In this document: in pieces, positions 1-64,000 of the stretch
Layout: each line of letters opens with the position of its first letter
Numbering within the stretch: the stretch's first letter is position 1
Assembly (NCBI GenBank): GCA_020441995.1
Contig: JAGRLC010000080.1
Coordinates: 1-64,000, forward strand
Reading direction: 5' to 3'
Origin: Rhodobiaceae bacterium
GTDB lineage: Bacteria > Pseudomonadota > Alphaproteobacteria > Rhizobiales > Tepidamorphaceae
Length of the DNA: 64,000 nucleotides
Program-made: the position numbers and the translations under genes
Notes under the pieces: model-generated
Seen by the model: only the letters and a program-made list of their open reading frames with translations
What the model was told of the DNA's origin: nothing
Databases searched by the model: none

Positions 1-2
1 AA

Positions 3-107
3 GGCGCTGCGCAAGCTGAAGCACCCGAGCCGGTCGCGGAAGCTGCGGAGCTTCCTGGACAACTGATGCCGCGTATTCCCGAAAAGTGGGAACCGGTTAT
101 CGGATAA
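3..107 (+). CDS. C-terminal end of an unidentified protein (partial)
   Basis: Only the last codons of a gene entering from the left are present. The reading that looks most protein-like is Ala/Glu/Pro-rich (QAEAPEPVAEAAE), ends at the TAA at 105-107 and would run into the palindromic element at 71-115. A second reading starting at base 1 ends at the TGA at 64-66 and has G or C at every third position, so the frame is not settled. The T-tailed hairpin at 140-168 is placed as its terminator. No function can be given. Confidence 0.3.
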   Translation, partial: GAAQAEAPEPVAEAAELPGQLMPRIPEKWEPVIG

Positions 108-115
108 GAATACGC
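71..115. repeat. Rhizobiales-type intergenic palindromic element
   Basis: GCGTATT at 71-77 is the exact reverse complement of AATACGC at 109-115. The interior contains GAAAAGTGGGAACCGGTT, a string I recognise as very common between genes of Mesorhizobium-like and other Hyphomicrobiales genomes. The arms would form a cruciform or RNA hairpin just after the upstream gene. Confidence 0.6.
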
Positions 116-139
116 GCCAGCAAAAGACATGATTTGGGA

Positions 140-168
140 AAGCGGCCTTTAGGGCCGCTTTTCTTTTT
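140..168 (+). terminator. Rho-independent terminator
   Basis: Stem AAGCGGCC (140-147) pairs with GGCCGCTT (153-160) around a five-base loop and is followed by a T-rich tract (TTTTCTTTTT). It would end transcription of the partial gene at the left edge. Confidence 0.8.
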
Positions 169-171
169 GCG

Positions 172-262
172 CTGGATTCTGATTTTCATCGGAATGACGG
201 GGAGGGTATTGAGAGCGGCCCAACCACTCTGGCCGTCATTCCGGCGAAAGTTAAGAATCCAG
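172..262. repeat. Long imperfect inverted repeat (REP/MITE-like)
   Basis: The left arm at 172-200 (starting CTGGATTCTG, ending GGAATGACGG) is nearly the reverse complement of the right arm at 233-262 (starting CCGTCATTCC, ending AAGAATCCAG). The arms are about 30 bases with a 32-base loop. The GGAATGACGG core resembles dispersed palindromic repeats of many alphaproteobacteria. No coding capacity is seen. Confidence 0.6.
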
Positions 263-349
263 ACTTTGCTTTACCCGCATTGACCCCATTCTCCTCCCGG
301 TCCACCTTCCCTATTACCGGCAACCATCCCAACCTAAGGAACCTGCCCC

Positions 350-652
350 ATGTCCATTCTGAAGAAGCTGTTCGGCGGTGGGGGTACGCGCGGGGGGAAC
401 GGCGCTTCGCCGCCCATGACCGTGGTGGCCGAGCAAGTGATCGACGGGGTGAAGGTCGAGGCCGCGCCGATGCCCGAGGGCAGCGGGCAGTACCGGCTGT
501 GCGCGCTGCTTTCGAAGGAGATCGGCGGCGAGGTGAAGACCCACAAGCTGATCCGCGCCGATGTCTTCCCCAGCCGCGATGACGCGGTCGAGGCCGCCTT
601 CCGCAAGGCCAGGCGCGTCATAGAAGAGCAGGGCGACGCGCTGTTCCGCTGA
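350..652 (+). CDS. HlyU-family small protein
   Basis: A 100-residue protein that starts MSILKKLFGGGG and continues with a short domain holding GEVKTHKLIRAD and SRDDAVEAAFRKARRVIEEQG. These are hallmarks of the HlyU family, named after the Vibrio haemolysin activator; alphaproteobacterial members are of this size and their role is unclear. The Gly-rich stretch near residues 9-18 is a normal linker. The protein has no membrane segment. The ATG at 350 begins the family-typical N-terminus and no better start exists. It stands alone between the repeat at 172-262 and the esterase gene, so transcription as a single gene is likely. Confidence 0.8.
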   Translation: MSILKKLFGGGGTRGGNGASPPMTVVAEQVIDGVKVEAAPMPEGSGQYRLCALLSKEIGGEVKTHKLIRADVFPSRDDAVEAAFRKARRVIEEQGDALFR

Positions 653-723
653 TCCCCTCACCAGATCCAGGCAACTGATCCGCCTCGGCAAGCGTTACGT
701 ACCCAACGTAATCCCCGTACGTG

Positions 724-1626
724 ATGAGGCGTATCATTTTCTGGCTCAAGACAGTTCTGCTCGTGGCCGCCGTGCTCGTTGTGACCAGCGTGGTTGCGGT
801 GCGCGTGTGGCCGCAGGTGGTCATCTTCGATGCGCTGATGCCGGGCGATCCGGGGACGCGGCGGATGATGCAGGCGGTCGCCTATGGCAGCGACCCGCGC
901 CAGCGGCTCGATGTCTATGCGCCCGCCACGCATGGCGCTGCCCTGCCGATCCTCGTCTTCATCCATGGCGGCTCATGGGATTCGGGCACCAAGGACGGCT
1001 ACGGTTTTGCCGCGTCGGCCTATGCCGCGCGCGGGTTTGTCGTCGTGGTTCCCGAATACAGACTGCATCCAGACCACAAATATCCCGCTTTCCTGCGTGA
1101 CTGCGCGAGCGCCGTGGCCTGGGCGCGGGACAATGCGCGGGCCATTGGCGGCGATGCCGGCCGGATCGTTCTCGTGGGCCATTCCGCCGGCGCCTATAAC
1201 GCGGCGATGCTCGCCTATGACCAGCGCTGGCTGGACGAGGCCGGCGTGCCGCGCGAAACGATCCGCGCCTTTGCCGGGCTTGCCGGGCCTTATGATTTTC
1301 TGCCGCTCACCGATGCCGCGACGCGGCGGACATTCGCTCATGTCGGCGAAGACGATCTGCCCGCGACCCAGCCGGTCAATCACGTCGATGCCGGAGATCC
1401 GCCCGCCATTCTCGTCCAGGGGACCGCGGACGCCATCGTGCATCCGACGCGGCATACGCAAAGCCTGTCGAGAGAACTGCGGGATGCGGGCGTCGATGTC
1501 GAGGTTGTCGACTATTCCGGCATCGGCCATGCCGGTATCGTCACCGCTCTGGCGTGGCCGCTGCGCTGGCGCGCGCCGGTGCTGGAGGATACGGCGGCCT
1601 TACTGAAAAACTACGCGGAGCGCTGA
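724..1626 (+). CDS. Membrane-anchored alpha/beta hydrolase (esterase)
   Basis: A predicted carboxylic-ester hydrolase of about 300 residues. Residues 8-30 are one hydrophobic segment, probably a signal anchor that places the enzyme on the periplasmic face. The fold shows an HGG oxyanion-hole motif near residue 82, nucleophile Ser154 in GHSAG, an acid in GTADAI near 237 and a histidine in GIGHAG near 268, so the catalytic triad looks complete. This layout matches the hormone-sensitive-lipase/BD-FAE-like group. The start is ATG 724; a GTG directly before it at 721 is an alternative. The substrate is unknown and the neighbours give no hint. Confidence 0.8.
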   Translation: MRRIIFWLKTVLLVAAVLVVTSVVAVRVWPQVVIFDALMPGDPGTRRMMQAVAYGSDPRQRLDVYAPATHGAALPILVFIHGGSWDSGTKDGYGFAASAYAARGFVVVVPEYRLHPDHKYPAFLRDCASAVAWARDNARAIGGDAGRIVLVGHSAGAYNAAMLAYDQRWLDEAGVPRETIRAFAGLAGPYDFLPLTDAATRRTFAHVGEDDLPATQPVNHVDAGDPPAILVQGTADAIVHPTRHTQSLSRELRDAGVDVEVVDYSGIGHAGIVTALAWPLRWRAPVLEDTAALLKNYAER

Positions 1627-1633
1627 AAAGAAA

Positions 1634-1659
1634 AACCCGGCAGGAGAGCCTGCCGGGTT
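1634..1659 (-). terminator. Terminator between convergent genes
   Basis: Perfect 11-bp stem AACCCGGCAGG (1634-1644) with CCTGCCGGGTT (1649-1659) and loop AGAG. On the minus strand it is followed by TTTTTCTTTT, so it is a canonical terminator for the outer-membrane protein gene. On the plus strand it may also stop esterase transcripts, although no T-tract follows. Confidence 0.85.
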
Positions 1660-1691
1660 CGATTGCGTTCGCGATCCGGTCGAGCAGGCGA

Positions 1692-2513
1692 TCAGAACAG
1701 CGCGTTGACCGGTATGTGCGGTGATTCCATCGTCGCGCCGGAACGGTCGTCTTCGATCAGCGTCATCGGCTCGTGGCCCATGCCGCCGCTTGCGAATGTG
1801 CCGCGCAGTCCGACGGTCAGCAGGTGAATGTCCGCAGACGAACTGCCGTCGGTGTCAACGTATTTATAGTCATAACGGCCGTAAACCGAGATGCCCGTGC
1901 CGGCAAACTGGTACATGGCCATCGTGCCAAGGGCAAAGGAATCCGCGCCGCCGCCAGCACCGGAGAGATTTACGTAAGAGAACTCGCCGTCGATGCGGAA
2001 ATTCTCGTGACCGTAGTAGCGAACGACGCCGCGCAGGCCCAGCTCGGTGATGGAGCTGCCGCTGTCCACCAGTTCGCCACCCCAGGCCTGACCATAGAGT
2101 GTGGTGTTACCCATGTAGTGCTGACCTTCGACACCGACGTGCCAGCCATAGAAGCTTATGCTGTCAAGATCATAGTGTTCCAGCGCGGCAAAACCGCCAA
2201 AGGCGTAGCTCGATGAATCGCGCCAGTAGGCATGGACCGTGCCGCCGGAAATCGCGATTGTCGATCCGTCGCCGGAATATGCGGAAACGTTTCCATCAAA
2301 CTGGACATTCCACATCTGCTCGAACGGAATGTTCAGCCTGCCGGCGCCACCATAGGCGGTGGCGTCAGATGTATCGCCATCAATCGAAAGCCACAGGCCG
2401 CCAATGTAACCATCCACGTGGCCGGCGAGCTTGTTCATCTGGCCATAATCGTCATCGGCAAGTGCCGGTGACACGGCCAGCGCCAGCGCAGAAGCGAAAA
2501 GAATGCGTTTCAC
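1692..2513 (-). CDS. Predicted outer-membrane beta-barrel protein
   Basis: A 273-residue exported protein. The N-terminus MKRILFASALALAVSPALA is a classical Sec signal peptide cleaved before DDD. The rest is rich in Gly, Ser, Tyr and Asp with alternating hydrophobic strands (for example AYWRDSSSYAFGGFAAL) and ends in ALF, typical of an 8-12-strand porin-like barrel. I do not recognise a specific family. GTG 2513 is chosen because GGGGG lies about 8 bases upstream and it gives a clean signal peptide; an upstream TTG at 2528 would only add MGVTI. It has its own terminator at 1634-1659. Confidence 0.65.
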   Translation of the reverse strand: MKRILFASALALAVSPALADDDYGQMNKLAGHVDGYIGGLWLSIDGDTSDATAYGGAGRLNIPFEQMWNVQFDGNVSAYSGDGSTIAISGGTVHAYWRDSSSYAFGGFAALEHYDLDSISFYGWHVGVEGQHYMGNTTLYGQAWGGELVDSGSSITELGLRGVVRYYGHENFRIDGEFSYVNLSGAGGGADSFALGTMAMYQFAGTGISVYGRYDYKYVDTDGSSSADIHLLTVGLRGTFASGGMGHEPMTLIEDDRSGATMESPHIPVNALF

Positions 2514-2658
2514 AATAGTAACCCCCAAGCGAAGATCGTTGAGTCTTTATTAACGATTCCCGCAACGGAAGGTAATGTCAGAACCGGCAATATACGGAAA
2601 AACGGGCAGGTGTTGTCCTGCTGCAACATATGGTTGCACGGCTTTGCGTCATACGCAT

Positions 2659-2695
2659 AAAAAAGCGCCAGGAACCGGTTGCCGGCTCATGGCGC
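2659..2695 (-). terminator. Terminator of the 38-residue membrane peptide gene
   Basis: Read on the minus strand, GCGCCA...TGGCGC arms (2690-2695 with 2665-2670) enclose a second stem GAACCGG/CCGGCTC and are followed by TTTTTT. It lies about 24 bases after the stop codon at 2719. Confidence 0.7.
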
Positions 2696-2718
2696 CAAGT
2701 TGGCAACGAACTTTGAAT

Positions 2719-2835
2719 TCAGGCCACAGGCCCCCGCTTGGATTTGGAATAGCTATCAGCCCAGATCAGCGCGACGGCGAAGGCGCCGAAGGCGATGACG
2801 ATGGCTGAAATTATGGTGACGGTTTCTGCGGGCAT
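2719..2835 (-). CDS. Small single-pass membrane protein (38 aa)
   Basis: Encodes 38 residues beginning MPAETVTIISAIVIAFGAFA. Residues 7-26 form one hydrophobic helix, followed by a short charged tail (SYSKSKRG). The ATG at 2835 has a good ribosome-binding site (AGAGGA about 7 bases upstream), and a strong terminator follows the stop, so it is treated as a real transcription unit. Its function is unknown. Short membrane peptides of this look occur in other Hyphomicrobiales, to my knowledge without assigned roles. Confidence 0.65.
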   Translation of the reverse strand: MPAETVTIISAIVIAFGAFAVALIWADSYSKSKRGPVA

Positions 2836-3018
2836 GGCGTTTCCTCTGGTCTTGTTGCAAACCGGAATTGCCCTCAAAGATGGCGGCAGACAGCGCGCCG
2901 CAATTTGATATTTCTCAAAGCGTGCACGCGACGCCGGAACCGGAACCGGGCCGTGCAGCCGGCCGTTGATAAGCGGTGAACTCGTCACCCGCCGTGCCAG
3001 AATCAAAAGGAGACACCG

Positions 3019-3432
3019 ATGGCCGACCCCGCGACGACCCGACAGTTGATTGCGCGCTACTATGAAGCTTTCAACGCCCGCGATATTTCCGGCATGCTCG
3101 ATTGCCTGCATGAGGATGTTGCTCACGATGTCAACGAAGGCGAGCGCCAGATCGGCAAGGAAGCCTTCAAGCAGTTCCTGATCCACATGAACCGCTGCTA
3201 CCGCGAAAATCTGGACGCCATCGAGATCATGACCAACGAAAGCGGTCTGCGTGCCGCGGCCGAATTCGTCGTGCATGGCGCGTATCTGGCAACCGACGAA
3301 GGTTTGCCCGAAGCGAACGGTCAGACCTACGTCCTGCCGGCGGGGTCGTTCTTCGAGATCGACGACGGGCTGATTTCCCGTGTAACGCTCTACTACAACC
3401 TGAAAGACTGGATCGCGCAGGTCAGCGGTTAA
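3019..3432 (+). CDS. SnoaL/NTF2-like ketosteroid-isomerase-related protein
   Basis: A 137-residue cytoplasmic protein of the SnoaL-like/ketosteroid-isomerase-related family (cone-shaped NTF2-like fold). It begins ATTRQLIARYYEAFNARDI, the family's typical first helix, then has LHEDVAHDVNEG and a C-terminal sheet ending VTLYYNLKDWIAQV. Length is normal. AAAAGGAGACACCG precedes the ATG and is a strong ribosome-binding site. Members bind small hydrophobic ligands or act as isomerases or hydratases; no substrate can be inferred. Confidence 0.8.
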   Translation: MADPATTRQLIARYYEAFNARDISGMLDCLHEDVAHDVNEGERQIGKEAFKQFLIHMNRCYRENLDAIEIMTNESGLRAAAEFVVHGAYLATDEGLPEANGQTYVLPAGSFFEIDDGLISRVTLYYNLKDWIAQVSG

Positions 3433-3526
3433 GTCTTGCCTTCTCCCAGGGTTTGAAGCGCGCGCCGCGCGCCCCATAATGGTTTATGCCAGACCATGAT
3501 CTGGCGTGGGGACAGGAGCGGTGCTC

Positions 3527-4708
3527 ATGAACATGCGCGCGAACGATACGGCCATGGCGGCGGCCAACCGGGCTGCGCCTGCGCTTGCCTGGATCCTCGG
3601 TGATGGGCTGCACGGCAAGAACATCGAGCAACTTGTCGGCGGATTTGCCGAACAACTCGTTGCGGCGGGGATTCCGGTCGACCGGATCGTGGTCTCGGTA
3701 CGCGTACTGACCGCAACCGTGATCGCGCGCAGCTATGCCTGGCGTTCCGATAGCGGCACGGCCATGTACACCTATGACTGGGCCGAGCGCGATCAGGGGC
3801 TGTATGAGCGCAGTCCCTTCAAGGCTGTCCATGAAACACGCCAATGGGTCGATCTGAGGCTTGCCGAAACGCCCGACGAGGCTTTCGGCATTGTGCCGGA
3901 CATGCGCGCCGAAGGTTTCACGCATTACATCGCCATGCCGATGGATTTCGCCAACGGTGCGCTCAACGTCATGGCGATCTCAACCAGGCACACGGACGGT
4001 TTCAGCGCCGAAATGATGGAAGTGATCCGCATTCTGCTTCCCGCGCTGACGGCGGCGGTGGAGTTGCGGGCGCTCGACGAGATCATGCGCGAGGTGCTGG
4101 CGATATATGTCGGCGCGGAGCCTGCAAAGCAGATCCTTTCCGGCACGGTTCACCGCGGCGAGGTTCACCGGATTTCCTCGGCCATCATGTTCGTCGACAT
4201 GCGCGATTTTACCCGGCGCACTCAGAAGATGAGCGCCGATGAAACGGCCGAACTGCTCAACCGTTATTACGATTGCGTCGTGCCGCACGTGCAGGCCAAT
4301 GGCGGCAGCGTGCTGAAGTTCATCGGAGACGGCATTCTGGCGATTTTCCCCGATGGTGAAGACGGGGCCAAGGCCTCGACGCGCGCGGCGCTGGATGCGG
4401 CGCGAGCCTCGCTGGCCTCGGTTCCCGCAGCCTGCCCGACCGGCAAGGCCCCGTTCGAGATCGGCATCGCTCTGCATCACGGCACGGCGGCCTATGGCAA
4501 CGTGGGCTCTGGCGAACGGCTCGACTTCACCGTGGTCGGACGCGACGTCAATCTGACCGACCGGGTCGGGCGCCTCAACAAGAAGCTCGGCATCCCGCTG
4601 CTGCTCAGCGACGCGTTCTGCCGCGAGCTGGACTCGCCGGTCGCCTCCTGCGGGCGCCATACGGTTGCGAGCTTCGATGATGTGATCGAGGTTTTCCAGC
4701 CGGTGTAG
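3527..4708 (+). CDS. Class III adenylate/guanylate cyclase
   Basis: A 393-residue cytoplasmic nucleotide cyclase predicted to make cAMP (or cGMP) from the nucleoside triphosphate. Residues 1-180 resemble a GAF-like sensory region. The catalytic domain spans about 215-385. The two metal-binding aspartates are visible: Asp224 in FVDMRDFT and Asp268 in FIGDGILAIF. The transition-state pair is Asn342 and Arg346 in VNLTDR. All key residues are therefore present and activity is likely. The start is ATG 3527 with CAGGAG eight bases upstream; a GTG at 3506 would lack this spacing. A GNAT gene follows after 33 bases. Confidence 0.85.
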   Translation: MNMRANDTAMAAANRAAPALAWILGDGLHGKNIEQLVGGFAEQLVAAGIPVDRIVVSVRVLTATVIARSYAWRSDSGTAMYTYDWAERDQGLYERSPFKAVHETRQWVDLRLAETPDEAFGIVPDMRAEGFTHYIAMPMDFANGALNVMAISTRHTDGFSAEMMEVIRILLPALTAAVELRALDEIMREVLAIYVGAEPAKQILSGTVHRGEVHRISSAIMFVDMRDFTRRTQKMSADETAELLNRYYDCVVPHVQANGGSVLKFIGDGILAIFPDGEDGAKASTRAALDAARASLASVPAACPTGKAPFEIGIALHHGTAAYGNVGSGERLDFTVVGRDVNLTDRVGRLNKKLGIPLLLSDAFCRELDSPVASCGRHTVASFDDVIEVFQPV

Positions 4709-4741
4709 ACAGGTCTGCATCGAAGGCAGCATCATCGCCCC

Positions 4742-5332
4742 ATGACCCTGCGTTACGAGAAACTCACCGGTGAAGCCCTCAAAGCCGTGATCCCGGATCT
4801 GGCACGTCTGCGGATCACGGTGTTCCGCGATTGGCCTTATCTTTACGAGGGCAGCGAGGATTACGAGACGAAGTATCTTGCCCGCTACAGCGGCACGCCG
4901 GGCGCGCTGGTCGTCGGGGCCTATGATGGCGGCAGGCTGGTCGGGGCTTCGACCGCCACGCCTCTCGCCGGCGAAGTGGATGAATTCCGCGCGCCTTTCA
5001 TCGAGCATGGCTACGACACCGGGCGTGTCTACTATTTCGGCGAGTCCATTCTTCTGCCGGAATACAGGGGACGCGGCGCGGGGCACGCGTTTTTCGATCA
5101 CCGCGAGGCGCAGGCGCGTGCGCTCGGCGGATTTGCCTATACCGCTTTCTGCGCCGTGGTCCGCGATGAGGACGACCCGCGCAAGCCGCCCGGTCACCGT
5201 CCGCTCGACGAGTTCTGGCGCGGGCGCGGATACCAGCCCGTGCTCGGCATGCGGGCGCGGTTTTCCTGGCGCGAGACCGGCGAGGCGGCTGAAAGCGAAA
5301 AGGCGCTTCAGTTCTGGCTCAGACCCTTGTGA
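4742..5332 (+). CDS. GNAT-family N-acetyltransferase
   Basis: A 196-residue acetyltransferase of the GNAT fold, predicted to move an acetyl group from acetyl-CoA to an amine. The CoA-binding motif A is visible as LPEYRGRGAGHAFF near residues 101-114, preceded by the beta4 strand VYYFGESIL. The C-terminal half contains FWRGRGYQPV, typical of the beta5-6 region. The substrate is unknown. It follows the cyclase gene closely and may be co-transcribed; the next gene is convergent. Confidence 0.8.
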   Translation: MTLRYEKLTGEALKAVIPDLARLRITVFRDWPYLYEGSEDYETKYLARYSGTPGALVVGAYDGGRLVGASTATPLAGEVDEFRAPFIEHGYDTGRVYYFGESILLPEYRGRGAGHAFFDHREAQARALGGFAYTAFCAVVRDEDDPRKPPGHRPLDEFWRGRGYQPVLGMRARFSWRETGEAAESEKALQFWLRPL

Positions 5333-5347
5333 TGCAGGCCTGAACGG

Positions 5348-7006
5348 TTAGCGCGAAAGCCGCAATTCGCCGAGCTTGTTTGCAATGTCCTCGAACGCGG
5401 CCGCCATCTGCGATGTTGTGTCGGTATCGTAAGCCATGGCCGGGTTGGTGGCGCATGAACGCAAGAGATCAACGGTATCCTTGTCGTCGATGTCGAAGGC
5501 GATCGTATAGATCAGGATGCCAGCCGCCTTTGCGTTGGTGCAGGCTTCCAGGGTCCGGTTGTTCATCGCTCCAACCAGTTTGCTCGTCGAATTGAGATTC
5601 GAGCCGAGCCGGTTTTCAGCGGCATAGCCGTAAGCCGAATACCAGGACTTGTTGAAGTTGTTGAAGGCGCCATGGAAGTTGGCGCCATCCGTCATCAGAA
5701 CGATGATTTTCCGGTTGCCTTTATCGCTATAGGCTTTGCCCTGTGTGAAAGGCTCGCCGGGCGAGAGAACTCGCCAGCCCCACATGATGCCCTCGTGGAT
5801 GTTCGTGCCGCCGTATGCGCCGAGCTTGCCAATGGCCGAGTTAATGTCGCCCTTGCTATTGGACAACGGCGTGATCTCGCCGCTGTCGCACAGGAAGTTG
5901 GGTCCCCAGCGTGTGCCCGAGATGTTGCCGCTTTTCGCGGTCACATTTTTGTACTTGCAGACACGTTCCTGCTTTTCCTTGTCGGTCAGGCTGCTGCTTC
6001 CCCCGCCATATCCGCCGTAGCCACCGTATCCGCCATAGCCACCATATCCGCCGTAGCCGCCATATCCTCCACGGCCGCCTCCGGAATCGTCGCAGTCGCC
6101 GCCATCGTCATCGAGATAGCTGTTGTAATAGGATTCATAGCCATTCTGGGTGCCTCTGGCGCCGGGCTCGTCCGGCGCGAAGAGCGGGACGAAATAGCTG
6201 TCCGGCTTGTCCGATGAGGGCGTGGTGTCTTGTACATCGAGAGGGTATGGGCGCGCCTCGACGCAGCCGTCCCATTTCATGTTCCTGATTTGCTCATACA
6301 GTTCGAAACGGGTGTAGTCCTTGGAATCCATGTTGTTGTAATGGATCGAGGAAACGCCGTTGCGGTCCATCCACCAGGCGTTTTCGTTGCTGGCTCCGAC
6401 ATTGACGGTTGCCGCGAAAGGCACGATGCCGATCTGGATCGACGGGTGGTAGTTGACCGAACCGAACAATGTTTTGACGAGGTCACGGGCGGCCGTCTTC
6501 AGCGAAGAGATACGGCTGCCGTCCATCGAGCCGGAATTGTCGACGACAAGCGCGACTTCCATGGAGCCGCCGCTCAGACCCGTCTCGGATTTCACATGAA
6601 CCGCGATCTCGTTGATGCCGAGGATGCCGCTGATCGTGGTCGGAACGTCGGAAGTTACGTCGACGCGGCCTGATTCTCCGCTGTCGATATCCTTGTAGGT
6701 GAGTTTGTATTCCGTGGTGAACTTGAGCTGGGTGGCATTGGCGGCGAACACTTCCTCGGCGATGCGCTCGCGGTCGGCCTCGGTGCCGTTCTGTGCCTTG
6801 CCCGCGGCGAGAACGGCGGCGTCAGCCGCGCCCTGAAGCTTGCCGCGCAGGGAATTGGCGCGCGAATAGTCCAGGGCCACGCCGACCGCGCCAAGCATCG
6901 GGATCAGCGTGAGGGCGAAGATAATTGCCGTATTTCCCCGGCAGTCCGCCGCAAGCCGCGAACCGTGGCGGCGCAGGAATGCGCTAACGGCTTTGATCGG
7001 TGCCAT
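5348..7006 (-). CDS. TadE/TadG-like protein with vWA domain and Gly-Tyr repeat
   Basis: A 552-residue protein. Residues 15-45 hold the TadE/G-type N-terminal segment (CRGNTAIIFALTLIPMLGAVG), a membrane anchor found in Flp pilus-associated proteins. A von Willebrand A domain starts near residue 150 with the metal-binding motif DNSGSMDGS and continues after a long insertion with GTNIHEGIMWGWRVL and VLMTDGAN. Inside the insertion, about residues 311-338, lies a Gly-Gly-Tyr repeat of seven or more units flanked by acidic residues. The start ATG 7006 has GGAGCAAAGG upstream. No other tad gene is in the window, so it appears to be an orphan cell-surface protein; ligand unknown. Confidence 0.85.
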   Translation of the reverse strand: MAPIKAVSAFLRRHGSRLAADCRGNTAIIFALTLIPMLGAVGVALDYSRANSLRGKLQGAADAAVLAAGKAQNGTEADRERIAEEVFAANATQLKFTTEYKLTYKDIDSGESGRVDVTSDVPTTISGILGINEIAVHVKSETGLSGGSMEVALVVDNSGSMDGSRISSLKTAARDLVKTLFGSVNYHPSIQIGIVPFAATVNVGASNENAWWMDRNGVSSIHYNNMDSKDYTRFELYEQIRNMKWDGCVEARPYPLDVQDTTPSSDKPDSYFVPLFAPDEPGARGTQNGYESYYNSYLDDDGGDCDDSGGGRGGYGGYGGYGGYGGYGGYGGYGGGSSSLTDKEKQERVCKYKNVTAKSGNISGTRWGPNFLCDSGEITPLSNSKGDINSAIGKLGAYGGTNIHEGIMWGWRVLSPGEPFTQGKAYSDKGNRKIIVLMTDGANFHGAFNNFNKSWYSAYGYAAENRLGSNLNSTSKLVGAMNNRTLEACTNAKAAGILIYTIAFDIDDKDTVDLLRSCATNPAMAYDTDTTSQMAAAFEDIANKLGELRLSR

Positions 7007-7146
7007 GACCTTTGCTCCGTAACCGGCCGCGCGGGGTGGGCGCGCGGGCCGGACATGTAAAATTACGGATCAAACTAGTCATGGTGAGTTACCGATTAGG
7101 TAACCAGCCGCCCGGAATCCATCGTTTTTTGAGCGTGGTTAAGCGC

Positions 7147-7893
7147 TTATTGCTCGATTTCCCAGGTTATCGAGACGTTGACGCGCAGCGACTGCTCGCC
7201 GGCGGCAATCGGGACGGATGCATCCATGGCCGCTTCGGCGCGGGCCATGCGCATCATCGGCACCGGCGGGCGGGCATCGGCGTCTTCCGTCATTGAAACG
7301 ATGCGGCCGAGTTTCACGCCGGCGGCCTCGGTCAGGATTTTCGCCTTGCGGATGGCGTCCGCGACGGCGTTCTTGCGCGCTTCGTCAAGCAGGGCTTCGT
7401 CGTCGTCGATGGTGAACTGAATGCCGTTGATCGTGTTGGCGCCATCGCTGACCAGCTGGTCGAGAACGGGGCCGAGCTTTTCAAGGTCGCGCACGCGCAC
7501 GGTCACATTATTGGCAACCTGGTAGCCGACGATTTTCGGGGGACGCGCCTCCTCGCCTTCCTTGGGGCGATAGTGGGAATAGAGCGGGTTGACGGCAAAG
7601 CCGCTGGTCTGGATATCGCGATCCTCTATTCCAGCCCCTTTCAGCGTGGCGATGACCTTTGCCATCGCCGCGTTGTTGCCGGACAGCGCCTCGCGGGCGC
7701 TTTTGCCCTCGGTGACGACGCCGCTGGTGACAATCGCCATGTCGGGAGCGGCATTGACGGTTCCGGTGCCCGTCATCGAGATCAGCGATTCCTCGCTCTT
7801 GGCTTCCTCGGCGCGGGCGGGAAGGGAGAGGATCGCGGCGAGCGCAACAATCAGCGCCAGTGCGCCGGCGCGCAACATGATATTGAAGTTCAT
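7147..7893 (-). CDS. SIMPL-domain (DUF541) exported protein
   Basis: A 248-residue periplasmic protein. MLRAGALALIVALAAILSLPARA is a signal peptide, and the mature part begins EEAKSEESLISMTGTGTVNAAPDMA, the standard opening of the SIMPL family. Other family features are TSGFAVNPLYSHY, GYQVANNVTVRVRDL and INGIQFTIDD. The family is linked to oxidative-stress tolerance in some bacteria, but its biochemical role is not settled. ATG 7893 (AGCAGG upstream) is chosen over further in-frame codons to 8070 because it starts the signal peptide. Confidence 0.85.
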   Translation of the reverse strand: MNFNIMLRAGALALIVALAAILSLPARAEEAKSEESLISMTGTGTVNAAPDMAIVTSGVVTEGKSAREALSGNNAAMAKVIATLKGAGIEDRDIQTSGFAVNPLYSHYRPKEGEEARPPKIVGYQVANNVTVRVRDLEKLGPVLDQLVSDGANTINGIQFTIDDDEALLDEARKNAVADAIRKAKILTEAAGVKLGRIVSMTEDADARPPVPMMRMARAEAAMDASVPIAAGEQSLRVNVSITWEIEQ

Positions 7894-8074
7894 GGGACCT
7901 GCTTGTTTTTGAAAACGGGGCCAGCCATATCGCGGCTGGCGGTGTAACCACCCTTTCAACAACTGGTTGCACCGGAATGGGCCGGAATTGCGGCATGGGC
8001 GTTGCTTTGCCGCGACGCGGGCGGCATAAGGGATGCCGCCTTCCGGACAAGCGCAATGGCGCCTGCCCACGGAT

Positions 8075-8150
8075 GGGCCTGTAGCTCAATGGTTAGAGCC
8101 GGCCGCTCATAACGGTCTGGTTGCAGGTTCGAGTCCTGCCGGGCCCACCA
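8075..8150 (+). tRNA. tRNA with CAU anticodon, probably tRNA-Ile2 (k2CAU)
   Basis: A full 76-base cloverleaf with encoded CCA. The acceptor stem is GGGCCTG/CGGGCCC. The anticodon stem GGCCG/CGGTC encloses loop CTCATAA with anticodon CAT at 8108-8110, and the T arm GCAGG-TTCGAGT-CCTGC is perfect. The body resembles the minor isoleucine tRNA whose C34 is changed to lysidine by TilS more than elongator Met tRNA, and it is not an initiator tRNA (normal first base pair). Isoacceptor identity is moderately sure; the gene itself is certain. Confidence 0.9.
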
Positions 8151-8312
8151 CTCTTCCCCTCATGTTTGGAGACGCTTGCCGGGGAACCGGAAAACCCGCG
8201 ACATTTCCGGAGTTTGGCGGACCCGTTCGCGTAGCGGTCTGGTGGGGAGGCCGGGAATTCGGGCTGAGTTTGCCGTCAGTCTCTGGAAAGGAAATTGGGT
8301 CACCAGACGGAG

Positions 8313-8452
8313 TGACCTGCTCCCCTGAAGTGTTCTTACTTTGAGCTTAGCTGGTTCGCTGGCTGAGGGGACAGAGGATCAAGCGATCCCGGTTTTCCGA
8401 TGAGCAGATCATGGGCATTCTGAAAGAGCATCAGGCAGGACTGTCAGCTGCG
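8313..8452 (+). mobile_element. Truncated IS3-family (IS407-like) element: left end plus orfA start
   Basis: TGACCTGCTCCCC at 8313-8325 looks like the terminal repeat of IS407-group IS3 elements. About 55 bases further, reading from 8378 gives KRSRFSDEQIMGILKEHQAG, the characteristic N-terminus of the OrfA transposase helix-turn-helix. The usual ATG start appears as ATC at 8378, and homology stops near 8452, so it is a dead remnant. The rest of 8151-8505 (about 355 bases without a gene, just 3' of the tRNA) shows nothing else recognisable. Confidence 0.7.
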
Positions 8453-8505
8453 GGTCGAACGGATGCGTTCGATGCCCCGCTGGCGATGGCATTTCAGTCA
8501 GCGTA

Positions 8506-9282
8506 TCACGCCAAGCGTACCGCAATCCCGTCGAGTTCCGCGGAGACGGCGGGGAACCTGTCCATGACAGCCGGGTCGTGCCCGGGGATGATGAGTTCCG
8601 GCCGGTCCGCCAGGCTTTGAAGGCGTTGGTAGCCATCCAGCATTTCGCCGATGTCGCTGACGATCGGAAAGATCCTGCCTTCTTTCATGTTGATCGAGAA
8701 ATGCGCCGCGTCAGAGGCGAGCAGGAGCCAGCCCTGCGCAGTCCATAATCGCACCGATTGCAAGCCCGCCGAATGACCGCCGATCTTGTGCAGGCTGACG
8801 CCGGGAAAGAGGTCCGTGTCGCCATCGTGAAAGCGGACCCGTTCGGCATATACGTGGCGGACCATTTCGACGACGTCTTCCACGTCATATGCGATACGAA
8901 GCGGCTTGTGCTGCATCCGGCGGCCGGTGGCGAACGCCATCTCGGCATCCTGCAGATGAAAGCGCGCCCGCGTGAACAGGGGCAGATTGCCCGCGTGATC
9001 GTAATGGAGGTGCGTGATGACGACATCGTCCACCTCGGATGGCTCAATCCCGATTGCGCGCAGCCCTTCGCCCGGACAGCGCAGGAATGTCCGCCCCCGC
9101 GCGGCCGCGGCTCTCGCGGTGAAGCCCGTATCGATCACTATGGTACTTGAAGCGGAGCGGGCGGCCCACACGAAATAGTCCATGGTCCCCGCATCCTCGT
9201 GCGGGTCGCCTCCGATGTGATTTTCCGCGGCGGTCCTGTGAACGGTCGCATAGCGGATTGCGAACACTTCGAACGTATCCAT
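8506..9282 (-). CDS. Metallo-beta-lactamase-fold lactonase (AHL-lactonase-like)
   Basis: A 258-residue enzyme of the metallo-beta-lactamase fold in the N-acyl-homoserine-lactonase-like branch. The di-zinc motif THLHYDHAGN lies near residues 89-98. A later metal-ligand histidine is in GGHSAG (about 168), the bridging aspartate in LLASDAAH (about 189), and the last histidine in IIPGHDP (about 235). Length equals AiiA/AttM-type lactonases. Within a catabolic cluster it more probably opens a lactone intermediate than a quorum signal, but both are possible. It lies 95 bases after the GntR gene on the same strand and may share its transcript. Confidence 0.8.
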   Translation of the reverse strand: MDTFEVFAIRYATVHRTAAENHIGGDPHEDAGTMDYFVWAARSASSTIVIDTGFTARAAAARGRTFLRCPGEGLRAIGIEPSEVDDVVITHLHYDHAGNLPLFTRARFHLQDAEMAFATGRRMQHKPLRIAYDVEDVVEMVRHVYAERVRFHDGDTDLFPGVSLHKIGGHSAGLQSVRLWTAQGWLLLASDAAHFSINMKEGRIFPIVSDIGEMLDGYQRLQSLADRPELIIPGHDPAVMDRFPAVSAELDGIAVRLA

Positions 9283-9377
9283 GCGGCCTCTATTGCCTCT
9301 GGCCTGCTTTGCATTCTGAAAGCTGTCGGCGAGTGGGTGCCCTGGCTGAACGTTACGACCGGGCTGTGGTGAAAGGA

Positions 9378-10046
9378 TCAGGTTGCTTGGTTTTCCCTCG
9401 AAAGCTTCTCGATGCCGGCGTGCGAGGCTTCCTCGATGTGGCTTACCATCGCCTTGAAGGCACCGTCCTGATCGCGCCGCCGGATCGCATCCATGATCTC
9501 CTGGATCTCGCGGATGCTTGATTCCATGCGGACCTTGGAAGACAGCGAGACCCGCCGCAGCTGAATGATGCGCGCGTTTATGATTTGCAGGAAATTGGGG
9601 ATCAGCGGGTTGTGCGCGCCGGCGAGTAGAACCGAATAAAAATCGGCCTTTGCGCTGATGACCAGGTCGATGTCGCCGAACGCATAGGCCTTCGAGAGCC
9701 TGTCTACGGCGTTCTGCAATTCTTCGATCTGCTCATCGGTCGCGTTTTGGCAGAAGAGCTTCGCCGCGAGAGCCTCCAGGACGCCCCTGATCTGGTAGAT
9801 GCCAATCGCATCCTCGACCTCGAGCTTGGCGACTACGGGCCCGCGGTTCGGCACCGTCTTGATCAGTCCTTCGGATTCCAGTTCACGCAAAGCCTCGCGA
9901 ACCGAAGGTCTGCTGACGCCGAGCATCTCGCACAGATCCTTCTCGACGAGCCGCTTGTTGGGCTCGAACTGCCCACTGGTAATCGCGTTTCTGATCACCT
10001 CGGCCACTTGCGTGCGGATAGGCGCCGCGACGGCGTTGATCCGCAT
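9378..10046 (-). CDS. FadR-type GntR transcriptional regulator
   Basis: A 222-residue DNA-binding regulator. The N-terminal winged helix includes QVAEVIRNAITSGQF, RLVEKDLCEMLGVSRPSVREALREL and GLIKTVPNRGP. The C-terminal FCD domain (about residues 80-215) holds the usual ligand/metal helices (YQIRGVLEALAAKL, AKADFYSVLLAGAHN, SHIEEA). It is divergent from the GMC gene and is the obvious candidate to control the cluster at 8.5-23.2 kb. Start ATG 10046 gives the family-typical short lead; GTG 10070 or TTG 10073 are alternatives with equally weak ribosome-binding sites. Confidence 0.85.
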   Translation of the reverse strand: MRINAVAAPIRTQVAEVIRNAITSGQFEPNKRLVEKDLCEMLGVSRPSVREALRELESEGLIKTVPNRGPVVAKLEVEDAIGIYQIRGVLEALAAKLFCQNATDEQIEELQNAVDRLSKAYAFGDIDLVISAKADFYSVLLAGAHNPLIPNFLQIINARIIQLRRVSLSSKVRMESSIREIQEIMDAIRRRDQDGAFKAMVSHIEEASHAGIEKLSRENQAT

Positions 10047-10234
10047 CGAATTCTTTTCAGTAAGATTCACCAATTTTCATGCCCCGTCACAAGTATGGCG
10101 CGCATATTACCCACTACCTCCCAATCCGCAATCGGCCAACCGCCGCAGATTCATGATCGTCAGGCAAAATGCCTGTCGGACCATATTATTCTTTACAACA
10201 AAATTTCTCAATGATACGGGGTCGGTATTACATT

Positions 10235-10262
10235 TTGTCATGCAAGCATACAATCTAATAAT
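10235..10262 (+). promoter_or_regulatory. Predicted promoter of the GMC gene with possible operator
   Basis: TTGTCA (10235-10240), a 16-base spacer and AATAAT (10257-10262) form a sigma70-like promoter 68 bases before the GMC start. CATACAATC at 10247-10255 (reverse complement GATTGTATG) in the spacer matches the core of the motif at the three other promoters of this cluster. It is the weakest of the four sites. Confidence 0.4.
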
Positions 10263-10329
10263 CAGCTGATCCGCTTGACGGCACAACGTTGCCCGGTGAT
10301 CGGGCTGACGGGGCGGATGGAGGTTTCAA

Positions 10330-11991
10330 ATGGCGGGGAAGAAGCCGGACAATGGCGTGGGCAACGAAGCCGCCGAAGGTGATTTCGACTATCTGATCGT
10401 GGGCGGCGGAGCGGCGGGCTGTGTGCTGGCCGCGCGCCTGACCGAGGAGCCCGGGGTTAGCGTATGCCTGCTGGAGGCCGGTCCGGAAGACCGCAATCCG
10501 CTCATCCGGATACCCGCAGGCGTCATCAAGCTTCTCTTCGACCCCAAGGTGGCATGGCAGTTCACGACCGAGGGGAGCGCCGGCACGAATGGCCGCGGCA
10601 TCTTCGCGCCGCAGGGCAAAGTGCTCGGCGGGTCATCCTCGATCAACGGTATGATTTACAACCGAGGCCTCCCTGTCGATTTCGATTCCTGGGCGCAGGC
10701 GGGGAACGCAGGTTGGGGCTTTCAGGACATCCTGCCGTATTTCAAGAAGTCCGAGCGTCGTATTGGTGGTGCGGACAGTGCGTATCGCGGGCGCCACGGC
10801 GCAATTCCCGTCAGCGACAACGAATGGACGACGCCGCTGACCGACGCTTTCATCGAAGGCGTCTCGGCCTTGGGTGTCCCCCGCAATCCGGACTACAACG
10901 CGGCATCGCAAGCGGGCGTCGGCTACATGCAGCGGGCGATCGAGAACGGTCGGCGCGTCAATGCCGTTCGCGGCTATCTGGGAGCCGCGCGCAAGCGCGC
11001 CGGATTGCGGGTCATATGCGAAGCGCATGTCAGCAAGATCCTGTTCGACGGGCGCAGGGCGTGCGGCGTGACATACATGCGACGCGGGCAGAGCCAGCAT
11101 CATACGCTGCGTGCGCGCCGCGAAGTCATTGTGTGCTCGGGCGCGCTGAATACGCCCAAGCTCATGCAGATGTCCGGTGTCGGCCCCGCAGAGCTCCTGC
11201 AGCGGTTCGGGATCGACGTTGTGCATGCATTGCCGGGCGTCGGCCGCAACCTTTCCGATCACTACGGTGCGCGGACGGTCGTGGAAGTGAAAAACAGCCC
11301 GACCGCAAACGAACTGTCGCGAGGCCCGCGGCTCGGCTGGGAGGTGGCAAAATGGCTGATGGGCAAGCCGAGCATCCTGGGGCTCAGTTCGTCGCTTGCC
11401 TATGTCTTCTGGAAATCGCGGGCTGAAGAGGAATACCCCGACCTGCAATTCGTGCTCTCGCCGATCAGCTTCAAGGCAGGGCTGTTCGGCGTTCCGGATG
11501 ATTTTCCCGGCGTCTCTCTGGGGGTCTGGCCGCACCGGCCGCACAGCCGTGGATTCGTTGAAATCCGCTCAACCGATGCCTTCGACGACCCGGTCGTCCA
11601 GCCGAATTATCTGCAGGCCGCCTACGACCAGCAGACGATGGTGGCTGGTGTGCGGCTTTCCCGCAAGTTTCTCGGTACGCCGGAACTCGCTCCCTACGTG
11701 GTCAGGGAAAGCGTTCCCGGTGCTGGTCTGCAAAGCGACGACGAGCTGCTGGATTTCGCGCGTCAGAACGGATCGACGATCTATCACTTCGTCGGGACCA
11801 GCCGAATGGGGCCTGCGAGCGATGTCAACGCGGTCGTTGACGACCGGTTGAGAGTCCATGGCCTTGAGGGGCTGCGTATCGTGGATGCCTCGATCATGCC
11901 TGACGTTCCCTCCGGAAACACCTACGCACCGACGCTGATGATTGCCGAAAAGGCCGCCGACATGATCCGCGAGGACATGCGAGGTCTCTAG
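10330..11991 (+). CDS. GMC-family FAD-dependent alcohol oxidoreductase
   Basis: A 553-residue flavoenzyme of the glucose-methanol-choline family, predicted to oxidise an alcohol to an aldehyde. The FAD-binding motif is IVGGGAAGCVLAARL (about residues 23-37). GMC signature 1 is near GKVLGGSSSINGMIYNRG and signature 2 near GALNTPKLMQMSGVGP. The catalytic histidine is His486 in YHFVGTSRMG. The second active-site position, usually Asn in GNTNAPT, is Tyr532 here (GNTYAPT). It lies next to an aldehyde dehydrogenase and an importer, so it may start oxidation of the imported compound. No signal peptide is seen; cytoplasmic. Confidence 0.85.
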   Translation: MAGKKPDNGVGNEAAEGDFDYLIVGGGAAGCVLAARLTEEPGVSVCLLEAGPEDRNPLIRIPAGVIKLLFDPKVAWQFTTEGSAGTNGRGIFAPQGKVLGGSSSINGMIYNRGLPVDFDSWAQAGNAGWGFQDILPYFKKSERRIGGADSAYRGRHGAIPVSDNEWTTPLTDAFIEGVSALGVPRNPDYNAASQAGVGYMQRAIENGRRVNAVRGYLGAARKRAGLRVICEAHVSKILFDGRRACGVTYMRRGQSQHHTLRARREVIVCSGALNTPKLMQMSGVGPAELLQRFGIDVVHALPGVGRNLSDHYGARTVVEVKNSPTANELSRGPRLGWEVAKWLMGKPSILGLSSSLAYVFWKSRAEEEYPDLQFVLSPISFKAGLFGVPDDFPGVSLGVWPHRPHSRGFVEIRSTDAFDDPVVQPNYLQAAYDQQTMVAGVRLSRKFLGTPELAPYVVRESVPGAGLQSDDELLDFARQNGSTIYHFVGTSRMGPASDVNAVVDDRLRVHGLEGLRIVDASIMPDVPSGNTYAPTLMIAEKAADMIREDMRGL

Positions 11992-12016
11992 TCAGTTAAA
12001 GAGCCTGAATGGCGAA

Positions 12017-12048
12017 TTGACAGGAAGCTGGTCGGATTGTAAGACAGA
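12017..12048 (+). promoter_or_regulatory. Predicted promoter of the ABC importer operon with operator motif
   Basis: TTGACA (12017-12022) is followed after 17 bases by TAAGAC (12040-12045). The motif GATTGTAAGACAGA (12035-12048) covers the -10 region, the position expected for a repressor site. It shares 11 of 14 bases with the site at 21099-21112. Confidence 0.45.
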
Positions 12049-12111
12049 GTTATAAGAATACATTCTTGGCCGATGCAGATTGGTCAAGGGTCAATTAAAC
12101 GGGAGGATCAC

Positions 12112-13344
12112 ATGGCTAATAAATTTCGCACGTCTCGTCGCAAGGTGCTGTCCATGGGTGCGGCTGCCGCCGCGGCTATCAGCATAAGCATGGTCACCAT
12201 GGGTGCTGTTGCGGACGAGGAGACCTTCAAGATCGGTATTCTGACCGACATGACGGGCACTTTCTCGGATCTGGGCGGTCCGGGCACGGGTGTCGCGGCT
12301 CAAATCGCAATCGATGAAGTCGGCGGCTCCGTCCTGGGGCGCAAGGTCGAGCTGTTGATTGCCGATCACCAGCATAAGGCCAACGTGGGTCTCGCCCTTG
12401 CGCGCGAATGGATCGAGCGCCGCGATCTCAAGGCATTCGTCGATGTCATGAATTCCGGTATCGCCATCGGCGTGAACAAGCTGGCTGGCGACTACAAGCG
12501 CCTGGCATTCTATTCCGCCGCCGCGACCGACAAGATCTCCGAGAGCGCTTGCAACGAGTACGGCATCCACTGGAACACCGACACATACGCACAGACCAAT
12601 GCTGTCGCCAGCAGCATGATCGAGCAGGGTCTCGATAGCTGGTTCTTCATCGTGGCCGACTACGAATTCGGCCATGCGATGCAGGCGTCGATGGACGAGG
12701 CCGTCAAGAAGGCGGGCGGTACGGTGGTCGGCGCGGTCCGTCACCCGCTCCAGACGCTGGACTTCTCGTCCTACATCCTTCAGGCGCAGGCATCCGGCGC
12801 CAAGGTCGTGGCGATTGCCTCCGGCGGCCAGGATACCGTCAATACGATCAAGCAGGCACAGGAATTCGGCGTCACGCAGCGCGGCCAGAAGGTCGTGGCC
12901 CTGCTGCCGTATCTGTCCGACATCCACGCGGTCGGGCTCGACGTCATGCAAGGCCTTCGGTTCATCGATCCCTGGTACTGGGGCATGGACGACCAGTCCA
13001 AGGAATTCGCACAGCGTTTCTTCGACCGCTTCGGCAAGATGCCGACCTCCGTGCAGGCGAGTGTCTATTCCTCGACGCTGCAGTATCTGAAGGCGGTTGA
13101 GGAACTGCAGACCGACGATCCGATGACCATCAGGCAGTATTTTCTCGACAACACGCTCAACGACGCGTTCCTGCGCAACGGCAAGCTTCTGCCGAACGGC
13201 CGCATGACACACGATGTGTATCTTGTGGAGATCAAGACGCCGGAAGAGTCGACCGGCGAGTGGGACTACGAGAAGGTCATCGCGACTGTCCCTGCTGACA
13301 AGGCCTTCCGTCCGCTGGAAGCCAGTGCCTGTCCGCTGCGTTGA
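12112..13344 (+). CDS. Branched-chain-type ABC transporter substrate-binding protein
   Basis: A 410-residue periplasmic binding protein of the Leu/Ile/Val type I fold. The N-terminus has a twin-arginine-like SRRKVL followed by an Ala-rich hydrophobic stretch, with cleavage expected near AVADE. The mature part begins FKIGILTDMTGTFSDLGGPG, the family's ligand-pocket strand. Later segments such as DSWFFIVADYEFGHAMQ and FIDPWYWGMD are typical. GGGAGG five bases before ATG 12112 fixes the start over an upstream in-frame codon at 12073. The ligand is unknown; binding proteins of this subgroup often take aromatic or other organic acids. It is the first gene of the importer operon. Confidence 0.9.
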   Translation: MANKFRTSRRKVLSMGAAAAAAISISMVTMGAVADEETFKIGILTDMTGTFSDLGGPGTGVAAQIAIDEVGGSVLGRKVELLIADHQHKANVGLALAREWIERRDLKAFVDVMNSGIAIGVNKLAGDYKRLAFYSAAATDKISESACNEYGIHWNTDTYAQTNAVASSMIEQGLDSWFFIVADYEFGHAMQASMDEAVKKAGGTVVGAVRHPLQTLDFSSYILQAQASGAKVVAIASGGQDTVNTIKQAQEFGVTQRGQKVVALLPYLSDIHAVGLDVMQGLRFIDPWYWGMDDQSKEFAQRFFDRFGKMPTSVQASVYSSTLQYLKAVEELQTDDPMTIRQYFLDNTLNDAFLRNGKLLPNGRMTHDVYLVEIKTPEESTGEWDYEKVIATVPADKAFRPLEASACPLR

Positions 13345-13376
13345 TTTCTGCGCAGCAGAACGATCAGGCGATAAAT

Positions 13377-14138
13377 ATGAAGAACAAGTCTGACATCATT
13401 CTGGAGACGAAATCGCTGAGAAAGGAATTCAGCGGTTTCGTCGCCGTCTCCGGTGTGAACCTGAAGGTCCGGCGAGGGTCGATCCACGCCATCATCGGGC
13501 CCAACGGTGCCGGAAAGACGACCCTGTTCAACCTGTTGACCAAGGTCCACCAGCCCACTGACGGGACGATCGAGTTCAACGGTCGCGACATCACGGGGCT
13601 TTCCTCCCCGGAGATCGCGCGCCTCGGGATTGTCCGGTCCTTCCAGATATCGGCGATCTTTCCCGAACTGACTGTGCTCGAGAACGTGAGGATTGCCCTG
13701 CAATGCAGGCGAGGCGATTCCTTCGATTTCTGGAAACCGAAGAAAACGCTCTTTCGCATGAATGACGAGGCGCGGGGGTATCTCGAATCCGTCGGGCTTG
13801 ACGATTCCCTGAACAGCATGGCGGGCGACCTGCCGTATGGCCGCCGCCGCGCGCTGGAGATCGCCACCACTTTGGCGATGGAGCCGGAATTGCTGCTACT
13901 CGACGAGCCGACGGCGGGCATGGGTACCGAGGATATCGACCGCACCGCCGATCTCATTCAGCGTTGCGCCAAGGATCGCACAATTATCATGGTCGAACAC
14001 AATCTGGGCGTCGTCGCGCGCCTGGCCGATACGATCTCGGTGCAGGTTCGCGGGCAGGTGGTCGCGGAGGGTAACTACGAAACCGTCTCCGCAGATCCCT
14101 TGGTCAAGGAAGCATATCTGGGGGCCGCGCATGCCTGA
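13377..14138 (+). CDS. livG: ABC transporter ATPase, LivG type
   Basis: A 253-residue ATP-binding subunit on the cytoplasmic face of the importer. Walker A GPNGAGKTT is near residue 42, the signature region reads LPYGRRRALEIA (a LivG-type variant of LSGGQ), Walker B is LLLLDEP and the switch histidine is in MVEHNLG. The C-terminal VKEAYLG is typical of LivG. ATG 13377 (AGG nine bases upstream) is preferred to TTG 13341. It overlaps the next gene by 8 bases, showing translational coupling. The liv name marks the family, not leucine as substrate. Confidence 0.85.
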   Translation: MKNKSDIILETKSLRKEFSGFVAVSGVNLKVRRGSIHAIIGPNGAGKTTLFNLLTKVHQPTDGTIEFNGRDITGLSSPEIARLGIVRSFQISAIFPELTVLENVRIALQCRRGDSFDFWKPKKTLFRMNDEARGYLESVGLDDSLNSMAGDLPYGRRRALEIATTLAMEPELLLLDEPTAGMGTEDIDRTADLIQRCAKDRTIIMVEHNLGVVARLADTISVQVRGQVVAEGNYETVSADPLVKEAYLGAAHA

Positions 14139-14850
14139 TGCAGCAGCCGGTAAAACCCTTCTGGAGGTGTCCGATCTCCAGGCGTGGTATGGCGATTCCC
14201 ATATTCTCCACGGCGTCAACATGTCTGTTGGCAAAGGCGAGCTTGTAACCATCCTGGGTCGCAACGGTGCAGGCAAGAGCACTACATTGCGCTCGATCAT
14301 CGGCCTGCTCTCGAAGAAGACGGGCTCCATGCGCATACAGGGCGTGGAATCGATCAACTCGTCGCCCACGGTGATTGCGCGGCTCGGCGTCGCCTATTGC
14401 CCGGAGGAGCGTGGAATCTATGCATCGCTCTCGGTCGGCGAGAATCTCACCCTTCCGCCGAAGCTTCGCGATGGCGGGCTTTCGACCGACGAGATTTTCA
14501 CGATGTTCCCCAACATCAAGGATCGTCTGTCGAGCCGCGGTTCGAACCTGTCCGGCGGCGAGCAGCAGATGCTGGCCATCGCCCGCATCCTGCGCACGGG
14601 GGCGGATATCCTTTTGCTGGACGAGCCCACCGAGGGGCTCGCTCCCGTCATCGTCCAGCAGATCGAGCAGGCCATCACCGCGCTGAAGCAAAGGGGCTTC
14701 ACGATTGTCCTGGTCGAGCAGAATCACCGTTTCGCGCAGAAGGTCGCCGACCGTCACTACGTGATGGAGTCGGGGAAGATCGTTGACGAACTGACCAACG
14801 ATACCATCGCGCAGGAATGGGACAGGGTTACCCGGTATCTGAGCGTGTAG
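14131..14850 (+). CDS. livF: ABC transporter ATPase, LivF type
   Basis: A 239-residue second ATPase that pairs with the LivG-like subunit. Walker A GRNGAGKST, signature NLSGGEQQMLAIAR, Walker B ILLLDEPTEGLAP and the LivF hallmark LVEQNHRFA are all present. ATG 14131 lies inside the end of the previous gene (8-base overlap). The LivH gene follows after 18 bases. Confidence 0.85.
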   Translation: MPDAAAGKTLLEVSDLQAWYGDSHILHGVNMSVGKGELVTILGRNGAGKSTTLRSIIGLLSKKTGSMRIQGVESINSSPTVIARLGVAYCPEERGIYASLSVGENLTLPPKLRDGGLSTDEIFTMFPNIKDRLSSRGSNLSGGEQQMLAIARILRTGADILLLDEPTEGLAPVIVQQIEQAITALKQRGFTIVLVEQNHRFAQKVADRHYVMESGKIVDELTNDTIAQEWDRVTRYLSV

Positions 14851-14868
14851 CTCGAAAGGAATTGCGAC

Positions 14869-15747
14869 ATGGAACATTTCTCCATGATGGCGCTGTGGGG
14901 GCAACTTGTAGTCGGCCTTATCAACGGCTCCTTCTATGCTCTTCTCAGCCTTGGGCTCGCTATCATCTTTGGCCTGTTGAAGGTGGCGAATTTCGCCCAT
15001 GGCGCCCTGTTTATGCTCGGTGCCTTCTCGGCGCTTCTCATGCACCGCTATCTCGGCGTCAACTACTGGTTCGCGCTGGTCCTTGCGCCGCTTGTCGTCG
15101 CGGCGTTCGGCGTTGTTTTCGAACGGCTGGCGCTCAGGCGTCTCTACCATCTGCACCACCTCTACGGCATGCTGCTGACGTTTGGTCTGGCGCTTGTGGT
15201 GCAGGGCGTTGTCCTCGACCGGTTCGGCGCGTCGGGCGCATCCTATCCGCCGCCCGATCTGCTGCGCGGCGGCCTCGATCTCGGCTTCATGTTCGTTCCG
15301 GTCTATCGCCTTTGGGTGATCGTTGCGGCCATCGTGGTCTGCGCATGCACCTGGATCGTGATCGAGAAGACCAAGCTCGGCGCTTACTTGCGTGCAGCCA
15401 CCGAGAATCCCGAACTGCTGAAGACCTTTAGCGTCAATGTTCCGCTGCTTCTGACCGCGACCTATGCCGCCGGTGTGGGGCTTGCGGCGCTCGCCGGCGT
15501 CATGGCGGCACCGATCTACCAGGTGAGCCCGATGATGGGCGCCGACATCATCATCGTCGTCTTTGCCGTGGTCGTCGTCGGCGGCATGGGTTCGATCTCA
15601 GGCGCCATATTCACCGGCTTCGGACTCGGCCTTCTCGAGGGCGTTGCCAAGGTGGTTTATCCCGAGGCCGCCAACAGTGTGATTTTCGCGATGATGGCCC
15701 TGGTCCTGCTCTTCCGTCCCGCTGGCCTGTTCGGCAAGGAAACCTGA
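14869..15747 (+). CDS. livH: ABC transporter permease, LivH type
   Basis: A 292-residue inner-membrane permease with about eight hydrophobic segments. Family landmarks are GLINGSFYALLSLGLAIIFG near the N-terminus, KVANFAHGALFMLG, and the cytoplasmic loop RAATENPELLKTFSVNV that contacts the ATPase. The C-terminus VLLFRPAGLFGKE is typical of LivH. ATTGCGAC precedes ATG 14869 (AAAGGA 11 bases upstream). It ends two bases before the LivM gene. Confidence 0.85.
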   Translation: MEHFSMMALWGQLVVGLINGSFYALLSLGLAIIFGLLKVANFAHGALFMLGAFSALLMHRYLGVNYWFALVLAPLVVAAFGVVFERLALRRLYHLHHLYGMLLTFGLALVVQGVVLDRFGASGASYPPPDLLRGGLDLGFMFVPVYRLWVIVAAIVVCACTWIVIEKTKLGAYLRAATENPELLKTFSVNVPLLLTATYAAGVGLAALAGVMAAPIYQVSPMMGADIIIVVFAVVVVGGMGSISGAIFTGFGLGLLEGVAKVVYPEAANSVIFAMMALVLLFRPAGLFGKET

Positions 15748-15748
15748 T

Positions 15749-16717
15749 ATGAACGAGACTAAAACCAACGTGCAATCGAACATCCCCGTGCTCGACAGGT
15801 GGAATCTCGAAATCATCGGGATTGTGTTGGTGGTGCTGTTCTTCCTCGTTGCGCCGTTCTTCATCTATCCGGTGTTCCTGATGAAGGCGATGTCGTACGC
15901 GATCCTGGGGATGAGCGTGAACCTGCTGCTCGGCTATGTCGGCCTTCTCTCATTCGGTCACGCGGCATTCTTTGGCCTGTCTGCCTACATGTTCGGGCAC
16001 TTCGCCAAGGAGATGGATTTCGGCGTTGCACTTTCCATGCTGATCGCAGTTTCCGGGGGCACATTGCTGGGCGTCCTGTTCGCAATGATTGCTGTGCGGC
16101 GCATCGAATTCTACTTCGCCATGATCACGCTGGCGCTCGCGCAACTCGTCTACTTCTTCTGCGTGCAGGCGGAGTTCACCGGCGGAGACGACGGCCTGCA
16201 AGGCATTCCGCGCGGCGAAATACTCGGCTTCAGTCTTCTCGAAAATTCGCATCTCTATGGCTTCGTGCTGCTGATGTTCCTGTTCTGCCTGCTGTTCGTG
16301 TTCCGCATCATCAATTCGCCATTCGGCGAGATGCTGAAGGCGATACGCGAGAATCCCGAGCGGGTGACATCGCTGGGCTGCAGCCCCAGGACCTACAAGT
16401 TTATCGCCTTCGTCCTCTCTGCCTTTCTGGCCTCGATCGGCGGCGCATTGAAGGCGCTGGTGTTTCAGATCGCCGCGCTGCCGGACGTCCACTGGCTGAT
16501 GTCGGGTGACGGCGTGCTGATGGCGCTTGTCGGCGGTATCGGCACACTGATCGGTCCAATCGTCGGGGCGCTGTTCATCGTCTGGGCGCAGGACGGCCTG
16601 GCGGAGATCGGTATGTCGGTTGTCGTCATGCAGGGGCTGCTGTTCATGGCCACCGTGCTCCTGTTCCGCAAGGGCATCGTGGGCGAACTGGGCCGTCTGA
16701 AGAAATACTTCAGGTAG
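15749..16717 (+). CDS. livM: ABC transporter permease, LivM type
   Basis: A 322-residue permease that pairs with the LivH-like subunit. It has eight to ten hydrophobic segments, LLLGYVGLLSFGHAAFFGLS near residues 57-76, and the coupling loop AIRENPERVTSLGCSP. It completes the five-part importer (binding protein, two ATPases, two permeases). Spacing of one base to livH indicates one transcript. The aldehyde dehydrogenase gene follows 61 bases later, probably in the same operon. Confidence 0.85.
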   Translation: MNETKTNVQSNIPVLDRWNLEIIGIVLVVLFFLVAPFFIYPVFLMKAMSYAILGMSVNLLLGYVGLLSFGHAAFFGLSAYMFGHFAKEMDFGVALSMLIAVSGGTLLGVLFAMIAVRRIEFYFAMITLALAQLVYFFCVQAEFTGGDDGLQGIPRGEILGFSLLENSHLYGFVLLMFLFCLLFVFRIINSPFGEMLKAIRENPERVTSLGCSPRTYKFIAFVLSAFLASIGGALKALVFQIAALPDVHWLMSGDGVLMALVGGIGTLIGPIVGALFIVWAQDGLAEIGMSVVVMQGLLFMATVLLFRKGIVGELGRLKKYFR

Positions 16718-16778
16718 GCGACCGGCTCCGGCAGAGCCGCTTGCCCGGCCGCTATCTCAACAGGATCAACAAGCTGCA

Positions 16779-18215
16779 ATGACCGGATACGAACGCCTCG
16801 AGATGCTCATTGACGGTGAATGGACGGCCGGCTCGGATGCCGCCTCCATGGCCGTGGAGAACCCCGCCACCGAAGCGACGATCGGCGATCTGCCTCTTGC
16901 CTCGACGCAGGATCTCGACCGCGCGCTCGCTGCCAGTTTGCAGGGTTTCAATGTCTGGAAAGACACGCCGGCACTGCAAAGACAGGGCATTCTGGAGAAT
17001 GCCGCCCGGCTGCTCGAGGAAAGGCGCGAGCAGATTGCCCGCACTTGCACGCTGGAGATCGGCAAGCCGCTTCGTGAATCTCTCATGGAGATCGATTTCA
17101 CGATCGGCGTTCTGCGCTGGTATGCGGAGGAGGGCAAGCGCGCGTACGGCCGTGTCGTGCCGGCAAGGGACATTCGGGTCCGCAACACGGTCCTGAAGGA
17201 ACCCGTTGGCCCCGTCGTCGGCTTCGCGGCGTGGAACTTTCCCGCAGTGAACGTCATCCGCAAGGTGGCCGGTGCCCTGGCGGCGGGATGCTCAATTATC
17301 GTGAAGCCCAGCGAGGAGGCACCCGGAACGGCGATCGCCATCGCCCGCTGCTTCCAGGATGCCGGGTTGCCCCGCGGCGTGCTGAACGTCGTGTTCGGCA
17401 ATCCCGCCGACACGTCCGCCTATCTGCTGTCATCGAGCATTCCCAGAAAGGTGACCTTCACCGGGAGCGTGCCCGTCGGCATCCACCTGCAGACGCTGGC
17501 TGCAAGGACGCTCAAGCGCTGCACGCTGGAGCTCGGCGGCCATGCGCCGTTCATCGTGCTCCCGGATGCGGACGTCGAACTTGCCGCCCAGACGGCTGCG
17601 GCCTTCAAGTTGCGCAACGCTGGTCAGGTCTGTACGTCGCCCAGCCGCTTCTTCGTCCATTCCTCGGTCCACGACCGCTTTGTCGGCGTCTTCGCCGATG
17701 CGTTCGAAAAGGCTGTCGTGGGCGATGGACTGGATGACGCGGCGACCATGGGGCCGCTTGCGGCGCAGCGCCGTCTCGAGGTGATGGACCGGCTGGTGGC
17801 CGATGCACGCGATCATGGCGCATCAGTTGTCACGGGCGGCAAGCGGATCGGAAATCGCGGCTGGTTTTTTGCCCCCACGCTTCTGGACGAGGTGCCGGAC
17901 GAGGCGGCGATCATGCGCGAGGAGCCGTTCGGTCCCGTCGCGCCCGTCAGCCGCTTCGAGGATCTGGACGAAGTGATCGAACGTGCCAATAGTGTGGAAG
18001 TGGGTCTGGCGTCCTATGTTTTCACGCGTAACGGCGGCTGGGCACAGGAGGCGACGCGCCGGTTGAATGCGGGGCTCGTCGGCATCAACTGCGCAGCGAT
18101 CTCTCTGCCCGAGACGCCTTTCGGAGGCGTCGATCACAGCGGCTATGGTTCCGAGGGTGGAATCGAGGGCCTCGACGCGTTCATGAGGACGAAGTTCGTT
18201 GCCGAAATCAGATAG
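16779..18215 (+). CDS. NAD(P)-dependent aldehyde dehydrogenase
   Basis: A 478-residue dehydrogenase of the succinate-semialdehyde/betaine-aldehyde type, oxidising an aldehyde to its acid. General base Glu251 is in LELGGHAPFIV and nucleophile Cys285 in GQVCTSPSRFF. The cofactor region shows AAWNFPAVNV, IVKPSEEAPGT and FTGSVPVG. The C-terminal PFGGVDHSGYGSEGG is typical of semialdehyde dehydrogenases. The immediate partner is probably the GMC alcohol oxidoreductase upstream. The actual substrate is not shown by the sequence. Confidence 0.85.
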   Translation: MTGYERLEMLIDGEWTAGSDAASMAVENPATEATIGDLPLASTQDLDRALAASLQGFNVWKDTPALQRQGILENAARLLEERREQIARTCTLEIGKPLRESLMEIDFTIGVLRWYAEEGKRAYGRVVPARDIRVRNTVLKEPVGPVVGFAAWNFPAVNVIRKVAGALAAGCSIIVKPSEEAPGTAIAIARCFQDAGLPRGVLNVVFGNPADTSAYLLSSSIPRKVTFTGSVPVGIHLQTLAARTLKRCTLELGGHAPFIVLPDADVELAAQTAAAFKLRNAGQVCTSPSRFFVHSSVHDRFVGVFADAFEKAVVGDGLDDAATMGPLAAQRRLEVMDRLVADARDHGASVVTGGKRIGNRGWFFAPTLLDEVPDEAAIMREEPFGPVAPVSRFEDLDEVIERANSVEVGLASYVFTRNGGWAQEATRRLNAGLVGINCAAISLPETPFGGVDHSGYGSEGGIEGLDAFMRTKFVAEIR

Positions 18216-18241
18216 CATCGCACCGCCGGGTGGACGCTCGC

Positions 18242-19606
18242 ATGATTGCGAACAAGATGTCTCCTGAAATGCATGTCAGCCGCCGCCTGTCGGAATTTGT
18301 TTCGGAATGCGGGTGGAGCGACTTACCCGATGCCGTTCGGCGGGAAGCTGCGCGCTCGATCTTCAACGGATTCGGGACAGCGCTTTGCGGTGCCGGCGAC
18401 CCGGATTTCAGGCGTGTGCTTGGCGTCATGGAGCCTTTCTCCGGCCCCCGGGACGCGACCGTCTTCGGCCACGGCGTCACGGTGGATGCGCTTACCGCAA
18501 GTTTTCTCAATGCCGCGTCGATCAACATCTTCGATTTCGACGACACCCATGATGGGACGATCATTCATCCGACGGCTCCGGTCATGCCGCCGCTCTTCGC
18601 GCTCGCAGAGCAGTCGGCGATTTCCGGCGAGCAGCTTCTGACGGCATTCGTTCTGGGAGTCGAAGTGGAATGCCGCCTGGGCAACGCGATTTCACCGGGA
18701 CACTACAGGCGCGGCTGGCACATCACCTCGACCTGCGGCGTCTTTGGTTCGGCTGTGGCGGCGGGAAGGTTGCTCGGCCTGGATGCCGACATGCTCCTGT
18801 CGGCGCTCGGCATTGCGTCGGCCCAGTCCTCGGGACTCGTGCACACGCTGGGAACGACGGCCAAGAGCATCGGTGTTGGCGCTGCCGCGCGTGGCGGGCT
18901 TGTGGCCGCGCTGCTGGCGAAAAAGGGCGGCATAGGGCCAGAGGCTCCGCTGGAAGCGGGCCTCGGGTTTCTGCGCGTGGTCCATGACGATCCCGATATG
19001 GCGTCCATAGTCGACGGGCTCGGCGAACGGTGGGAATTGTCGCGCAACATGTACAAGCCCTATCCCTGCGGTGTCGTGCTTAATCCGGTCATTGATGCTT
19101 GTCTGAAGCTGCGCGCCCGGGACGGGTTTGATGCTGGAGCGGTGAAGAGCGTTGTCGTGAGCGGGCATCCGCTGCTGAAGGACCGGACAGACCGTCCGGA
19201 TGTGACGACAGGGCGCCAGGCGCAGGTCAGCGCCCAGCATGCTATTTCTGTGGCGCTGCTGTTCGGCGCAGCCGGTGTTGCCGAGTTCACTGACGGTATG
19301 GTTGCCGATGAGCGCGTGAGGAAGTTCAGCCGCCTCGTCCTGCCGGTCGTGGTGGATGAGGCCGTCGCGGTGGAAAGCGCTCGCATTAGTGTCTCGCTGG
19401 TGAGCGGCGAGGTGATCGAGGTGCAGGTGGACGAGGCGCTCGGGAGCCTCGGCAATCCGCTTGGCAACGATCAGCTGGAAGCGAAATTCCGGGCCGCGGC
19501 CAACCATGGCTGCCCGGAACTCGATGTCGACCCTCTAATCGAAGCCCTGTGGAATATCGCCGAGTGCGACGATGCCGGGGCGCTTGCGGCGCTCGCCCGT
19601 CCGTAG
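18242..19606 (+). CDS. MmgE/PrpD-family protein
   Basis: A 454-residue member of the MmgE/PrpD superfamily, which includes 2-methylcitrate dehydratase and cis-aconitate decarboxylase. Landmarks are SIFNGFGTALCGAGDPDF, FDFDDTHDGTIIHPTAPV near residues 96-113, an Ala-rich helical core, and YPCGVVLNPVIDACLKL. The members remove water or CO2 from, or isomerise, polycarboxylates, so a tricarboxylate-like or hydroxy-acid intermediate in the pathway is plausible. ATG 18242 is chosen; GTG 18230 is an alternative. It ends convergently with the dehydrogenase gene at 19641. Confidence 0.85.
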   Translation: MIANKMSPEMHVSRRLSEFVSECGWSDLPDAVRREAARSIFNGFGTALCGAGDPDFRRVLGVMEPFSGPRDATVFGHGVTVDALTASFLNAASINIFDFDDTHDGTIIHPTAPVMPPLFALAEQSAISGEQLLTAFVLGVEVECRLGNAISPGHYRRGWHITSTCGVFGSAVAAGRLLGLDADMLLSALGIASAQSSGLVHTLGTTAKSIGVGAAARGGLVAALLAKKGGIGPEAPLEAGLGFLRVVHDDPDMASIVDGLGERWELSRNMYKPYPCGVVLNPVIDACLKLRARDGFDAGAVKSVVVSGHPLLKDRTDRPDVTTGRQAQVSAQHAISVALLFGAAGVAEFTDGMVADERVRKFSRLVLPVVVDEAVAVESARISVSLVSGEVIEVQVDEALGSLGNPLGNDQLEAKFRAAANHGCPELDVDPLIEALWNIAECDDAGALAALARP

Positions 19607-19640
19607 ATCGCCCGGCGAATTCCAGAGGCGCTCCGCTGCT

Positions 19641-20531
19641 TCAGCTTTTCTTGCTGATGTAACGGTAGATCTCGGTGTGATCGGCGCCGGGTCCAAGTGC
19701 CTCGTTTGCCGACCGCCAGTATTCGCATGTAGCCGCCAGTGCAGGGGCGTCAATGTCGAGTTCCTCGGCGAGCTTCGCGGCGATGCCGATATCCTTGGCC
19801 ATCAGGGCCATGGTGAAGCCCGCCTGGAACGTACCGGACAGGATGAACTGTTTGGCCTTGTTCTCGGTGGAGTTGTTGCGTCCGCTCGAGGCGTTCAGGA
19901 CATCGATGATCGTGTCGGGCGCGATGCCGAAGCGCTGTCCGATCGAAAGCGCCTCGCTCATTGCGGTCAGGCCGGCTGCCGACACGAAGTTGTTCAGCGA
20001 TTTGATCGCATGACCGGCGCCAACCTTGCCGGCAACGATGAGCGATGCCGCCAAGGGTGCCAGAACGGGGCGGATGCTGTCGATGGTTGCATCCTCGCCG
20101 CCGATCATGATCGCGAGCGAGCCGTCGATGGCCTTCTTGACACCACCCGACACCGGTGCGTCGATAAGTGCGATGCCCATCGCGTCGAGTTGCTTGGCCA
20201 GTTCAATGGTGCCGGAGGGGGCCGAGGAACTCATGTCGATGACGACGGCGCCTCTTGGGAGAGAGAAAGCGCCGCCGCCATCACCCATGAGCGCGTCACG
20301 GACGATACGCTCGTTGGGGAGCATTGTGATCGCGAAGTCCTTGCCGGCGCAGGCGTCCGCCACAGAGGCCGCGACCTTGCCGCCGGCCGCCGCGAATTCC
20401 GACCGGGCGTTTTCGGACAGATCGAAGCCGGTGACGTCATAGCCGCTGGCAACCAGTCTCTTTGCCATCGGCAGACCCATCATGCCGAGGCCGATGAAGG
20501 CAATGGCTGTTCCGGAAGGTTCCTTAGTCAC
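19641..20531 (-). CDS. Beta-hydroxyacid dehydrogenase (3-hydroxyisobutyrate dehydrogenase family)
   Basis: A 296-residue NAD(P)-dependent dehydrogenase of the 3-hydroxyisobutyrate/tartronate-semialdehyde reductase family. The Rossmann motif is IAFIGLGMMGLPMAKRL. The substrate-binding segment DAPVSGGVKKA and catalytic lysine segment GAGHAIKSLNNFVSA are intact, as is NKAKQFILSGTFQAGFTMALMAKDI. It interconverts a beta-hydroxyacid and a semialdehyde; the precise compound is unknown. It overlaps the upstream CMD-like gene by 8 bases, so both are read from the minus-strand promoter near 20979-21007. Confidence 0.85.
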   Translation of the reverse strand: MTKEPSGTAIAFIGLGMMGLPMAKRLVASGYDVTGFDLSENARSEFAAAGGKVAASVADACAGKDFAITMLPNERIVRDALMGDGGGAFSLPRGAVVIDMSSSAPSGTIELAKQLDAMGIALIDAPVSGGVKKAIDGSLAIMIGGEDATIDSIRPVLAPLAASLIVAGKVGAGHAIKSLNNFVSAAGLTAMSEALSIGQRFGIAPDTIIDVLNASSGRNNSTENKAKQFILSGTFQAGFTMALMAKDIGIAAKLAEELDIDAPALAATCEYWRSANEALGPGADHTEIYRYISKKS

Positions 20532-20916
20532 TGCCGACCTCTTTGAGGACTTCTTCTGCCAGTCGGAATGCGTCGAGACCGGCGGGAACGCCGCAATATG
20601 TGCTGATCTGCACGCAGATCTCCCTGATCTCGGCGACGGTCAGACCATTGTTGAGGCCGCCGCGCACGTGCGTCTTGAATTCGGTTGGTCTGTTCAGTGC
20701 AGCAAGCATGCCGAGGTTCAGTATGGAGCGCGCGCGACGGTCGAGATCGGGACGGTTCCAGGTGTAGTCCCAGCACCACTCCGTCGCGACTTCCTGCATG
20801 ACCCAGGAGAATTCGGTCGCTTTGCCGATCGAGCGATCGACATAAGCGTCTCCAAGCACTTCACGTCTGGTGCCGAGGCCCCGTTTGAACTCCTCAGACA
20901 CTTCTCTTTTCTCCAC
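20524..20916 (-). CDS. Carboxymuconolactone decarboxylase-family protein
   Basis: A 130-residue protein matching the length and pattern of gamma-carboxymuconolactone decarboxylase: KRGLGTRREVLGDAYV, EFSWVMQEVATEWCWDYTWNRPDLDRRARSILNLGMLAALNR, and GLTVAEIREICVQISTYCGVPAGLDAFR. It lacks the CxxC of AhpD-type peroxidases. Start GTG 20916 is chosen because a full AGGAGG sits five bases upstream and gives the usual family length; longer in-frame options reach 20991. With the cycloisomerase-like and lactonase-like neighbours it suggests a protocatechuate-like ring or lactone chemistry, but the full set for that pathway is not here. Confidence 0.8.
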   Translation of the reverse strand: MEKREVSEEFKRGLGTRREVLGDAYVDRSIGKATEFSWVMQEVATEWCWDYTWNRPDLDRRARSILNLGMLAALNRPTEFKTHVRGGLNNGLTVAEIREICVQISTYCGVPAGLDAFRLAEEVLKEVGSD

Positions 20917-20954
20917 GTGCGCCTCCTGCATAGCCATGAAATTTGCGTCCATCA

Positions 20955-21007
20955 TCTGAACAGACAATCTTACAGGCATACATAAAACCAATCCCCAGGG
21001 TAGTCAA
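20955..21007 (-). promoter_or_regulatory. Minus-strand promoter and operator-like site
   Basis: Read on the minus strand, TTGACT (21007-21002), 17 bases, TATGTA (20984-20979) form a good sigma70-type promoter for the CMD/dehydrogenase pair. Just downstream lies GATTGTCTGTTCAGA (20969-20955), a copy of the cluster motif with a one-base insertion. Confidence 0.5.
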
Positions 21008-21062
21008 CAAACATGGCATTCGCCTGGAATCGCGCGCTGGAACAGGGGCTGGCGAAGCCGGA

Positions 21063-21112
21063 TTGACGCCCGAGCGGGATCGATAATATGCTTGTAATTC
21101 TGACAGACAATC
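21063..21112 (+). promoter_or_regulatory. Plus-strand promoter and operator-like site
   Basis: TTGACG (21063-21068), 18 bases, TATGCT (21087-21092) form a plausible promoter for the hydrolase/cycloisomerase pair. TCTGACAGACAATC (21099-21112; reverse complement GATTGTCTGTCAGA) covers the expected transcription start. Confidence 0.45.
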
Positions 21113-21204
21113 AGTCAAATGGCGAGAAAATCTCTGACGTCAGCCGGCGAAAAATGGCTTTGGCCGACAGGCCGTATGTTCAGAGGACAAGGGGGAAACC
21201 GGTG

Positions 21205-22104
21205 ATGCGGGCGCGATCGATTGACGGCTATGAACTCCATTGCGAGGAAACCGGGAAGGGCATTCCGGTCGTGTTCGTGCACGAGTTCGCGGGCGATCAC
21301 CGCAGCTGGGAACCCCAGCTTCGCCACTTCGGCAGAACCTACCGCTGCATCACGTTTTCCGCACGCGGATTCGCGCCATCGGACATACCCCAGGACGAAG
21401 ACGCGTATACGCAGGTCCATGCCGCAGACGATATTCTCAGCGTCCTTGATGCCTTAGGTGTCGAGACCGCTCACGTCGTCGGGCTGTCGATGGGCTCGCT
21501 GGCAGCATTGCATTTTGCGATCCGCCACCCGCAGCGTACCCGTTCGATTTGCCTTGGGGGATGCGGCTACGGCTCCGATCTCGATCAGAAGGAAGCCTTC
21601 AAGGCCCGGAGCGAGCAGACTTCACAAGCCATCATGAACATGGGGATGAAGGATTTCGCCCGGCTCTATGCAACGGGTGTCGGGAGAGTGCAGTTCGCCA
21701 ACAAGGATCCGCGCGGCTATGCCGAGTTTCTGGAGAAACTCTCCGGCCATGATGCAACCGGTTCGGCACTGACGCAGAAATGCCTGCAGGGGCGCCGCCC
21801 CTCGATCTACGAGTTGAAGGAAGAGCTGCGTTCTTTGACCGTGCCGACGCTTGTCGTGCACGGTGATGAGGATTTCCCCTGCTTTCAGCCCGGGGTCTAT
21901 CTCAAGCGCATGATTCGCAGCGCCGCACTGACGGTCCTTCCGAACACCGGGCACTCGCTGAACCTCGAGGAGACCGGCCGCTACAACCGGCTTCTGGAGG
22001 AGTTTCTGCATCAGGTCGATTCAGGGCGCTGGCCGTGCAGGGATGACGCAGCCGAGACGCTGCCGGATTTCCTCCCCTTCGCCGCGCCTTCGTCGCGTGA
22101 CTGA
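21205..22104 (+). CDS. Alpha/beta hydrolase (3-oxoadipate enol-lactonase-like)
   Basis: A 299-residue alpha/beta hydrolase. It begins MRARSIDGYELHCEETGKG, followed by VVFVHEFAGDHRSWEPQL (oxyanion region), nucleophile Ser in VGLSMGSLAALHFA (near residue 98), an acid in VVHGDEDFP and a C-terminal His in NTGHSLNLEE, so the triad is complete. This arrangement resembles PcaD-like enol-lactonases but is shared by many hydrolases. ATG 21205 with AAGGGGGAA upstream is preferred to a start at 21088. It is followed after 13 bases by the cycloisomerase-like gene, probably an operon. Confidence 0.75.
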   Translation: MRARSIDGYELHCEETGKGIPVVFVHEFAGDHRSWEPQLRHFGRTYRCITFSARGFAPSDIPQDEDAYTQVHAADDILSVLDALGVETAHVVGLSMGSLAALHFAIRHPQRTRSICLGGCGYGSDLDQKEAFKARSEQTSQAIMNMGMKDFARLYATGVGRVQFANKDPRGYAEFLEKLSGHDATGSALTQKCLQGRRPSIYELKEELRSLTVPTLVVHGDEDFPCFQPGVYLKRMIRSAALTVLPNTGHSLNLEETGRYNRLLEEFLHQVDSGRWPCRDDAAETLPDFLPFAAPSSRD

Positions 22105-22117
22105 AAGGGATCAAGCA

Positions 22118-23248
22118 ATGAACGCCGAGCCGGGCTCCTACGATCGCGACAGCATGGTCGCTTCCCTGGACTGCTTTCCACTGCGCCTGCCGTTGAAGAA
22201 GCCGATGCAACTGGGCGGGTTCCGGTTCGACAGTGTCGGTGTACTCTACGTGCGCGTCACCTCGGTTTCCGGTGCGGAGGGATGGGGCGAGGCAATTGCG
22301 GATCTTGGAAACGCCGGCGAAACGCTGCGTGGCATGGTCGGCGTCATCGATGCGAGGTTTCGCGAATTGACGGTCGGCCGCCCGGTGCATGAGCGCCTAT
22401 CCGTACTTGCGGACTTGAACGGCGGTGTCTTCGCGAATGGCGGGGCGATTACGGCCATAGACATGGCGCTTCTCGATCTTGCCGGGAAACTGCGTGGCGC
22501 TCCGGTGGCCGAGGTCCTGGGCGGCATGCACCGGCGGCAGGTCGGTAAGCTGGCAATCGTCGGAGGCGGCAACGACAAGGCGGCATTGATCGACGAAGTG
22601 ACGCAACTGCTTGAGGACGGTGTCCATGCGTTCAAGCTCAAGGTCGGTTCGCTCAAGGTAAGCGAAGACATCGCAATGCTTGCCGCCGTTCGCGAAGCCA
22701 TTGGCGACGATTGTTTTCTTGCCGCCGATGCAAACATGGCATGGGATAACGCCGCCGCCCTGAGGTTCGCCAAAGCCGCCGCCGAGTTCGGGCTGGATTA
22801 TCTGGAGCAGCCCGTGACGGCGGATTATCAGCGCATGGCTTCGCTCGGACGCGTGTCGCCGGTGGCGATCTCGGCGGATGAAGCGATCCACGATCTGAAC
22901 GATATCCTGGCATTGTACCATTTGCAGGCGATCACGGGAGCCAGCCTGAAGTCGATCAAGCTCTCCGGTATTACCTCCATGTTGCGAGTGGCGGTCGTCG
23001 CCGACGGGCTGGGAATGCCGGTCGGGCTGGCGATGATGATGGAATCTGGACTGGCGACAGCCGCCATGACGCACGCCGCATGCGCCTTGCCCCAAGTCGA
23101 CTGGCTGCTTAACCCGGGGAGCACATTCCTGGCCGACCAGCCGATCCGCCACGAGCCATGGCTGGAGGGAGGGCATCTTGCGTGCCCTCAGGGTCCCGGC
23201 CTGGGCGTTCAGGTGGATGAAAAGGAATTGGAGCGCTTTCTGGTCTAA
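22118..23248 (+). CDS. Enolase-superfamily enzyme, muconate-cycloisomerase-like
   Basis: A 376-residue mandelate racemase/muconate lactonizing enzyme-family protein. The acid/base lysines are in FKLKVG (Lys173, Lys175) with a second lysine in SIKLSG (Lys281). Magnesium ligands are Asp204 (AADANMAW), Glu230 (YLEQPV) and Asp254 or Glu255 (SADEAI). Lysines on both sides of the barrel place it in the muconate cycloisomerase/dipeptide epimerase branch rather than with mandelate racemase, whose second base is a histidine. The reaction would be cycloisomerisation or epimerisation of a carboxylate. ATG 22118 follows the hydrolase gene by 13 bases. Confidence 0.85.
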   Translation: MNAEPGSYDRDSMVASLDCFPLRLPLKKPMQLGGFRFDSVGVLYVRVTSVSGAEGWGEAIADLGNAGETLRGMVGVIDARFRELTVGRPVHERLSVLADLNGGVFANGGAITAIDMALLDLAGKLRGAPVAEVLGGMHRRQVGKLAIVGGGNDKAALIDEVTQLLEDGVHAFKLKVGSLKVSEDIAMLAAVREAIGDDCFLAADANMAWDNAAALRFAKAAAEFGLDYLEQPVTADYQRMASLGRVSPVAISADEAIHDLNDILALYHLQAITGASLKSIKLSGITSMLRVAVVADGLGMPVGLAMMMESGLATAAMTHAACALPQVDWLLNPGSTFLADQPIRHEPWLEGGHLACPQGPGLGVQVDEKELERFLV

Positions 23249-23541
23249 CAGGGAGCCAGCGGTTTCTGGAAAGCTGCCCCGAACAAAATCATGATTGACA
23301 CGGCCATCTTCCGTTCGAAATGGTCTGTCTGAAAGTCACGTGCGCTTTGTAGTAGCGGCATCAAATTGATCGATGTTCTCGTTCCCATTTCGATCAAGAT
23401 ATTCCCTGTTACTCCAGATTAAATTCCCAGGTTCTGCCTGCAGGGAATTCCAAGCTGCCAGGCTGATTTTGCAGCATATTTTTCAACCACGCCGCCCGGC
23501 ACATGTGAACCCGAGGCCACCGCTGCAATTTCGCAGTAGTT

Positions 23542-24456
23542 CTACTCGTCCAATAGCCGCGCCGCGCCGCGCGCGATGAACCCGGCGGCCATGGCTTTGC
23601 CGAGCTCGATTGCCTGATCGGCGTTGCCGGTTCTGATATCCGACATTTCCTCAAGCGTGCCGGGATGCCCGACGTGGCCGCAGAGCGTGATCTTGCCGGT
23701 ATCCGTGAACCGGCAGTTCGCGCCAACGGCGGATTTGCAGTTGGCGGACAGGCCGCTGACAAGCGCCCGCTCGGCTTCCACGCAGACCTGGGTGGGCGTA
23801 TCGTTGAATTGCTTCAGCAGATCGGCCATCTCGGGATTGGAAGTGCAAACCTCGACGACGAGTGCGCCTTGACCCACTGCGGGAAGCATCGTGTCGTCAT
23901 CGAGAACAACGAAGTGCCCGGGATCGATGCCCAGCCGGTTGATGCCGGCCTGAGCCAGCACGATCGCATCGTAGTCGCCGGCATTCAGCTTTCTCAGCCG
24001 GCTGTCGATATTGCCGCGTAGCATTTTGATCTGCAGGTCCGGGCGCCGTTTCTTCAGGAAGAATATGCGCCGCTGGCTCGTCGTCCCGACGACCGCGCCG
24101 TCCGGCAACTCGTCAAGGCTGCTGACCGGGGTATTCGTGACCAGCAGGTCGCGGTCGGATTCCCGGGGCAGATAGGCGGCAATCCGGAACTCCGGCGGTG
24201 TTTCGGGATGGTAGTCCTTGACGCAATGAACCGCGACGTTGGCCTTGCCGGCAAGCAGCGCGTTCTCGACTTCCTTGATGAACAGCGTTTTGCCTTCGAC
24301 CTCGTGCAGGGGTCTGTCCTGAATCCTGTCCCCGTCCGTCATGACGGGAACGATCAGCGGCGCTGCGCCGGGAATGTGCTTTGAAATGAGGGAGGCAAAA
24401 TCGTTGGCTTGCCACAATGCCAGCTTGCTGCCTCTGGTGGCAATTTTGATATCCAC
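23542..24456 (-). CDS. Divergent hydroxymethylbilane synthase (HemC-like)
   Basis: A 304-residue porphobilinogen deaminase-fold protein. The start IKIATRGSKLALWQAN, GKTLFIKEVENALL, VKDYHP, GTTSQRRIFFLKKRRPDL, MLRGNIDSRLRKLNAGDYDAI and MLPAVGQGALVVEV follow the family. The cofactor-attachment cysteine is present in SANCKSAVGAN, although the usual GGC context is ANC. The motif normally HSMKDVP reads HCVKDYH. Catalytic Asp and the paired arginines remain, so it may still make hydroxymethylbilane for tetrapyrroles, but the sequence looks like a paralogue. GTG 24456 gives the family length. No other heme gene is near. Confidence 0.75.
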   Translation of the reverse strand: MDIKIATRGSKLALWQANDFASLISKHIPGAAPLIVPVMTDGDRIQDRPLHEVEGKTLFIKEVENALLAGKANVAVHCVKDYHPETPPEFRIAAYLPRESDRDLLVTNTPVSSLDELPDGAVVGTTSQRRIFFLKKRRPDLQIKMLRGNIDSRLRKLNAGDYDAIVLAQAGINRLGIDPGHFVVLDDDTMLPAVGQGALVVEVCTSNPEMADLLKQFNDTPTQVCVEAERALVSGLSANCKSAVGANCRFTDTGKITLCGHVGHPGTLEEMSDIRTGNADQAIELGKAMAAGFIARGAARLLDE

Positions 24457-24654
24457 GCGCGCCCGCCCTATTGCCTTGTTTGCCAACGGCCAACACCGAA
24501 CAGCATCGGTCGTTATGAGCCAATCCAACTAATGGCCCGGCGAACCTTTAGCAAGCCAAGTCACTTCGCATAGCAAGGATGCGCGGCATGATCGCGCACA
24601 GTTGTCGTCTCTGCGCGGGCGGCCCGCCGGTTGGTCCGGCGGGCCGGGTTTGCG

Positions 24655-25197
24655 TCAGGCCGCACGCGCGCGGCGGGCGGGGAAATCAATGTCGGTGGCC
24701 GCGACATGATTGAGATAGTTGGTGAAGATATTCGCCACCGTGTTGGCCACTGTCTCAACGATATCCGGATCCGACAGTCCGGCGTCACGGGCCATGGCCA
24801 GGTCCGCATCCTCAATCAGTCCGCGTTTGGCCACGATGGCCAGGGCCAGCTTGAGGATTGCCGCCAGGCGGGGATCGTCCGAGCGGCCGGCAAGGTGCGC
24901 TTCGACAGCATCGGGGGCGACCTTCAGTCCGGCGGAGATTGCGGCATGGGCCGAGGCGCAATAGTCGCAGGCATTGGCGCCAGCAACCGCAAGCGCAATG
25001 GCTTCACGGGTTTGCGCATCGAAGTTTCCGCCGGCCAGCGCCTCGTTGAGGCCGAGCATGCCCGAAAGCACGGCGGGCTGGTTCGCGGCGACGCGGTAGA
25101 GGTTCGGCACCATGCCGATCTTGCCCTTGATCGCGGTGAAGAGTGCTTTGGCTTGCGCGTTCGCGGCGGTGTCGGTGACTTGTGTAATACGTGACAT
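24655..25197 (-). CDS. AhpD-like CMD-family peroxidase-type protein
   Basis: A 180-residue all-helical protein of the carboxymuconolactone decarboxylase/AhpD superfamily. The redox motif CDYCASAH lies near residues 77-84, as in AhpD and YciW-type proteins, preceded by REAIALAVAGANA. The segment GKIGMVPNLYRVAANQPAVL is typical of the uncharacterised peroxidase-related subfamily. It probably reduces peroxides or electrophiles through the Cys pair. AAAGGA precedes ATG 25197. It follows the SPW-like gene by 28 bases, suggesting one transcript. Confidence 0.8.
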   Translation of the reverse strand: MSRITQVTDTAANAQAKALFTAIKGKIGMVPNLYRVAANQPAVLSGMLGLNEALAGGNFDAQTREAIALAVAGANACDYCASAHAAISAGLKVAPDAVEAHLAGRSDDPRLAAILKLALAIVAKRGLIEDADLAMARDAGLSDPDIVETVANTVANIFTNYLNHVAATDIDFPARRARAA

Positions 25198-25225
25198 GGG
25201 GGTGTCCTTTCTTTGGGGGGTAAAT

Positions 25226-25588
25226 TCAGGCCAGGGCCATTTCGGGTTCAGGCTTGGACAGGGCGATTACGGCTACGACCGCGGCGCCGTTCAGCCAGTA
25301 GTAGGCGGCGTCGAGCCCGGAAAAGCCGAGCGCGAAGGGCAATGCGAGAAACAGCAGCCCCACGGCGAGATCGACGGCGAGGTGGAGCTTGAAGGGCAGC
25401 ACGCGAATGATCCCGAACTGATGGTCGGTAAAGACCGTCAGCACAAAGGCCGCGACGCCGATCACCGGCGAGATCATGGATGCGAGCGGATGTGATGTGC
25501 CCAGGCCGAGCAGAAACGGCAGGGCGATAAGCGCAAGCGCGACCGGGTAGTCGAGCCATGCATGAATGTGCTTGGTGATGAAGCGCAT
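25226..25588 (-). CDS. SPW-repeat-like four-helix membrane protein
   Basis: A 120-residue inner-membrane protein with four hydrophobic helices arranged as two similar halves. The first half starts at HAWLDYPVALALIALPFLLGLG and the second at KLHLAVDLAVGLLFLALPFALGF, each followed by another helix. This fits the SPW repeat family, although the exact SPW triplet is not conserved. Function is unknown. GAAAGGACTCCACC before ATG 25588 is a good ribosome-binding site. It sits between the AraC regulator and the AhpD-like gene on the same strand. Confidence 0.65.
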   Translation of the reverse strand: MRFITKHIHAWLDYPVALALIALPFLLGLGTSHPLASMISPVIGVAAFVLTVFTDHQFGIIRVLPFKLHLAVDLAVGLLFLALPFALGFSGLDAAYYWLNGAAVVAVIALSKPEPEMALA

Positions 25589-25737
25589 GGTGGAGTCCTT
25601 TCGTAGGCTTTCAGGGGCGGAAAGGCATCCGCCACAAAGCCAACATAGGTGTCACCATGCGGACGTTGAATTTCAGAAAATCCAGAATATATTGCAGATC
25701 GTCCCAAAAATGTGGACGTCTGATGAGCGTGGCGGTA

Positions 25738-26694
25738 TCAGGCCACCGCCCGGTCTGCCGAGCCTGCCTGACGGAAGGCGGCGGGCGAGATGCCGACTTC
25801 TTTCTTGAATACCCGGCTGAAAGCCGATTCAGAGGCGTAGCCTGATATTTCGGCGGCTTCCGCCACACTGAGCCCTCGTGTTGCCAGTGCTTCGCGCGCA
25901 ATCTGCATGCGCCATGACGTGACATAGTTCATGGGCGTGACGCCGAGCCTTTCGGTGAAACGTCCGGCAAAGCCGGTCCGTGACAGCCCCGCTTCGCGGG
26001 CCAGCGTAGCCACGGTCCAGTCTTTCGCAGGCGCGCGGTGAAAGGCGGTGAGCGCCTGGGAGAGATGCGGGTCGGCAAAACCGGCAATTCCTCCGTCTGT
26101 CTCATGCGTCTGCTCGATATATGCGCGGATCGCCTGGGCGAAGATTGCTTCGGAAAGTTTCAGCGCGATCAGGTCGCCACCCAGGCGGGAGCCTCCGGCT
26201 TCAGCGCCGATGACGCGCAGCGTGGCTTCCAGCCACGGCCCGGCCTCGTCACCATAGCCGCGCAGGTGGATGAAGGGGGGCAGTTGCTCGATCAGGAGAT
26301 GCCGTGATCCTTCAGCCATGGCGAAATGTCCGCAGATCAACTGCGTCTCACGAGAGGTGTCATCACCGCCCCAGACCAACGTGCCGTGTCCGGGAAAGCC
26401 GGAACGGGTCAGGATATCGTCGAGCGGCAGTGCTTCTTCGGGTCCGCTGTGCCGGCAGGACAGTACATGCGCCGCGCCGCGCGGGATGATGATCAGATCG
26501 CCCTGTGCCAGATGAACCGGCCCGGGCTGCCCCTCGATGCGTACCAGCGCCTCGCCGCGGTTGGCGAAGTGGAATCGCGCAACGTTGCGGAACGCTGGTA
26601 CGCGTACGCCCCACGGCTCGGTGAAGCTGGTGCGGAAATAGAGCGTGCCGCGAAGCGAGAGCCGGGTGAGAATGTCGCTGAGCAAATCCAACAT
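25738..26694 (-). CDS. AraC-family transcriptional regulator with cupin domain
   Basis: A 318-residue regulator. The N-terminal cupin-type domain (about residues 10-190) contains GDLIIIPRGAAHVLSC. The C-terminal AraC helix-turn-helix pair is LTAFHRAPAKDWTVATLAREAGLSRTGFAGRFTERLG and GLSVAEAAEISGYASESAFSRVFKKEVGISPAAFRQ (given in parts). This cupin/AraC type often controls small redox or detoxification operons. It is divergent from the YHS gene with about 215 bases between them and lies upstream of the SPW/AhpD genes, so either side may be its target. The 5' flank at 26695-26760 is AT-rich and promoter-like. Confidence 0.85.
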   Translation of the reverse strand: MLDLLSDILTRLSLRGTLYFRTSFTEPWGVRVPAFRNVARFHFANRGEALVRIEGQPGPVHLAQGDLIIIPRGAAHVLSCRHSGPEEALPLDDILTRSGFPGHGTLVWGGDDTSRETQLICGHFAMAEGSRHLLIEQLPPFIHLRGYGDEAGPWLEATLRVIGAEAGGSRLGGDLIALKLSEAIFAQAIRAYIEQTHETDGGIAGFADPHLSQALTAFHRAPAKDWTVATLAREAGLSRTGFAGRFTERLGVTPMNYVTSWRMQIAREALATRGLSVAEAAEISGYASESAFSRVFKKEVGISPAAFRQAGSADRAVA

Positions 26695-26909
26695 GACCGG
26701 GAACCTACAATATAATCTGCGCCTACGTCCATAGACTTGGACGATCTGCTATATATTGCGAATTAATAAGCATTAAAACGCCGAGATATATGCGCTTCAT
26801 TGGTTCTGCGCCGATGTGGCGGGTAACAGGAAATCACCGCATCGCCAAGTCGGACGCCGCTGGCCACAGGAGGCCGGTGTTGCTGATTTCAACGCAGAAA
26901 GGATCTCGT

Positions 26910-27395
26910 ATGTCCCGCAAACTCACATTCACCGCCGCTGCCGTATTGGCGGCGCTCATCATGTCGGCACCGGTTCAAGCGGCGGATGAAGTCAATGCCG
27001 CGCCGGGCCTGACCGCCGCCGGCATGCCGCTCGGTCTGCATGGTGCTGATCCCGTCGCGCTGCTGGACCATGGCCGCAACGCCGAGGGCGTCGCTACGCA
27101 GGCGGCTGTTCACGGCGGCGTTTCCTATTACTTCGCCTCGGAGAAAAACCGGACGGCGTTCGAGGCCAACCCGGCACGCTACACGCCGCAGAACGGCGGG
27201 TTTTGTACCTTTGGCGTCTCCGTCGGGAAGAAGTTCGACGGCGATCCCAACTTCGCCGCGGTTGTCGATGGCAAGCTCTATGTTTTCCTCAACGAGGAAA
27301 TCTACAACGCGTTCCAGAAGGACCAGCAGGGTACAATTGCAAAGGCCGCAAGGAACTGGGAAAAGATCGAGCATACGGCCGCCAACGATCTCTGA
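26910..27395 (+). CDS. Exported YHS-domain protein
   Basis: A 161-residue protein with a clear signal peptide (MSRKLTFTAAAVLAALIMSA, cleavage near VQAAD). The YHS domain covers about residues 45-100: GADPVALLDHGR, then VSYYFASEKNRTAFEANPARYTPQNGG. It is followed by a conserved tail (KLYVFLNEEIYNAFQKD). YHS domains are small metal- or redox-associated modules; this exported type has no established role. AGAAAGGA precedes ATG 26910, which is chosen over earlier in-frame codons because it starts the signal peptide. It is divergent from the AraC gene. Confidence 0.8.
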   Translation: MSRKLTFTAAAVLAALIMSAPVQAADEVNAAPGLTAAGMPLGLHGADPVALLDHGRNAEGVATQAAVHGGVSYYFASEKNRTAFEANPARYTPQNGGFCTFGVSVGKKFDGDPNFAAVVDGKLYVFLNEEIYNAFQKDQQGTIAKAARNWEKIEHTAANDL

Positions 27396-27429
27396 CCTAT
27401 CCATTTAGCCCTGGAACGGGACGGCGCTT

Positions 27430-28359
27430 CTAAAGCTCCGACCAGAGAACCCGGACGGCCATGGTTGCGGCGGCTGTCCGGTTCTCGATCCCCAGCTTGT
27501 TGAAGATCTGCTCCAGATGCTTGTTCACGGTGCGCGGGGACATTTCCAGGATTTCGGCGATCTCCTTGTTGGACTTGCCGTGGGTGATCCAGATCAGCAC
27601 GCTTGCCTCGCGGATCGTAAGGCCGAAGGCGTCTGACAGCCGTTCCTCGTCGCCGCCATTGGTACAATCGACCAGCCGCAGCAGGATCTCTGAATCGTCG
27701 CTTGAATCGAGCAATCTGAACTCAATGCTGGCCGACGGGCCCTTCAACGTTGTCGAGGGCACTGTCGAGGGGTCCGCCTCCATGGCCGATTGCAGCCACT
27801 CGACCACCTCCCACGGCAGACGGTCGCCTGAGGCGTGGCGCAGCCCCGCGGCGATGAGAAGGCTTTCCGCCTGATGTGTGGCCCAGCGGATTTCGCCGTT
27901 GAAGGTGGTGGCGACAATGCGCCGGCCCGTGCGGTCGAGCGCCTTGCGCGCCGAGATCGCCTTGCGGGCGTTGGCGAGATGCACCTGGATGCGGGCGAAG
28001 AGTTCATCGAGCGGCAGCGGCTTGGTGACGAAATCGACGCCGCCGCTGGCGAGCGCGCGCACCACATGGCTGGTCTCGTTGGAGCCGGTCATGAAGATGA
28101 CCGGGATATCCGTGAAGCCGGGTTCGCCCTTGATGATCTCGCAGGTCTCGAAGCCGTCCATGCCTGGCATCTTGGCGTCCATCAGAACGAGATCGGGCTT
28201 GTCGCTGTGGATTTTGTTCAGTGCATTGCGGCCGCTGGTCGCGAGGTCGACGTCGAAGCCCGACATCGACAGCGCGTCGCGCAGCATCGACAGGGTCTCC
28301 TGGGAATCGTCAACGACGAGAATCCGCGCGGTAGGGGTGGTTTCAAGCGCCATTGCCAC
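27430..28359 (-). CDS. LuxR-type response regulator
   Basis: A 309-residue regulator. The receiver domain (residues 11-125) has acidic pocket Asp17/Asp18, phospho-acceptor Asp61 in LVLMDAKMPGMDG and the conserved Lys in TKPLPLDELF. A middle region of about 110 residues looks like a degenerate PAS-type sensor. The C-terminal LuxR helix-turn-helix reads LTIREASVLIWITHGKSNKEIAEIL. The gene overlaps the end of the sensor kinase gene by 17 bases. GTG 28359 is preferred because GGAGGA sits five bases upstream; ATG 28353 is also possible. It likely controls the divergent urt/fmd genes. Confidence 0.9.
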   Translation of the reverse strand: MAMALETTPTARILVVDDSQETLSMLRDALSMSGFDVDLATSGRNALNKIHSDKPDLVLMDAKMPGMDGFETCEIIKGEPGFTDIPVIFMTGSNETSHVVRALASGGVDFVTKPLPLDELFARIQVHLANARKAISARKALDRTGRRIVATTFNGEIRWATHQAESLLIAAGLRHASGDRLPWEVVEWLQSAMEADPSTVPSTTLKGPSASIEFRLLDSSDDSEILLRLVDCTNGGDEERLSDAFGLTIREASVLIWITHGKSNKEIAEILEMSPRTVNKHLEQIFNKLGIENRTAAATMAVRVLWSEL

Positions 28360-31300
28360 GGGCGTCCTCCAGCACTTCGAGGAATCGGTCCATCCGGTAG
28401 CCGGCCATCAGGTCGCAGAGGTGATGGCAGAAGCGTGTGGATTGCGGGTGGGTCTGTTCGGTTTCATCGAGCAGCGCCTTGACGGAACGATCAAGTCCGG
28501 CGCGCGCCAGAATGGCGAGTTGGTCCAGCGTTTCGGCAGGAGGAAGGTCTTTGGCGCTGAAGCTTATATCGGCTTCGTCCGCCTCGGCTGTCGCACTGGC
28601 ATGGACCCAGTTGATGTCCAGCAGGCCGGACATGGTTTCCAGCAGGTCCTGAACCGAGAAGGGCTTGGTCAGGTAGGTGTCGTGAAGCTGCTTGTTCTCC
28701 GGCGCGTTGCGCCCGCTGCCGGCGTCGGCGGACACCATGACAACGGGCAGGTCCGGGCCGTGGCGGTCGCGGATGCGGCGCGCCACTTCCCAGCCCGACA
28801 GGTCCGGCATCGACACGTCGAGCAGCACGATGTCGGGGCGATGCAGCGCCAGCGTCGACAGGCAGGCGTGACCGTTGGCCGCCGGCATGACGCGGAAACC
28901 GAGCGGCCGCAGCAGGTCCAGCACCAGCGCCCTGTGAGCGGCATCGTCGTCCGTGACGAGGACGGTGCGCCGGCGCCCCTCGTAACCGATGACAGGGCGC
29001 ATGATGTCGGCGGTTTCCTCGCCCGCTTGCGCGGACGGCAGCATCAGGCGGACCGTGAAGCCGGTGCCCTTGCCGATCTCGCTTTTCACCGACAGGTCGC
29101 CGCCCATGATGTCGACCAGCAGGTTCGTGATGGTGAGCCCGAGGCCGGTGCCGGGCGCCAGCGCCGCGGCGCTGTCAGGGGCGGCGCGTTCGAACGGCAG
29201 GAAGACGCGCTCGAGATCTTCGGCCGCGATGCCCGGGCCGGTGTCCTCGACGGTGAGCGTGGCGATGTCGTTGCGGTAGGCGACGGAGAAGGTGACCTTG
29301 CCGGTTTCGGTGAATTTGACCGCATTCGACAGCAGGTTGATCAGCACCTGGCGCAGGCGCTTGTCATCGGTGAAGACATAGGCCGGCAGCCCGGTCAGGG
29401 CATTGAACTCGAAGGCGATCCCCTTCGCCTGAGCCTGCAGCGTGAACATGTCGACGATCTGGTCGAGCAGGGGGCGCAGCGCCACCTTGTTGCGGTCGAT
29501 CTCCAGCCTGCCGGCCTCGATCTTGGAGATATCCAGCAGGCCCTCGATCATGCCGGCGAGATGTTCGCCGGAACGCTTGATGGTGCGTGCCGCGTTGGCG
29601 ACCAGGGGCGTCGGCTCCTTTTCGCGGTCGAGCAATTGCGCATAGCCGAGGATGGCATTGAGCGGCGTTCGCAATTCATGGCTCAGGCCGACCACATATT
29701 TGCTCTTGGCGAGGTTGGCCTTTTCGGCAACCTCCTTGGCCTGTTGCAATTGCCGGTCGGTTTCCTGGTGGGCCTCGATCTCGGCCAGTAGAAGCTGGGT
29801 GTGGCGGCGCGCTTCCTCTTCGGCGAAGTTGCGGCTGTCCTGTGTCAGGACGAACAGCCAGACGATGACGCCGGAGATCAGCAGCACGATGACAAACATC
29901 TTGGACAGCGTCAGGCCGATCGAATGATTGTCGGCCGGGCCGATGGTGCTTTCCACATAAATCAGGCCGAACAGCATACCGACGATGGCTATCACCAGCG
30001 TCATCAAGGCGGTGTAGCGGGCAAGTGTCGTACCCGCCCAGGCCGCGACCTTCTCGGGCAGATGCCGGGTGGCGAAGATGCGGATCTGGTCTCCAAGGCG
30101 CGCATCCGTCTTGCAGGCGTCGCCGCAGCGCGCGTCCAGCGAGCAGCACAGCGAACAGATCGGACCGGAATAAACCGGGCAGCGGGCCATGTCCTCGCTG
30201 TCGAATTCGTACTCGCAGATGCAGCACTCGATCTTTTCCAGCCCCTTCCAGTTCCGGTCCGGCTGGCGGGCGATGTAATACTTGCTGCGGGTTGCGACCG
30301 CGATGGCCGGCACGAGGCAGAAGGAGACGATGAGCGCGACGTAGGAATAGAGCGAGGCAACGGTGATTCCGAAGAAACCGAAATAGGCGAGCAGCGCTGT
30401 ACCGATGCCTGCGAACATCGCGCCGAAGCCGACCGGATTGATGTCGTAGAGATGGGCGCGCTTGAACTCGATGTGTTTGGGCGAAAGGCCGAAGGGCTTG
30501 TTGATGACAAGATCGGCAACCAGCGCGCCAACCCAGGCGACCGCAAGGATCGAGTAGAGCCCGAGAATGTGCTCCAGCGCCTTGTAGACACCAAACTCCA
30601 TCAGCAGCAGGCTGATCACCACGTTGAAGACCAGCCAGACAACGCGGCCGGGGTGGCTGTGGGTGAGGCGCGAGAAGAAGTTCGACCAGGCGATGGAGCC
30701 GGCATAGGAGTTGGTGACGTTGATCTTGAACTGGCAGATCACCACGAAGATACCAGTGAGGCCGAGCGCCAGTTCCGGCTGCGCCAGCATCTTGCCGAAG
30801 ACCGACAGGTACATGTGGACCGGATCGGAGGCCTGCTCGAAGGGCACGCCGCTCTGGAAGGCATAGAAGGCCAGAAACGAGCCGGCGAAGATTTTCAGCG
30901 CACCGATGACGATCCAGCCCGGGCCCGCCGTCATCATGGCTACCCACCATTTGCGCCGGGTCGCCGGTGTCGGGCGCGGCAGAAAGCGCAGGTAGTCGAC
31001 CTGCTCGCCGATCTGCGCGACGAGCGAGAACAGCACGGCTGACGCGGCGCCGAACTGGATCAGCGAGAAGTTTCCGCCGACCGCGCCGTGAAGTCCGGTG
31101 TAGCCTGTCCATTGCCGGACCGGTTCGAGGCTTTGCGCGGCAATGAAGACGAAGGGCGCCAGCTGCAGCACGACCCAGAACGGCTGCGTCCATGCCTGGA
31201 AACGGCTGATAAAGGTGACGCCGTGGGTGACGAGCGGGATCACCAGCAGCGCTGAAATCACATAGCTGATGGCAAGCGGGATCGCGAAGACGAGCTCCAG

Positions 31301-31717
31301 CGCCGTTGCGAGGATAGCGGCTTCTATGGCGAAGAAGATGAAGGTGAAGCTGGCGTAGATCAGCGAGGTGATCGTCGAGCCGATATAGCCGAAGCCGGCG
31401 CCGCGCGTCAGCAGGTCGATGTCCACGCCGGCGCGCGCAGCGTTGTACGAAATCGGGATGCCGGCGAGGAAGATCAGCAGGCAGGTGACCAGAATCGCGG
31501 TGGCGGCGTTGTAAAAGCCGTAGTTGAGGGTGATGGCGCCGCCGATGGCTTCCAGCGCCAGGAAGGATACGGCGCCGATGGCGGTATTGGCGATGCGTGA
31601 GGTCGAGAATCGCCTGACGCCATACGCGGTGAAGCGCAGGGCGTAGTCTTCGAGAGTCTCGTTGGCGACCCACTTGTTGTAGGTACGCCGGATACGCGGG
31701 ACACGTTCAGCAAGCAC
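28343..31717 (-). CDS. NCS1 permease-histidine kinase-receiver hybrid sensor
   Basis: A 1124-residue fusion. Residues 1 to about 490 form a 12-helix NCS1 (cytosine/allantoin/hydantoin) permease-like domain (GAGFGYIGSTITSLIYASF, IGEQVDYLRFLPRP). About residues 497-533 are a cysteine cluster (CCICEYEF, CPVYSGPICSLCC, CGDAC) suited to bind zinc. Two more membrane helices follow at 550-625, then a coiled linker, HisKA with His680 in SHELRTPLNAILGYA, an HATPase domain (N, G1 and G2 boxes; GTGLGLTI), a receiver with Asp967 (LLDVSMPDL) and a C-terminal helical extension. Start GTG 31717. It probably senses substrate passage and phosphorylates the overlapping response regulator. Confidence 0.85.
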   Translation of the reverse strand: MLAERVPRIRRTYNKWVANETLEDYALRFTAYGVRRFSTSRIANTAIGAVSFLALEAIGGAITLNYGFYNAATAILVTCLLIFLAGIPISYNAARAGVDIDLLTRGAGFGYIGSTITSLIYASFTFIFFAIEAAILATALELVFAIPLAISYVISALLVIPLVTHGVTFISRFQAWTQPFWVVLQLAPFVFIAAQSLEPVRQWTGYTGLHGAVGGNFSLIQFGAASAVLFSLVAQIGEQVDYLRFLPRPTPATRRKWWVAMMTAGPGWIVIGALKIFAGSFLAFYAFQSGVPFEQASDPVHMYLSVFGKMLAQPELALGLTGIFVVICQFKINVTNSYAGSIAWSNFFSRLTHSHPGRVVWLVFNVVISLLLMEFGVYKALEHILGLYSILAVAWVGALVADLVINKPFGLSPKHIEFKRAHLYDINPVGFGAMFAGIGTALLAYFGFFGITVASLYSYVALIVSFCLVPAIAVATRSKYYIARQPDRNWKGLEKIECCICEYEFDSEDMARCPVYSGPICSLCCSLDARCGDACKTDARLGDQIRIFATRHLPEKVAAWAGTTLARYTALMTLVIAIVGMLFGLIYVESTIGPADNHSIGLTLSKMFVIVLLISGVIVWLFVLTQDSRNFAEEEARRHTQLLLAEIEAHQETDRQLQQAKEVAEKANLAKSKYVVGLSHELRTPLNAILGYAQLLDREKEPTPLVANAARTIKRSGEHLAGMIEGLLDISKIEAGRLEIDRNKVALRPLLDQIVDMFTLQAQAKGIAFEFNALTGLPAYVFTDDKRLRQVLINLLSNAVKFTETGKVTFSVAYRNDIATLTVEDTGPGIAAEDLERVFLPFERAAPDSAAALAPGTGLGLTITNLLVDIMGGDLSVKSEIGKGTGFTVRLMLPSAQAGEETADIMRPVIGYEGRRRTVLVTDDDAAHRALVLDLLRPLGFRVMPAANGHACLSTLALHRPDIVLLDVSMPDLSGWEVARRIRDRHGPDLPVVMVSADAGSGRNAPENKQLHDTYLTKPFSVQDLLETMSGLLDINWVHASATAEADEADISFSAKDLPPAETLDQLAILARAGLDRSVKALLDETEQTHPQSTRFCHHLCDLMAGYRMDRFLEVLEDARGNGA

Positions 31718-31985
31718 GCTCGTTCACCCAATCATGCGCCGGGCAGGTCAAATCGGCATACCTGTCCGCGCGATGCGGTCTCTTGTTCGCAGCATCTTCC
31801 GCTCGTTGTTCGCAGATGCAAAAGACAGGCCAGATCCCTCTCGCTGTCCACTCCACAATCCAGCGCATTCGGGGATAGGACCCTTTCCCGCAGGTCACAA
31901 ATCGGGCGGCTGAAAAATTGCGTCATTTCAGCCGGTTAACGATGTCCCTTGCGCTGTTTGCCTGATCCTATGGGGCAAACGGGCA

Positions 31986-32026
31986 GGGGCATATACGTCA
32001 AATGCCCCATTGTTGCATCGCACAAT
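31986..32026. promoter_or_regulatory. Two adjacent dyads upstream of urtA
   Basis: GGGGCAT (31986-31992) and ATGCCCC (32002-32008) are a perfect 7-bp inverted repeat with a 9-base spacer. It is followed directly by ATTGTTGCATCGCACAAT (32009-32026), an imperfect dyad. They lie 83-123 bases before the urtA start in the 391-base gap between the sensor gene and urtA. They are candidate binding sites for the LuxR-type regulator or another nitrogen regulator. The rest of 31718-32108 shows no gene. Confidence 0.4.
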
Positions 32027-32108
32027 CGCTGTCGAAAATTCAGGCAGTTGGCAGGAAAACTGTCAGCCCACCTGACCAGAACTCAGCCAATACAGCGGGG
32101 CTCGAAGA

Positions 32109-33377
32109 ATGACCAAGGACACCAAATCTCCCAATCTATACACGATGAACAGACGCCAGCTTCTCGCCGGCATGTCTGCCATTCCGCTCCTTGCCACGAT
32201 GGGCGGACCGCTCCGCGCGTCGGATTTTCCCACCGCCGAGGTCAACAAGACCGGCCTTGCGGTGACCGATGACAAGGTAACCGTCGGCATCCTGCACTCG
32301 GTGACGGGTACGATGGCGATTTCCGAAACCGGATCGGTGGAAGCCGAGAAGCTCGCCATCAAGCAGATCAATGAATCCGGTGGCGTGCTCGGCCGTCAGA
32401 TCGAAGTTATTCAGGAAGACGGCGCGTCCGACTGGCCGACCTTCGCCGAGAAAGCCAAGAAGCTGCTGGTGCAGGACAAGGTCGCCTCGGTGATGGGCTG
32501 CTGGACTTCCGCCTCGCGCAAGGCGGTGCTGCCGGTCTTCGAGCAGTACAACGGCATGCTCTTCTACCCGACCTTCTATGAAGGCCTCGAAGAGAGCCCG
32601 AACGTCATCTACACCGGCCAGGAAGCCACTCAGCAGATCATTGCCGGTCTCGACTGGGTTGCGAAGGAAAAGGGCGCCAAGAGCTTCTACCTGCTCGGTT
32701 CCGATTACATCTGGCCGCGCACGTCGAACAAGATCGCGCGCAAGCACATCGAGGACAAGCTTGGCCTCAAGGTTGTGGGCGAGGAGTACTATCCGCTCGG
32801 CCACACCCAGTTCAACTCGGTCATCAACAAGATCAAGCTGAAGAAGCCCGACGTGATCTACGCGATCGTCGTCGGCGGCTCGAACGTCGCCTTCTACAAG
32901 CAGCTCAAGGCTGCCGGCATCGACATGACCAAGGAGAAGCCGGTCCTTCTCACCATCTCGGTGACAGAGGACGAAATCCTCGGCATCGGCGGCGAGAACA
33001 TCGTCGGGGCATACGCCTGCATGAAGTACTTCCAGTCTCTGGAGAACGACAACAACAAGGAATTCGTTGCCGCTTTCAAGGAGATGTGGGGCGATGACAG
33101 CGTCATCGGCGACGTGACGCAGGCGGCTTATCTCGGGCCCTGGCTGTGGAAGCTCGCGGTCGAGAAGGCCGGCAGCTTCGACATCGATCCGCTCAAGGAA
33201 TCCTTGCCCGGCATCGAGTTCACCAAGGCGCCCGAAGGCTACGTGCGGATCCACGAAAACCACCACTTGTGGTCGAAGACCCGCGTTGGACGCGCCAAGG
33301 ACGATGGCCAGTACGAGGTTGTCTACGAGACCGCGGACTTGGTCGAGCCCGATCCGTTCCCCGAAGGCTACCAATAA
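32109..33377 (+). CDS. urtA: Urea/short-chain amide ABC transporter substrate-binding protein
   Basis: A 422-residue periplasmic binding protein of the UrtA/FmdD family. A twin-arginine-like signal (MNRRQLLAGMSAIPLLAT) is followed by VTVGILHSVTGTMAISETGS, SVMGCWTSASRKAVLPVFE, MLFYPTFYEGLEESPN and IYTGQEATQQI, all close to the urea-binding UrtA pattern. The same family serves short amides in Methylophilus, and the formamidase gene downstream favours that ligand here. The start is ATG 32109; ATG 32145 is an alternative. A strong terminator-like hairpin follows at 33390-33437. Confidence 0.9.
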   Translation: MTKDTKSPNLYTMNRRQLLAGMSAIPLLATMGGPLRASDFPTAEVNKTGLAVTDDKVTVGILHSVTGTMAISETGSVEAEKLAIKQINESGGVLGRQIEVIQEDGASDWPTFAEKAKKLLVQDKVASVMGCWTSASRKAVLPVFEQYNGMLFYPTFYEGLEESPNVIYTGQEATQQIIAGLDWVAKEKGAKSFYLLGSDYIWPRTSNKIARKHIEDKLGLKVVGEEYYPLGHTQFNSVINKIKLKKPDVIYAIVVGGSNVAFYKQLKAAGIDMTKEKPVLLTISVTEDEILGIGGENIVGAYACMKYFQSLENDNNKEFVAAFKEMWGDDSVIGDVTQAAYLGPWLWKLAVEKAGSFDIDPLKESLPGIEFTKAPEGYVRIHENHHLWSKTRVGRAKDDGQYEVVYETADLVEPDPFPEGYQ

Positions 33378-33389
33378 GCTTTCGCCTCG

Positions 33390-33437
33390 CCTGCCCCCGG
33401 CATCTCTCCGGCACCGCACCGCCGGGGGCAGGTTTTT
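33390..33437 (+). terminator. Partial terminator after urtA
   Basis: Perfect 12-bp arms CCTGCCCCCGGC (33390-33401) and GCCGGGGGCAGG (33421-33432) are followed by TTTTT. Located between urtA and urtB, it should stop a share of transcripts and so raise binding protein over permease. Confidence 0.8.
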
Positions 33438-33505
33438 CCCGGAATAACCCTTTTCGCAGGCAGGCAGGCGTTTGCTTTCCGCCGCTTCTGAAGAGCGAGG
33501 CAGTC

Positions 33506-34432
33506 ATGATCGGCGACTACACTTATTACGAATTCTCCTCGATCCTGGCGATGCAGGCATTCGCCGGGCTGATCCTGTTTTCCGTGTTTGTGATGATGGC
33601 GCTGGGGCTTGCGATCATCTTCGGCCAGATGGGCGTGATCAACATGGCCCACGGCGAGTTCATGATCCTCGGCGCCTACGTCACCTATTTCACCTCCATC
33701 TTCTTTGAGCATTATCTGCCGTCGCTTTTCGGCATCTACTTCTTTCTGGCGATGATCCTGGCGTTCATCGTGTCCGGTGCGCTCGGCATGTTCGTCGAGT
33801 GGGCGATGATACGGCACTTGTACAAGAGGCCGCTCGATACGCTGCTCGCCACATGGGGCCTGAGCCTGATCCTGCAGCAGTTCTACCGTTCGGTGTTCGG
33901 CGCACGCGAAGTCGGCGTTACTTTGCCGGAATATCTTCTCGGCTCGATCAGTCTGACCGACATCATCGAGGTTCCGATCAACGGCCTGTTCGTGATGGGG
34001 CTGACGCTGCTGATCACCTTCGGCGTCTGGTTCCTGATGTACAGGTCCGGCTGGGGCAAGAAGGTGCGCGCGGTGATCCAGAACCGCGTCATGGCGGGTG
34101 CCGTCGGCATCAATACGAAAATGGTCGACCGCATGACCTTCGGCCTTGGCTGCGGCATCGCGGGTGTCGCGGGTTCCGCCTTCACCATGATCGGCTCGAC
34201 CGGGCCGACGGCAGGACAGCTCTACATCGTCGACACCTTCCTCGTCGTCGTCTTCGGCGGTGCGGCCAGCCTGCTTGGAACCATCGCTTCGGCTTTCACC
34301 ATCTCCCAGGCCCAATCGACCATGGAATTCTTCATGAGCGGCTCCATGGCCAAGGTGCTCACGCTGCTGACCGTGGTCGGCATCCTGATGCTGCGCCCGC
34401 AGGGCCTGTTCGCCCTCAAGATCCGCCGCTAG
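33506..34432 (+). CDS. urtB: Urea/amide ABC transporter permease UrtB
   Basis: A 308-residue inner-membrane permease of the LivH/UrtB type with about eight helices. Landmarks are LGLAIIFGQMGVINMAHGEFMILGAY (read in two parts), LDTLLATWGLSLILQQFYRS, and the coupling loop VRAVIQNRVMAGAVGINT. The C-terminus LRPQGLFALKIRR is typical of UrtB. ATG 33506 has GAGCGAGG upstream. It is 128 bases after urtA, separated by the terminator hairpin. Confidence 0.9.
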   Translation: MIGDYTYYEFSSILAMQAFAGLILFSVFVMMALGLAIIFGQMGVINMAHGEFMILGAYVTYFTSIFFEHYLPSLFGIYFFLAMILAFIVSGALGMFVEWAMIRHLYKRPLDTLLATWGLSLILQQFYRSVFGAREVGVTLPEYLLGSISLTDIIEVPINGLFVMGLTLLITFGVWFLMYRSGWGKKVRAVIQNRVMAGAVGINTKMVDRMTFGLGCGIAGVAGSAFTMIGSTGPTAGQLYIVDTFLVVVFGGAASLLGTIASAFTISQAQSTMEFFMSGSMAKVLTLLTVVGILMLRPQGLFALKIRR

Positions 34433-34450
34433 GCCCGAGGAGTAACGGAT

Positions 34451-35581
34451 ATGAACTTCGCAAATCCCTTCTTCACACGGCGCGAATGGGCTGCCTTCGC
34501 CATCCTCGCCGTTCTCCTCATCCTGGTGTTCCCGGCTTCGGTCGACGCCTTCCGCCTGAATCTGATCGGCAAGTATCTCACCTATGCCTTCGTGGCGCTC
34601 GGGCTGGTGCTGTGCTGGGGCTACGGCGGCATCCTGAGCCTGGGCCAGGGCGTCTTCTTCGGGCTCGGCGGCTACTGCATGGCCATGTTCCTGAAGCTTG
34701 AGGCGTCAAGCCCGGAGAACACCGCGATCCAGTCCACCCCCGGCATCCCGGACTTCATGGACTGGAACCAGCTGACTTCCCTGCCATGGTGGTGGGAGCC
34801 ATTCCACTCGCTGCCGTTCACCCTGGTTGCGGTGGTCGCGGTGCCGGTCATCTTCGCCTTCATCATCGCCTTCGCGATGTTCACCCGGCGTGTGGGCGGC
34901 GTTTACTTCGCCATCATCACCCAGGCGATCGCCGCCATCCTGACCATCCTGATCATCGGCCAGCAGGGCTACACCGGGGGCGTTAACGGCATCACCGACC
35001 TGCGTACGATGCTGGGCTGGGACATCCGCACTGATGAAGCGAAGACCATTCTCTACTTTGTCAATGCGTGCCTGTTGCTGGGCTGCCTCCTGATTGCCCA
35101 ACTGGTGAAGATCACCAAGTTCGGCCGCCTGATGATCGCCATCCGCGACAAGGAGGACCGGGTGCGGTTCTCGGGCTACAACGTGGCCGGCTTCAAGATC
35201 TTCATCTTCTGCTTCGCCGCAGCGCTCGCTTCGGTCGGGGGGGCGATGTTCACCCTGCAGGTCGGCTTCATGTCGCCGTCCTTCGTCGGCATCGTGCCTT
35301 CGATTGAAATGGTCATCTTCGCCGCGGTCGGCGGCCGGCTGTCGCTGTTCGGTGCGATCTACGGCGCGCTGATCGTCAACGGCGCCAAGACGGCCTTCTC
35401 GGAATCCTTCCCCGAACTTTGGCTCTTCGCCATGGGCGGCCTGTTCATCGCCGTGGTGATGGCCTTCCCGAACGGACTTGCCGGTCTCGTCCGCAGCCAC
35501 GTCGAACCGCTCATCGGGCGTCTGTTCTCCGGTCTTGGCTGGGGACGGACGGCGGCGGCCGACGCAACGCCTGCCGAGTAA
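34451..35581 (+). CDS. urtC: Urea/amide ABC transporter permease UrtC
   Basis: A 376-residue LivM/UrtC-type permease. It shows YAFVALGLVLCWGYGGILSL, GQGVFFGLGGYCMAMFLKLE, a periplasmic loop with WWWEPF, and the coupling loop IAIRDKEDRVRFSGYNV. Length is normal for UrtC, which is longer than LivM because of the periplasmic insertion. CGAGGAGTAACGG before ATG 34451 is a strong ribosome-binding site. It lies 18 bases after urtB. Confidence 0.9.
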   Translation: MNFANPFFTRREWAAFAILAVLLILVFPASVDAFRLNLIGKYLTYAFVALGLVLCWGYGGILSLGQGVFFGLGGYCMAMFLKLEASSPENTAIQSTPGIPDFMDWNQLTSLPWWWEPFHSLPFTLVAVVAVPVIFAFIIAFAMFTRRVGGVYFAIITQAIAAILTILIIGQQGYTGGVNGITDLRTMLGWDIRTDEAKTILYFVNACLLLGCLLIAQLVKITKFGRLMIAIRDKEDRVRFSGYNVAGFKIFIFCFAAALASVGGAMFTLQVGFMSPSFVGIVPSIEMVIFAAVGGRLSLFGAIYGALIVNGAKTAFSESFPELWLFAMGGLFIAVVMAFPNGLAGLVRSHVEPLIGRLFSGLGWGRTAAADATPAE

Positions 35582-35595
35582 GGAGGGCATGAACC

Positions 35596-36366
35596 ATGAC
35601 ACCACCGGCCACAGCCACCGCCGCCGACCAGAAGGACTTCATCCTCTCCGTGGAAGGCCTGACGGTTTCCTTCGACGGTTTCAAGGCGGTCAACGACCTG
35701 TCCTTCTATGTCGATGAAAACGAGATCCGCGTGATCATCGGGCCCAACGGTGCCGGAAAGACCACGGTGCTCGACCTGATCTGCGGGCGCACCAAGGCGA
35801 CCGAAGGGTCGATCAAGTTCCGGGGCAAGGAACTGACCGACATGAAGGAGCACCAGATCGTCCACGCCGGCGTCGGGCGCAAGTTCCAGAACCCGTCGAT
35901 CTACGAGGAACTGACAGTGTTCGAGAACCTCGAACTGTCGTTCCCGCGTGGCAAATCGGTTATCGGCGCGCTCACTTTCCGCCGCGATGGAGAGGTGCGC
36001 GACCGGGTCGAGGAAATCGCCGACCTGGTGTTCCTCAAGGACCATCTGAAAACGGAAGCCGCGATCCTCTCGCATGGCCAGAAGCAATGGCTGGAGATCG
36101 GCATGCTGCTGATCCAGAGCCCGGAGCTTTTGATGCTGGACGAGCCGGTTGCCGGGATGAGCGTGGCGGAACGGCTGAAGACCGCGGAACTGCTCAACAC
36201 CATCATCCACAACCAGTCGGTGATCGTCATCGAGCACGACATGAAGTTCGTCGAGGACATCGCCCACCGGGTCACCGTGATGCACCAGGGCAAGGTGCTG
36301 ACGGAAGGGTCGATGGACCGCGTCAAGCACGACCCCAAGGTCGTCGAAGTCTACCTCGGTCACTAG
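35596..36366 (+). CDS. urtD: Urea/amide ABC transporter ATPase UrtD
   Basis: A 256-residue ATPase of the LivG/UrtD type. Walker A GPNGAGKTTVLDLICG, the signature region ILSHGQKQWLEIGMLL, Walker B LLMLDEPVAGM and the switch His in VIEHDMKFVEDIAH are present; the LSHGQKQWLEIG variant is characteristic of UrtD. It follows urtC by 14 bases. The gap to urtE is 90 bases and holds a hairpin (36365-36380) and a palindromic repeat. Confidence 0.9.
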   Translation: MTPPATATAADQKDFILSVEGLTVSFDGFKAVNDLSFYVDENEIRVIIGPNGAGKTTVLDLICGRTKATEGSIKFRGKELTDMKEHQIVHAGVGRKFQNPSIYEELTVFENLELSFPRGKSVIGALTFRRDGEVRDRVEEIADLVFLKDHLKTEAAILSHGQKQWLEIGMLLIQSPELLMLDEPVAGMSVAERLKTAELLNTIIHNQSVIVIEHDMKFVEDIAHRVTVMHQGKVLTEGSMDRVKHDPKVVEVYLGH

Positions 36367-36396
36367 AGCCGTGCGGCTCTAGCCCTTTGTTTAGTT

Positions 36397-36440
36397 GCAT
36401 TTCCGGACGGCGAACCGGTGCCCACTTCGCCTGAAAATGC
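36397..36440. repeat. Rhizobiales-type palindromic element inside the urt operon
   Basis: GCATTTCCGGACGG at the left and CTGAAAATGC at the right form imperfect arms around CGAACCGGTGCCCACTTC. This matches the widespread Hyphomicrobiales element whose common form has AACCGGTT and CCCACTTTTC in the middle. It ends 16 bases before the urtE start and includes no ribosome-binding site. Confidence 0.55.
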
Positions 36441-36456
36441 TCAAGGAGTTGGTCAC

Positions 36457-37146
36457 ATGCTTGCAGTCGACAATCTGAAAGTTTCCTACGGCGAGAGCGA
36501 GGTGATCCACGGTCTCGACTTCGAAGTGAAGCCCAATGAGATCGTGGCCATCATGGGCCGCAACGGCATGGGCAAGACCACGCTGATGAAGTCGCTCATG
36601 GGGGTTGTCCAGCCGTCCGCCGGACACATCCGCATTGGCGACACCGAAGTGACAAACCTGGAAAGCTATCAGCGCGTCGCCAACGGTCTCGCCTATGTCC
36701 CCCAGGGGCGGATGATCTTCTCCACGATGACCGTGAAAGAGAACATCGAGACCGGCCTGACCGTCACCGGCGAGAGCAAGGTGCCGGAGGACATCTACGA
36801 GCTGTTTCCGGTTCTGCTGGAAATGAAAGACCGGCGCGGCGGCAACCTGTCCGGCGGCCAACAGCAGCAATTGGCAATCGCCCGGGCGCTCGCGTCCAAG
36901 CCCAAGGTGCTGCTGCTCGACGAGCCGACCGAAGGCATCCAGCCCTCCATCATCAAGGAGATGGCGCGCACGCTGTGCCGCATCCGCGACGAGAAGGGGC
37001 TGTCGATTGTCTGCTCCGAGCAGGTCCTCAGCTTCGCGCTCGATATGGCCGACCGCGTTCTCGTGATCGAGAAGGGCGAGATCGTCCACGAAAGCCCGCG
37101 CAAGGGCATCGATGAAAAGAAGGTCGCCAGCTTCCTCTCCGTCTAG
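36457..37146 (+). CDS. urtE: Urea/amide ABC transporter ATPase UrtE
   Basis: A 229-residue ATPase of the LivF/UrtE type: MLAVDNLKVSYGESEVIHG, Walker A GRNGMGKTTLMKSLMG, AYVPQGRMIFSTMTVKENI, signature NLSGGQQQQLAIARAL, Walker B LLLLDEPTEGIQPSII and the LivF-type SEQVLSFALD. ATG 36457 has AAGGAG upstream at a suitable distance. It completes the importer; fmdA follows after 62 bases. Confidence 0.9.
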   Translation: MLAVDNLKVSYGESEVIHGLDFEVKPNEIVAIMGRNGMGKTTLMKSLMGVVQPSAGHIRIGDTEVTNLESYQRVANGLAYVPQGRMIFSTMTVKENIETGLTVTGESKVPEDIYELFPVLLEMKDRRGGNLSGGQQQQLAIARALASKPKVLLLDEPTEGIQPSIIKEMARTLCRIRDEKGLSIVCSEQVLSFALDMADRVLVIEKGEIVHESPRKGIDEKKVASFLSV

Positions 37147-37208
37147 GCGGGAGGGGCGTCGAACAAGGCAGTTGAACCGAAATACCAGTACCGGAAAGGA
37201 GAACATCC

Positions 37209-38438
37209 ATGGCTGACACGCTCATCTCGGTTGACCTCACGGAGTCGCCGCACACAAACGAGAACATTCACAACCGCTGGCACCCGGACATCCCGATTGC
37301 GGTGTGGGTCGAGCCAGGCGACGATTTCAAGATCGAGACCTATGACTGGACCGGCGGGCAGATCAAGAACGACGACGATGCCGCCGACGTGCGCGACGTC
37401 GAACTGGAGCAGGTCCACTATCTCTCCGGGCCCATCGGCGTGAAGGGTGCCGAGCCGGGCGACCTTCTTGTGGTGGATATCCTCGATATCGGCGCCAAGG
37501 ACGACAGCCTGTGGGGCTTCAACGGCTTCTTCTCCAAGCAGAACGGCGGCGGCTTCCTGACCGAGCATTTCCCCGAGGCGCAGAAGTCGATCTGGGACAT
37601 CGAGGGCATGTTCACCCGCTCCCGTCACGTTCCCGGTGTCGCCTATGCCGGCCTGATCCACCCCGGCCTTATCGGCTGCCTGCCGGACCGCAAGATGCTG
37701 GACATGTGGAACAGCCGCGAGAAGGCGCTGTTCGACACCGACCCGGACCGCACGCCGCCGCTGGCGGCCCTGCCGAACACGCAGTCCGCGCACATGGGCA
37801 AAATGAAGGGCGAGGCCCGCGACAAGGCGGCAGCCGAGGGCGCGCGCACGGTTCCGCCGCGCGAGCACGGCGGCAACTGCGACATCAAGGACCTGTCGCG
37901 CGGGTCGAAGATCTACTTCCCCGTCTATGTCGACGGTGCCGGCCTCTCCATGGGCGACCTGCACTTCAGCCAGGGCGATGGCGAGATCACCTTCTGCGGC
38001 GCCATCGAAATGGCCGGCTGGCTGCATCTGCGCGTCAGCCTCATCAAGGAAGGCATGTCGAAATACGGCATCAAGAATCCGATCTTCAAGCCGTCGCCGA
38101 TCACGCCGAAATACGACGACTACCTGATCTTCGAGGGTATCTCGGTCGACGAGCAGGGCGAGCAGCATTATCTCGATGTGCACATCGCCTACCGGCAGGC
38201 CTGCCTCAACGCCATCGAGTATCTGAAGAAGTTCGGCTACTCCGGCGCCCAGGCCTACGCCATTCTTGGTACCGCACCGGTGCAGGGGCACATCTCCGGC
38301 GTCGTCGATATTCCCAATGCCTGCGCCACGCTGTGGCTGCCGACAGACATCTTCGAGTTCGACGTGATGCCGGGTTCGGACGGGCCGACGAAATATCTCG
38401 ACGGCAAGACCGACGTGCCGCTGGCCCCCGATCTTTGA
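37209..38438 (+). CDS. fmdA: Formamidase
   Basis: A 409-residue enzyme of the acetamidase/formamidase family, hydrolysing formamide to formate and ammonium in the cytoplasm. MADTLISVDLTESPHTNEN, IHNRWHPDIP, GDDFKIETYDWTGGQIKNDD, GFFSKQNGGGFLTEHFPEA, PREHGGNCDIKDLSRG and VYVDGAGLSMGDLHFSQGDGE follow FmdA throughout at normal length. GGAAAGGAGAACATCC precedes the ATG. Its position directly after urtE argues that the importer brings in short amides, or both urea and amides. Confidence 0.92.
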   Translation: MADTLISVDLTESPHTNENIHNRWHPDIPIAVWVEPGDDFKIETYDWTGGQIKNDDDAADVRDVELEQVHYLSGPIGVKGAEPGDLLVVDILDIGAKDDSLWGFNGFFSKQNGGGFLTEHFPEAQKSIWDIEGMFTRSRHVPGVAYAGLIHPGLIGCLPDRKMLDMWNSREKALFDTDPDRTPPLAALPNTQSAHMGKMKGEARDKAAAEGARTVPPREHGGNCDIKDLSRGSKIYFPVYVDGAGLSMGDLHFSQGDGEITFCGAIEMAGWLHLRVSLIKEGMSKYGIKNPIFKPSPITPKYDDYLIFEGISVDEQGEQHYLDVHIAYRQACLNAIEYLKKFGYSGAQAYAILGTAPVQGHISGVVDIPNACATLWLPTDIFEFDVMPGSDGPTKYLDGKTDVPLAPDL

Positions 38439-38471
38439 GAGCCCAACACCTGAAAGAGATCAAGGGTCAGG

Positions 38472-38516
38472 GCGTGTTCAGGAAAGGTGTGTAGCGGTTT
38501 TCCACCAGGAACACGC
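38472..38516 (+). other. Stem-loop between fmdA and fmdB
   Basis: Perfect 8-bp arms GCGTGTTC (38472-38479) and GAACACGC (38509-38516) with an inner GGAAA/TTTCC stem. There is no T-tract, so it is more likely an RNA-processing or stability structure than a terminator. It ends 31 bases before fmdB. Confidence 0.5.
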
Positions 38517-38547
38517 GTCCAGACAAAGACACCAAGGAGCCAAGGCG

Positions 38548-38880
38548 ATGCCCTACTACGATTACGAATGCGGGACGTGCGGACCTTTCACCGAAATGCG
38601 GCCGATGGCCCAATCGGCTGATCCATGTGCTTGTCCCGAATGTGGCGGGGCATCGCCAAGGGCTATCCTGAGGGCGCCGAATTTCGCCCTCATGGATGGC
38701 GCCAGCCGGACCGCGCACGCGACCAACGAAAAGGCGCGGCATGAGCCGAAGTCCTCAAAGAAGCATGGCCACGGGGCGGGCTGCTCCTGCTGCTCGGGCA
38801 AGGGCAAATCGAAAGCGGTCTACCGGCCGGACGGCTCCAAGACCTTCCCTTCGAACCGGCCTTGGCAGATCAACCACTGA
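38548..38880 (+). CDS. fmdB: FmdB-family zinc-ribbon protein
   Basis: A 110-residue small protein. The N-terminal FmdB domain is MPYYDYECGTCGPFTEMRPM followed by CPECGG, giving two CxxC pairs for one zinc. The C-terminal half is basic with a second Cys/His-rich cluster (HGHGAGCSCCSGKGKS). FmdB was named from the Methylophilus amide operon, where it was proposed as a regulator of formamidase expression; its mechanism is not clear. ACCAAGGAGCCAAGGCG precedes the ATG. It is the last gene of the urt-fmd group. Confidence 0.85.
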   Translation: MPYYDYECGTCGPFTEMRPMAQSADPCACPECGGASPRAILRAPNFALMDGASRTAHATNEKARHEPKSSKKHGHGAGCSCCSGKGKSKAVYRPDGSKTFPSNRPWQINH

Positions 38881-39019
38881 TAAGTTTTCCGGCTTAGTTT
38901 TCAAGGCCATAAGTGGTTTTCGGGATCGAAATATCCTTGCGATTGAAAGGTGGTCTTAACTATTTGTTTGGCATTCTCCGGTCCCGACAGACCATAACGG
39001 ATTTACGGGACCGGATGAA

Positions 39020-39604
39020 ATGACGAGAGAGTTGCCGACGACTGGGGTGGAACGCTTCTTTGGCAAAGACGAGATCATTGTAAGCAAGACGGATTTGAAG
39101 GGACGCATCACCTACGCCAACCAGGTTTTCGTCAATCTGGCCGGCTATACCGAGCAGGAATTGCTCGGCCAGCCACACAGTATCATCCGTCATCCCGATA
39201 TGCCGCGCGCGGTGTTCAAGCTGGTCTGGGACACGATCGAGGCCGGCAAGGAAATCTTCGGCTACGTGATCAACCGGGCGAAGAATGGCGATCACTACTG
39301 GGTCTATGCCCATGTGACGCCAAGCTTCGGGCCATCCGGCGAGATCATCGGGTATCATTCCAACCGGCGCGTACCCAATCCGGACACCGTCAAGAACGTT
39401 ATCGCCCCGCTTTACGCGCAGCTTCGCGAGGTCGAGCGCTCCCACGCCAATGCCAAGGAGGGCATGAAGGCATCGGTGGCCGCGGTTCTCGCATTGCTGC
39501 AGGAGAACGGCGTCTCCTACGACGAGTTCGTCATGAGCCTCGATCAGGATCCGAAATATGCACCGGGGGCGAGAGCCGCCGATGACATGCGGGCCGTGGC
39601 ATAA
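39020..39604 (+). CDS. PAS-domain sensor protein (Aer-like)
   Basis: A 194-residue cytoplasmic protein made of one PAS domain (residues 15-125): FGKDEIIVSKTDLKGRITYANQVFVNLAGY, HSIIRHPDMPRAVFKLVWDTI, KNGDHYWVYAHVTPSF (quoted as three separate parts). The pattern matches the FAD-binding PAS domain of the aerotaxis receptor Aer. The C-terminal 60 residues are helical. No membrane segment or output domain is present; the chemoreceptor encoded 12 bases downstream probably supplies the output. Confidence 0.85.
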   Translation: MTRELPTTGVERFFGKDEIIVSKTDLKGRITYANQVFVNLAGYTEQELLGQPHSIIRHPDMPRAVFKLVWDTIEAGKEIFGYVINRAKNGDHYWVYAHVTPSFGPSGEIIGYHSNRRVPNPDTVKNVIAPLYAQLREVERSHANAKEGMKASVAAVLALLQENGVSYDEFVMSLDQDPKYAPGARAADDMRAVA

Positions 39605-39616
39605 GGAGGCGGGACA

Positions 39617-40777
39617 ATGTTCGGAAAAACTTCATCCACCTCGATCCGCAAGGCGCTCGATGTTTGCAAGGCTGTCGCGCAGGGCGATTTCGAGGCGCGT
39701 ATCGTCAATGTCACCGAGAAGGGTGAGCTGGGCGAACTGATGCATGCGATCAATCTCCTGATTGACCGCACGGACGCCTATATCCGCGAATCCACGGCGT
39801 CCATGGATGCCGTCAGCCAGAACCATTATTACCGGCTGATCGTTGAGACGGGGATGACCGGCGCATTTCTCGACGCGGCGAAGTCAATCAACAAGGCCAC
39901 CTGCTTCATTCGCGACCGCAACGATGAATTCACGGAGATCGCCAACCGGTTCGAGAGCCAGATGGGCTGCGTCGTTGAATCGCTTTCAGCTTCGATTGGC
40001 GACCTGAATACGGCATCGTCAACCGTGAACCAGCTTTCGACCAGCGCCAAGGAACAGGCGACAAGCGTTGCCGCCGGCGCCGAAGAGGTGTCCGCGAACA
40101 CCCAAGGCGTGGCGGGTGCGACCGAGGAACTGACCAGTTCGATCAGCGAGATCAACCGTCAGTTCGAGCAGGCCTCGGAGACAACATCGCAGGCGGTTGA
40201 AAAATCGCGCTCCATGAGCAGCCACATCGAGGGGCTGGCCGCCGCGTCTCAGAAAATCGGCGAAGTGGTTGAACTGATCAACGACATCGCCGCGCAGACG
40301 AATCTGCTGGCGCTGAACGCCACGATCGAAGCGGCGCGCGCGGGCGATGCGGGCAAGGGCTTTGCCGTTGTCGCCGCAGAGGTAAAAACCCTCGCCGAGC
40401 AGACAGCCAAGGCGACCGAGGAAATCTCCAGGCAGGTTAACGGCATTCAGGAATCGACCTCGACCGCAGTCGGTGCCAACGAGGAGATCAGCGACGCGAT
40501 TGCGGGTGTGCACGAGATTTCCGTCTCCATGGCATCGGCCATCGAGGAGCAGAATGCGGCAACCCGTGAAATCGCGCGCAACGTCGAAGAGGCCGCATCC
40601 GGCGTCCGCGACGTGACGGTCAGCATCAGCGAGCTGTCGGGAGCGACCGACGAGACGCAGCAGGCCGCAGAGCAGGTGATGCAGTCATCGGGCAAGCTTG
40701 CCGAGCAGGAGCAGGTTCTGCATACGCTGCGTTTGGAGATGGGCGAGTTCCTGCAGCGTATCAAGAAAGCCGGGTAA
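39617..40777 (+). CDS. Soluble methyl-accepting chemotaxis protein
   Basis: A 386-residue chemoreceptor without signal peptide or membrane segment. The N-terminal 120 residues resemble a HAMP-like/linker region ([19 protein letters not shown]). The signalling domain includes the hairpin tip ([20 protein letters not shown] and [17 protein letters not shown]) that binds CheA/CheW. AAGGAGGCGGGACA precedes the ATG. With the PAS gene it forms a two-gene version of Aer, likely steering movement by redox or oxygen state. There are no che or flagellar genes in the window. Confidence 0.88.
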
Positions 40778-40809
40778 CCCGCGTTTATCTCCCGTTCCCG
40801 CAATTGCGG

Positions 40810-40832
40810 AAAAGAAAACCGCTTCGCGGGTT
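40810..40832 (-). terminator. Terminator of the phosphofructokinase gene
   Basis: On the minus strand a short hairpin ACCCGC-GAA-GCGGTT is followed by TTTTCTTTT. It lies about 20 bases after the stop codon at 40850. Confidence 0.6.
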
Positions 40833-40849
40833 CCTGCGAATTGCTCCGG

Positions 40850-42004
40850 TCACCGCAGATACATCGGCGTTCCGATCAGGTTGCCGGAGCGCGGACGGTA
40901 TTTGTCCACGTCGTACATCGCATCGATATTGACGCGGCGCTTACCCTGCATGGAAATATCGGCCGGCTTGGTGGTGTAGCAGCCGTCTTCGACGGCGACC
41001 ATCAGGCCGGTTGAACCTTTCTCGATGAGCTGCACGGTCATAATGCCGTAATTCTTCGGCACCATCAGATCGACGGCATCGGGTGCGCCGGCGCGCAGCA
41101 GATAGCCGAGGTTCTGGATCATGACGTTGATGCCGGTGCGGTCTTTCAGCCCTTGACCGACGCGGTCGCCGATGCCGCCGAGCTTGCGGTGGCCATAGGC
41201 GTCGGCGGTGCCGGATTCGATGATCTCCTCGCCCAGCACGCTGGCGCCTTCCGAAACAACGGCAACGGCATATTTCGATGCGCTGGCGGCGCGGTCCGCC
41301 GCGAGCAGGCTGCCGAGCTTGTCGAGATCGAACGGCACTTCCGCGATCAGCGTGCGGTCAACGTCCGCGAGATAGCCCGCCATCAAGGCCGTCAGGCCGC
41401 AATTGCGTCCGAACATCTCCACCACGAGCAGGCGTTCGTGGCTTCCCACCGGTGTGCGCAGGCGGTTGATGAGTTCCACCGATCGCGTCACGCAGGTGGA
41501 AAAGCCGATGCAGTAGTCCGTGCCGAAGACGTCATTGTCCATGGTCTTGGGGATGCACATGGTCTTCGCGCCTTCCTGATGGATACGCGCGGCATAGGAC
41601 AGCGTATCGTCGCCGCCGATGGCGATCAGCACGTCAATTTCCAGCGCTTCAAGCACCGAGAGCACATGATCGGTGATATCGACTTTTTCGTCCTTTGCCG
41701 CCGGGGCGCGATGGGCCAGGAAGTCCGGCAGATCGGCGGCGACCATGCGTGAGGGGTTGGTGCGCGATGTATGCAGTATGGTGCCGCCGGTGCGGTCGAT
41801 GCCGCGCACGTTCCCGGGTGTCAGCGCCATGCGCGCCGAGGCTGTGCCTTCCAGATCCTTCGGGTTGGTGTTTACAGGGCCCGCCCAGCCGCGCCGGAAG
41901 CCCGTGACGCGCCAACCGCGGGCAAAGGCCTCGCCCACAACGGCCTTGATCGCAGGGTTCAGTCCGGGGACATCGCCGCCGCCGGTCAGAATGCCAAGAT
42001 GCAT
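40850..42004 (-). CDS. 6-phosphofructokinase, probably PPi-dependent
   Basis: A 384-residue PfkA-family enzyme, phosphorylating fructose 6-phosphate at C1. It starts MHLGILTGGGDVPGLNPAIK. The determinant GGDD (residues 130-133) and Lys153 in PKTMDND match pyrophosphate-using members; ATP enzymes have GGDG and PGTIDND. TPVGSHERLLVVEMFGRNCG is the substrate-binding stretch. So reversible, PPi-linked glycolysis or gluconeogenesis is likely. ATG 42004 (GGAGG-like CCTCC complement upstream) is preferred to in-frame codons up to 42067. It is followed by its own terminator. Confidence 0.85.
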   Translation of the reverse strand: MHLGILTGGGDVPGLNPAIKAVVGEAFARGWRVTGFRRGWAGPVNTNPKDLEGTASARMALTPGNVRGIDRTGGTILHTSRTNPSRMVAADLPDFLAHRAPAAKDEKVDITDHVLSVLEALEIDVLIAIGGDDTLSYAARIHQEGAKTMCIPKTMDNDVFGTDYCIGFSTCVTRSVELINRLRTPVGSHERLLVVEMFGRNCGLTALMAGYLADVDRTLIAEVPFDLDKLGSLLAADRAASASKYAVAVVSEGASVLGEEIIESGTADAYGHRKLGGIGDRVGQGLKDRTGINVMIQNLGYLLRAGAPDAVDLMVPKNYGIMTVQLIEKGSTGLMVAVEDGCYTTKPADISMQGKRRVNIDAMYDVDKYRPRSGNLIGTPMYLR

Positions 42005-42134
42005 GGAGGGCCTCCTGTTTGCTGCAGTGCACCAATGGCAGGATAACGGGCTGCCGCGATCTTGCAACCGGTGGCCGCCCGCAAAACAGGCAAGCCTTGA
42101 AAAGGAGCGCCTGACAAGCGGAGGGGCTTGGGTT

Positions 42135-42614
42135 CTAACCGGTCTGGCTGTGCTCCAGCGGCAGCATCGTCGTGTTCTTGATCTCCTCCATCGATAGCAG
42201 CGAGGTGACGTTGAACAGCTTCACCTCCTTGATCAGCGACTGATAGAAGACATCGTAGGCCTTCGCATTGGCGACGCGGACCTTGAGCAGGTAGTCGATG
42301 TCGCCGGCAAGGCGATGCGCCTCCAGCACTTCGGGACGTTCGCGGATTACGCTTAAGAAACGGTCCTGCCAGGTCTTGTCGTGCTCGGATGTGCGGATCA
42401 GCACGAAGAAGCAGGATTCCAGCCCGAGCTTGTCGGGATCGAGAACGGCGTTTTGCCGGAGAATGGTGCCGTTTTCGCGCAACTTGCGGATACGGTTCCA
42501 TGTGGCGGTCTTGGAAGCGCCGACTTTTTTGGCGATTTCATCCAGCGAGCGGCTTGAATCCACCTGCAGCTCCGAAAGGATGTTCCGGTCAATTGCATCC
42601 AGCGCGAATGCCAT
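42135..42614 (-). CDS. Lrp/AsnC-family transcriptional regulator
   Basis: A 159-residue regulator. The N-terminal helix-turn-helix is LDAIDRNILSELQVDSSRSL then DEIAKKVGASKTATWNRIRKL, and the C-terminal RAM ligand domain is GDIDYLLKVRVANAKAYD and IKNTTMLPLE. It is divergent from the sulfate-reduction operon with 107 bases between starts, and an inverted repeat lies between them, so it may control that operon or itself. The effector is unknown. Confidence 0.88.
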   Translation of the reverse strand: MAFALDAIDRNILSELQVDSSRSLDEIAKKVGASKTATWNRIRKLRENGTILRQNAVLDPDKLGLESCFFVLIRTSEHDKTWQDRFLSVIRERPEVLEAHRLAGDIDYLLKVRVANAKAYDVFYQSLIKEVKLFNVTSLLSMEEIKNTTMLPLEHSQTG

Positions 42615-42652
42615 TTCGCGTCTCTCCCATTTTCGGAACGAATGATCTAAAT

Positions 42653-42681
42653 ATAAGATACTTTCAGAACAATATCCTTAT
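42653..42681. promoter_or_regulatory. Dyad between the Lrp gene and the cys operon
   Basis: ATAAGATA (42653-42660) and TATCCTTAT (42673-42681) are near-perfect inverted arms in an AT-rich stretch between the divergent starts. The layout fits an Lrp-type operator, but no regulator has been shown. Confidence 0.35.
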
Positions 42682-42721
42682 TTTTTGCCAAGTCTAGTCT
42701 ATAAACGGGATAAAGTTCTAT

Positions 42722-43573
42722 ATGTTCCATCACGCAATCAACGCGGTGGAACGCATGCCCGATCGTCCGACACTCCTAAAAGCCAGCTCCGGCGACGCCG
42801 CTGTCCCCAAGAGGGGGCGGGTGGTGCTTGTTGGTACCGGTCCCGGCGATCCCGATCTGCTGACGGTGAAGGCGGCGCGCCTCATCGCCGCCGCCGATGT
42901 CGTTCTGCACGATAGGCTGGTGCCGCAGGACATTCTCGACCTCGCCGGCAGAAACGCGCTCGTCATCGAAACCGGCAAGAAGGGTTTCGGTCCGTCGATC
43001 GCACAAGGCGACATCAACGATCTGATGGTCGGACATGCGTTTGCTGGCGCCAATGTCGTGCGGCTCAAGTCCGGCGACCCGGGCATCTTCGGGCGGCTGG
43101 ATGAGGAACTTGAAGCGCTCGATGCTGCCGGGATCGATTGGGACGTGGTGCCGGGCGTGACCTCTGCCAGCGCGTCGGCTGCGGCGATCGGTCAATCGCT
43201 GACGAAGCGTGGCCGCAATTCATCCTTCCGTATCCTGACCGGGCACGACATCGACGGTTTCGCCGAACACGATTGGCGCGCGCTTGCCAAACCCGGCGCG
43301 ACGGCTGCCGTCTATATGGGCGTTAAGGCTTCCGCCTTCCTGCGCGGGCGCATGATGATGCACGGCGCCCATGCCGGCCTTCCGGTCACCGTGGTCGAGA
43401 ACGCTTCGCGCGCGAGCCAGAAAATCGTTTCTTCAACGCTCGCCGATTTCCCGGAAGCATTGAAGCGCGCCGGTATCAGGGGCCCGGCGGTTCTGCTGTT
43501 CGGCCTTGCGCCGCGCGCTGCCGTTGCTGCCGTCACCGACATTCAAACGCAAGACTTGCGGGAGGCGCTGTAA
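42722..43573 (+). CDS. cobA: Uroporphyrinogen-III C-methyltransferase (siroheme branch)
   Basis: A 283-residue SAM-dependent methylase that makes precorrin-2 for siroheme. Motifs are VVLVGTGPGDPDLLTVKAAR, DVVLHDRLV, VVRLKSGDPGIFGR, VVPGVTSASASAAAIG and LTGHD, typical of SUMT. The N-terminal dehydrogenase/ferrochelatase half of CysG is absent, so the later siroheme steps need another protein. ATG 42722 is used; ATG 42755 is an alternative and neither has a clear ribosome-binding site. The TAA overlaps the next ATG by one base. In this place the gene is often called cysG. Confidence 0.85.
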   Translation: MFHHAINAVERMPDRPTLLKASSGDAAVPKRGRVVLVGTGPGDPDLLTVKAARLIAAADVVLHDRLVPQDILDLAGRNALVIETGKKGFGPSIAQGDINDLMVGHAFAGANVVRLKSGDPGIFGRLDEELEALDAAGIDWDVVPGVTSASASAAAIGQSLTKRGRNSSFRILTGHDIDGFAEHDWRALAKPGATAAVYMGVKASAFLRGRMMMHGAHAGLPVTVVENASRASQKIVSSTLADFPEALKRAGIRGPAVLLFGLAPRAAVAAVTDIQTQDLREAL

Positions 43574-43872
43574 TGGCCCGCGTATTCGTTCCCAAGATTG
43601 CCACAGGCAACGACCTGCTCGAAGGCGATGTCGTTTACTTCACCGCTGACGGCGCCTGGTCGCGGCTGCACGGCGAAGCTCGTGTCGCGCAGACACAGGA
43701 AGAGGCCGACGCGTTGCTGGCGGCCGCAAATGCTTTTCCGCATCAGGTGGTTGGCGTCTATCTCGCCGATGTCGCGGTGGGTGAGGACGGCGCGCCGCAG
43801 CCGGTGCATTTCCGCGAGGCGTTCCGTACGCGCGGACCGTCAAATTACTTTCATGGAAAGCAGGCTGTGTGA
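43573..43872 (+). CDS. DUF2849 protein of the sulfite-reductase operon
   Basis: A 99-residue protein: MARVFVPKIATGNDLLEGDV, VVYFTADGAWSRLHGEARVA, and a C-terminus RTRGPSNYFHGK. This is the DUF2849 family, which is found between the SUMT and sulfite reductase genes in many alphaproteobacteria. Its role is unknown; an assembly or accessory role for the sulfite reductase is a guess from context. It overlaps the previous stop by one base and ends 4 bases before cysI. Confidence 0.85.
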   Translation: MARVFVPKIATGNDLLEGDVVYFTADGAWSRLHGEARVAQTQEEADALLAAANAFPHQVVGVYLADVAVGEDGAPQPVHFREAFRTRGPSNYFHGKQAV

Positions 43873-43876
43873 TCCC

Positions 43877-45547
43877 ATGTACAGCTACAACGAATTCGAC
43901 GAATCATACGTTCGCGGCCGCGTCGCGACATTCCGCGAGCAGGTCAGCCGGCGCATCGACGGCAGCCTGACCGAGGACGAGTTCAAGCCTCTGCGGCTGA
44001 TGAACGGCCTGTACCTGCAACTGCATGCCTACATGCTGCGCGTCGCCGTCCCCTACGGCACGCTCAACAGTACGCAGATGCGCCAGCTCGCCCATATCGC
44101 GGAGCGCTGGGACAAGGGTTACGGCCATTTCACCACGCGGCAGAACATCCAGTTCAACTGGCCCAAGCTGCGCGATGTGCCGGACATGCTCGATGCGCTC
44201 GCCGATGTCGGCATGCATGCGATTCAGACCAGCGGCAATTGCATCCGTAACGTCACCGCCGATCATTTCGCGGGCGCAGCCGACGACGAGATCGAGGACC
44301 CGCGTCCGACGGCGGAGTTGCTGCGCCAGTGGTCGACCGACCATCCGGAGTTCACCTACCTGCCGCGCAAGTTCAAGATCGCGATCACCGGAAGCCCGAA
44401 TGACCGTGCCGTCACCAGGGCGCATGACATCGGCCTGCGCATGGTGCGCAACGAGGCCGGTGAGCCGGGCTACGAGGTCATCGTCGGTGGCGGGCTCGGG
44501 CGCACGCCGATGGTTGGACACGTGGTGCGGGAGTTCCTGCCCAAGGCCGACCTGCTGCCTTATCTGGAAGCGATCCTCAGCGTCTACAATCTCAACGGGC
44601 GCCGCGACAACAAGTACAAGGCGCGCATCAAGATCCTCATGCACGAAACCGGTGCGGAAGCGCTGACGGCGCAGATCGAGGAGGCCTTCGAGACGATCCG
44701 TGCCGAATTCACCGGCCCCGACGCCGATCTGCTGAAGGAGATCGAGGCGGCTTTTGCGCCCCCGGATTTCGACAACGCCCGTTCGGTCGCCTTCGAGGAG
44801 GCGGTTGCCGCCGATCCGCTGCTGCGTTCCTTCGTCGAGACCAATGTCGCCGGCCACAAGAACCCGGCCTACGGCATCGTAACCGTGTCGCTGAAGCCCA
44901 TCGGCGGAACGCCGGGCGATGCCACGGCGCAGCAGATGCGCGTGCTGGCCGATCTGGCGGAACGCTACGGCCACGATGAACTGCGCGTTAGCCATGAGCA
45001 GAACATCATCCTGCCGCACGTGCGCCGCGCCGACATCGCAGCCGTTCATGCCGAACTGAGGAAGGCCGGTCTCGCCACCGCGAATATCGGCCTCATCAGC
45101 GACATCATCGCCTGCCCGGGCATGGACTATTGCGCGCTGGCGACGGCCCGCTCGATCCCGGTTGCGCAGGAGATCGCGCAACGTTTCGACGAGCTGAAGC
45201 TGGAGCATGAAGTCGGTCCGCTGAAGATCAAGATTTCCGGTTGCATCAATGCCTGCGGTCACCATCACGTCGGCCATATCGGCATTCTCGGTCTTGATCG
45301 TGCCGGCGTTGAGAACTATCAGATCACGCTAGGCGGCGACGGTACCGAGACGGCGACCATAGGCGAACGCGCCGGACCCGGCTTTTCGGCAGACGAGATC
45401 GTTCCTGCGGTCGAGCGTCTGGTCGGGGCCTATCTCGATTTGCGCGAGGGTCCGGACGAAACTTTTCTTGAGGCTTACAGGCGGGTCGGTCTCGCACCGT
45501 TCCGTGAAGCTCTCTACCCCCAGGAGACGCAGAGCCATGCGGCCTGA
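43877..45547 (+). CDS. cysI: Sulfite reductase (nitrite/sulfite reductase hemoprotein)
   Basis: A 556-residue siroheme/4Fe-4S enzyme reducing sulfite to sulfide. Two ferredoxin-like halves and siroheme-binding arginine/lysine segments (HFTTRQNIQFNWPKL, RKFKIAITGSPND) are visible. The cluster cysteines are C-P-G-M-D-Y-C and C-I-N-A-C (ISGCINACGHHH). Neighbours cobA, cysH and fpr indicate sulfite rather than nitrite as substrate. ATG 43877 is chosen as the family-typical MYSYNEFDE start. The end overlaps cysH by 11 bases. Confidence 0.9.
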   Translation: MYSYNEFDESYVRGRVATFREQVSRRIDGSLTEDEFKPLRLMNGLYLQLHAYMLRVAVPYGTLNSTQMRQLAHIAERWDKGYGHFTTRQNIQFNWPKLRDVPDMLDALADVGMHAIQTSGNCIRNVTADHFAGAADDEIEDPRPTAELLRQWSTDHPEFTYLPRKFKIAITGSPNDRAVTRAHDIGLRMVRNEAGEPGYEVIVGGGLGRTPMVGHVVREFLPKADLLPYLEAILSVYNLNGRRDNKYKARIKILMHETGAEALTAQIEEAFETIRAEFTGPDADLLKEIEAAFAPPDFDNARSVAFEEAVAADPLLRSFVETNVAGHKNPAYGIVTVSLKPIGGTPGDATAQQMRVLADLAERYGHDELRVSHEQNIILPHVRRADIAAVHAELRKAGLATANIGLISDIIACPGMDYCALATARSIPVAQEIAQRFDELKLEHEVGPLKIKISGCINACGHHHVGHIGILGLDRAGVENYQITLGGDGTETATIGERAGPGFSADEIVPAVERLVGAYLDLREGPDETFLEAYRRVGLAPFREALYPQETQSHAA

Positions 45548-46265
45548 ACCAACCGAAGAAACGCTGTCGCAGAGCAATCTCGACGCGCAGGAAGAATCCG
45601 CACTCCGGCTTCTGGAAAAGGCGCTGGTCAAGGGTGAGTTCGGGCGCGCTGCGCTCGTCAGTTCCTTCGGGGCGGATTCAGCGGTGCTGCTGCACATGAT
45701 CTCGCGCGTGAAGCGTGATGCGCCGGTGCTGTTCGTCGATACGCGCATGTTGTTTCAGGAGACGCTGGAGTATCAGCTCGAGCTGACCGAAAAGTTCGGC
45801 CTGACCGACGTGCGCCGGATCACGCCGGATGCGGAACAGGTACGCCGCAACGATGTTTTCGGGCGGCTGCATATCAACGATCCCGACAGCTGCTGCGCGC
45901 TGCGCAAGACCGCGCCGCTCGATGCCGCGCTCGAGGATTTCGATGCCTGGATCACGGGGCGCAAGCGCCATCAGGCGGATACACGCGCCGATCTGAAGCT
46001 GATTGAGCAGGCCGATGGCCGTATCAAGTTGAATCCACTCGTCTTCTGGGAGCGCCCAGAAATTGCCGGATATTTCGAGAAGCATGATTTGCCGCGCCAC
46101 CCGCTGGTGCACAAGGGCTTCCGGTCCATCGGCTGCGGCCCGTGCACCTCGCCGGTGGCGGACGGTGAAGACGAGCGCGCCGGGCGCTGGCGTGGCCGTG
46201 ACAAGACCGAATGCGGCATACATTTCGAAAACGGCAAGCTGGTACGCACCACCGTCGCGGCGTGA
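45537..46265 (+). CDS. cysH: Adenylyl-sulfate reductase, 4Fe-4S type
   Basis: A 242-residue thioredoxin-dependent reductase that forms sulfite from adenylyl sulfate. LVSSFGADSAVLLHMISR is the PP-loop-like substrate site. The cysteine pairs CC (DSCCALRKTAPL) and GCGPC, together with ECGIHF carrying the catalytic Cys, mark the iron-sulfur APS-reductase subtype; classical PAPS reductases lack the CC and CxxC pairs. ATG 45537 is preceded by CAGGAG and overlaps cysI by 11 bases. An upstream in-frame codon at 45468 would lie deep inside cysI. Confidence 0.9.
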   Translation: MRPEPTEETLSQSNLDAQEESALRLLEKALVKGEFGRAALVSSFGADSAVLLHMISRVKRDAPVLFVDTRMLFQETLEYQLELTEKFGLTDVRRITPDAEQVRRNDVFGRLHINDPDSCCALRKTAPLDAALEDFDAWITGRKRHQADTRADLKLIEQADGRIKLNPLVFWERPEIAGYFEKHDLPRHPLVHKGFRSIGCGPCTSPVADGEDERAGRWRGRDKTECGIHFENGKLVRTTVAA

Positions 46266-46291
46266 GCTTCGACAACGGGAGGCACTATTCA

Positions 46292-46741
46292 ATGACCACC
46301 ATCGTGCGCAATGGCGCATTCCATGCCGACGACCTCATCGAGGACTACGGATTCCGCTGGGTGGAGTTCGAGGCACTGTTGGACGGGGAAACGACGGCCG
46401 ACGATGAGATTGGCGTGCGTTTGCCCAATGCTGTCGATCCCTCTGTTGCGATCGATCATTTGTTGGGCGTCGATGCGGTTTCGATTCCCTTCCCCTCTTT
46501 TGCCGACGGACGCGGCTTCGGTCTCGCCCGCTGGCTGCGGCGGCTCGGATACGAAGGGCGGTTGCGGGCAACAGGGCACCTGATCGCTGATCAGTACGCT
46601 TTCGCGCTGCGTTGCGGCTTCGACGAGATCGAGATCAGCGACGATCTCGCCGCCCGTCAGGACGAAAGCCAGTGGCGGGCGCAGGTGCCGCTCGGTCCCG
46701 TGCGGCAAAGCTATCAGGACCGGCTGCGCAGATCCGCCTGA
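46292..46741 (+). CDS. DUF934 protein of the sulfate-assimilation operon
   Basis: A 149-residue protein of family DUF934: FEALLDGETTADDEIGVRLPN, VSIPFPSFADGRGFGLARWL, RLGYEGRLRATGHLIADQ and DRLRRSA. The family travels with cysH/cysI in proteobacteria, sometimes called an oxidoreductase without proof; no cofactor motif is visible. ATG 46292 has CGGGAGGC upstream. It sits between cysH and the ferredoxin reductase gene, so an accessory role in electron supply is only an inference. Confidence 0.85.
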   Translation: MTTIVRNGAFHADDLIEDYGFRWVEFEALLDGETTADDEIGVRLPNAVDPSVAIDHLLGVDAVSIPFPSFADGRGFGLARWLRRLGYEGRLRATGHLIADQYAFALRCGFDEIEISDDLAARQDESQWRAQVPLGPVRQSYQDRLRRSA

Positions 46742-46775
46742 CGCCGAAGGCCCACGCACCCTATTAGGTGTCAAG

Positions 46776-47591
46776 ATGAACATACACAGCGCGGCTGCCG
46801 TGCCAGCCGAAACCATGCCCGATGCCCAGACGGTGACCCAGGTGCATCACTGGACGGACGGCCTGTTTTCGTTCCGGGTGACGCGGCCGCGCTCGTTGCG
46901 CTTCCGTTCGGGGGAGTTCGTCATGATCGGGCTGCCCGGCGACAACGGCAAGCCCGTCCAGCGTGCCTATTCGATCGCTTCGCCGTCATGGGACGATGAG
47001 CTGGAGTTCTATTCCATCAAGGTTCCGGAGGGGGCGCTGACCTCGCGTTTGCAGCACATCCAGACGGGCGACCAGATCATCGTGCGGCCCAAGCCGGTCG
47101 GCACGCTGGTGCTCGACGCGCTTCTTCCCGGCAAACGCCTGTGGATGCTCGCGACCGGAACGGGCATCGCGCCCTTCGCTTCCCTGTTGCGCGATCCCGA
47201 AACCTGGGAGCGCTACGAGGAAGTGGTGCTGATGCATTGCTGCCGGACCAATGCGGAACTCGCCTATGGCCAGACGCTGGTCGATGCGCTTCCCGACGAT
47301 CCGCTGATCGGCGAGCAGATTGCCGGACGCCTCTACTATCATCCCTCGGCAACCCGTGAGAAAAACCGGTTCACCGGGCGCATCAGCGACAACCTGACGA
47401 GCGGCCGGGTCTATGAGGATCTGGGGCTTGCGCGGATCGACCCGGAACACGACCGGGCGATGCTCTGCGGTTCGATGGATTTCAACCGCGATGTCAAGGC
47501 GATCCTCGAAGGGCTGGAGCTGAACGAGGGCGCCAATTCCCAGCCGCGCGAATTCGTGCTGGAGAAAGCGTTCGTGGGCGAGGGCGTCTAA
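46776..47591 (+). CDS. fpr: Ferredoxin-NADP+ reductase
   Basis: A 271-residue FAD enzyme passing electrons between NADPH and ferredoxin or flavodoxin. FAD motif RAYSIASPSW, NADP-binding GTGIAPFASLLRD and MHCCRTNAELAY, and the C-terminal REFVLEKAFV match the bacterial Fpr type. As the last gene of the sulfate-assimilation operon it probably supplies electrons for the ferredoxin-linked sulfite reductase. A gap of 126 bases follows. Confidence 0.9.
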   Translation: MNIHSAAAVPAETMPDAQTVTQVHHWTDGLFSFRVTRPRSLRFRSGEFVMIGLPGDNGKPVQRAYSIASPSWDDELEFYSIKVPEGALTSRLQHIQTGDQIIVRPKPVGTLVLDALLPGKRLWMLATGTGIAPFASLLRDPETWERYEEVVLMHCCRTNAELAYGQTLVDALPDDPLIGEQIAGRLYYHPSATREKNRFTGRISDNLTSGRVYEDLGLARIDPEHDRAMLCGSMDFNRDVKAILEGLELNEGANSQPREFVLEKAFVGEGV

Positions 47592-47717
47592 ACCCGCCCG
47601 CCTGCTCCTTCGCATGACCGCTATCCGCTGATCGCACTGGAACATTTCCCGGCAGCGGCGTATGTGCGTGTTTTGAGGTGCATTATACGCCGATCAATCA
47701 CGCGAGGACGCAATAAT

Positions 47718-48977
47718 ATGCTGGGACGCGATCCGTCCATTATCAAGGAAGTGCGGGCGCGCTTTGCCCATGTCGAAACTTGCCCTTTTGCCGGCGAACG
47801 GGTCTTTTTCGAGAATGCCGGAGGCGCGCTGACACTGAATTCGGTGGTGGAGACATCGGCGAAGTTTGCCGCGATCCCCGATAATCAGGGACGCGACAAC
47901 GAGGCATCCAAGGCGCTCGACGCGATCATCGCCAAGGCGCGCGAGGATGCGAAAACCTTCCTCAACGCAAAGGGCGGCCAGATCATCCTTGGCGAGAGCG
48001 GCACGGAGATGATGGCCCGCGTCATCTCTGCCGCCATTATGGCAGCGCCCGAAGGCGGTCAGGTGCTCGGCAGCACAATGGAGCATCCCGCCAGCAGTTC
48101 GCCCGCGCAGAAGTGGGCGAAGATCACCGGCAAGACCTATGCCGCCGCCGTCCACGACAATGCGGCAGGCATGGTGACCGCAGATGCCTACAGCGCGAAG
48201 GTCACACCCGACACGCGTGTGGCGACGATCCTTCACGGCTCGCCGGTCAGCGGCATGGGCATGGATATTGCGGCGATCTCGGCCGCGATCCGCGAGGTTG
48301 CGCCGGACTGCTACATCGTTGTCGACGGCATCCAGCATGCCGCGCACGGGCATGTCGATGTCGATGCCTATGGCATCGATGGCTATGTCGTATCGCCCTA
48401 CAAGATGTTCTCGCGCCATGGCTACGGGCTGGCCTGGGTGTCGGAGCGGCTGGGCAAGCACCCGCTCAACAATCTCATTGGCGGACCGGAAGACCGCTGG
48501 GAGTTGGGAACGCGCGATACCGGCGCTTACGCGACCTTCTCAGACGTCATCGATTACTTCGTGTGGCTTGGGGAACGCGTTGGTGGTTCTGGAGACAAAC
48601 GCGCGCTGATCGATGCGGCGGCCAAAGCCATTCATGCCCATGAGAAGGACCTGACCGACGCGATCATCAATGGCGTCGGCAACCAGCCTGGCCTGAAGGA
48701 CATGCCGAAAGTGTCGATCCTGGCGGGCGAGGACAATCCGGCGCGTGAAGGGCTCGTCTCGCTCACCGTCAATGACATGGACTCAGCCGAGGTGGTGTCG
48801 GCCTTGCGTGAGCGCGGTATCCGGGTCCATGCGCGCAAGGCGGATCATTATTCCGGCCCCGTGCTGCGGCCGCTCGGACTGGACTCCTGCGTGCGGGTTT
48901 CGCTGTGCCACTACAACACGGAAGCGGAAGTGGCGGCTTTCCTTGCGGCGATGCGCGAGATTGCAACGCAAGCTTGA
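47718..48977 (+). CDS. Class V aminotransferase/cysteine-desulfurase-like protein
   Basis: A 419-residue PLP enzyme of the class V (NifS/CsdA-like) group. The Schiff-base lysine is in VVSPYKMFSRHGYG; the phosphate and pyridine contacts are GESGTEMMARVI, EHPASSSPAQKW and VVDGIQHAAHG. The N-terminus ERVFFENAGGALTLNSVVE is typical. The active cysteine of true desulfurases is not obvious (the usual SGCHK/RSGHH loop is not recognisable), so another carbon-sulfur or amine reaction is possible. It follows the cys operon by 126 bases and may or may not be functionally tied to it. Confidence 0.75.
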   Translation: MLGRDPSIIKEVRARFAHVETCPFAGERVFFENAGGALTLNSVVETSAKFAAIPDNQGRDNEASKALDAIIAKAREDAKTFLNAKGGQIILGESGTEMMARVISAAIMAAPEGGQVLGSTMEHPASSSPAQKWAKITGKTYAAAVHDNAAGMVTADAYSAKVTPDTRVATILHGSPVSGMGMDIAAISAAIREVAPDCYIVVDGIQHAAHGHVDVDAYGIDGYVVSPYKMFSRHGYGLAWVSERLGKHPLNNLIGGPEDRWELGTRDTGAYATFSDVIDYFVWLGERVGGSGDKRALIDAAAKAIHAHEKDLTDAIINGVGNQPGLKDMPKVSILAGEDNPAREGLVSLTVNDMDSAEVVSALRERGIRVHARKADHYSGPVLRPLGLDSCVRVSLCHYNTEAEVAAFLAAMREIATQA

Positions 48978-49024
48978 TCGGCAGGCATATCGACACCCCG
49001 CGTTCCGCGCCCTAACCTTCATGT

Positions 49025-49840
49025 ATGTTGATGCGGACAGCCCTGATTGCTGGGGTGCTGGGCTTGGGGATTTTGTCGTCTCCGGCCATGGCCGAGGACA
49101 TCCCCGTCGATCTCGAACTTGTGCTGGCCGTCGATGTCTCGCGTTCGATGACGAAGCGCGAGCAGGAAATCCAGCGGCGCGGCTACGCCGAGGCGCTTGT
49201 TAGCGAGGAAGTCATCTCCGCCATCCGCTCAGGCGGCTATGGCAGTATTGCGCTTACCTATGTCGAATGGGCCGGCGCGCTGCTCCAGAACATCGTTGTT
49301 CCCTGGACCCGGATTTCCAGCCGCGAGGACGCGCAAGCCTTTGTCCAGGAGCTGTCGGTCAATATCCCTTACTCTCTGCGCCGAACCTCCATATCGGGCG
49401 CAATCGACTATTCGGCGTCGCTGTTCGAGCGTAACGGTTTTGCCGGCTTGCGCCGGGTGATCGATATTTCCGGCGACGGGCCCAACAACGATGGCGGCCA
49501 TGTGGCGCGTGCCCGCGACAATGCCGTTATTCGAGGTGTCATCATCAACGGTTTGCCCCTGATGACGCGCGAAGGCATGGGCATGCAATGGCAGCTTGAC
49601 GATCTCGATGTCTATTACAGGGAATGTGTGATCGGCGGCACGGGCTCTTTCGTCATTCCCGTGCTGGACTGGGAGGATTTTCCCAAGGCGGTGCGCCGTA
49701 AGCTTGTGCTGGAAATTTCAGGCATTACGACCCTGCCGGATAAGGCGAAGCCGGGCGTGCGGCCGATCCCCGTAGCTGGCGGATACGATTGTCTTGTAGG
49801 CGAGAAGATCTGGCGCGACTTGTTCGACGACCGGTTCTAG
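49025..49840 (+). CDS. DUF1194 exported vWA-like protein
   Basis: A 271-residue protein with signal peptide (MRTALIAGVLGLGILSSPAMA) and a von Willebrand A-like DUF1194 domain. The metal-site motif is VLAVDVSRSMTKREQEIQRR and the second strand region RRVIDISGDGPNNDGG. The family is mostly alphaproteobacterial and lacks a known function; adhesion or complex assembly in the periplasm is a guess from the fold. The ATG at 49025 or 49031 starts the signal peptide. Confidence 0.85.
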   Translation: MLMRTALIAGVLGLGILSSPAMAEDIPVDLELVLAVDVSRSMTKREQEIQRRGYAEALVSEEVISAIRSGGYGSIALTYVEWAGALLQNIVVPWTRISSREDAQAFVQELSVNIPYSLRRTSISGAIDYSASLFERNGFAGLRRVIDISGDGPNNDGGHVARARDNAVIRGVIINGLPLMTREGMGMQWQLDDLDVYYRECVIGGTGSFVIPVLDWEDFPKAVRRKLVLEISGITTLPDKAKPGVRPIPVAGGYDCLVGEKIWRDLFDDRF

Positions 49841-50004
49841 CGCGGCAACCGGGTTGTCCGGCCTGACCGCGCCAGTCGGATTACGTTCCCGTCCGGTTGC
49901 GCGTCATCGGATGCGCGGGGTCTTGCCCGCCGCGCCATGTCCTGGCGGCAAAGTGCGACGAACCGCTTGCAAGTTGCGGTGGAAGCCGTAAAAACTTCGA
50001 AACC

Positions 50005-51219
50005 ATGTGGTTTCTGACTTTCTTTCTGCGCAAGGCGATCAAGAAGGGCCGTCTGGTCATCATCGACCATGATGGAACCCGCCATGAATTCGGTTCCGGT
50101 GAAGACGGGCCGCATGTGACGCTGCACTTCACCGACAGCAGAATCGCCTTCGACATAGCCCGCAACCCCGATCTCGCCGTCGGCGAGGGGTACATGGACG
50201 GGCGCATCGAGTTCGAGGACGGCTCGACCATCCGCGACCTCTTGATGCTTTATGCGGCGAACAAGAAACCGGGCGCCAAGCCGCATGGCTGGTACAACCG
50301 GATGATCTACAATACGCGGTTGCTACTGCGGCCGCTGCATCAGGCAAACCCGCTCGGGCTGGCGGCGAAAAACACGCGCCACCACTATGACATTTCCGGC
50401 GACTTCTACCGGATGTGGCTCGACGAGGAGATGAACTACACCTGCGCCTACTTTCGCGATCCGTCCAACTCGCTGGAGCAGGCGCAGCGCGACAAGCTCG
50501 ACCATGTCGCAGCCAAGCTGCAGTTGAAGCCCGGCATGACCATCGTCGATCTCGGCTGCGGCTGGGGCGCGGCCGCGATCCATTTCGCGAGGAATTACGG
50601 CTGCGACGTCACCGGCATCAATGTCTCGCCGGAGCAGCTTGCCTTCGCCCGCAACCGCGTGAAGGAACTGGGCCTTGAAGACAAGGTGCGCTTCGTCGAG
50701 TGCGATTACCGCGAGGCGGAAGGCCAGTACGACCGCGTTGTTTCCATCGGCCTGATGGAGCATGTCGGCTCGAAGCATTTCCACCAGTTCTTCGGGCAGT
50801 GTTCGAAGCTTATGAAGCAGGACGGGGCCGGGCTGGTGCACGCCATCGGACGCATGGCCCCGCCCGGTGCGACGGGACCTTTCATCCGCAAATACATCTT
50901 TCCCGGCGGCTCCGCGCCTTCGATGTCGGAAGTGTTCCGCGCCACCGAATTCGCGAAGCTCTGGGTGCTCGATTGCGAGATCCTTCGCATGCACTACGCC
51001 TGGACACTGCGGCACTGGCACGAGCGTTTCATGGCGCGGCGCGACGAGGCCGTCGAGATGTTCGATGAGCGTTTCGCGCGGATGTGGGAGTTCTATCTTG
51101 TCGGCGCCGAGTCATGGTTCGAGCATGGTCCCAACATGATCTACCAGTGCGTTATTTCGCACGAGCGCGACGCGCTGCCGATGACCCGTGACTACATGTA
51201 TGAAAACGGCGCTGACTGA
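50005..51219 (+). CDS. Cyclopropane-fatty-acyl-phospholipid synthase-like methyltransferase
   Basis: A 404-residue SAM-dependent enzyme of the CFA synthase family, which adds a methylene bridge to unsaturated lipid chains. The SAM site is IVDLGCGWGAAAIHFARNYG; family motifs are HHYDISGDFYRMWLDEEMNYTCAYF (in parts), ISPEQLAFA-like NVSPEQLAFARNRV, GLMEHVG, YIFPGG and the C-terminal CVISHERDALPMTRDYM. The N-terminal lipid-binding domain is present. ATG 50005 is used; the next upstream in-frame codon is at 49897 and no ribosome-binding site is strong. Close relatives also include other lipid methyltransferases. Confidence 0.85.
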   Translation: MWFLTFFLRKAIKKGRLVIIDHDGTRHEFGSGEDGPHVTLHFTDSRIAFDIARNPDLAVGEGYMDGRIEFEDGSTIRDLLMLYAANKKPGAKPHGWYNRMIYNTRLLLRPLHQANPLGLAAKNTRHHYDISGDFYRMWLDEEMNYTCAYFRDPSNSLEQAQRDKLDHVAAKLQLKPGMTIVDLGCGWGAAAIHFARNYGCDVTGINVSPEQLAFARNRVKELGLEDKVRFVECDYREAEGQYDRVVSIGLMEHVGSKHFHQFFGQCSKLMKQDGAGLVHAIGRMAPPGATGPFIRKYIFPGGSAPSMSEVFRATEFAKLWVLDCEILRMHYAWTLRHWHERFMARRDEAVEMFDERFARMWEFYLVGAESWFEHGPNMIYQCVISHERDALPMTRDYMYENGAD

Positions 51220-51296
51220 CCCGCACCGTACATGATCCAGCCGCTCGAAAATGGACAAAAAAGCGGCGAGGCGTCCGGCCCAAACATTATTTTTCT

Positions 51297-51460
51297 TTAA
51301 TTTGAAAGCGGGCTTTCACGAGCCCATCTTCCTCTTGCGCAGCGGGGAACCGCCGGCGGTCCTGATGGCAAGCAGGGGCGCGACGCGACGGTTCCGGACC
51401 GGATGCGCAAGGGCATGAGCCGGGTGATCCCGGCCGCCAAAATTCAAGAGGACTAAACCC
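51297..51460 (+). repeat. Leader of the first DUF1344 unit (copy 1)
   Basis: Begins TTAATTTGAAAG (51297-51308), then hairpin GGGCT-TTCACG-AGCCC (51310-51325), then GCGACGCGACG at 51380-51390 with CGGACCGG. The same elements recur at the same distances before the second gene (51865-52026). The rest of the gap 51220-51296 shows no gene. Confidence 0.6.
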
Positions 51461-51718
51461 ATGCGTCGTTATCTGATTTCGACAGTCGTTGCAGCGCTTA
51501 TCGCGTCCACATCGGCGGCGCTGGCCGCTCACAAGGCGGATGGTACCGTGCAATCCATCGATAACAGCACAATGATGCTCACCCTCAAGGACGGGCAGCA
51601 GTTCAAGCTGCCGTCGGATTGGCACAACGACATGGTCAAGAAGGGAACGAAGGTGTCGGTGACCTACGAGAAGAATGAAACCGGCAATATGGCCAGCGCG
51701 ATCGTGCCGCAGAACTAG
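51461..51718 (+). CDS. DUF1344 small exported protein (copy 1)
   Basis: An 85-residue periplasmic protein. The signal peptide MRRYLISTVVAALIASTSAA is cut near ALAAH. The mature 60 residues (KADGTVQSIDNSTMMLTLKD, KGTKVSVTYEKNETGN) form a small beta-fold typical of DUF1344. The function is unknown. AAGAGG precedes the ATG and a long leader of about 160 bases lies upstream. The second copy at 52027 shares the signal peptide almost exactly. Confidence 0.85.
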   Translation: MRRYLISTVVAALIASTSAALAAHKADGTVQSIDNSTMMLTLKDGQQFKLPSDWHNDMVKKGTKVSVTYEKNETGNMASAIVPQN

Positions 51719-51777
51719 GGCTCGACCCTTCAGGCTACCCCCGGCGCTTTTACCCCCGAAGTGCCGAAACCCGGAGG

Positions 51778-51807
51778 CGGGCGGAAAGTCGACTTTCCGC
51801 CCGTTTT
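51778..51807 (+). terminator. Terminator of DUF1344 copy 1
   Basis: Perfect 26-base palindrome at 51778-51803 (half-site CGGGCGGAAAGTC) followed by TTTT. The stem is shared with the terminator after copy 2. Confidence 0.85.
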
Positions 51808-51864
51808 CGCGTTCGCCGCCAGCGCGTTCCTGTCTTGGCCGGCTGCCGGCAATATGGACAACAA

Positions 51865-52026
51865 TTAATTTGAAAGGCTGTTTTTCGGCCTCATATGAAG
51901 AAGCGTAACCGGGAAATCGCTGGTCTTCCCAACGGACTTGAGGAGTGCGACGCGACGTTTTCGGACCGGTTACTTGAAGACATTTTCGGGTCCGGCCCGA
52001 TCATGAGAATTCAGGGGGGTGCTCCC
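51865..52026 (+). repeat. Leader of the second DUF1344 unit (copy 2)
   Basis: Starts with the same TTAATTTGAAAG (51865-51876), 162 bases before the start codon against 164 in copy 1. A hairpin with different bases follows (AGGC...GCCT), and GCGACGCGACG with TCGGACCGG is at 51947-51969. A short in-frame reading from 51895 is taken as leader, not protein. Confidence 0.6.
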
Positions 52027-52305
52027 ATGCGCCGCTATCTCATTTCAACCGTTGTTGCAGCACTCATCGCCTCCACCTCTGTGGCTCTGGCCGCTCACAA
52101 GGCCGATGGGACCATTGCGTCCATCGATACAGCCAAGATGGTGTTCACGCTGCAGAACGGTCAGCAGTTCAAGCTTCCCGAAAGTTGGGACGAAAAGGCT
52201 GTCCAGGTGGGCACGAAAGTTACGGTGACCTACGAGAAGAACACGGACGGCAATACGGCCAGCGCGATCGTGCCGCAGAGCTGGAACTTCAATTACCGGG
52301 AATAA
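52027..52305 (+). CDS. DUF1344 small exported protein (copy 2)
   Basis: A 92-residue paralogue of the protein encoded at 51461. The first 27 residues differ at one position (STSVALA for STSAALA). The mature part keeps HKADGT, QQFKLP, GTKVTVTYEKN and ASAIVPQ, and adds a short tail WNFNYRE. ATG 52027 with GGGGGG upstream gives the matching signal peptide; an earlier in-frame ATG at 51895 would add 44 residues unlike copy 1. Confidence 0.85.
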   Translation: MRRYLISTVVAALIASTSVALAAHKADGTIASIDTAKMVFTLQNGQQFKLPESWDEKAVQVGTKVTVTYEKNTDGNTASAIVPQSWNFNYRE

Positions 52306-52312
52306 ATTCCGA

Positions 52313-52345
52313 AGCGGGCGGAAAGGCGACTTTCCGTCCGCTTTG
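52313..52345 (+). terminator. Terminator of DUF1344 copy 2
   Basis: Stem GCGGGCGGAAAG with CTTTCCGTCCGC and a short loop, followed by TTTGTG. It is a diverged copy of the terminator at 51778. Confidence 0.7.
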
Positions 52346-52443
52346 TGCATATGCTGGCTGCCTGGGCAATATGAGAGCAGCCTATGCCGACATCTCCCGC
52401 AACCGGCCAGAATGAACAGACGAAGCGTGAAATCAGGAACGTG

Positions 52444-54063
52444 ATGAACCGGATTCAGCCGTTCGCTTCGGCGGTTCGGCCAGTGGCCGTGTATGTGTTG
52501 TCGGCGCTGGTTTTTTCAGGTGGTGTGGTGTTGCTCATCACCGGAGCGATGCCGCCGGATGGAAGCCGTATCGCTGTTTTGCGCGATGTGCTGCCGCTTC
52601 CCTTTGCCGAAACGTCGCATCTGCTTGCAAGTCTGACCGGCGTGCTGCTCATCGTGCTTGCCAGAGGGCTTGCGTGGCGTGTCGCACTGGCGCGACGCAT
52701 GGCGGTCGCGCTGCTGCTGTCGGGTGCCGCCTTCGCAATGATGAGAAGCCTCGATTGGGAGGCGGCGCTGGCTCTTACGGCCTGTGCCGCGGCGCTGATC
52801 GTGTTCCGCGATGCGTTCTACCGGCATGCGGACTGGCGCAGCTTCCGCCTTTCGCCGCTCTGGCTTGCGGGGCTGACCCTGGTTGTTGCGGCAAGTATCG
52901 CCGTCGGATTCCTTTCATTCAGGGACGTGGCGTACCGCCATGAACTGTGGTGGCAGATCGCCTGGCACGACGGGGCTCCGCGCTTCCTCCGAGCGGCGCT
53001 GGTGGCCGGCGTTGTCGTTGGTATTCTGGTTATTGACAGCTTTCTCAATCGTCCCGGCCAGCCCTCCGGCAAAGGCGATGCCGTTACCGATGAGATCCGG
53101 ACCATTCTTGCCGGCAGCCCGGATACCGCCGCGCAGGTCGCCTTGCTCGCAGACAAGCATTTCCTCGTTTCCGACGACCGTTCCGCCTTCCTGATGTATG
53201 GCGTTTACGGGAGGAGCTGGGTGACGATGGGCGATCCGGTTGGCGACCGGCGGGCCGGACGGGATCTGATCTGGCGGTTTGCGGATATGGTCGACCGGCA
53301 GAACGGGCGCGCGGTCTTTTATGCCCTCAGGCCGGATTTCCTGCCCGAATATATTGATCTTGGTGTGACGCTGGTGAAGACCGGCGAAGTCGGCCGTGTG
53401 GATCTCGGCTCGTTCTCGCTGGAAGGCCGGCATAAGCAGGATCTGCGTTCCGCCCTGCGCCGCATGGAACGCGAGGGTCTTGTGTTCGAGGTGATCGGCA
53501 AGGCCGACGTGCCGGCTGCGATGCCGGCGTTGCAGGCGGTCTCCGATGCCTGGCTGTCGGGGAAGTCGGGGCATGAAAAAGGGTTTTCGCTCGGCCGGTT
53601 CGAGCCGGCCTACATGCGTGAATTCGACTGCGCCGTGATCAGGCAGAACGGCGAAATCGCCGCCTTCGCCAATATCCTGCGCGGCGCCGACCATCATGAA
53701 TTGTCAGTCGACCTGATCCGTTATCGCGACGGGGTATCGAAATCCCTGATGGATGGGCTTTTCGCGCATCTGATCCTCTACGCGAAGGAGGCGGGTTACC
53801 GTTGGTTCAGTCTCGGCGGGTCGCCGCTGGCGGGCCTTTCCGACAATGCGCTCGCTCCCGTATGGAGCCGCCTCGGCGCGTTCGTCTACCGGCACGGCGA
53901 TCATTTCTACAAGTTCGAAGGCCTGAGGGCTTTCAAGGAAAAATTCGATCCCGTCTGGACACCGCAATATGTTGGTGTGCGTGGCAGGATGGGCCTGACC
54001 GCGGCGCTTTTCGACGTCGCAAGTCTCATTTCAGGCGGTGCGGCGCGCATGATCAGGAAATAG
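52444..54063 (+). CDS. MprF/LpiA-like membrane protein with DUF2156 domain (short form)
   Basis: A 539-residue protein with about six N-terminal membrane helices (residues 10-220) and a C-terminal DUF2156 domain (about 235-530), a double GNAT fold that transfers an aminoacyl group to phosphatidylglycerol. Landmarks: FLVSDDRSAFLMYGVYGRSW, WVTMGDPVGD, HKQDLRSALRRMEREGL, FSLGRFEPAYMREFDCAV and WFSLGGSPLAGL. Full MprF/LpiA proteins have about 14 helices and 850 residues, so much of the flippase part is missing. It may make aminoacyl-lipids linked to acid or cationic-peptide tolerance. ATG 52444 (CAGGAACGTG upstream) or ATG 52384. Confidence 0.8.
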   Translation: MNRIQPFASAVRPVAVYVLSALVFSGGVVLLITGAMPPDGSRIAVLRDVLPLPFAETSHLLASLTGVLLIVLARGLAWRVALARRMAVALLLSGAAFAMMRSLDWEAALALTACAAALIVFRDAFYRHADWRSFRLSPLWLAGLTLVVAASIAVGFLSFRDVAYRHELWWQIAWHDGAPRFLRAALVAGVVVGILVIDSFLNRPGQPSGKGDAVTDEIRTILAGSPDTAAQVALLADKHFLVSDDRSAFLMYGVYGRSWVTMGDPVGDRRAGRDLIWRFADMVDRQNGRAVFYALRPDFLPEYIDLGVTLVKTGEVGRVDLGSFSLEGRHKQDLRSALRRMEREGLVFEVIGKADVPAAMPALQAVSDAWLSGKSGHEKGFSLGRFEPAYMREFDCAVIRQNGEIAAFANILRGADHHELSVDLIRYRDGVSKSLMDGLFAHLILYAKEAGYRWFSLGGSPLAGLSDNALAPVWSRLGAFVYRHGDHFYKFEGLRAFKEKFDPVWTPQYVGVRGRMGLTAALFDVASLISGGAARMIRK

Positions 54064-54114
54064 ATTGCGTCCATTGGTGTGCGTTCGCACCTGGCACAAA
54101 CAAGTGATAAGTCC

Positions 54115-54837
54115 ATGAAATCAACGTCCTCCAACAGCGACAGCAAATCGGCCTGCGGTGTCTGCGGCAGAGCGTTCGCAAAGCGCGAGCTCCTGACCGC
54201 CGAAAGCATCCGGCCGCAGATTGCCCAGTATCTCGATCTGAACGAACCGGACTGGCGGCGTACCGGTTTCGTGTGCCGCGAAGATGTGATCCGGGCGCGC
54301 GAACGCTATGTCGGCGAACTGCTCGAGCGAGAGCGCGGTGAACTGACCGATCTCGATCAGGCCGTGATCAGCAGCATCGCCAAACATGAGGTTCTGACCG
54401 GCAACGTGGAGGAGATGTTTGCCGAGCGCGCCGCATTCGGCGACCGGATGGCCGACAGGATCGCGAGCTTCGGCGGCAGCTGGACCTTCATCCTGTCATT
54501 CGGCGGCGTGTTGCTCGCATGGATCTGCGTCAATTCATTTGTTCTTCTCGGCAAGGAGTCCTTCGATCCCTATCCCTACATCCTGCTCAACCTCATGCTT
54601 TCGTGCGTGGCAGCGATCCAGGCGCCGCTGATCATGATGAGCCAGGGGCGGCAGGAGGCGAAGGACCGGCTGCGGGCCGAGAACGACTACCGCGTCAATC
54701 TCAAGGCGGAGCTGGAAATCCGCCACCTGCATGAAAAGCTCGACCACCTGCTGAACCGGCAGTGGGAGCGGCTGGCTGAAATCCAGCAGATCCAGCTCGA
54801 ACTGATGGAAGATCTCAGCCGCAAGGGCAAACGCTAG
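54115..54837 (+). CDS. DUF1003 membrane protein with Cys motif
   Basis: A 240-residue inner-membrane protein. An N-terminal CGVCGRAFAKREL and later FVCRED suggest a small zinc-binding module. DUF1003 occupies about residues 90-215 with two helices (FILSFGGVLLAWICVNSF and YILLNLMLSCVAAIQAPLIM) and the conserved SQGRQEAKDRLRAENDYRVN, followed by a coiled-coil tail. The function of DUF1003 is unknown. It follows the MprF-like gene by 51 bases. ATG 54115 is chosen because it starts just before the Cys motif. Confidence 0.8.
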   Translation: MKSTSSNSDSKSACGVCGRAFAKRELLTAESIRPQIAQYLDLNEPDWRRTGFVCREDVIRARERYVGELLERERGELTDLDQAVISSIAKHEVLTGNVEEMFAERAAFGDRMADRIASFGGSWTFILSFGGVLLAWICVNSFVLLGKESFDPYPYILLNLMLSCVAAIQAPLIMMSQGRQEAKDRLRAENDYRVNLKAELEIRHLHEKLDHLLNRQWERLAEIQQIQLELMEDLSRKGKR

Positions 54838-54840
54838 GCT

Positions 54841-55191
54841 TTACCCGCCGAACAGCTCATCGTAGCGCTCCGGCTTGAAGCCGATTTCGATTGTCCCGCC
54901 GGTTTCGAGAACCGGACGCTTGATCATCGAGGGTTTTTCCAGCATCAGCGCGATGGCCTTGTTCTGATCGATGTCCGCCTTGGCTTCTTCGGGCAGTTTG
55001 CGAAAGGTCATTCCGGCCTTGTTCAGCACTTTCTCCCATCCGGCCACGGCGCACCACCGTTCGAGGTCATCGCGGTTCGCGCCCGACTTCTTGTAGTCGT
55101 GGAATGTGTATTCGACCCCGTGCCCGTCGAGCCAGGCGAAGGCTTTCTTCATGGTGTCGCAGTTCTTGATGCCGTGGATCGTAACGGTCAT
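54841..55191 (-). CDS. ArsC/Spx-family protein (YffB-like)
   Basis: A 116-residue thioredoxin-fold protein. MTVTIHGIKNCDTMKKAFAWL carries a single Cys followed by DTMKKA, as in the YffB/Spx branch of the arsenate-reductase family. HDYKKSG, GWEKVLNKAGMTFRKLPE and MIKRPVLE are further family motifs. It is probably a glutathione-linked reductase-like protein and not a true arsenate reductase, since no ars genes are near. ATG 55191 is the family-typical start. Confidence 0.85.
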   Translation of the reverse strand: MTVTIHGIKNCDTMKKAFAWLDGHGVEYTFHDYKKSGANRDDLERWCAVAGWEKVLNKAGMTFRKLPEEAKADIDQNKAIALMLEKPSMIKRPVLETGGTIEIGFKPERYDELFGG

Positions 55192-55214
55192 GTCGTCCCT
55201 TCTTTCAGGTGTCG

Positions 55215-55991
55215 TTATTTCGCGCCGCGCAATGTCGGCAGGCCGATGCCGGTGGCGTTGAAGCCGCCGTCGACGCTGATCATCTGGCCGGTGAGATATG
55301 ACGCCTTGGGGCTGCACAGGAAGACGATGACTTCGGCGATTTCTTCCTCCGTGCCGTAGCGGTTGAGCGGGATCGCGTCGTGGTAGTCAGCGCGGATCTC
55401 GGCTGAGTGAACCTTCTTGGCCATGGCGGTATCGACAGGGCCGGGCGCTACCGTGTTGACGCGGATGCCGAGCTCGCCGAGCTCGACGGCCTGCTGGCGC
55501 GACAGATGCGCAAGGCCCGCCTTTGATGTGCCGTAGGCAACGCGCAGCGTGCTGGCAAGGCGGCCGGAAATGGAGCCGATATTCACCACCGCGCCACCGC
55601 CGTTCTCCGCCATCAGCGGTGCGGCCGCCTGTACCATGAGGAACGGCCCGAACAGGTTGACGGCCATGATGCGCGACCAGTCGGCAAAGCTCGTTTCCAG
55701 GATCGGGCCGAAAATGGCGATACCGGCATTGTTGACCAGCGCGTCGATGCGGCCGAAGCGATCGTGCGACCGTTTCACGGCATCCGCCACCTGATCGGGA
55801 TCGGCGACATCGGCCTCGATGGCGAGCGTTTTGTCCGCCGGGAGGGTGGCGTGTGCCTTGCGCAGCGTATCGGCGTTAATGTCGATCATCGCGACGTTCC
55901 AGCCCTCGGCGAGAAACAGCTTCGCGGTGGCAAGGCCGATGCCGCGGGCGGCACCTGTGACGATTGCGGTTTTTTCGGTTGCTTTTTGCAC
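55215..55991 (-). CDS. Short-chain dehydrogenase/reductase
   Basis: A 258-residue SDR enzyme. The cofactor motif TGAARGIGLATAKLF near residue 10, NNAGIAIFG, catalytic Ser in NIGSISGRLAS and Tyr/Lys in VAYGTSKAGL are intact. The C-terminus YLTGQMISVDGGF is typical. The aspartate in MIDINAD after beta2 suggests NAD preference. GTG 55991 (AAGG upstream) is preferred; a TTG at 56030 would add unlikely residues. The substrate is unknown. It lies 23 bases upstream of the Spx-like gene, same strand. Confidence 0.8.
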   Translation of the reverse strand: MQKATEKTAIVTGAARGIGLATAKLFLAEGWNVAMIDINADTLRKAHATLPADKTLAIEADVADPDQVADAVKRSHDRFGRIDALVNNAGIAIFGPILETSFADWSRIMAVNLFGPFLMVQAAAPLMAENGGGAVVNIGSISGRLASTLRVAYGTSKAGLAHLSRQQAVELGELGIRVNTVAPGPVDTAMAKKVHSAEIRADYHDAIPLNRYGTEEEIAEVIVFLCSPKASYLTGQMISVDGGFNATGIGLPTLRGAK

Positions 55992-56097
55992 TTTGCGGCC
56001 TTCTTCGGCAGGTGTGGCGAGAGCCCGCAATCTATACGCCGGCCCGGCGCGGTGAAAGTCCTGGCAGGCGGCTTTGCGGAACTGCTAGTCTTGCGCC

Positions 56098-56436
56098 ATG
56101 TCCGGCGGAAAAAATCCCGAAACATTCACGATTGCGGTTGCCTGCATGCTGCTGGCGGCAGGATGTCTGGCGGCAACGCCGGTTCAGGCCGCAGACCTCG
56201 AGAGCGGACGGCGCGTCGTGGAGAAATGGTGCTCGCAATGTCACGCGCAGAAGGGCGCCGAGACCAATCCCGATCGCGGTCCGACATACGAACAGATCGC
56301 TTCGCGCGAAGGGCGGAATGAACGCTATATCCGCGCTTTTCTCGACCGGGATCATTTCCCGATGACGACCTACCGCCTGTTCGATCACGAGAAGGACGAT
56401 GTCGCCGCGTTCATCGCTTCACTCGCGCGGCGCTGA
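56098..56436 (+). CDS. Small c-type cytochrome
   Basis: A 112-residue periplasmic monoheme cytochrome c. The signal peptide ends near VQAAD, and the heme motif CSQCH is in VEKWCSQCHAQKGA. A methionine in HFPMTTY is the likely second axial ligand. The C-terminal helix KDDVAAFIASLAR is typical. The start ATG 56098 lies just upstream of a good hydrophobic segment (TIAVACMLLAAGCLAA). The redoxin gene follows after 25 bases, so the two may be co-transcribed; the electron partner is unknown. Confidence 0.85.
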   Translation: MSGGKNPETFTIAVACMLLAAGCLAATPVQAADLESGRRVVEKWCSQCHAQKGAETNPDRGPTYEQIASREGRNERYIRAFLDRDHFPMTTYRLFDHEKDDVAAFIASLARR

Positions 56437-56461
56437 AACCATAATCGGCAGGAGACATGTT

Positions 56462-57019
56462 ATGGCGCTTGAATCACCCCCTGTTTGCGATTTCGGCTGG
56501 AAGGGTGTCGATGCAACCTTGCCGGCCACCGACGGCAAGGCATATTCGATCCGCGATTGCGCCGGGCCGAACGGGCTCATCGTCGCGTTCATCTGCAACC
56601 ACTGTCCCTATGTGAAAGCGGTGATCGGCCGCATGGTCCGCGACGCGAAGGATCTGGCTGAAAAGGGTGTCGGCTATGTCGCGATCTGTTCCAACGATGC
56701 CGACGCCTATCCGCAGGATTCCTTTGCCAACATGAAGCGGTTTGCCGAACAGAACGGATTCCCGTTTCCCTATCTGCAGGATGAGGACCAATCGGTGGCT
56801 CGCGCCTATGACGCGGCCTGTACGCCGGATTTCTTCGGCTTTAATGCGGACTTCGAACTCCAGTATCGCGGGCGGATCGATGCCGCGCGGATGGATGCGC
56901 CAGCGCCCGGCATGAAGCGCGATCTCCACGATGCCATGGTGATGGTGGCGGAAACGGGCGAGGGGCCGCGCGAGCAGGTCACCTCGATCGGCTGTTCTAT
57001 CAAATGGAAGGCGGCCTGA
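56462..57019 (+). CDS. Thioredoxin-like redoxin (AhpC/TSA family)
   Basis: A 185-residue thioredoxin-fold protein. CNHCPYVKAVIGRM holds a CxxC motif near residues 49-52, and VAICSNDADAYPQDSF plus TPDFFGFNADFELQYRGRID match the family of alkyl-hydroperoxide-reductase-like redoxins of this length. It lacks a signal peptide, so it is cytoplasmic. It probably acts as a peroxide or disulfide reductase. CAGGAGACATGTT precedes ATG 56462. Confidence 0.85.
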   Translation: MALESPPVCDFGWKGVDATLPATDGKAYSIRDCAGPNGLIVAFICNHCPYVKAVIGRMVRDAKDLAEKGVGYVAICSNDADAYPQDSFANMKRFAEQNGFPFPYLQDEDQSVARAYDAACTPDFFGFNADFELQYRGRIDAARMDAPAPGMKRDLHDAMVMVAETGEGPREQVTSIGCSIKWKAA

Positions 57020-57050
57020 GCCGGCGCAGTCCTTGTGTGCGCCGGCTCAG
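57016..57050. other. Perfect 13-bp hairpin between convergent genes
   Basis: CTGAGCCGGCGCA (57016-57028) and TGCGCCGGCTCAG (57038-57050) enclose a 9-base loop. The redoxin stop codon lies in the left arm. No T-tract follows on either strand; it may still block readthrough between the converging genes. Confidence 0.55.
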
Positions 57051-57088
57051 TCCTGGATCTCATATAAGGGGCAGTAAGGGGCAGGGCG

Positions 57089-57526
57089 TCAGCCGACGGT
57101 TCCAAGCTCGGTCGTGACGTCGATATTCCCTTTCGTTGCGTGGCTGTAGGGGCAGATGCCGTGGCCGGCCTCCGTCAGGCGCTCTGCGGCTTCCGCCTCG
57201 ACGCCCGGCAGATTGACCTTCAGGGCAACCGTCAGGCCGAAGCCCTTGTCCGCGCGCGGGCCGATGCCGACGGTCGCCTCGACCGTTGCGTCGTCGGGAA
57301 CCTTGGGCAGGGACTTGTCCTGCGACGCGGCGAACTTCATCGCGCCGAGATAGCAGGCGGCATAACCGGCGGCGAAAAGCTGCTCAGGGTTATTGCCGTT
57401 TCCGTTACCGCCGAACTCCTTGGGCGGGGCGAGTTTAACTTCCAACGATCCATCGACGGTCTTCGAGCGGCCATCACGGCCTCCGGTGGCGACAGCGGTC
57501 GTGGTGTAGGCTGGTTTGATCGACAT
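57089..57526 (-). CDS. ohr: Organic hydroperoxide resistance protein Ohr
   Basis: A 145-residue OsmC/Ohr-family peroxidase that detoxifies organic hydroperoxides with lipoyl-protein thiols. Both catalytic cysteines are present, in GYAACYLGAM and ICPYSHATKGN. TGGRDGRSKTVDG, SLEVKLAPPKEFGG and NPEQLFAAGYA are typical. It is divergent from ohrR with two palindromes in the shared gap. Confidence 0.92.
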   Translation of the reverse strand: MSIKPAYTTTAVATGGRDGRSKTVDGSLEVKLAPPKEFGGNGNGNNPEQLFAAGYAACYLGAMKFAASQDKSLPKVPDDATVEATVGIGPRADKGFGLTVALKVNLPGVEAEAAERLTEAGHGICPYSHATKGNIDVTTELGTVG

Positions 57527-57561
57527 GGTTGATGATCTCCGTGTTTGGTTGCTGGCAATTA

Positions 57562-57620
57562 GATTGTGCACAATCAAATAATACGAGATGGACAACATTG
57601 CAAGTGCATTGTGCACGATC
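57562..57620. promoter_or_regulatory. Two OhrR-type operators between ohr and ohrR
   Basis: GATTGTGCACAATC at 57562-57575 is a perfect 14-bp palindrome. A second copy CATTGTGCACGATC at 57607-57620 matches it at 12 of 14 positions. They lie 36 bases before ohr and 12 bases before ohrR, as expected for repression of both genes. Confidence 0.75.
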
Positions 57621-57632
57621 TATTTTCAGGGC

Positions 57633-58070
57633 ATGAACCAGCAACTGAATCCCGCCGACATGATCTGCTACGCGATCTATTCGGCGAACCATGCGCTGAC
57701 GCGCACATATCGCGCGCTGCTCGATCCGCTCGGCCTGACCTATCCGCAGTACCTGGTGATGGTGACGCTGTGGGGGGCGGATGGCCCGCTCAGTGTGAAG
57801 TCGATCGGGCAGACGCTGACACTGGACTCCGGGACGCTGACGCCACTGCTGAAAAGGCTCGAGGCGGCTGGTCTGCTGACGCGGATGCGCAATCCCGAAG
57901 ACGAGCGCGGCACGCTGATCTCGCTGACCGGCAGCGGGCGGGAATTGCAGGATCGCGCACGTCACGTGCCCGAGGAAATCCTCAAGGCAACAGGCATGGA
58001 GATCAAGGATCTTGGGCGGTTGAAGCGGGAGATCACGGCTTTGCGCGACCGGCTTGAAGAGCAGGGGTAG
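57633..58070 (+). CDS. ohrR: MarR-family repressor OhrR
   Basis: A 145-residue peroxide-sensing repressor. The reactive cysteine is Cys12 in DMICYAIYSANHALTR, followed by the family's YRALLDPLGLTYPQYLVMV. The winged helix is VKSIGQTLTLDSGTLTPLLKRLEAAGLLTR with NPEDERGTLISLT (split here). Oxidation of Cys12 should release the two operators and switch on ohr. ATG 57633 is chosen over 57588 because it keeps the second operator outside the gene. Confidence 0.9.
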   Translation: MNQQLNPADMICYAIYSANHALTRTYRALLDPLGLTYPQYLVMVTLWGADGPLSVKSIGQTLTLDSGTLTPLLKRLEAAGLLTRMRNPEDERGTLISLTGSGRELQDRARHVPEEILKATGMEIKDLGRLKREITALRDRLEEQG

Positions 58071-58081
58071 CCGTATCAGGC

Positions 58082-58657
58082 ATGTCCGATCCGACCACCT
58101 ACACGCACACCTATCATTTTTTCCGCAAGCCCCGTTCCTACAGGCTGACCGGCAGCGCGCTGACCTGGACGGACGAAGGCGAGGCCGGCATGAAATCGCT
58201 GCCCTATTCGCAGATCAAAGAGGTGCGGCTCGCCTACAGGCCTAGCCGTGTCCAGCGCAATCGCTACCTTGCCCATATCGTGCCGAAATCGGGCAAGCGG
58301 ATCGACATCAGCAATTCCACCTTCAAGGGCTTCGGGGATTTTGTCGAGCACAACGAGGAATACTCCGCCTTCATCCGCGAGTTGCACCGCCGGCTGGTTG
58401 AGATGCGGACGGATGCGACCTTTCACAAGGGCAGCAGCTGGCTTGGCTATATCGGCAACATGATTCTGACGGTTTGGATTGCCGCGATGGTTGTTCTGGC
58501 GTTCTTCCTGCTGACCTTGACCGGCGTTCTGTGGATCGCCGTCATCAAGCTGGCGATTATCGCCTTTTTCATTCCAACCCTGATCCGCTTCATGCTGCGC
58601 TCGCGCCCGCAAACCTATGATCCGCGCGAGATCCCGGAAGGCGCATTGCCGGCATGA
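58082..58657 (+). CDS. Conserved membrane protein with N-terminal PH-like region
   Basis: A 191-residue protein I do not recognise by name. Residues 1-115 are soluble and beta-rich (YHFFRKPRSYRLTGSALTWT, LPYSQIKEVRLAYRPSR), resembling PH-like domains next to membranes. Two hydrophobic helices follow near 120-145 and 148-170, then a short acidic-basic tail. It starts 11 bases after ohrR, so it is probably in the same transcript, but a link to peroxide stress is not shown. Confidence 0.7.
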   Translation: MSDPTTYTHTYHFFRKPRSYRLTGSALTWTDEGEAGMKSLPYSQIKEVRLAYRPSRVQRNRYLAHIVPKSGKRIDISNSTFKGFGDFVEHNEEYSAFIRELHRRLVEMRTDATFHKGSSWLGYIGNMILTVWIAAMVVLAFFLLTLTGVLWIAVIKLAIIAFFIPTLIRFMLRSRPQTYDPREIPEGALPA

Positions 58658-58739
58658 GCGAAGACCGCTTGCGTTGCATGCAGGCGCGCGCCAACCTCTC
58701 CAATCAACAACACAACAATCCGAAGGGGAGGATCATGCG

Positions 58740-59501
58740 ATGGGTTCTGGCGGGAGGCTTGCGGGCAAGACGGCGGTTGTAACGGGAGCGGCATCGGGCT
58801 TTGGCCGCGGCGTCGCGCAGCGCTTTGCCGAAGAGGGCGCGCGTGTCGCCGTGCTCGACATCAATGCCGATGGCGCACGGTCGGTTGCGGAAGGACTTGG
58901 TGACGCGGGTTTGGCGCTGACCTGCGATGTCGCCAAACGCAGCGATGTCGAAAGCGCGGCGCAGACGGCCATTGACGCTTTCGGCAAGGTCGACATTCTC
59001 GTCAACAATGCCGGCTGGTCGCATCGCAATCAGCCGCTGATGGATGTGGACGAAGCCAGCTTCGACAAGGTTTTCGACATCAACGTGAAGTCGATTTTTC
59101 ACTTCACCCAGTGCTTCGTGCCGCATTGGCGCAGTGCTGGCGGCGGTGCGATGATCAATATCGGTTCGACGGCGGGGATCCGGCCACGGCCCGGCCTGAC
59201 CTGGTATAACGCCTCGAAGGGGGCGGTGAACCTGATGAGCCGGTCATTGGCGGTTGAGCTTGCCCCCGACAAGATCCGGGTTAATGCGATTGCGCCGGTT
59301 ATAGGCGAAACGGCCCTTATGGAAACCTTCATGGGCGTACCGGATACGCCGGAGAACCGCGAAAGGTTCATGGCAACGATTCCCCTCGGACGGTTCTCCA
59401 AACCGCTCGATATTGCCAATGCGACCCTGTTTCTGGCCTCCGACGAGGCGGAGTTCCTGACGGGCGTGGTTCTTGAAGTGGATGGCGGGCGTACGATCTG
59501 A
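58740..59501 (+). CDS. Short-chain dehydrogenase/reductase
   Basis: A 253-residue SDR enzyme. TGAASGFGRGVAQRF (cofactor), VLDINADGA (acid after beta2, NAD preference), LVNNAGWSHRN, catalytic Ser in NIGSTAGIRPR and Tyr/Lys in WYNASKGAV are intact, with a C-terminal FLTGVVLEVDGG. It resembles glucose/3-oxoacyl reductase-like members; the substrate is not clear. GGGGAGGATCATGCG before ATG 58740 is a strong ribosome-binding site. Confidence 0.85.
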   Translation: MGSGGRLAGKTAVVTGAASGFGRGVAQRFAEEGARVAVLDINADGARSVAEGLGDAGLALTCDVAKRSDVESAAQTAIDAFGKVDILVNNAGWSHRNQPLMDVDEASFDKVFDINVKSIFHFTQCFVPHWRSAGGGAMINIGSTAGIRPRPGLTWYNASKGAVNLMSRSLAVELAPDKIRVNAIAPVIGETALMETFMGVPDTPENRERFMATIPLGRFSKPLDIANATLFLASDEAEFLTGVVLEVDGGRTI

Positions 59502-59522
59502 TGAAGTTATCCGGTCTTGCTT

Positions 59523-59539
59523 GTTTAATGTGATTAAAC
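59523..59539. promoter_or_regulatory. Perfect AT-rich palindrome upstream of the TPR gene
   Basis: GTTTAAT-GTG-ATTAAAC, perfect 7-bp arms with a 3-base centre, 20 bases after the SDR stop and 137 bases before the TPR gene. It could be an operator; there is no T-tract for a terminator. Confidence 0.35.
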
Positions 59540-59676
59540 GCCGGCTTTGGTTTTGCTCGTGTCAGTGATACATTCGAGGCGAGCTGACGCAGCGTAAGAA
59601 TTGCGCAGGCTTGCCGGATAGCCGGCACTTGCAATCGTTGAGAAGCGATTTTCACGGGAGGGCGATAGCGGGCGGC

Positions 59677-60894
59677 ATGGCAGTGCAGCCTGACATGGTG
59701 CGCGCGGAACTGGCGCGCATATTGGCATACGATGGCATCACGAACTCCGCGATGTTGAGCGTATTTTTGCGCTTCGTTGTGGAGGAGACCCTCGCAGGCC
59801 GCGCCAAACGTCTCAAGGCCTATACAATTGCCGTGGAAGCACTGGGCCGCCCGGTGGATTTCGACCCCAATGGCAACCCGCTGGTGCGTGTCCAGGCGCG
59901 CCGGTTGCGCGATGTCCTCTCGCGTTACTACGCGGACCCGGCGAATGCCGGAGAAATCCGGATCGAAATGCCGGTGGGCAGCTATGTGCCGGAGTTCGTC
60001 AGAACCGAGGATCTTTTCAAGGCGAAGCAATCCGAACCGGCTTTGGATTCGAAGGATGTTTGGCGCCGGTCCGGTTATATCCTGATTGGGTTGGCCGTCT
60101 TTCTCGGACTGGTTATCGCGGGCTGGTACGCATGGCACCTGATTCACCGCAGCTCATATCACAACAGACTTGCCGCCATCACGGCGGATTACCCGGCTGG
60201 CACGGGTCTCGATGCCGCGCGCGTGCTGCCGCAGATTTTCGTGACTGTCATGACGGGGACTGGCGCGCATGCCTGGTTCGACGCCGATCGTTACCGGCAA
60301 AGGGTCGAGGCATTCGCGCAGAATTTCAACGACGTCATAGTGGTGCGGACGCAAGAGGAAGCTCTACGGTTTTCATCGTCGCAACCGACGTATCAGCTCC
60401 AATTCTCGTTTGGTGTCCTGGAGGACGCAATGCGCGGCGTTTTGCAGATCACGGATGCGAATGACGGGCGCCTGCTTGACGCAAAGGAAATCGTCCTCGA
60501 CGAGGCGATGGTCCGAATGTACAGGCCCGGAAGCCTCGCCCAAACGCCAAACGACCTGAATGCGGTGCGTTTGGCGATTGAGAGTTACGGTCTGATCTAC
60601 ACCGATATCGTAAAGCTGAGTTCGATCGACGGCCCGCTTGCCTGTTTCGGCAAGGTGTACGCTTTCCAGGCAAACCCGACGCAATCGGGCCATCTGGCGG
60701 CGCGCCAATGTCTGGAAGATACGATCAGGCAGCACCCCCAACTGATACAGGCTTATTCACTACTGGGGGGGATCTATATCAGCGAGTATCTGAACAATCT
60801 GAACTCCATGCCCGGCGATCCGTTGGAGCTGGCAGATGCGGCTCTGAAAAAGGCGGTCCGCCTTCTGCCGAACTCATCGCTGGCATATCAGTAA
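59677..60894 (+). CDS. Winged-helix-like/TPR regulator-type protein, N-terminal part (broken gene)
   Basis: A 405-residue reading. Residues 1-110 match the N-terminal domain often found on TPR or cyclase-linked regulators of alphaproteobacteria (LSVFLRFVVEETLAGRAKRL, KAYTIAVEALGRPVDFDPN, NPLVRVQARRLRDVLSRYYA). One membrane helix lies near 133-155 (GYILIGLAVFLGLVIAGWYA), followed by a large periplasmic domain and the first TPR-type helices (ADAALKKAVRLLPNSSLAYQ). The reading then stops at TAA 60892-60894 in the middle of a TPR, while the same frame continues with TPR sequence. ATG 59677 (GGGAGGG upstream) is used; TTG 59611 is possible. Confidence 0.7.
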   Translation: MAVQPDMVRAELARILAYDGITNSAMLSVFLRFVVEETLAGRAKRLKAYTIAVEALGRPVDFDPNGNPLVRVQARRLRDVLSRYYADPANAGEIRIEMPVGSYVPEFVRTEDLFKAKQSEPALDSKDVWRRSGYILIGLAVFLGLVIAGWYAWHLIHRSSYHNRLAAITADYPAGTGLDAARVLPQIFVTVMTGTGAHAWFDADRYRQRVEAFAQNFNDVIVVRTQEEALRFSSSQPTYQLQFSFGVLEDAMRGVLQITDANDGRLLDAKEIVLDEAMVRMYRPGSLAQTPNDLNAVRLAIESYGLIYTDIVKLSSIDGPLACFGKVYAFQANPTQSGHLAARQCLEDTIRQHPQLIQAYSLLGGIYISEYLNNLNSMPGDPLELADAALKKAVRLLPNSSLAYQ

Positions 60895-61395
60895 ATGCAA
60901 TATCTTATTCTGATACGCGGCGATCCGGAAGCGGCCATCAAGGCCGGTGAAAAATCTGTGCGCCTGAATCCCGAAAGCATGGCCGCGATCGGAAACTATG
61001 CCTGCATCCTGTCTTTCCTGGGCAGGTATGAGGACGCCGCGGCTCTCTTGTTGAGAGCGGAAACCGATCTCGTCTCGCCGCCGCAGTGGCTGCATTTCCA
61101 TACGTTCCTATCGCTCAACAATCTTGGCCGCTATGAGGAAGCCGATTATCACGCCGAGCATCTGACGGGCGCGAGCATTCCCCTGTTCCTTTCGGCTGTT
61201 GCGATTGCGGCGCACCGCGCCGGAAACGAGGCTGCGGCGCAACAGGCGATTCAATCCATGATCGGCAGGGCACCTGCCTGGCGAACGAATCCTCTGGGCG
61301 AGCTGAAACGCTACGGTTTCAGTGACGGGGCCGCGGAGAAATTACTCCGCGACCTTGTAACTGCGGGATTGTCCTTACGTGATGAACCCAACTAA
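60895..61395 (+). CDS. C-terminal TPR part of the broken gene
   Basis: 166 residues in the same frame directly after the TAA at 60892-60894, starting with ATG at 60895. MQYLILIRGDPEAAIKAGEK and SVRLNPESMAAIGNYACILS continue the tetratricopeptide pattern, followed by FLGRYEDAAALLLRAE, LNNLGRYEEADYHAE and RAGNEAAAQQAIQSM. With the upstream part it would be one protein of about 572 residues. It may be a pseudogene caused by a single nonsense change, or a separate product made by reinitiation at TAAATG. No ribosome-binding site of its own is seen. Confidence 0.6.
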   Translation: MQYLILIRGDPEAAIKAGEKSVRLNPESMAAIGNYACILSFLGRYEDAAALLLRAETDLVSPPQWLHFHTFLSLNNLGRYEEADYHAEHLTGASIPLFLSAVAIAAHRAGNEAAAQQAIQSMIGRAPAWRTNPLGELKRYGFSDGAAEKLLRDLVTAGLSLRDEPN

Positions 61396-61422
61396 CACAC
61401 TGAAATTGTTGATGTTATTTAT

Positions 61423-61436
61423 GTAACGCCTGTTAC
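61423..61436. promoter_or_regulatory. Small dyad in the gap before the MerR gene
   Basis: GTAAC-GCCT-GTTAC, 5-bp arms. The 367-base gap 61396-61762 otherwise shows no convincing gene on either strand. The dyad is over 300 bases before the MerR start, so its role is unclear. Confidence 0.2.
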
Positions 61437-61762
61437 GTCAGGACGTTTCACCGTTTCGACCTGAAATTGACGCAGCGGAATACCTATAAATCGTATTCAG
61501 AAACGACGGTGCCCCGTTTGGCAGACGCAATGTGCAAGCGGAAGGCGGTTGTTTGTAGCGGAAAGCATTTATCGAACTGCGCGTGTGGACCTTGTTTTGC
61601 CGAAGATGGCAACGGTCCCGCAGCAAGCGAATTTCCCGCCGCATCGAAGCCGACTTCAAGAGAACCCGGGCAGCCGGGTGGCGTGCCGTCAAAATCGTGC
61701 TCAGCGTTGTCCTGTTGCTCAGGAGCGTTCGTAGGGCGCATGTGAACTTGTGAGGATTAAAC

Positions 61763-62287
61763 ATGAGACTCGACGGAATTCTGGCTCTGGAAGACCGCAT
61801 TTATCAGATCGGCGAGGTTGCCGAACTGTTTGGCCTGACGACACGGGCAATCCGCTTTTACGAGGAAGAAGGATTGGTGACGCCGATCCGCCAGGGACGC
61901 GGCCGGCGCAAGTACGGCCGTTCCGAGATCGAACGCATCGACATGATCGTCAGTTGCCGCCAGGTCGGCATGAGCATGGACTCCATTGCCGCTCTTATCG
62001 CGCTTCGCGACAAGAGCGGTGACAAGCCTTTCCATGCGGCGCTTGCGAAAGCGCTGTCTGATCGCCGCGAGCAGATCGAGGACGAGATCGTGTTGCTCAA
62101 ACACCAGTGGCGCCTGATCAGCGAATGGACGCCGCAGGACAAGAATGATTCAGTGACCGATGGCAATGGCGGCACTGGTTCCATGGGGGCCGGCGGTGGC
62201 GGGAATGTCCGTCACATTGGCAAAACGGTGGCGGGCGCGCGGAGCGCACCGAGCTTTGCCGCGATGGAGATCGCATTCCAGGCCTGA
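61763..62287 (+). CDS. MerR-family transcriptional regulator
   Basis: A 174-residue regulator. The N-terminal helix-turn-helix with wing is YQIGEVAELFGLTTRAIRFY and EEEGLVTPIRQGRGRRKYGR, followed by the MerR coiled helix (CRQVGMSMDSIAALIALRDK). No cysteines suited to metal binding are seen in the effector part, and the Gly-rich C-terminus (GAGGGGNVRHIGK) looks unstructured. GAGGATTAAAC precedes the ATG. The gene is convergent with the RND pump gene, so control of the pump is not implied. Confidence 0.85.
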   Translation: MRLDGILALEDRIYQIGEVAELFGLTTRAIRFYEEEGLVTPIRQGRGRRKYGRSEIERIDMIVSCRQVGMSMDSIAALIALRDKSGDKPFHAALAKALSDRREQIEDEIVLLKHQWRLISEWTPQDKNDSVTDGNGGTGSMGAGGGGNVRHIGKTVAGARSAPSFAAMEIAFQA

Positions 62288-62301
62288 AGCGGGACTGGCT
62301 A

Positions 62302-64000
62302 TTATTCTGCGGGGGCGGCGGCTTTGGGCTGGCCGCCCTCGTTCAATTCCCGGGCCAGGCGCTTCTCTATGGCGCCGCGCGGCTGCGTGTAGCGCGCCAG
62401 CAGATTATACAAGACCGGCGTCAGGAACAGCGTGAGAATGCTGGCGATTGCCAGTCCACCGATGATCACGGTCCCAATGGCCTGACGGCTTTCGGCGCCG
62501 GCGCCCGACGCCAGCACCAGCGGCACGGCCCCGAAAACGGTCGAGATGACTGTCATGACGATCGGGCGCAAACGGATGATCGACGCCTCGATCACGGCGT
62601 CACGCACCTCAAGCCCTTCATCGCGAAGCTGGTTGGCGAATTCCACGATCAGGATGCCGTTCTTGGCCATCAGGCCGATCAGCAGGATGATGCCGATCTG
62701 GCTGTAGATGTTCAGCGTCATGCCGCTGAACCACAATGCAAGCACCGCCGCGGCAATTGCCAGTGGCACGCTGAGCATGATCACCAGCGGCTGAATGAAG
62801 CTTTCGAATTGTCCAGCCAGAACGAGAAAGACGATCAGGATCGCCAGCGCGAAGGTCACGGAAACGCCGCTTGAGGTTTCCTGATATTGCTGCGCTTGTC
62901 CGGAGAAGCTGATCTTTGCTTCCGGAGGCAGGGATTCGGTGGCGGCTTCCTGTATGAAGCCGATGGCTTGTCCCAGCGTGTAGCCGTCCGCAAGGGCCGC
63001 TGAAAGCGTGATCGAGGGCAGGCGGTTGTAGCGGCGCAGCGATGGCGCCTCGGTGGTTTCCTTGAGTGAGACAAGGGCTGAAAGCGGTACCAGCGAACCG
63101 CCGTCTCCGCTGCGCAGGAAGACATTGCCGATATCGCCCGGCGTGCGCCTGTCTCGCGCCGAAGCCTGCAGGATAACGGGATATTCACGGCCGCGATCCA
63201 GATAAGTGCTCACCTCGCGTGAGGCGAACATCGCCTGCAAGGTCGCTGCCAGCGTATCGACGTCGATACCAAGATCGTTGGCCTTTTCACGGTCCAGCGT
63301 CAGGCTGATCTGAGGCTGGTTTTCCTCAAAGTCGAGATCGATGTTGCGCAGGCCCGGATTCGCTTCCGCCTTCTCGAGCATGATCTTTGACCATTGCTTG
63401 ACGTCATCAAAATCCGCGCCGCCTATGACCACGCGCAGCGGCGTCGAGTTTCCGCGCAGGCCAAGCCCAGACGGGCTGACCGGGAAACCGCGCGCGCCGG
63501 ACATGGCTTGCGTGAACGGAACCAGCTTCTGCATGACCTGGCTGTGGGTGAGTTCGCGATCTTCCCATGGCTCCAGCCGCAGCACGATGAAGGACCGGAA
63601 CGGACGACCCCAGCTGCCGGAGAACACGAAGACGGTGTTGATGCCGAGATCCTCGCGAACCGCATTGATCCGGTCTTCGAGCCGTTTGGCTTCGGCATCG
63701 GTGTAAGCCAGCGTGCTGCCCTGGGGCGCGGTGAGGGGGATGAAGAGGACGCTGCGATCCTCGCTGGGGGACAGTTCGCGCGGCAGGCTCTGATAGGCAA
63801 GGATACCTGCGCCCGAGAATGCCACCGCCAGCGCCACGACAACAACCGGCATGCCAATGGCCTTTTCCAGGGCCGGCCTGTACCAGCGCCCGGCGAAGCT
63901 CTTGCGCGCCGCCTCGCGCGCGTCGTCCTCGCTGATTGCCATGTTGGACTTCAGGATCTTTGCGGCCAGTGCCGGGCAGGCGGACAGGGAAACGAATGTC
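62302..64000 (-). CDS. RND efflux pump inner-membrane subunit (C-terminal part)
   Basis: The last 565 or so residues of an AcrB/MexB-like proton-driven exporter; the 5' part lies beyond the right edge. The frame stays open to base 64000 (TFVSLSACPALAAKIL before the ATG at 63942), so that ATG is internal. Visible parts are the second periplasmic half (LRNIDLDFEENQPQISLTLD, FLRSGDGGSLVPLSALV), the FSGQAQQYQETS segment, then helices 8-12 with IGIILLIGLMAKNGILIVEF and IGTVIIGGLAIASILTLFL. It should work with a membrane-fusion protein and an outer-membrane channel not in the window. Confidence 0.9.
   Translation of the reverse strand, partial: TFVSLSACPALAAKILKSNMAISEDDAREAARKSFAGRWYRPALEKAIGMPVVVVALAVAFSGAGILAYQSLPRELSPSEDRSVLFIPLTAPQGSTLAYTDAEAKRLEDRINAVREDLGINTVFVFSGSWGRPFRSFIVLRLEPWEDRELTHSQVMQKLVPFTQAMSGARGFPVSPSGLGLRGNSTPLRVVIGGADFDDVKQWSKIMLEKAEANPGLRNIDLDFEENQPQISLTLDREKANDLGIDVDTLAATLQAMFASREVSTYLDRGREYPVILQASARDRRTPGDIGNVFLRSGDGGSLVPLSALVSLKETTEAPSLRRYNRLPSITLSAALADGYTLGQAIGFIQEAATESLPPEAKISFSGQAQQYQETSSGVSVTFALAILIVFLVLAGQFESFIQPLVIMLSVPLAIAAAVLALWFSGMTLNIYSQIGIILLIGLMAKNGILIVEFANQLRDEGLEVRDAVIEASIIRLRPIVMTVISTVFGAVPLVLASGAGAESRQAIGTVIIGGLAIASILTLFLTPVLYNLLARYTQPRGAIEKRLARELNEGGQPKAAAPAE

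Follow-up and report, generated by a model that had tools for sequence, protein, structure and literature searches.

The window, a 64,000-nucleotide stretch of DNA from a Rhodobiaceae bacterium (contig JAGRLC010000080.1), encodes on its minus strand a protein that joins a permease, a cysteine-rich module, a histidine kinase and a receiver, together with a LuxR-type response regulator. The genes for a urea transporter (urtABCDE), a formamidase (fmdA) and an FmdB-like protein are divergent from the kinase gene. All five Urt subunits score above NCBIfam cut-offs. The features of the locus are:

27430..28359, minus strand: partner response regulator, REC and LuxR/GerE HTH (open reading frame and domain search)
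28343..31717, minus strand: NCS1-Cys-hybrid histidine kinase (putative 'transceptor kinase'), 1124 amino acids, single open reading frame with a GTG start
28634..28963, minus strand: receiver with Asp967, residues 919-1028 (Pfam Response_reg)
29039..29704, minus strand: HisKA (His680) and HATPase_c, residues 672-893 (Pfam)
29843..30028, minus strand: membrane hairpin of two helices that continues into the kinase helix, residues about 564-625 (model secondary structure)
30104..30235, minus strand: eight-Cys module C-x2-C-x11-C-x7-C-x2-CC-x5-C-x3-C, residues 495-538, of invariant spacing
30278..31717, minus strand: divergent NCS1/LeuT-fold permease, residues 1-480 (CodB-model matches, fold matches and profile match of 99.4%)
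31993..32016, plus strand: operator-like element ATACGTCAAATGCCCCATTGTTGC, about 115 bp before urtA, conserved and the only copy in its own genome
32109..33377, plus strand: urtA, urea ABC transporter binding protein (TIGR03407, above cut-off)
33506..34432, plus strand: urtB (TIGR03409, above cut-off; start codon picked from the extent of the family match)
34451..35581, plus strand: urtC (NCBIfam, above cut-off)
35596..36366, plus strand: urtD (NCBIfam, above cut-off)
36418..37146, plus strand: urtE (NCBIfam, above cut-off)
37209..38438, plus strand: fmdA formamidase (NF045496, 769 bits, cut-off 500)
38548..38880, plus strand: FmdB-like zinc-ribbon protein (Zn_ribbon_8; after fmdA in most relatives)

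A YHS-domain exported protein (26790-27395) adjoins the response regulator gene and was not found in the neighbourhoods of relatives. The fmd genes are followed directly (39020-40777) by an Aer-like PAS protein and then by a methyl-accepting chemotaxis protein in which no membrane helices are obvious; together the two resemble the halves of a divided Aer receptor.

An NCS1-type permease fused to a hybrid histidine kinase

The fusion is encoded in one open frame, and a scan of species genomes left 80 near relatives, all from independent genomes and each a full-length fusion (1056-1130 amino acids); a sequencing or assembly join of two genes is therefore ruled out. In the window protein, Pfam places HisKA at residues 672-736, HATPase_c at 784-893 and Response_reg at 919-1028, all three above gathering scores and with the His and Asp present, as in a hybrid histidine kinase for which phosphotransfer is predicted. 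The regulator frame shares 17 bases with the end of the kinase gene, and a LuxR-type regulator adjoins the kinase in those relatives whose contig reaches that far. A sequence-only reading of this DNA had described a single permease-kinase-receiver protein with a LuxR-type partner. The fusion and the partner are both real, its coordinates and domain order are correct, and the translation has His680 and Asp967 where it had put them. Mean identity to the window protein is 69% for the permease, 68% for the Cys module, 62% for the kinase and 47% for the receiver, falling to 25% in the hardly conserved C-terminal tail; conservation of the permease above that of the kinase is expected if the ligand site is the part that is kept.

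The permease domain stands at the edge of what domain models recognize. Pfam gave no convincing match to residues 1-665 in any of 26 representatives (0/26), the sensor domain does not reach the PF02133 gathering score, and direct sequence searches of the PDB with the permease, as one protein or as a profile, returned nothing relevant. The NCBIfam cytosine-permease model weakly matches 7 of 26 members (best 7e-6). An AlphaFold model of residues 1-665, of moderate confidence (pLDDT 68, pTM 0.67), retrieved Mhp1 and CodB as ranks 1-5 of 517 in a PDB fold search (E 7e-8 for Mhp1), and DUR3 was also among the matches. A profile of 81 sensors matched a profile of 49 NCS1 sequences with 99.4% probability (E 3e-21, 373 columns) when the bridging homologue L119 was left out, and a profile of 30 SSS transporters with 4.8%. 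L119, a stand-alone NCS1 protein, matches PF02133 and is 31% identical over the permease domain. Given the profile match and the PF02133 match of L119, the domain is, on the evidence of sequence comparison, NCS1 by descent and outside the current Pfam model, in agreement with the earlier reading. An SLC5/DUR3-like origin, attractive because DUR3 carries urea, is rejected by the same profile comparison.

Eight polar intramembrane residues (E132, Q235, E238, Q239, K331, N333, N336 and Y338) are invariant in 81 of 81 sensors. In the alignment, on which these correspondences depend, CodB Asn280 equals the invariant Asn333, the Na2 residues Thr278 and Thr279 of CodB fall on Lys331 and Ile332, and CodB Trp108 in TM3 falls on Phe128 of the window protein. 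This TM3 substrate position, predominantly Trp in NCS1, is Phe or Leu in the sensors; the sensors align with neither the Ser/Thr of Na2 in TM8 nor the substrate Trp of TM3 that typify NCS1, and no residue-level counterpart of the TM6 aromatic residue of CodB (Phe204) could be fixed. Replacement of the Thr pair makes sodium coupling unlikely, and the permease site may well be sodium-independent.

Between permease and kinase, in a linker without any match in a Pfam scan, lie eight invariant cysteines (498, 501, 513, 521, 524, 525, 531 and 535) with spacing that is identical in all 55 members of a phylum-wide sample. A search of 299 genomes with a profile of the module gave 42 matches, every one of them (42/42) inside a frame of this kinase family. 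The Cys-rich cluster noted from the sequence is present, but Cys499, unlike the eight others, is not invariant. In the model, which has a pLDDT of about 50 in this region, strands are followed by a helix (522-527) from the second CxxC, an arrangement that suits a two-zinc treble-clef fold; such exact placing of the cysteines would be expected of a structural fold around two zinc ions no less than of a redox switch. The module probably binds two structural zinc ions, although we regard the case for zinc in particular as evenly balanced. If, as in NCS1, there are 12 core helices and the N terminus is cytoplasmic, the module would lie in the cytoplasm; after it, the chain would form a two-helix hairpin and then one unbroken helix that leads into the kinase. 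Two further helices, also expected from the sequence, appear in the model secondary structure at about 564-592 and from 597 on; the hairpin sequence is weakly conserved among relatives.

Gene neighbourhoods and a locus-specific palindrome

The kinase occurs in 52 of 398 sampled Pseudomonadota genomes (13%, about one in eight), where its annotation goes no further than 'ATP-binding protein' or a kinase of generic type. Of the 80 near relatives, 78 have urtA in divergent orientation to the kinase; in the remaining two, the kinase is less than 200 bases from a contig end, hence 78 of 78 uncut loci. The phylum sample contains 55 kinase loci, of which 37 carry fmdA (35 of these with urtABCDE), 13 carry urease genes, 4 have urtABCDE alone and 1 is at a contig end; all 54 loci uncut by a contig end adjoin urtABCDE, fmdA or urease genes. 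In L122, L130 and L132, the gene pair for kinase and regulator is found immediately beyond a urtCDE-ure cluster, and HupE-like genes adjoin the kinase in these three and in L128. On a supported tree of 65 sensors, urease linkage needs at least four changes. Urease genes are present in 49 of 52 kinase-bearing genomes versus 19 of 56 kinase-less genomes, a comparison confounded by ancestry.

Some family members depart from this pattern. In L120 and L121, an 894-amino-acid version without a receiver lies near fmdA and forms a deep side branch of the family; a separate receiver-HisKA-HATPase protein is encoded nearby in both, and L121 also has an OmpR-type regulator. Four genomes (G158, G246, G379 and G225) have two paralogous kinases each, one at urt-fmdA and one at urease, and the fmdA-linked and urease-linked branches may therefore see different molecules. 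The positions that separate the sensors of the two linkages are few (169, 297, 298, 322 and 397), and among these none is clearly in the ligand site. The kinase is also found on 536 PLSDB plasmids, 342 of which are Klebsiella records; many of the Klebsiella plasmids that carry it together with urt genes are conjugative. An example is Klebsiella pneumoniae pKP1-19 (L295), and across such plasmids the kinase is annotated as 'ATP-binding protein' or ArcB.

The intergenic regions between kinase and urtA have in common the palindrome TACGTCA-NN-TGACGTA, with core TACG-N8-CGTA, which also stands before separate fmdA genes. Allowing up to two mismatches, a search of 56 loci (1.06 Mb) found 32 matches, all before urtA/kinase or a separate fmdA, against 0-2 in shuffled sequence. 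Of 117 intergenic regions, 86 have the perfect core (0.4 expected) and 99 have it within one mismatch (9.9 expected); its distance from urtA is commonly 80-160 bases. Across 13 whole genomes, 16 copies of the full palindrome were found at up to one mismatch, 16 of 16 at this locus, whereas a reversed control pattern gave five matches; second sites lie before fmdA in three genomes (G174, G186 and G356). The element at 31993..32016 of the window keeps one intact half-site of the palindrome. This half-site, TACGTCAAATGCCCCA (31994-32009), is the one kept in the clade of the window, within a longer genome-unique block, and ATACGTCAAA is found in 13 of the 15 nearest loci. Urease-linked beta/gamma loci are mostly without the consensus palindrome. 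Sigma-54 sites are scattered among the intergenic regions and absent in the window. Because CrbR uses an inverted repeat, we infer by analogy that the palindrome is a candidate site of the LuxR-type partner.

The link to urt/fmd that had been suggested from this one locus is borne out by conserved synteny and the common palindrome, and the same architecture beside urt/fmd was looked for and found phylum-wide. Judged from sequence, it is very likely that the kinase system controls urt/fmd.

Candidate ligand and mode of action

As sources of nitrogen, urea and small amides are of major importance in soil, in the sea and in hosts. On balance, we favour a transceptor kinase for urea or short amides, with its LuxR-type partner as the activator of urt/fmd. 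The NCS1-fold domain would act as a receptor or a slow transporter, and what it binds would be urea, a short amide (formamide, for example) or both. Rearrangement of the LeuT-like core would be passed through the cytoplasmic eight-Cys module and the two-helix hairpin to the DHp helices, where the signal would alter phosphorylation of His680. The kinase would then phosphorylate the LuxR-type regulator encoded next to it, a transfer that its own receiver (Asp967) would modulate or relay. The regulator would bind TACG-N8-CGTA palindromes before urtABCDE and fmdA and activate import and breakdown of urea or amides; in other lineages, the same kinase-regulator pair stands with urease genes. Weighing against this mechanism are the moderate confidence of the structure model, the single intact half-site in the clade of the window, the scarcity of the consensus palindrome at urease-linked beta/gamma loci and the paralogue pairs of four genomes.

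That the ligand is urea or a short amide seems likely to us, somewhat more so than the mechanism as a whole. It is suggested by the recurrent partners, which are urea transport, formamidase and urease, and by the nitrilase-AmiC-AmiR operon of the nearest stand-alone relative, L119. Analogy points the same way: the Methylophilus fmd cluster is inducible by formamide and by urea (PMC10781810), and NCS1 proteins can take non-cyclic nitrogen compounds such as metformin (PMC13390362), a precedent for an NCS1 carrier of an acyclic compound. The sequence-only reading had named an amide, urea or a purine/hydantoin breakdown product as ligand and sensing linked to transport; the neighbourhoods favour the first two ligands, and transporter-linked sensing gains support as the likely principle.

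The kinase could control urt, fmd and urease genes and yet take its true signal from a metal or redox state through the Cys module, the permease being an anchor or a metal-linked transporter. This would account for eight exactly spaced cysteines that are invariant in every member and, across 299 genomes, occur in this family only, and it would fit the nickel requirement of urease and the HupE-like genes beside four of the kinases. However, the permease is as conserved as the Cys module, and its invariant polar membrane residues indicate more than a membrane anchor, which would not need them; the fmdA-linked loci have no adjoining nickel enzyme, and in the low-confidence model the CxxC pairs, at a knuckle and where a helix begins, resemble a structural zinc fold. 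We consider a metal or redox signal improbable. Still less probable is a classical NCS1 ligand, in which case the kinase would sense a purine, hydantoin or allantoin breakdown product at a step ahead of urea formation. The relationship to Mhp1 and CodB speaks for it, as does the fact that purine breakdown gives urea, but no purine, hydantoin or allantoin genes were recognized as recurrent neighbours when the neighbourhoods were read (rather than searched systematically), the alignment has Phe or Leu at the position of CodB Trp108, and NCS1 proteins can also accept non-cyclic compounds.

Alternatively, transport might be the main task of the protein and signalling a feedback on it; such a trigger transporter would report flux and not occupancy. 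Its complete transporter-like core is compatible with this, and CbrA is described as combining transport and kinase activities (PMC7096432). Against it, the genes next door already encode a dedicated ABC importer with high affinity for this class of substrate, sodium coupling is unlikely with Lys331 and Ile332 at Na2, and activation of CrbS/CbrA is reportedly independent of transport (PMC5715377). A flux reporter appears to us about as improbable as a metal or redox signal.

Comparison with known transporter-linked sensors

Formamide and urea both induce the fmdCABDEF amide/urea cluster of Methylophilus methylotrophus, for which the review concerned describes no sensor kinase (PMC10781810). 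The L119 locus (7784-12984) encodes a stand-alone NCS1 protein, a carbon-nitrogen hydrolase, an AmiC-type binding protein and an AmiR/ANTAR regulator, and from its sequence is a candidate amide or nitrile uptake operon. This nearest stand-alone relative found thus sits in a putative amide operon with a separate transporter and AmiC/AmiR-type proteins, whereas the window locus has a kinase fusion. The sensor permease has the same fold as CodB and Mhp1, and its TM3 and TM8 motifs align with theirs; it differs from both in the missing PF02133 match and the fusion to a kinase, and from CodB in the Na2 and TM3 substitutions given above. Whether an NCS1 fold, with Lys replacing sodium at Na2, has been turned into a membrane receptor for urea or small amides, coupled to the kinase by a new eight-Cys metal module peculiar to this family, is, in our estimate, finely poised.

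In the literature searched, we found no report of an NCS1-fused kinase and no description of a membrane receptor for urea or small amides; for a urea-sensing kinase beside urt, the search gave only genome tables in which the kinase neighbourhood is listed uncommented (PMC2907700, PMC13296017). If the proposed ligand is correct, the protein would be a bacterial membrane receptor for urea. The analysis yields a predicted operator and regulon, concrete residues and candidate ligands, and the paralogue pairs in four genomes offer natural material on ligand specificity.

Transporter-fused kinases exist and signal, as CbrA and CrbS show (PMC13022988, PMC5715377). Like CbrA, CrbS and RpuS (PMC13022988, PMC5715377, PMC9100948), the window kinase combines a LeuT-fold transporter, a linker module and a histidine kinase with an adjacent response regulator and, very probably, control of small-nutrient genes; CrbR, like the partner regulator here, is LuxR-type, and its site is an inverted repeat. 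The window kinase differs in that its permease is NCS1 and not SLC5 (99.4% versus 4.8% for the SSS profile), in that an eight-Cys module and an extra TM hairpin stand where those kinases have STAC (neither the Pfam scan nor the model showed a four-helix STAC linker), and in its association with urea/amide genes rather than with histidine, acetate or pyruvate. The failure to match SLC5, together with the lack of an NCS1-fused kinase in the literature searched, makes it new relative to CbrA, CrbS and RpuS. It probably works like CbrA/CrbS, yet on the profile comparison is no SLC5/STAC kinase, and NCS1 would join SLC5 as a transporter family adopted for kinase sensing.

Follow-up and report, generated by a model that had tools for sequence, protein, structure and literature searches.

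Two small DUF1344 genes lying in tandem in the window (the whole stretch of 64,000 nucleotides analysed here) are each preceded by a leader which, with a probability that we put at about two in three, acts in cis as a structured RNA at the start of the mRNAs for small exported proteins, with a loop that would be read by a factor. The genome that contains the window is 75% complete, and its order is probably Hyphomicrobiales, judging from named plasmid records that carry related DUF1344 genes and from general knowledge of the family. In total 64 leaders were collected, two from the window and 62 from elsewhere, the latter spread over 55 further genomes in the order. Their structure covaries and they stand at a steady position just before similar genes, which are two of the marks of a structured cis-acting leader; moreover, the downstream genes show that the leader goes with proteins of more than one family. 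The result is a well-supported RNA family that seems not to have been recorded before, from the order to which rhizobia and agrobacteria belong; its members are tied to small exported proteins whose function is unknown. A single leader type stands before genes of several unrelated protein families, so its binder would show what they share.

In the window, the leaders belong to two tandem units (51297-51808 and 51865-52345), each comprising a leader, a DUF1344 gene and a terminator-like hairpin (Table 1). Such paired units, with equally spaced landmarks, a near-identical signal peptide and related terminators, had been proposed in a sequence-only reading of the same DNA, and each of these points is borne out: the landmark positions and their distances to the ATGs nearly match, 28 of 29 N-terminal residues are identical between the DUF1344 copies, and the terminator-like hairpins are 83% identical. 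With up to three mismatches, GCGACGCGACGNTTYCGGACCGG matches the window at these two places only, 0 matches being expected from 100 shuffles. For the two genes, DNA identity across the repeat is 76% and protein identity 73%. Identical letters are found at 17 of 38 fourfold sites, against an expectation of 0.32 at saturation; judged by these silent sites, which are near saturation, the genes are old duplicates. The two leaders nevertheless share identical runs of 12, 11 and 8 bases. In simulations run at the neutral identity of the fourfold sites, a run as long as 12 arose in 0.6% of cases and two runs of at least 11 bases in 0 of 5000, a frequency that becomes 2% when the neutral identity is raised to 0.60. 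Thus, with neutral identity near saturation and long runs still kept, the likeness of the leaders is more than chance.

Table 1 Coordinates of the tandem leader-gene units and of the flanking genes in the window
Feature	Position	Strand	Remarks
Cyclopropane fatty acid synthase-like gene	50008-51219		on one side of the DUF1344 pair
TTAATTTGAAAG, copy 1	51297..51308	+	164 nt upstream of ATG 51461; first part fits family consensus TTAAYTTGA; an ATTATTT-type block lies upstream
TTAATTTGAAAG, copy 2	51865..51876	+	162 nt upstream of ATG 52027; upstream ATTAnnT block not kept
P1 hairpin, copy 1	51310..51325	+	GGGCUU/GAGCCC; predicted fold
P1 hairpin, copy 2	51875..51891	+	AGGCUG/CGGCCU; predicted fold
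P2, copy 1	51336..51409	+	predicted fold and covariation
P2 outer helix, copy 1	51336-51341/51404-51409 and 51343-51345/51399-51401	+	
P2 GGA bulge, copy 1	51396-51398	+	inner helix from 51346/51395
P2 loop side CGCCGGC, copy 1	51351-51357	+	faces GCGACGCGACG at 51380-51390
P2, copy 2	51905..51973	+	predicted fold and covariation
P2 outer helix GUAACCGG/CCGGUUAC, copy 2	51905-51912/51966-51973	+	
P2 GGA bulge, copy 2	51963-51965	+	
P2 loop side CGCTGGT, copy 2	51918-51924	+	faces GCGACGCGACG at 51947-51957
GCGACGCGACG, both copies	51380 and 51947	+	81 and 80 nt upstream of the ATGs
CGGACCGG, both copies	51395 and 51962	+	66 and 65 nt upstream of the ATGs
P3 hairpin, copy 1	51419..51434	+	fold
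P3 hairpin, copy 2	51986..52000	+	fold
DUF1344 gene, copy 1	51461..51718	+	85 aa; signal peptide; predicted OB-like barrel
DUF1344 gene, copy 2	52027..52305	+	92 aa; C-terminus longer by WNFNYRE
Terminator-like hairpin, copy 1	51767-51808	+	repeat and folding (repeat/fold coordinates 51767-51807)
Terminator-like hairpin, copy 2	52304-52345	+	repeat and folding (repeat/fold coordinates 52304-52344)
MprF-like gene	52384-54063		on the other side of the DUF1344 pair

The terminator-like hairpins fold much more stably than shuffles (z -4.2 and -5.8); their T runs are short and a consensus terminator scan listed neither. Likeness is also seen after the terminators, between 51838-51857 (+) and 52353-52373 (GCCGGCTGCC-GGCAATATG; P 0.002), and from these letters the duplicated unit seems to reach about 20 nt beyond each terminator, with 51838-51857 as its likely right end. 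At the other end, copy 2 keeps TTAATTTGAAAG and lacks the ATTAnnT block upstream of it (ATGGACAACAA stands there instead), so the duplication junction seems to fall inside that block.

Comparison of the two window leaders gave a first view of their structure. Their pairing ensembles are similar at tolerance 2 (75.2 versus 10.5; 0 of 600 shuffles), in a test where the tolerance means shifts of up to two or three columns and where only diverged letters were permuted, conserved columns being held. A column-by-column test of the same two leaders gave a consensus energy P of 0.57 and 3 double changes against 4.3 expected. The pair gave support only when small shifts were allowed, and more sequences were sought.

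A covariance model built from the two window leaders (R1) matched one other genome among 397 (G304), with an E value of 0.002 that is about chance level for that many genomes; this match precedes a DUF1344-like gene, and a second copy in G304 lies before a tandem DUF1344-like gene. With a model of four sequences (R2), copies were found in 26 of the 121 genomes of G304's family, all from one genus, and in 7 of the order's 397 genomes, bringing in two further families. A model of 32 sequences (R3) then recovered copies in 26 of 131 genomes, from 24 genera, in one added family, and in 3 of 28 in the other. A class-wide search of 385 genomes, with 10 candidates scored per genome, matched only the window's own genome. 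No copy was detected in most genomes searched, and these absences are soft, since the large searches score few candidates per genome. An exact-pattern scan of the landmarks in genome and viral contig collections gave no match, and a scan of genome contigs for close relatives of the proteins gave none. The landmark pattern with 3 mismatches matched 98 of 297 genomes; as it also matches often when read backwards, those 98 genomes were dropped as background.

The covariation analysis of many leaders that the sequence-only reading had called for supports P2 over the 64 leaders. It was performed on MAFFT alignments, not fitted to structure, of two sets: A8, the 32 leaders used for model R3, and A13, 32 leaders found later and present in no model. 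In A8, 91.2% of the 605 cells of P2 are paired (at most 47% in slid controls), 16 of 19 pairs have changed on both sides, and covariation is 0.435 versus 0.207 after shuffling (0 of 500). In A13 the figures are 92.3% of 509 cells (at most 48% in slid controls), a percentage that is not fully independent as the model that picked out these members scores pairing favourably, 13 of 16 pairs changed on both sides, and covariation of 0.399 versus 0.188 (0 of 500). An unsupervised scan of all column pairs ranked P2 pairs at the top in A8 and as the top five of 4672 in A13. The inner helix of P2 is drawn here as CG/CG, following the A13 scan, in place of an earlier CGC/GCG. Between the helices the letters are almost fixed: the 5' strand reads CGCCGGC, the 3' strand reads GCGACNCGACG, and the GA bulge is kept as well. 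P3 is supported by its folding energy, 27 of 55 leaders having a rank of at most 0.05 (KS P 8e-24). As G-U cells outnumber A-C cells in A8 (45 to 14) and show no excess in A13 (19 to 22), wobble pairs do not prove the sense strand.

Another hairpin, P1, had been singled out in the sequence-only reading for its pairing in both copies. It is present in both predicted folds, with a start offset by 3 nt relative to TTAATTTGAAAG, but across the 64 leaders it is no more stable than shuffles (median rank 0.41; 5 of 64 at rank 0.05 or below; KS P 0.11). P1 was accordingly rejected as a family feature and does not serve as evidence for a selected RNA structure; the broader suggestion that the RNA structure of the leader is under selection stands through the covariation of P2 and the support for P3, not through P1.

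It is highly improbable that the leader is an untranscribed stretch of DNA holding only promoter or operator sites. The strong conservation of the ATTAnnT block before TTAAYTTGA would suit such sites, but pair-by-pair covariation links helix partners as far as about 60-70 nt apart, and DNA sites do not account for this. The upstream block itself has five positions between -11 and -5 that are conserved at 93 to 98% (54 of the 64 leaders counted). As TTAATTTGAAAG prolongs this block and so resembles promoter or operator DNA near a transcript start, it is probably better read as promoter-like DNA, the block ATTAnnT..TTAAYTTGA being a putative promoter or operator. In the window, CATTATTTTTCTTTAATTTG (51286-51308) fits the whole block, the first half of which is missing in copy 2. 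A sigma-70 promoter scan of 50800-52900 found none. Upstream of copy 1, an inverted repeat GCCGCT/AGCGGC (51240-51245 with 51262-51267) is suggestive by eye and was dropped as an element (P 0.08 and 0.06); similar GCC..GGC repeats, not significant as tested, lie upstream of many relatives. Leader 2 also has an in-frame ATG that opens a 136 aa frame (51895-52305) running into the DUF1344 gene. Mismatches between the leaders are spread evenly over the three phases (20, 21 and 18), which indicates no coding signal, and a coding leader was rejected.

In the preferred reading, that of a cis-acting structured leader, the core is P2, one long interrupted hairpin. It opens with an outer helix that covaries and has about 8 pairs, followed by a 3' bulge ending in GA and a short inner helix, beyond which an asymmetric internal loop with the nearly fixed letters CCG / GACNCGA leads to a covarying apical helix. 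On the 3' side of P2, the second hairpin P3 comes next, and then the ribosome-binding site. The leader would be transcribed together with the gene and act in cis. With its fixed letters set between freely covarying helices, the loop looks like a place where a protein or a small molecule binds, and a factor common to these mRNAs may read it and, once bound, would set their translation or stability jointly. Hairpins that simply guard short mRNAs against decay, with no regulation, are an unlikely explanation: the units are indeed short and end in strong hairpins, and P2 and P3 are stable, but neither the nearly fixed CCG/GACNCGA loop nor the GA bulge would be required for stabilisation alone.

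Several ways in which the leader could act were examined by prediction. Masking of the Shine-Dalgarno site found no support, since over 62 of the 64 leaders (two have no recognisable site) it is paired at 0.66 versus 0.69 in shuffles, and more than in shuffles in 29 of 62 (P 0.44). Masking-like pairs are seen in single folds, such as UCCUCU/AGAGGA in the first window leader, GGGGG/CUCCC in the second, and GUCUC-AUG-GAGAC in many relatives. An RNA thermometer, in which warmth would free the ribosome-binding site, is scarcely credible: the structured leader does lie close to this site, but between 20 and 50 C the predicted Shine-Dalgarno pairing hardly changes (0.65 to 0.55 and 0.67 to 0.68), and it is no higher than in shuffles, and temperature sensing was rejected on this prediction. 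A riboswitch, whose loop would itself bind a small molecule or ion while P2 or P3 switches translation, is rather unlikely. It would account for invariant loop letters flanked by covarying helices, and a candidate competing helix CUAAACC/GGUUUGG is paired in 85.7% of cells versus at most 60% when slid; however, this helix is weak against shuffles (median rank 0.40, KS P 0.009), Shine-Dalgarno pairing is not above shuffles, a consensus scan found no terminator inside the leaders, and the targets are exported proteins of unknown function, neither enzymes nor transporters. Masking and temperature sensing are unsupported, the competing helix is weakly supported, and a fixed loop is shared by several kinds of mRNA, so that a site for a shared factor is the simplest account. 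RNA-based control of the gene, as the sequence-only reading had suggested, is still an inference, none of the mechanism tests having been positive.

The leader was compared with known RNA families. At gathering scores, Rfam release 15 found only tRNA in the window and none of its families in 10 relatives, and a permissive scan gave no match near a gathering score. The flg-Rhizobiales (RF01736) and Rhizobiales-2 (RF01723) RNAs, listed in PMC2864571, are likewise conserved structured orphan RNAs of the same order, but their gathering scores are not reached on the window or on the 10 relatives. A Rhizobiales-1 motif is listed in PMC2864571 without an Rfam number. Leaders longer than 100 nt are reported for 1,041 genes of Sinorhizobium meliloti (PMC3616915), so length alone is not unusual. 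Literature retrieved for DUF1344 contained only mentions judged unrelated from the title and the start of the abstract, a query for PF07076 returned none, and listings of papers on RNA motifs of the order held no match to this leader. A large list of candidate RNAs dates from 2017. On these sequence comparisons, which covered the families of Rfam 15, the leader is apparently an undescribed RNA element.

Both window proteins belong to the Pfam family DUF1344 (PF07076), whose function is unknown, with 36.8 and 33.4 bits for a cut-off of 23.1. AlphaFold2 predicted five strands from the two window sequences (mean pLDDT 76.5, the signal region being of low confidence). The fold matches are OB-like barrels, all weak, the best being the RPA core (E 8e-4), followed by cold-shock proteins, SilB, CusF, PilY2 and SilF. 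The window proteins thus resemble the CusF-like copper-binding family (PF11604), also small periplasmic OB-like barrels, with CusF and SilF among the weak fold matches, but at 21.2 and 21.1 they stay under its cut-off of 27. ExtJ of selenite/tellurite reduction operons (NF040942) is the best NCBIfam match (39.8 bits), although this is under the curated cut-off of 52.5, and the neighbours in the window are cyclopropane fatty acid synthase-like and MprF-like.

Outside the window, all 62 copies of the element have their chosen ATG 20-97 nt farther downstream. Because ATGs were picked by a rule that favours exported proteins, random positions served as a control: a strict exported-protein criterion is passed by 56 of the 62 elements versus 8 of 3298 random positions. 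A small RNA acting in trans, with the gene as a mere neighbour or host, is doubtful. Such an RNA would be consistent with a strongly structured 5' region of conserved sequence and with the well-supported P3, but P3 lacks a T run in both copies of the window, the gene always lies within this short distance, and the element accompanies genes for small exported proteins of several families. Indeed, the downstream protein belongs to DUF1344 in 54 of 64 cases, and the ten others match no Pfam family. Both of the weakest RNA matches (L142 and L144) precede non-DUF1344 genes, and dropping them leaves eight such cases. Six of the ten, each 137 to 160 residues long and beginning with MRS, make up a loose family; exported proteins of this type share the leader at L124, L127, L128, L132, L139 and L140. 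Conversely, further DUF1344 relatives that were examined carry no copy of the leader: the element was not found at any of 17 further DUF1344-like loci, of which one lies in the window's own genome, nor at any of 6 plasmid DUF1344 loci (of 16 records), most of which lie behind permease genes and one behind copper genes. In the window's genome, a third and distant DUF1344-like gene (L019, G000:C38:1712-1939) is 33% identical and has no leader.

More tentatively, the cis-acting leader may be the common control module of an unseen regulon, which would adjust the joint output of small periplasmic proteins and maybe sense the state of the envelope or of export through a dedicated loop-binding protein. 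One leader type would then have spread through tandem duplication and through becoming linked to unrelated genes for exported proteins. Tandem leader-gene pairs also occur in G304, G475 and G545. Furthermore, at L139, tandem leaders on the minus strand (1501-1602 and 2150-2254) precede two genes for non-DUF1344 exported proteins in one genome, which is a second kind of leader-gene duplication.
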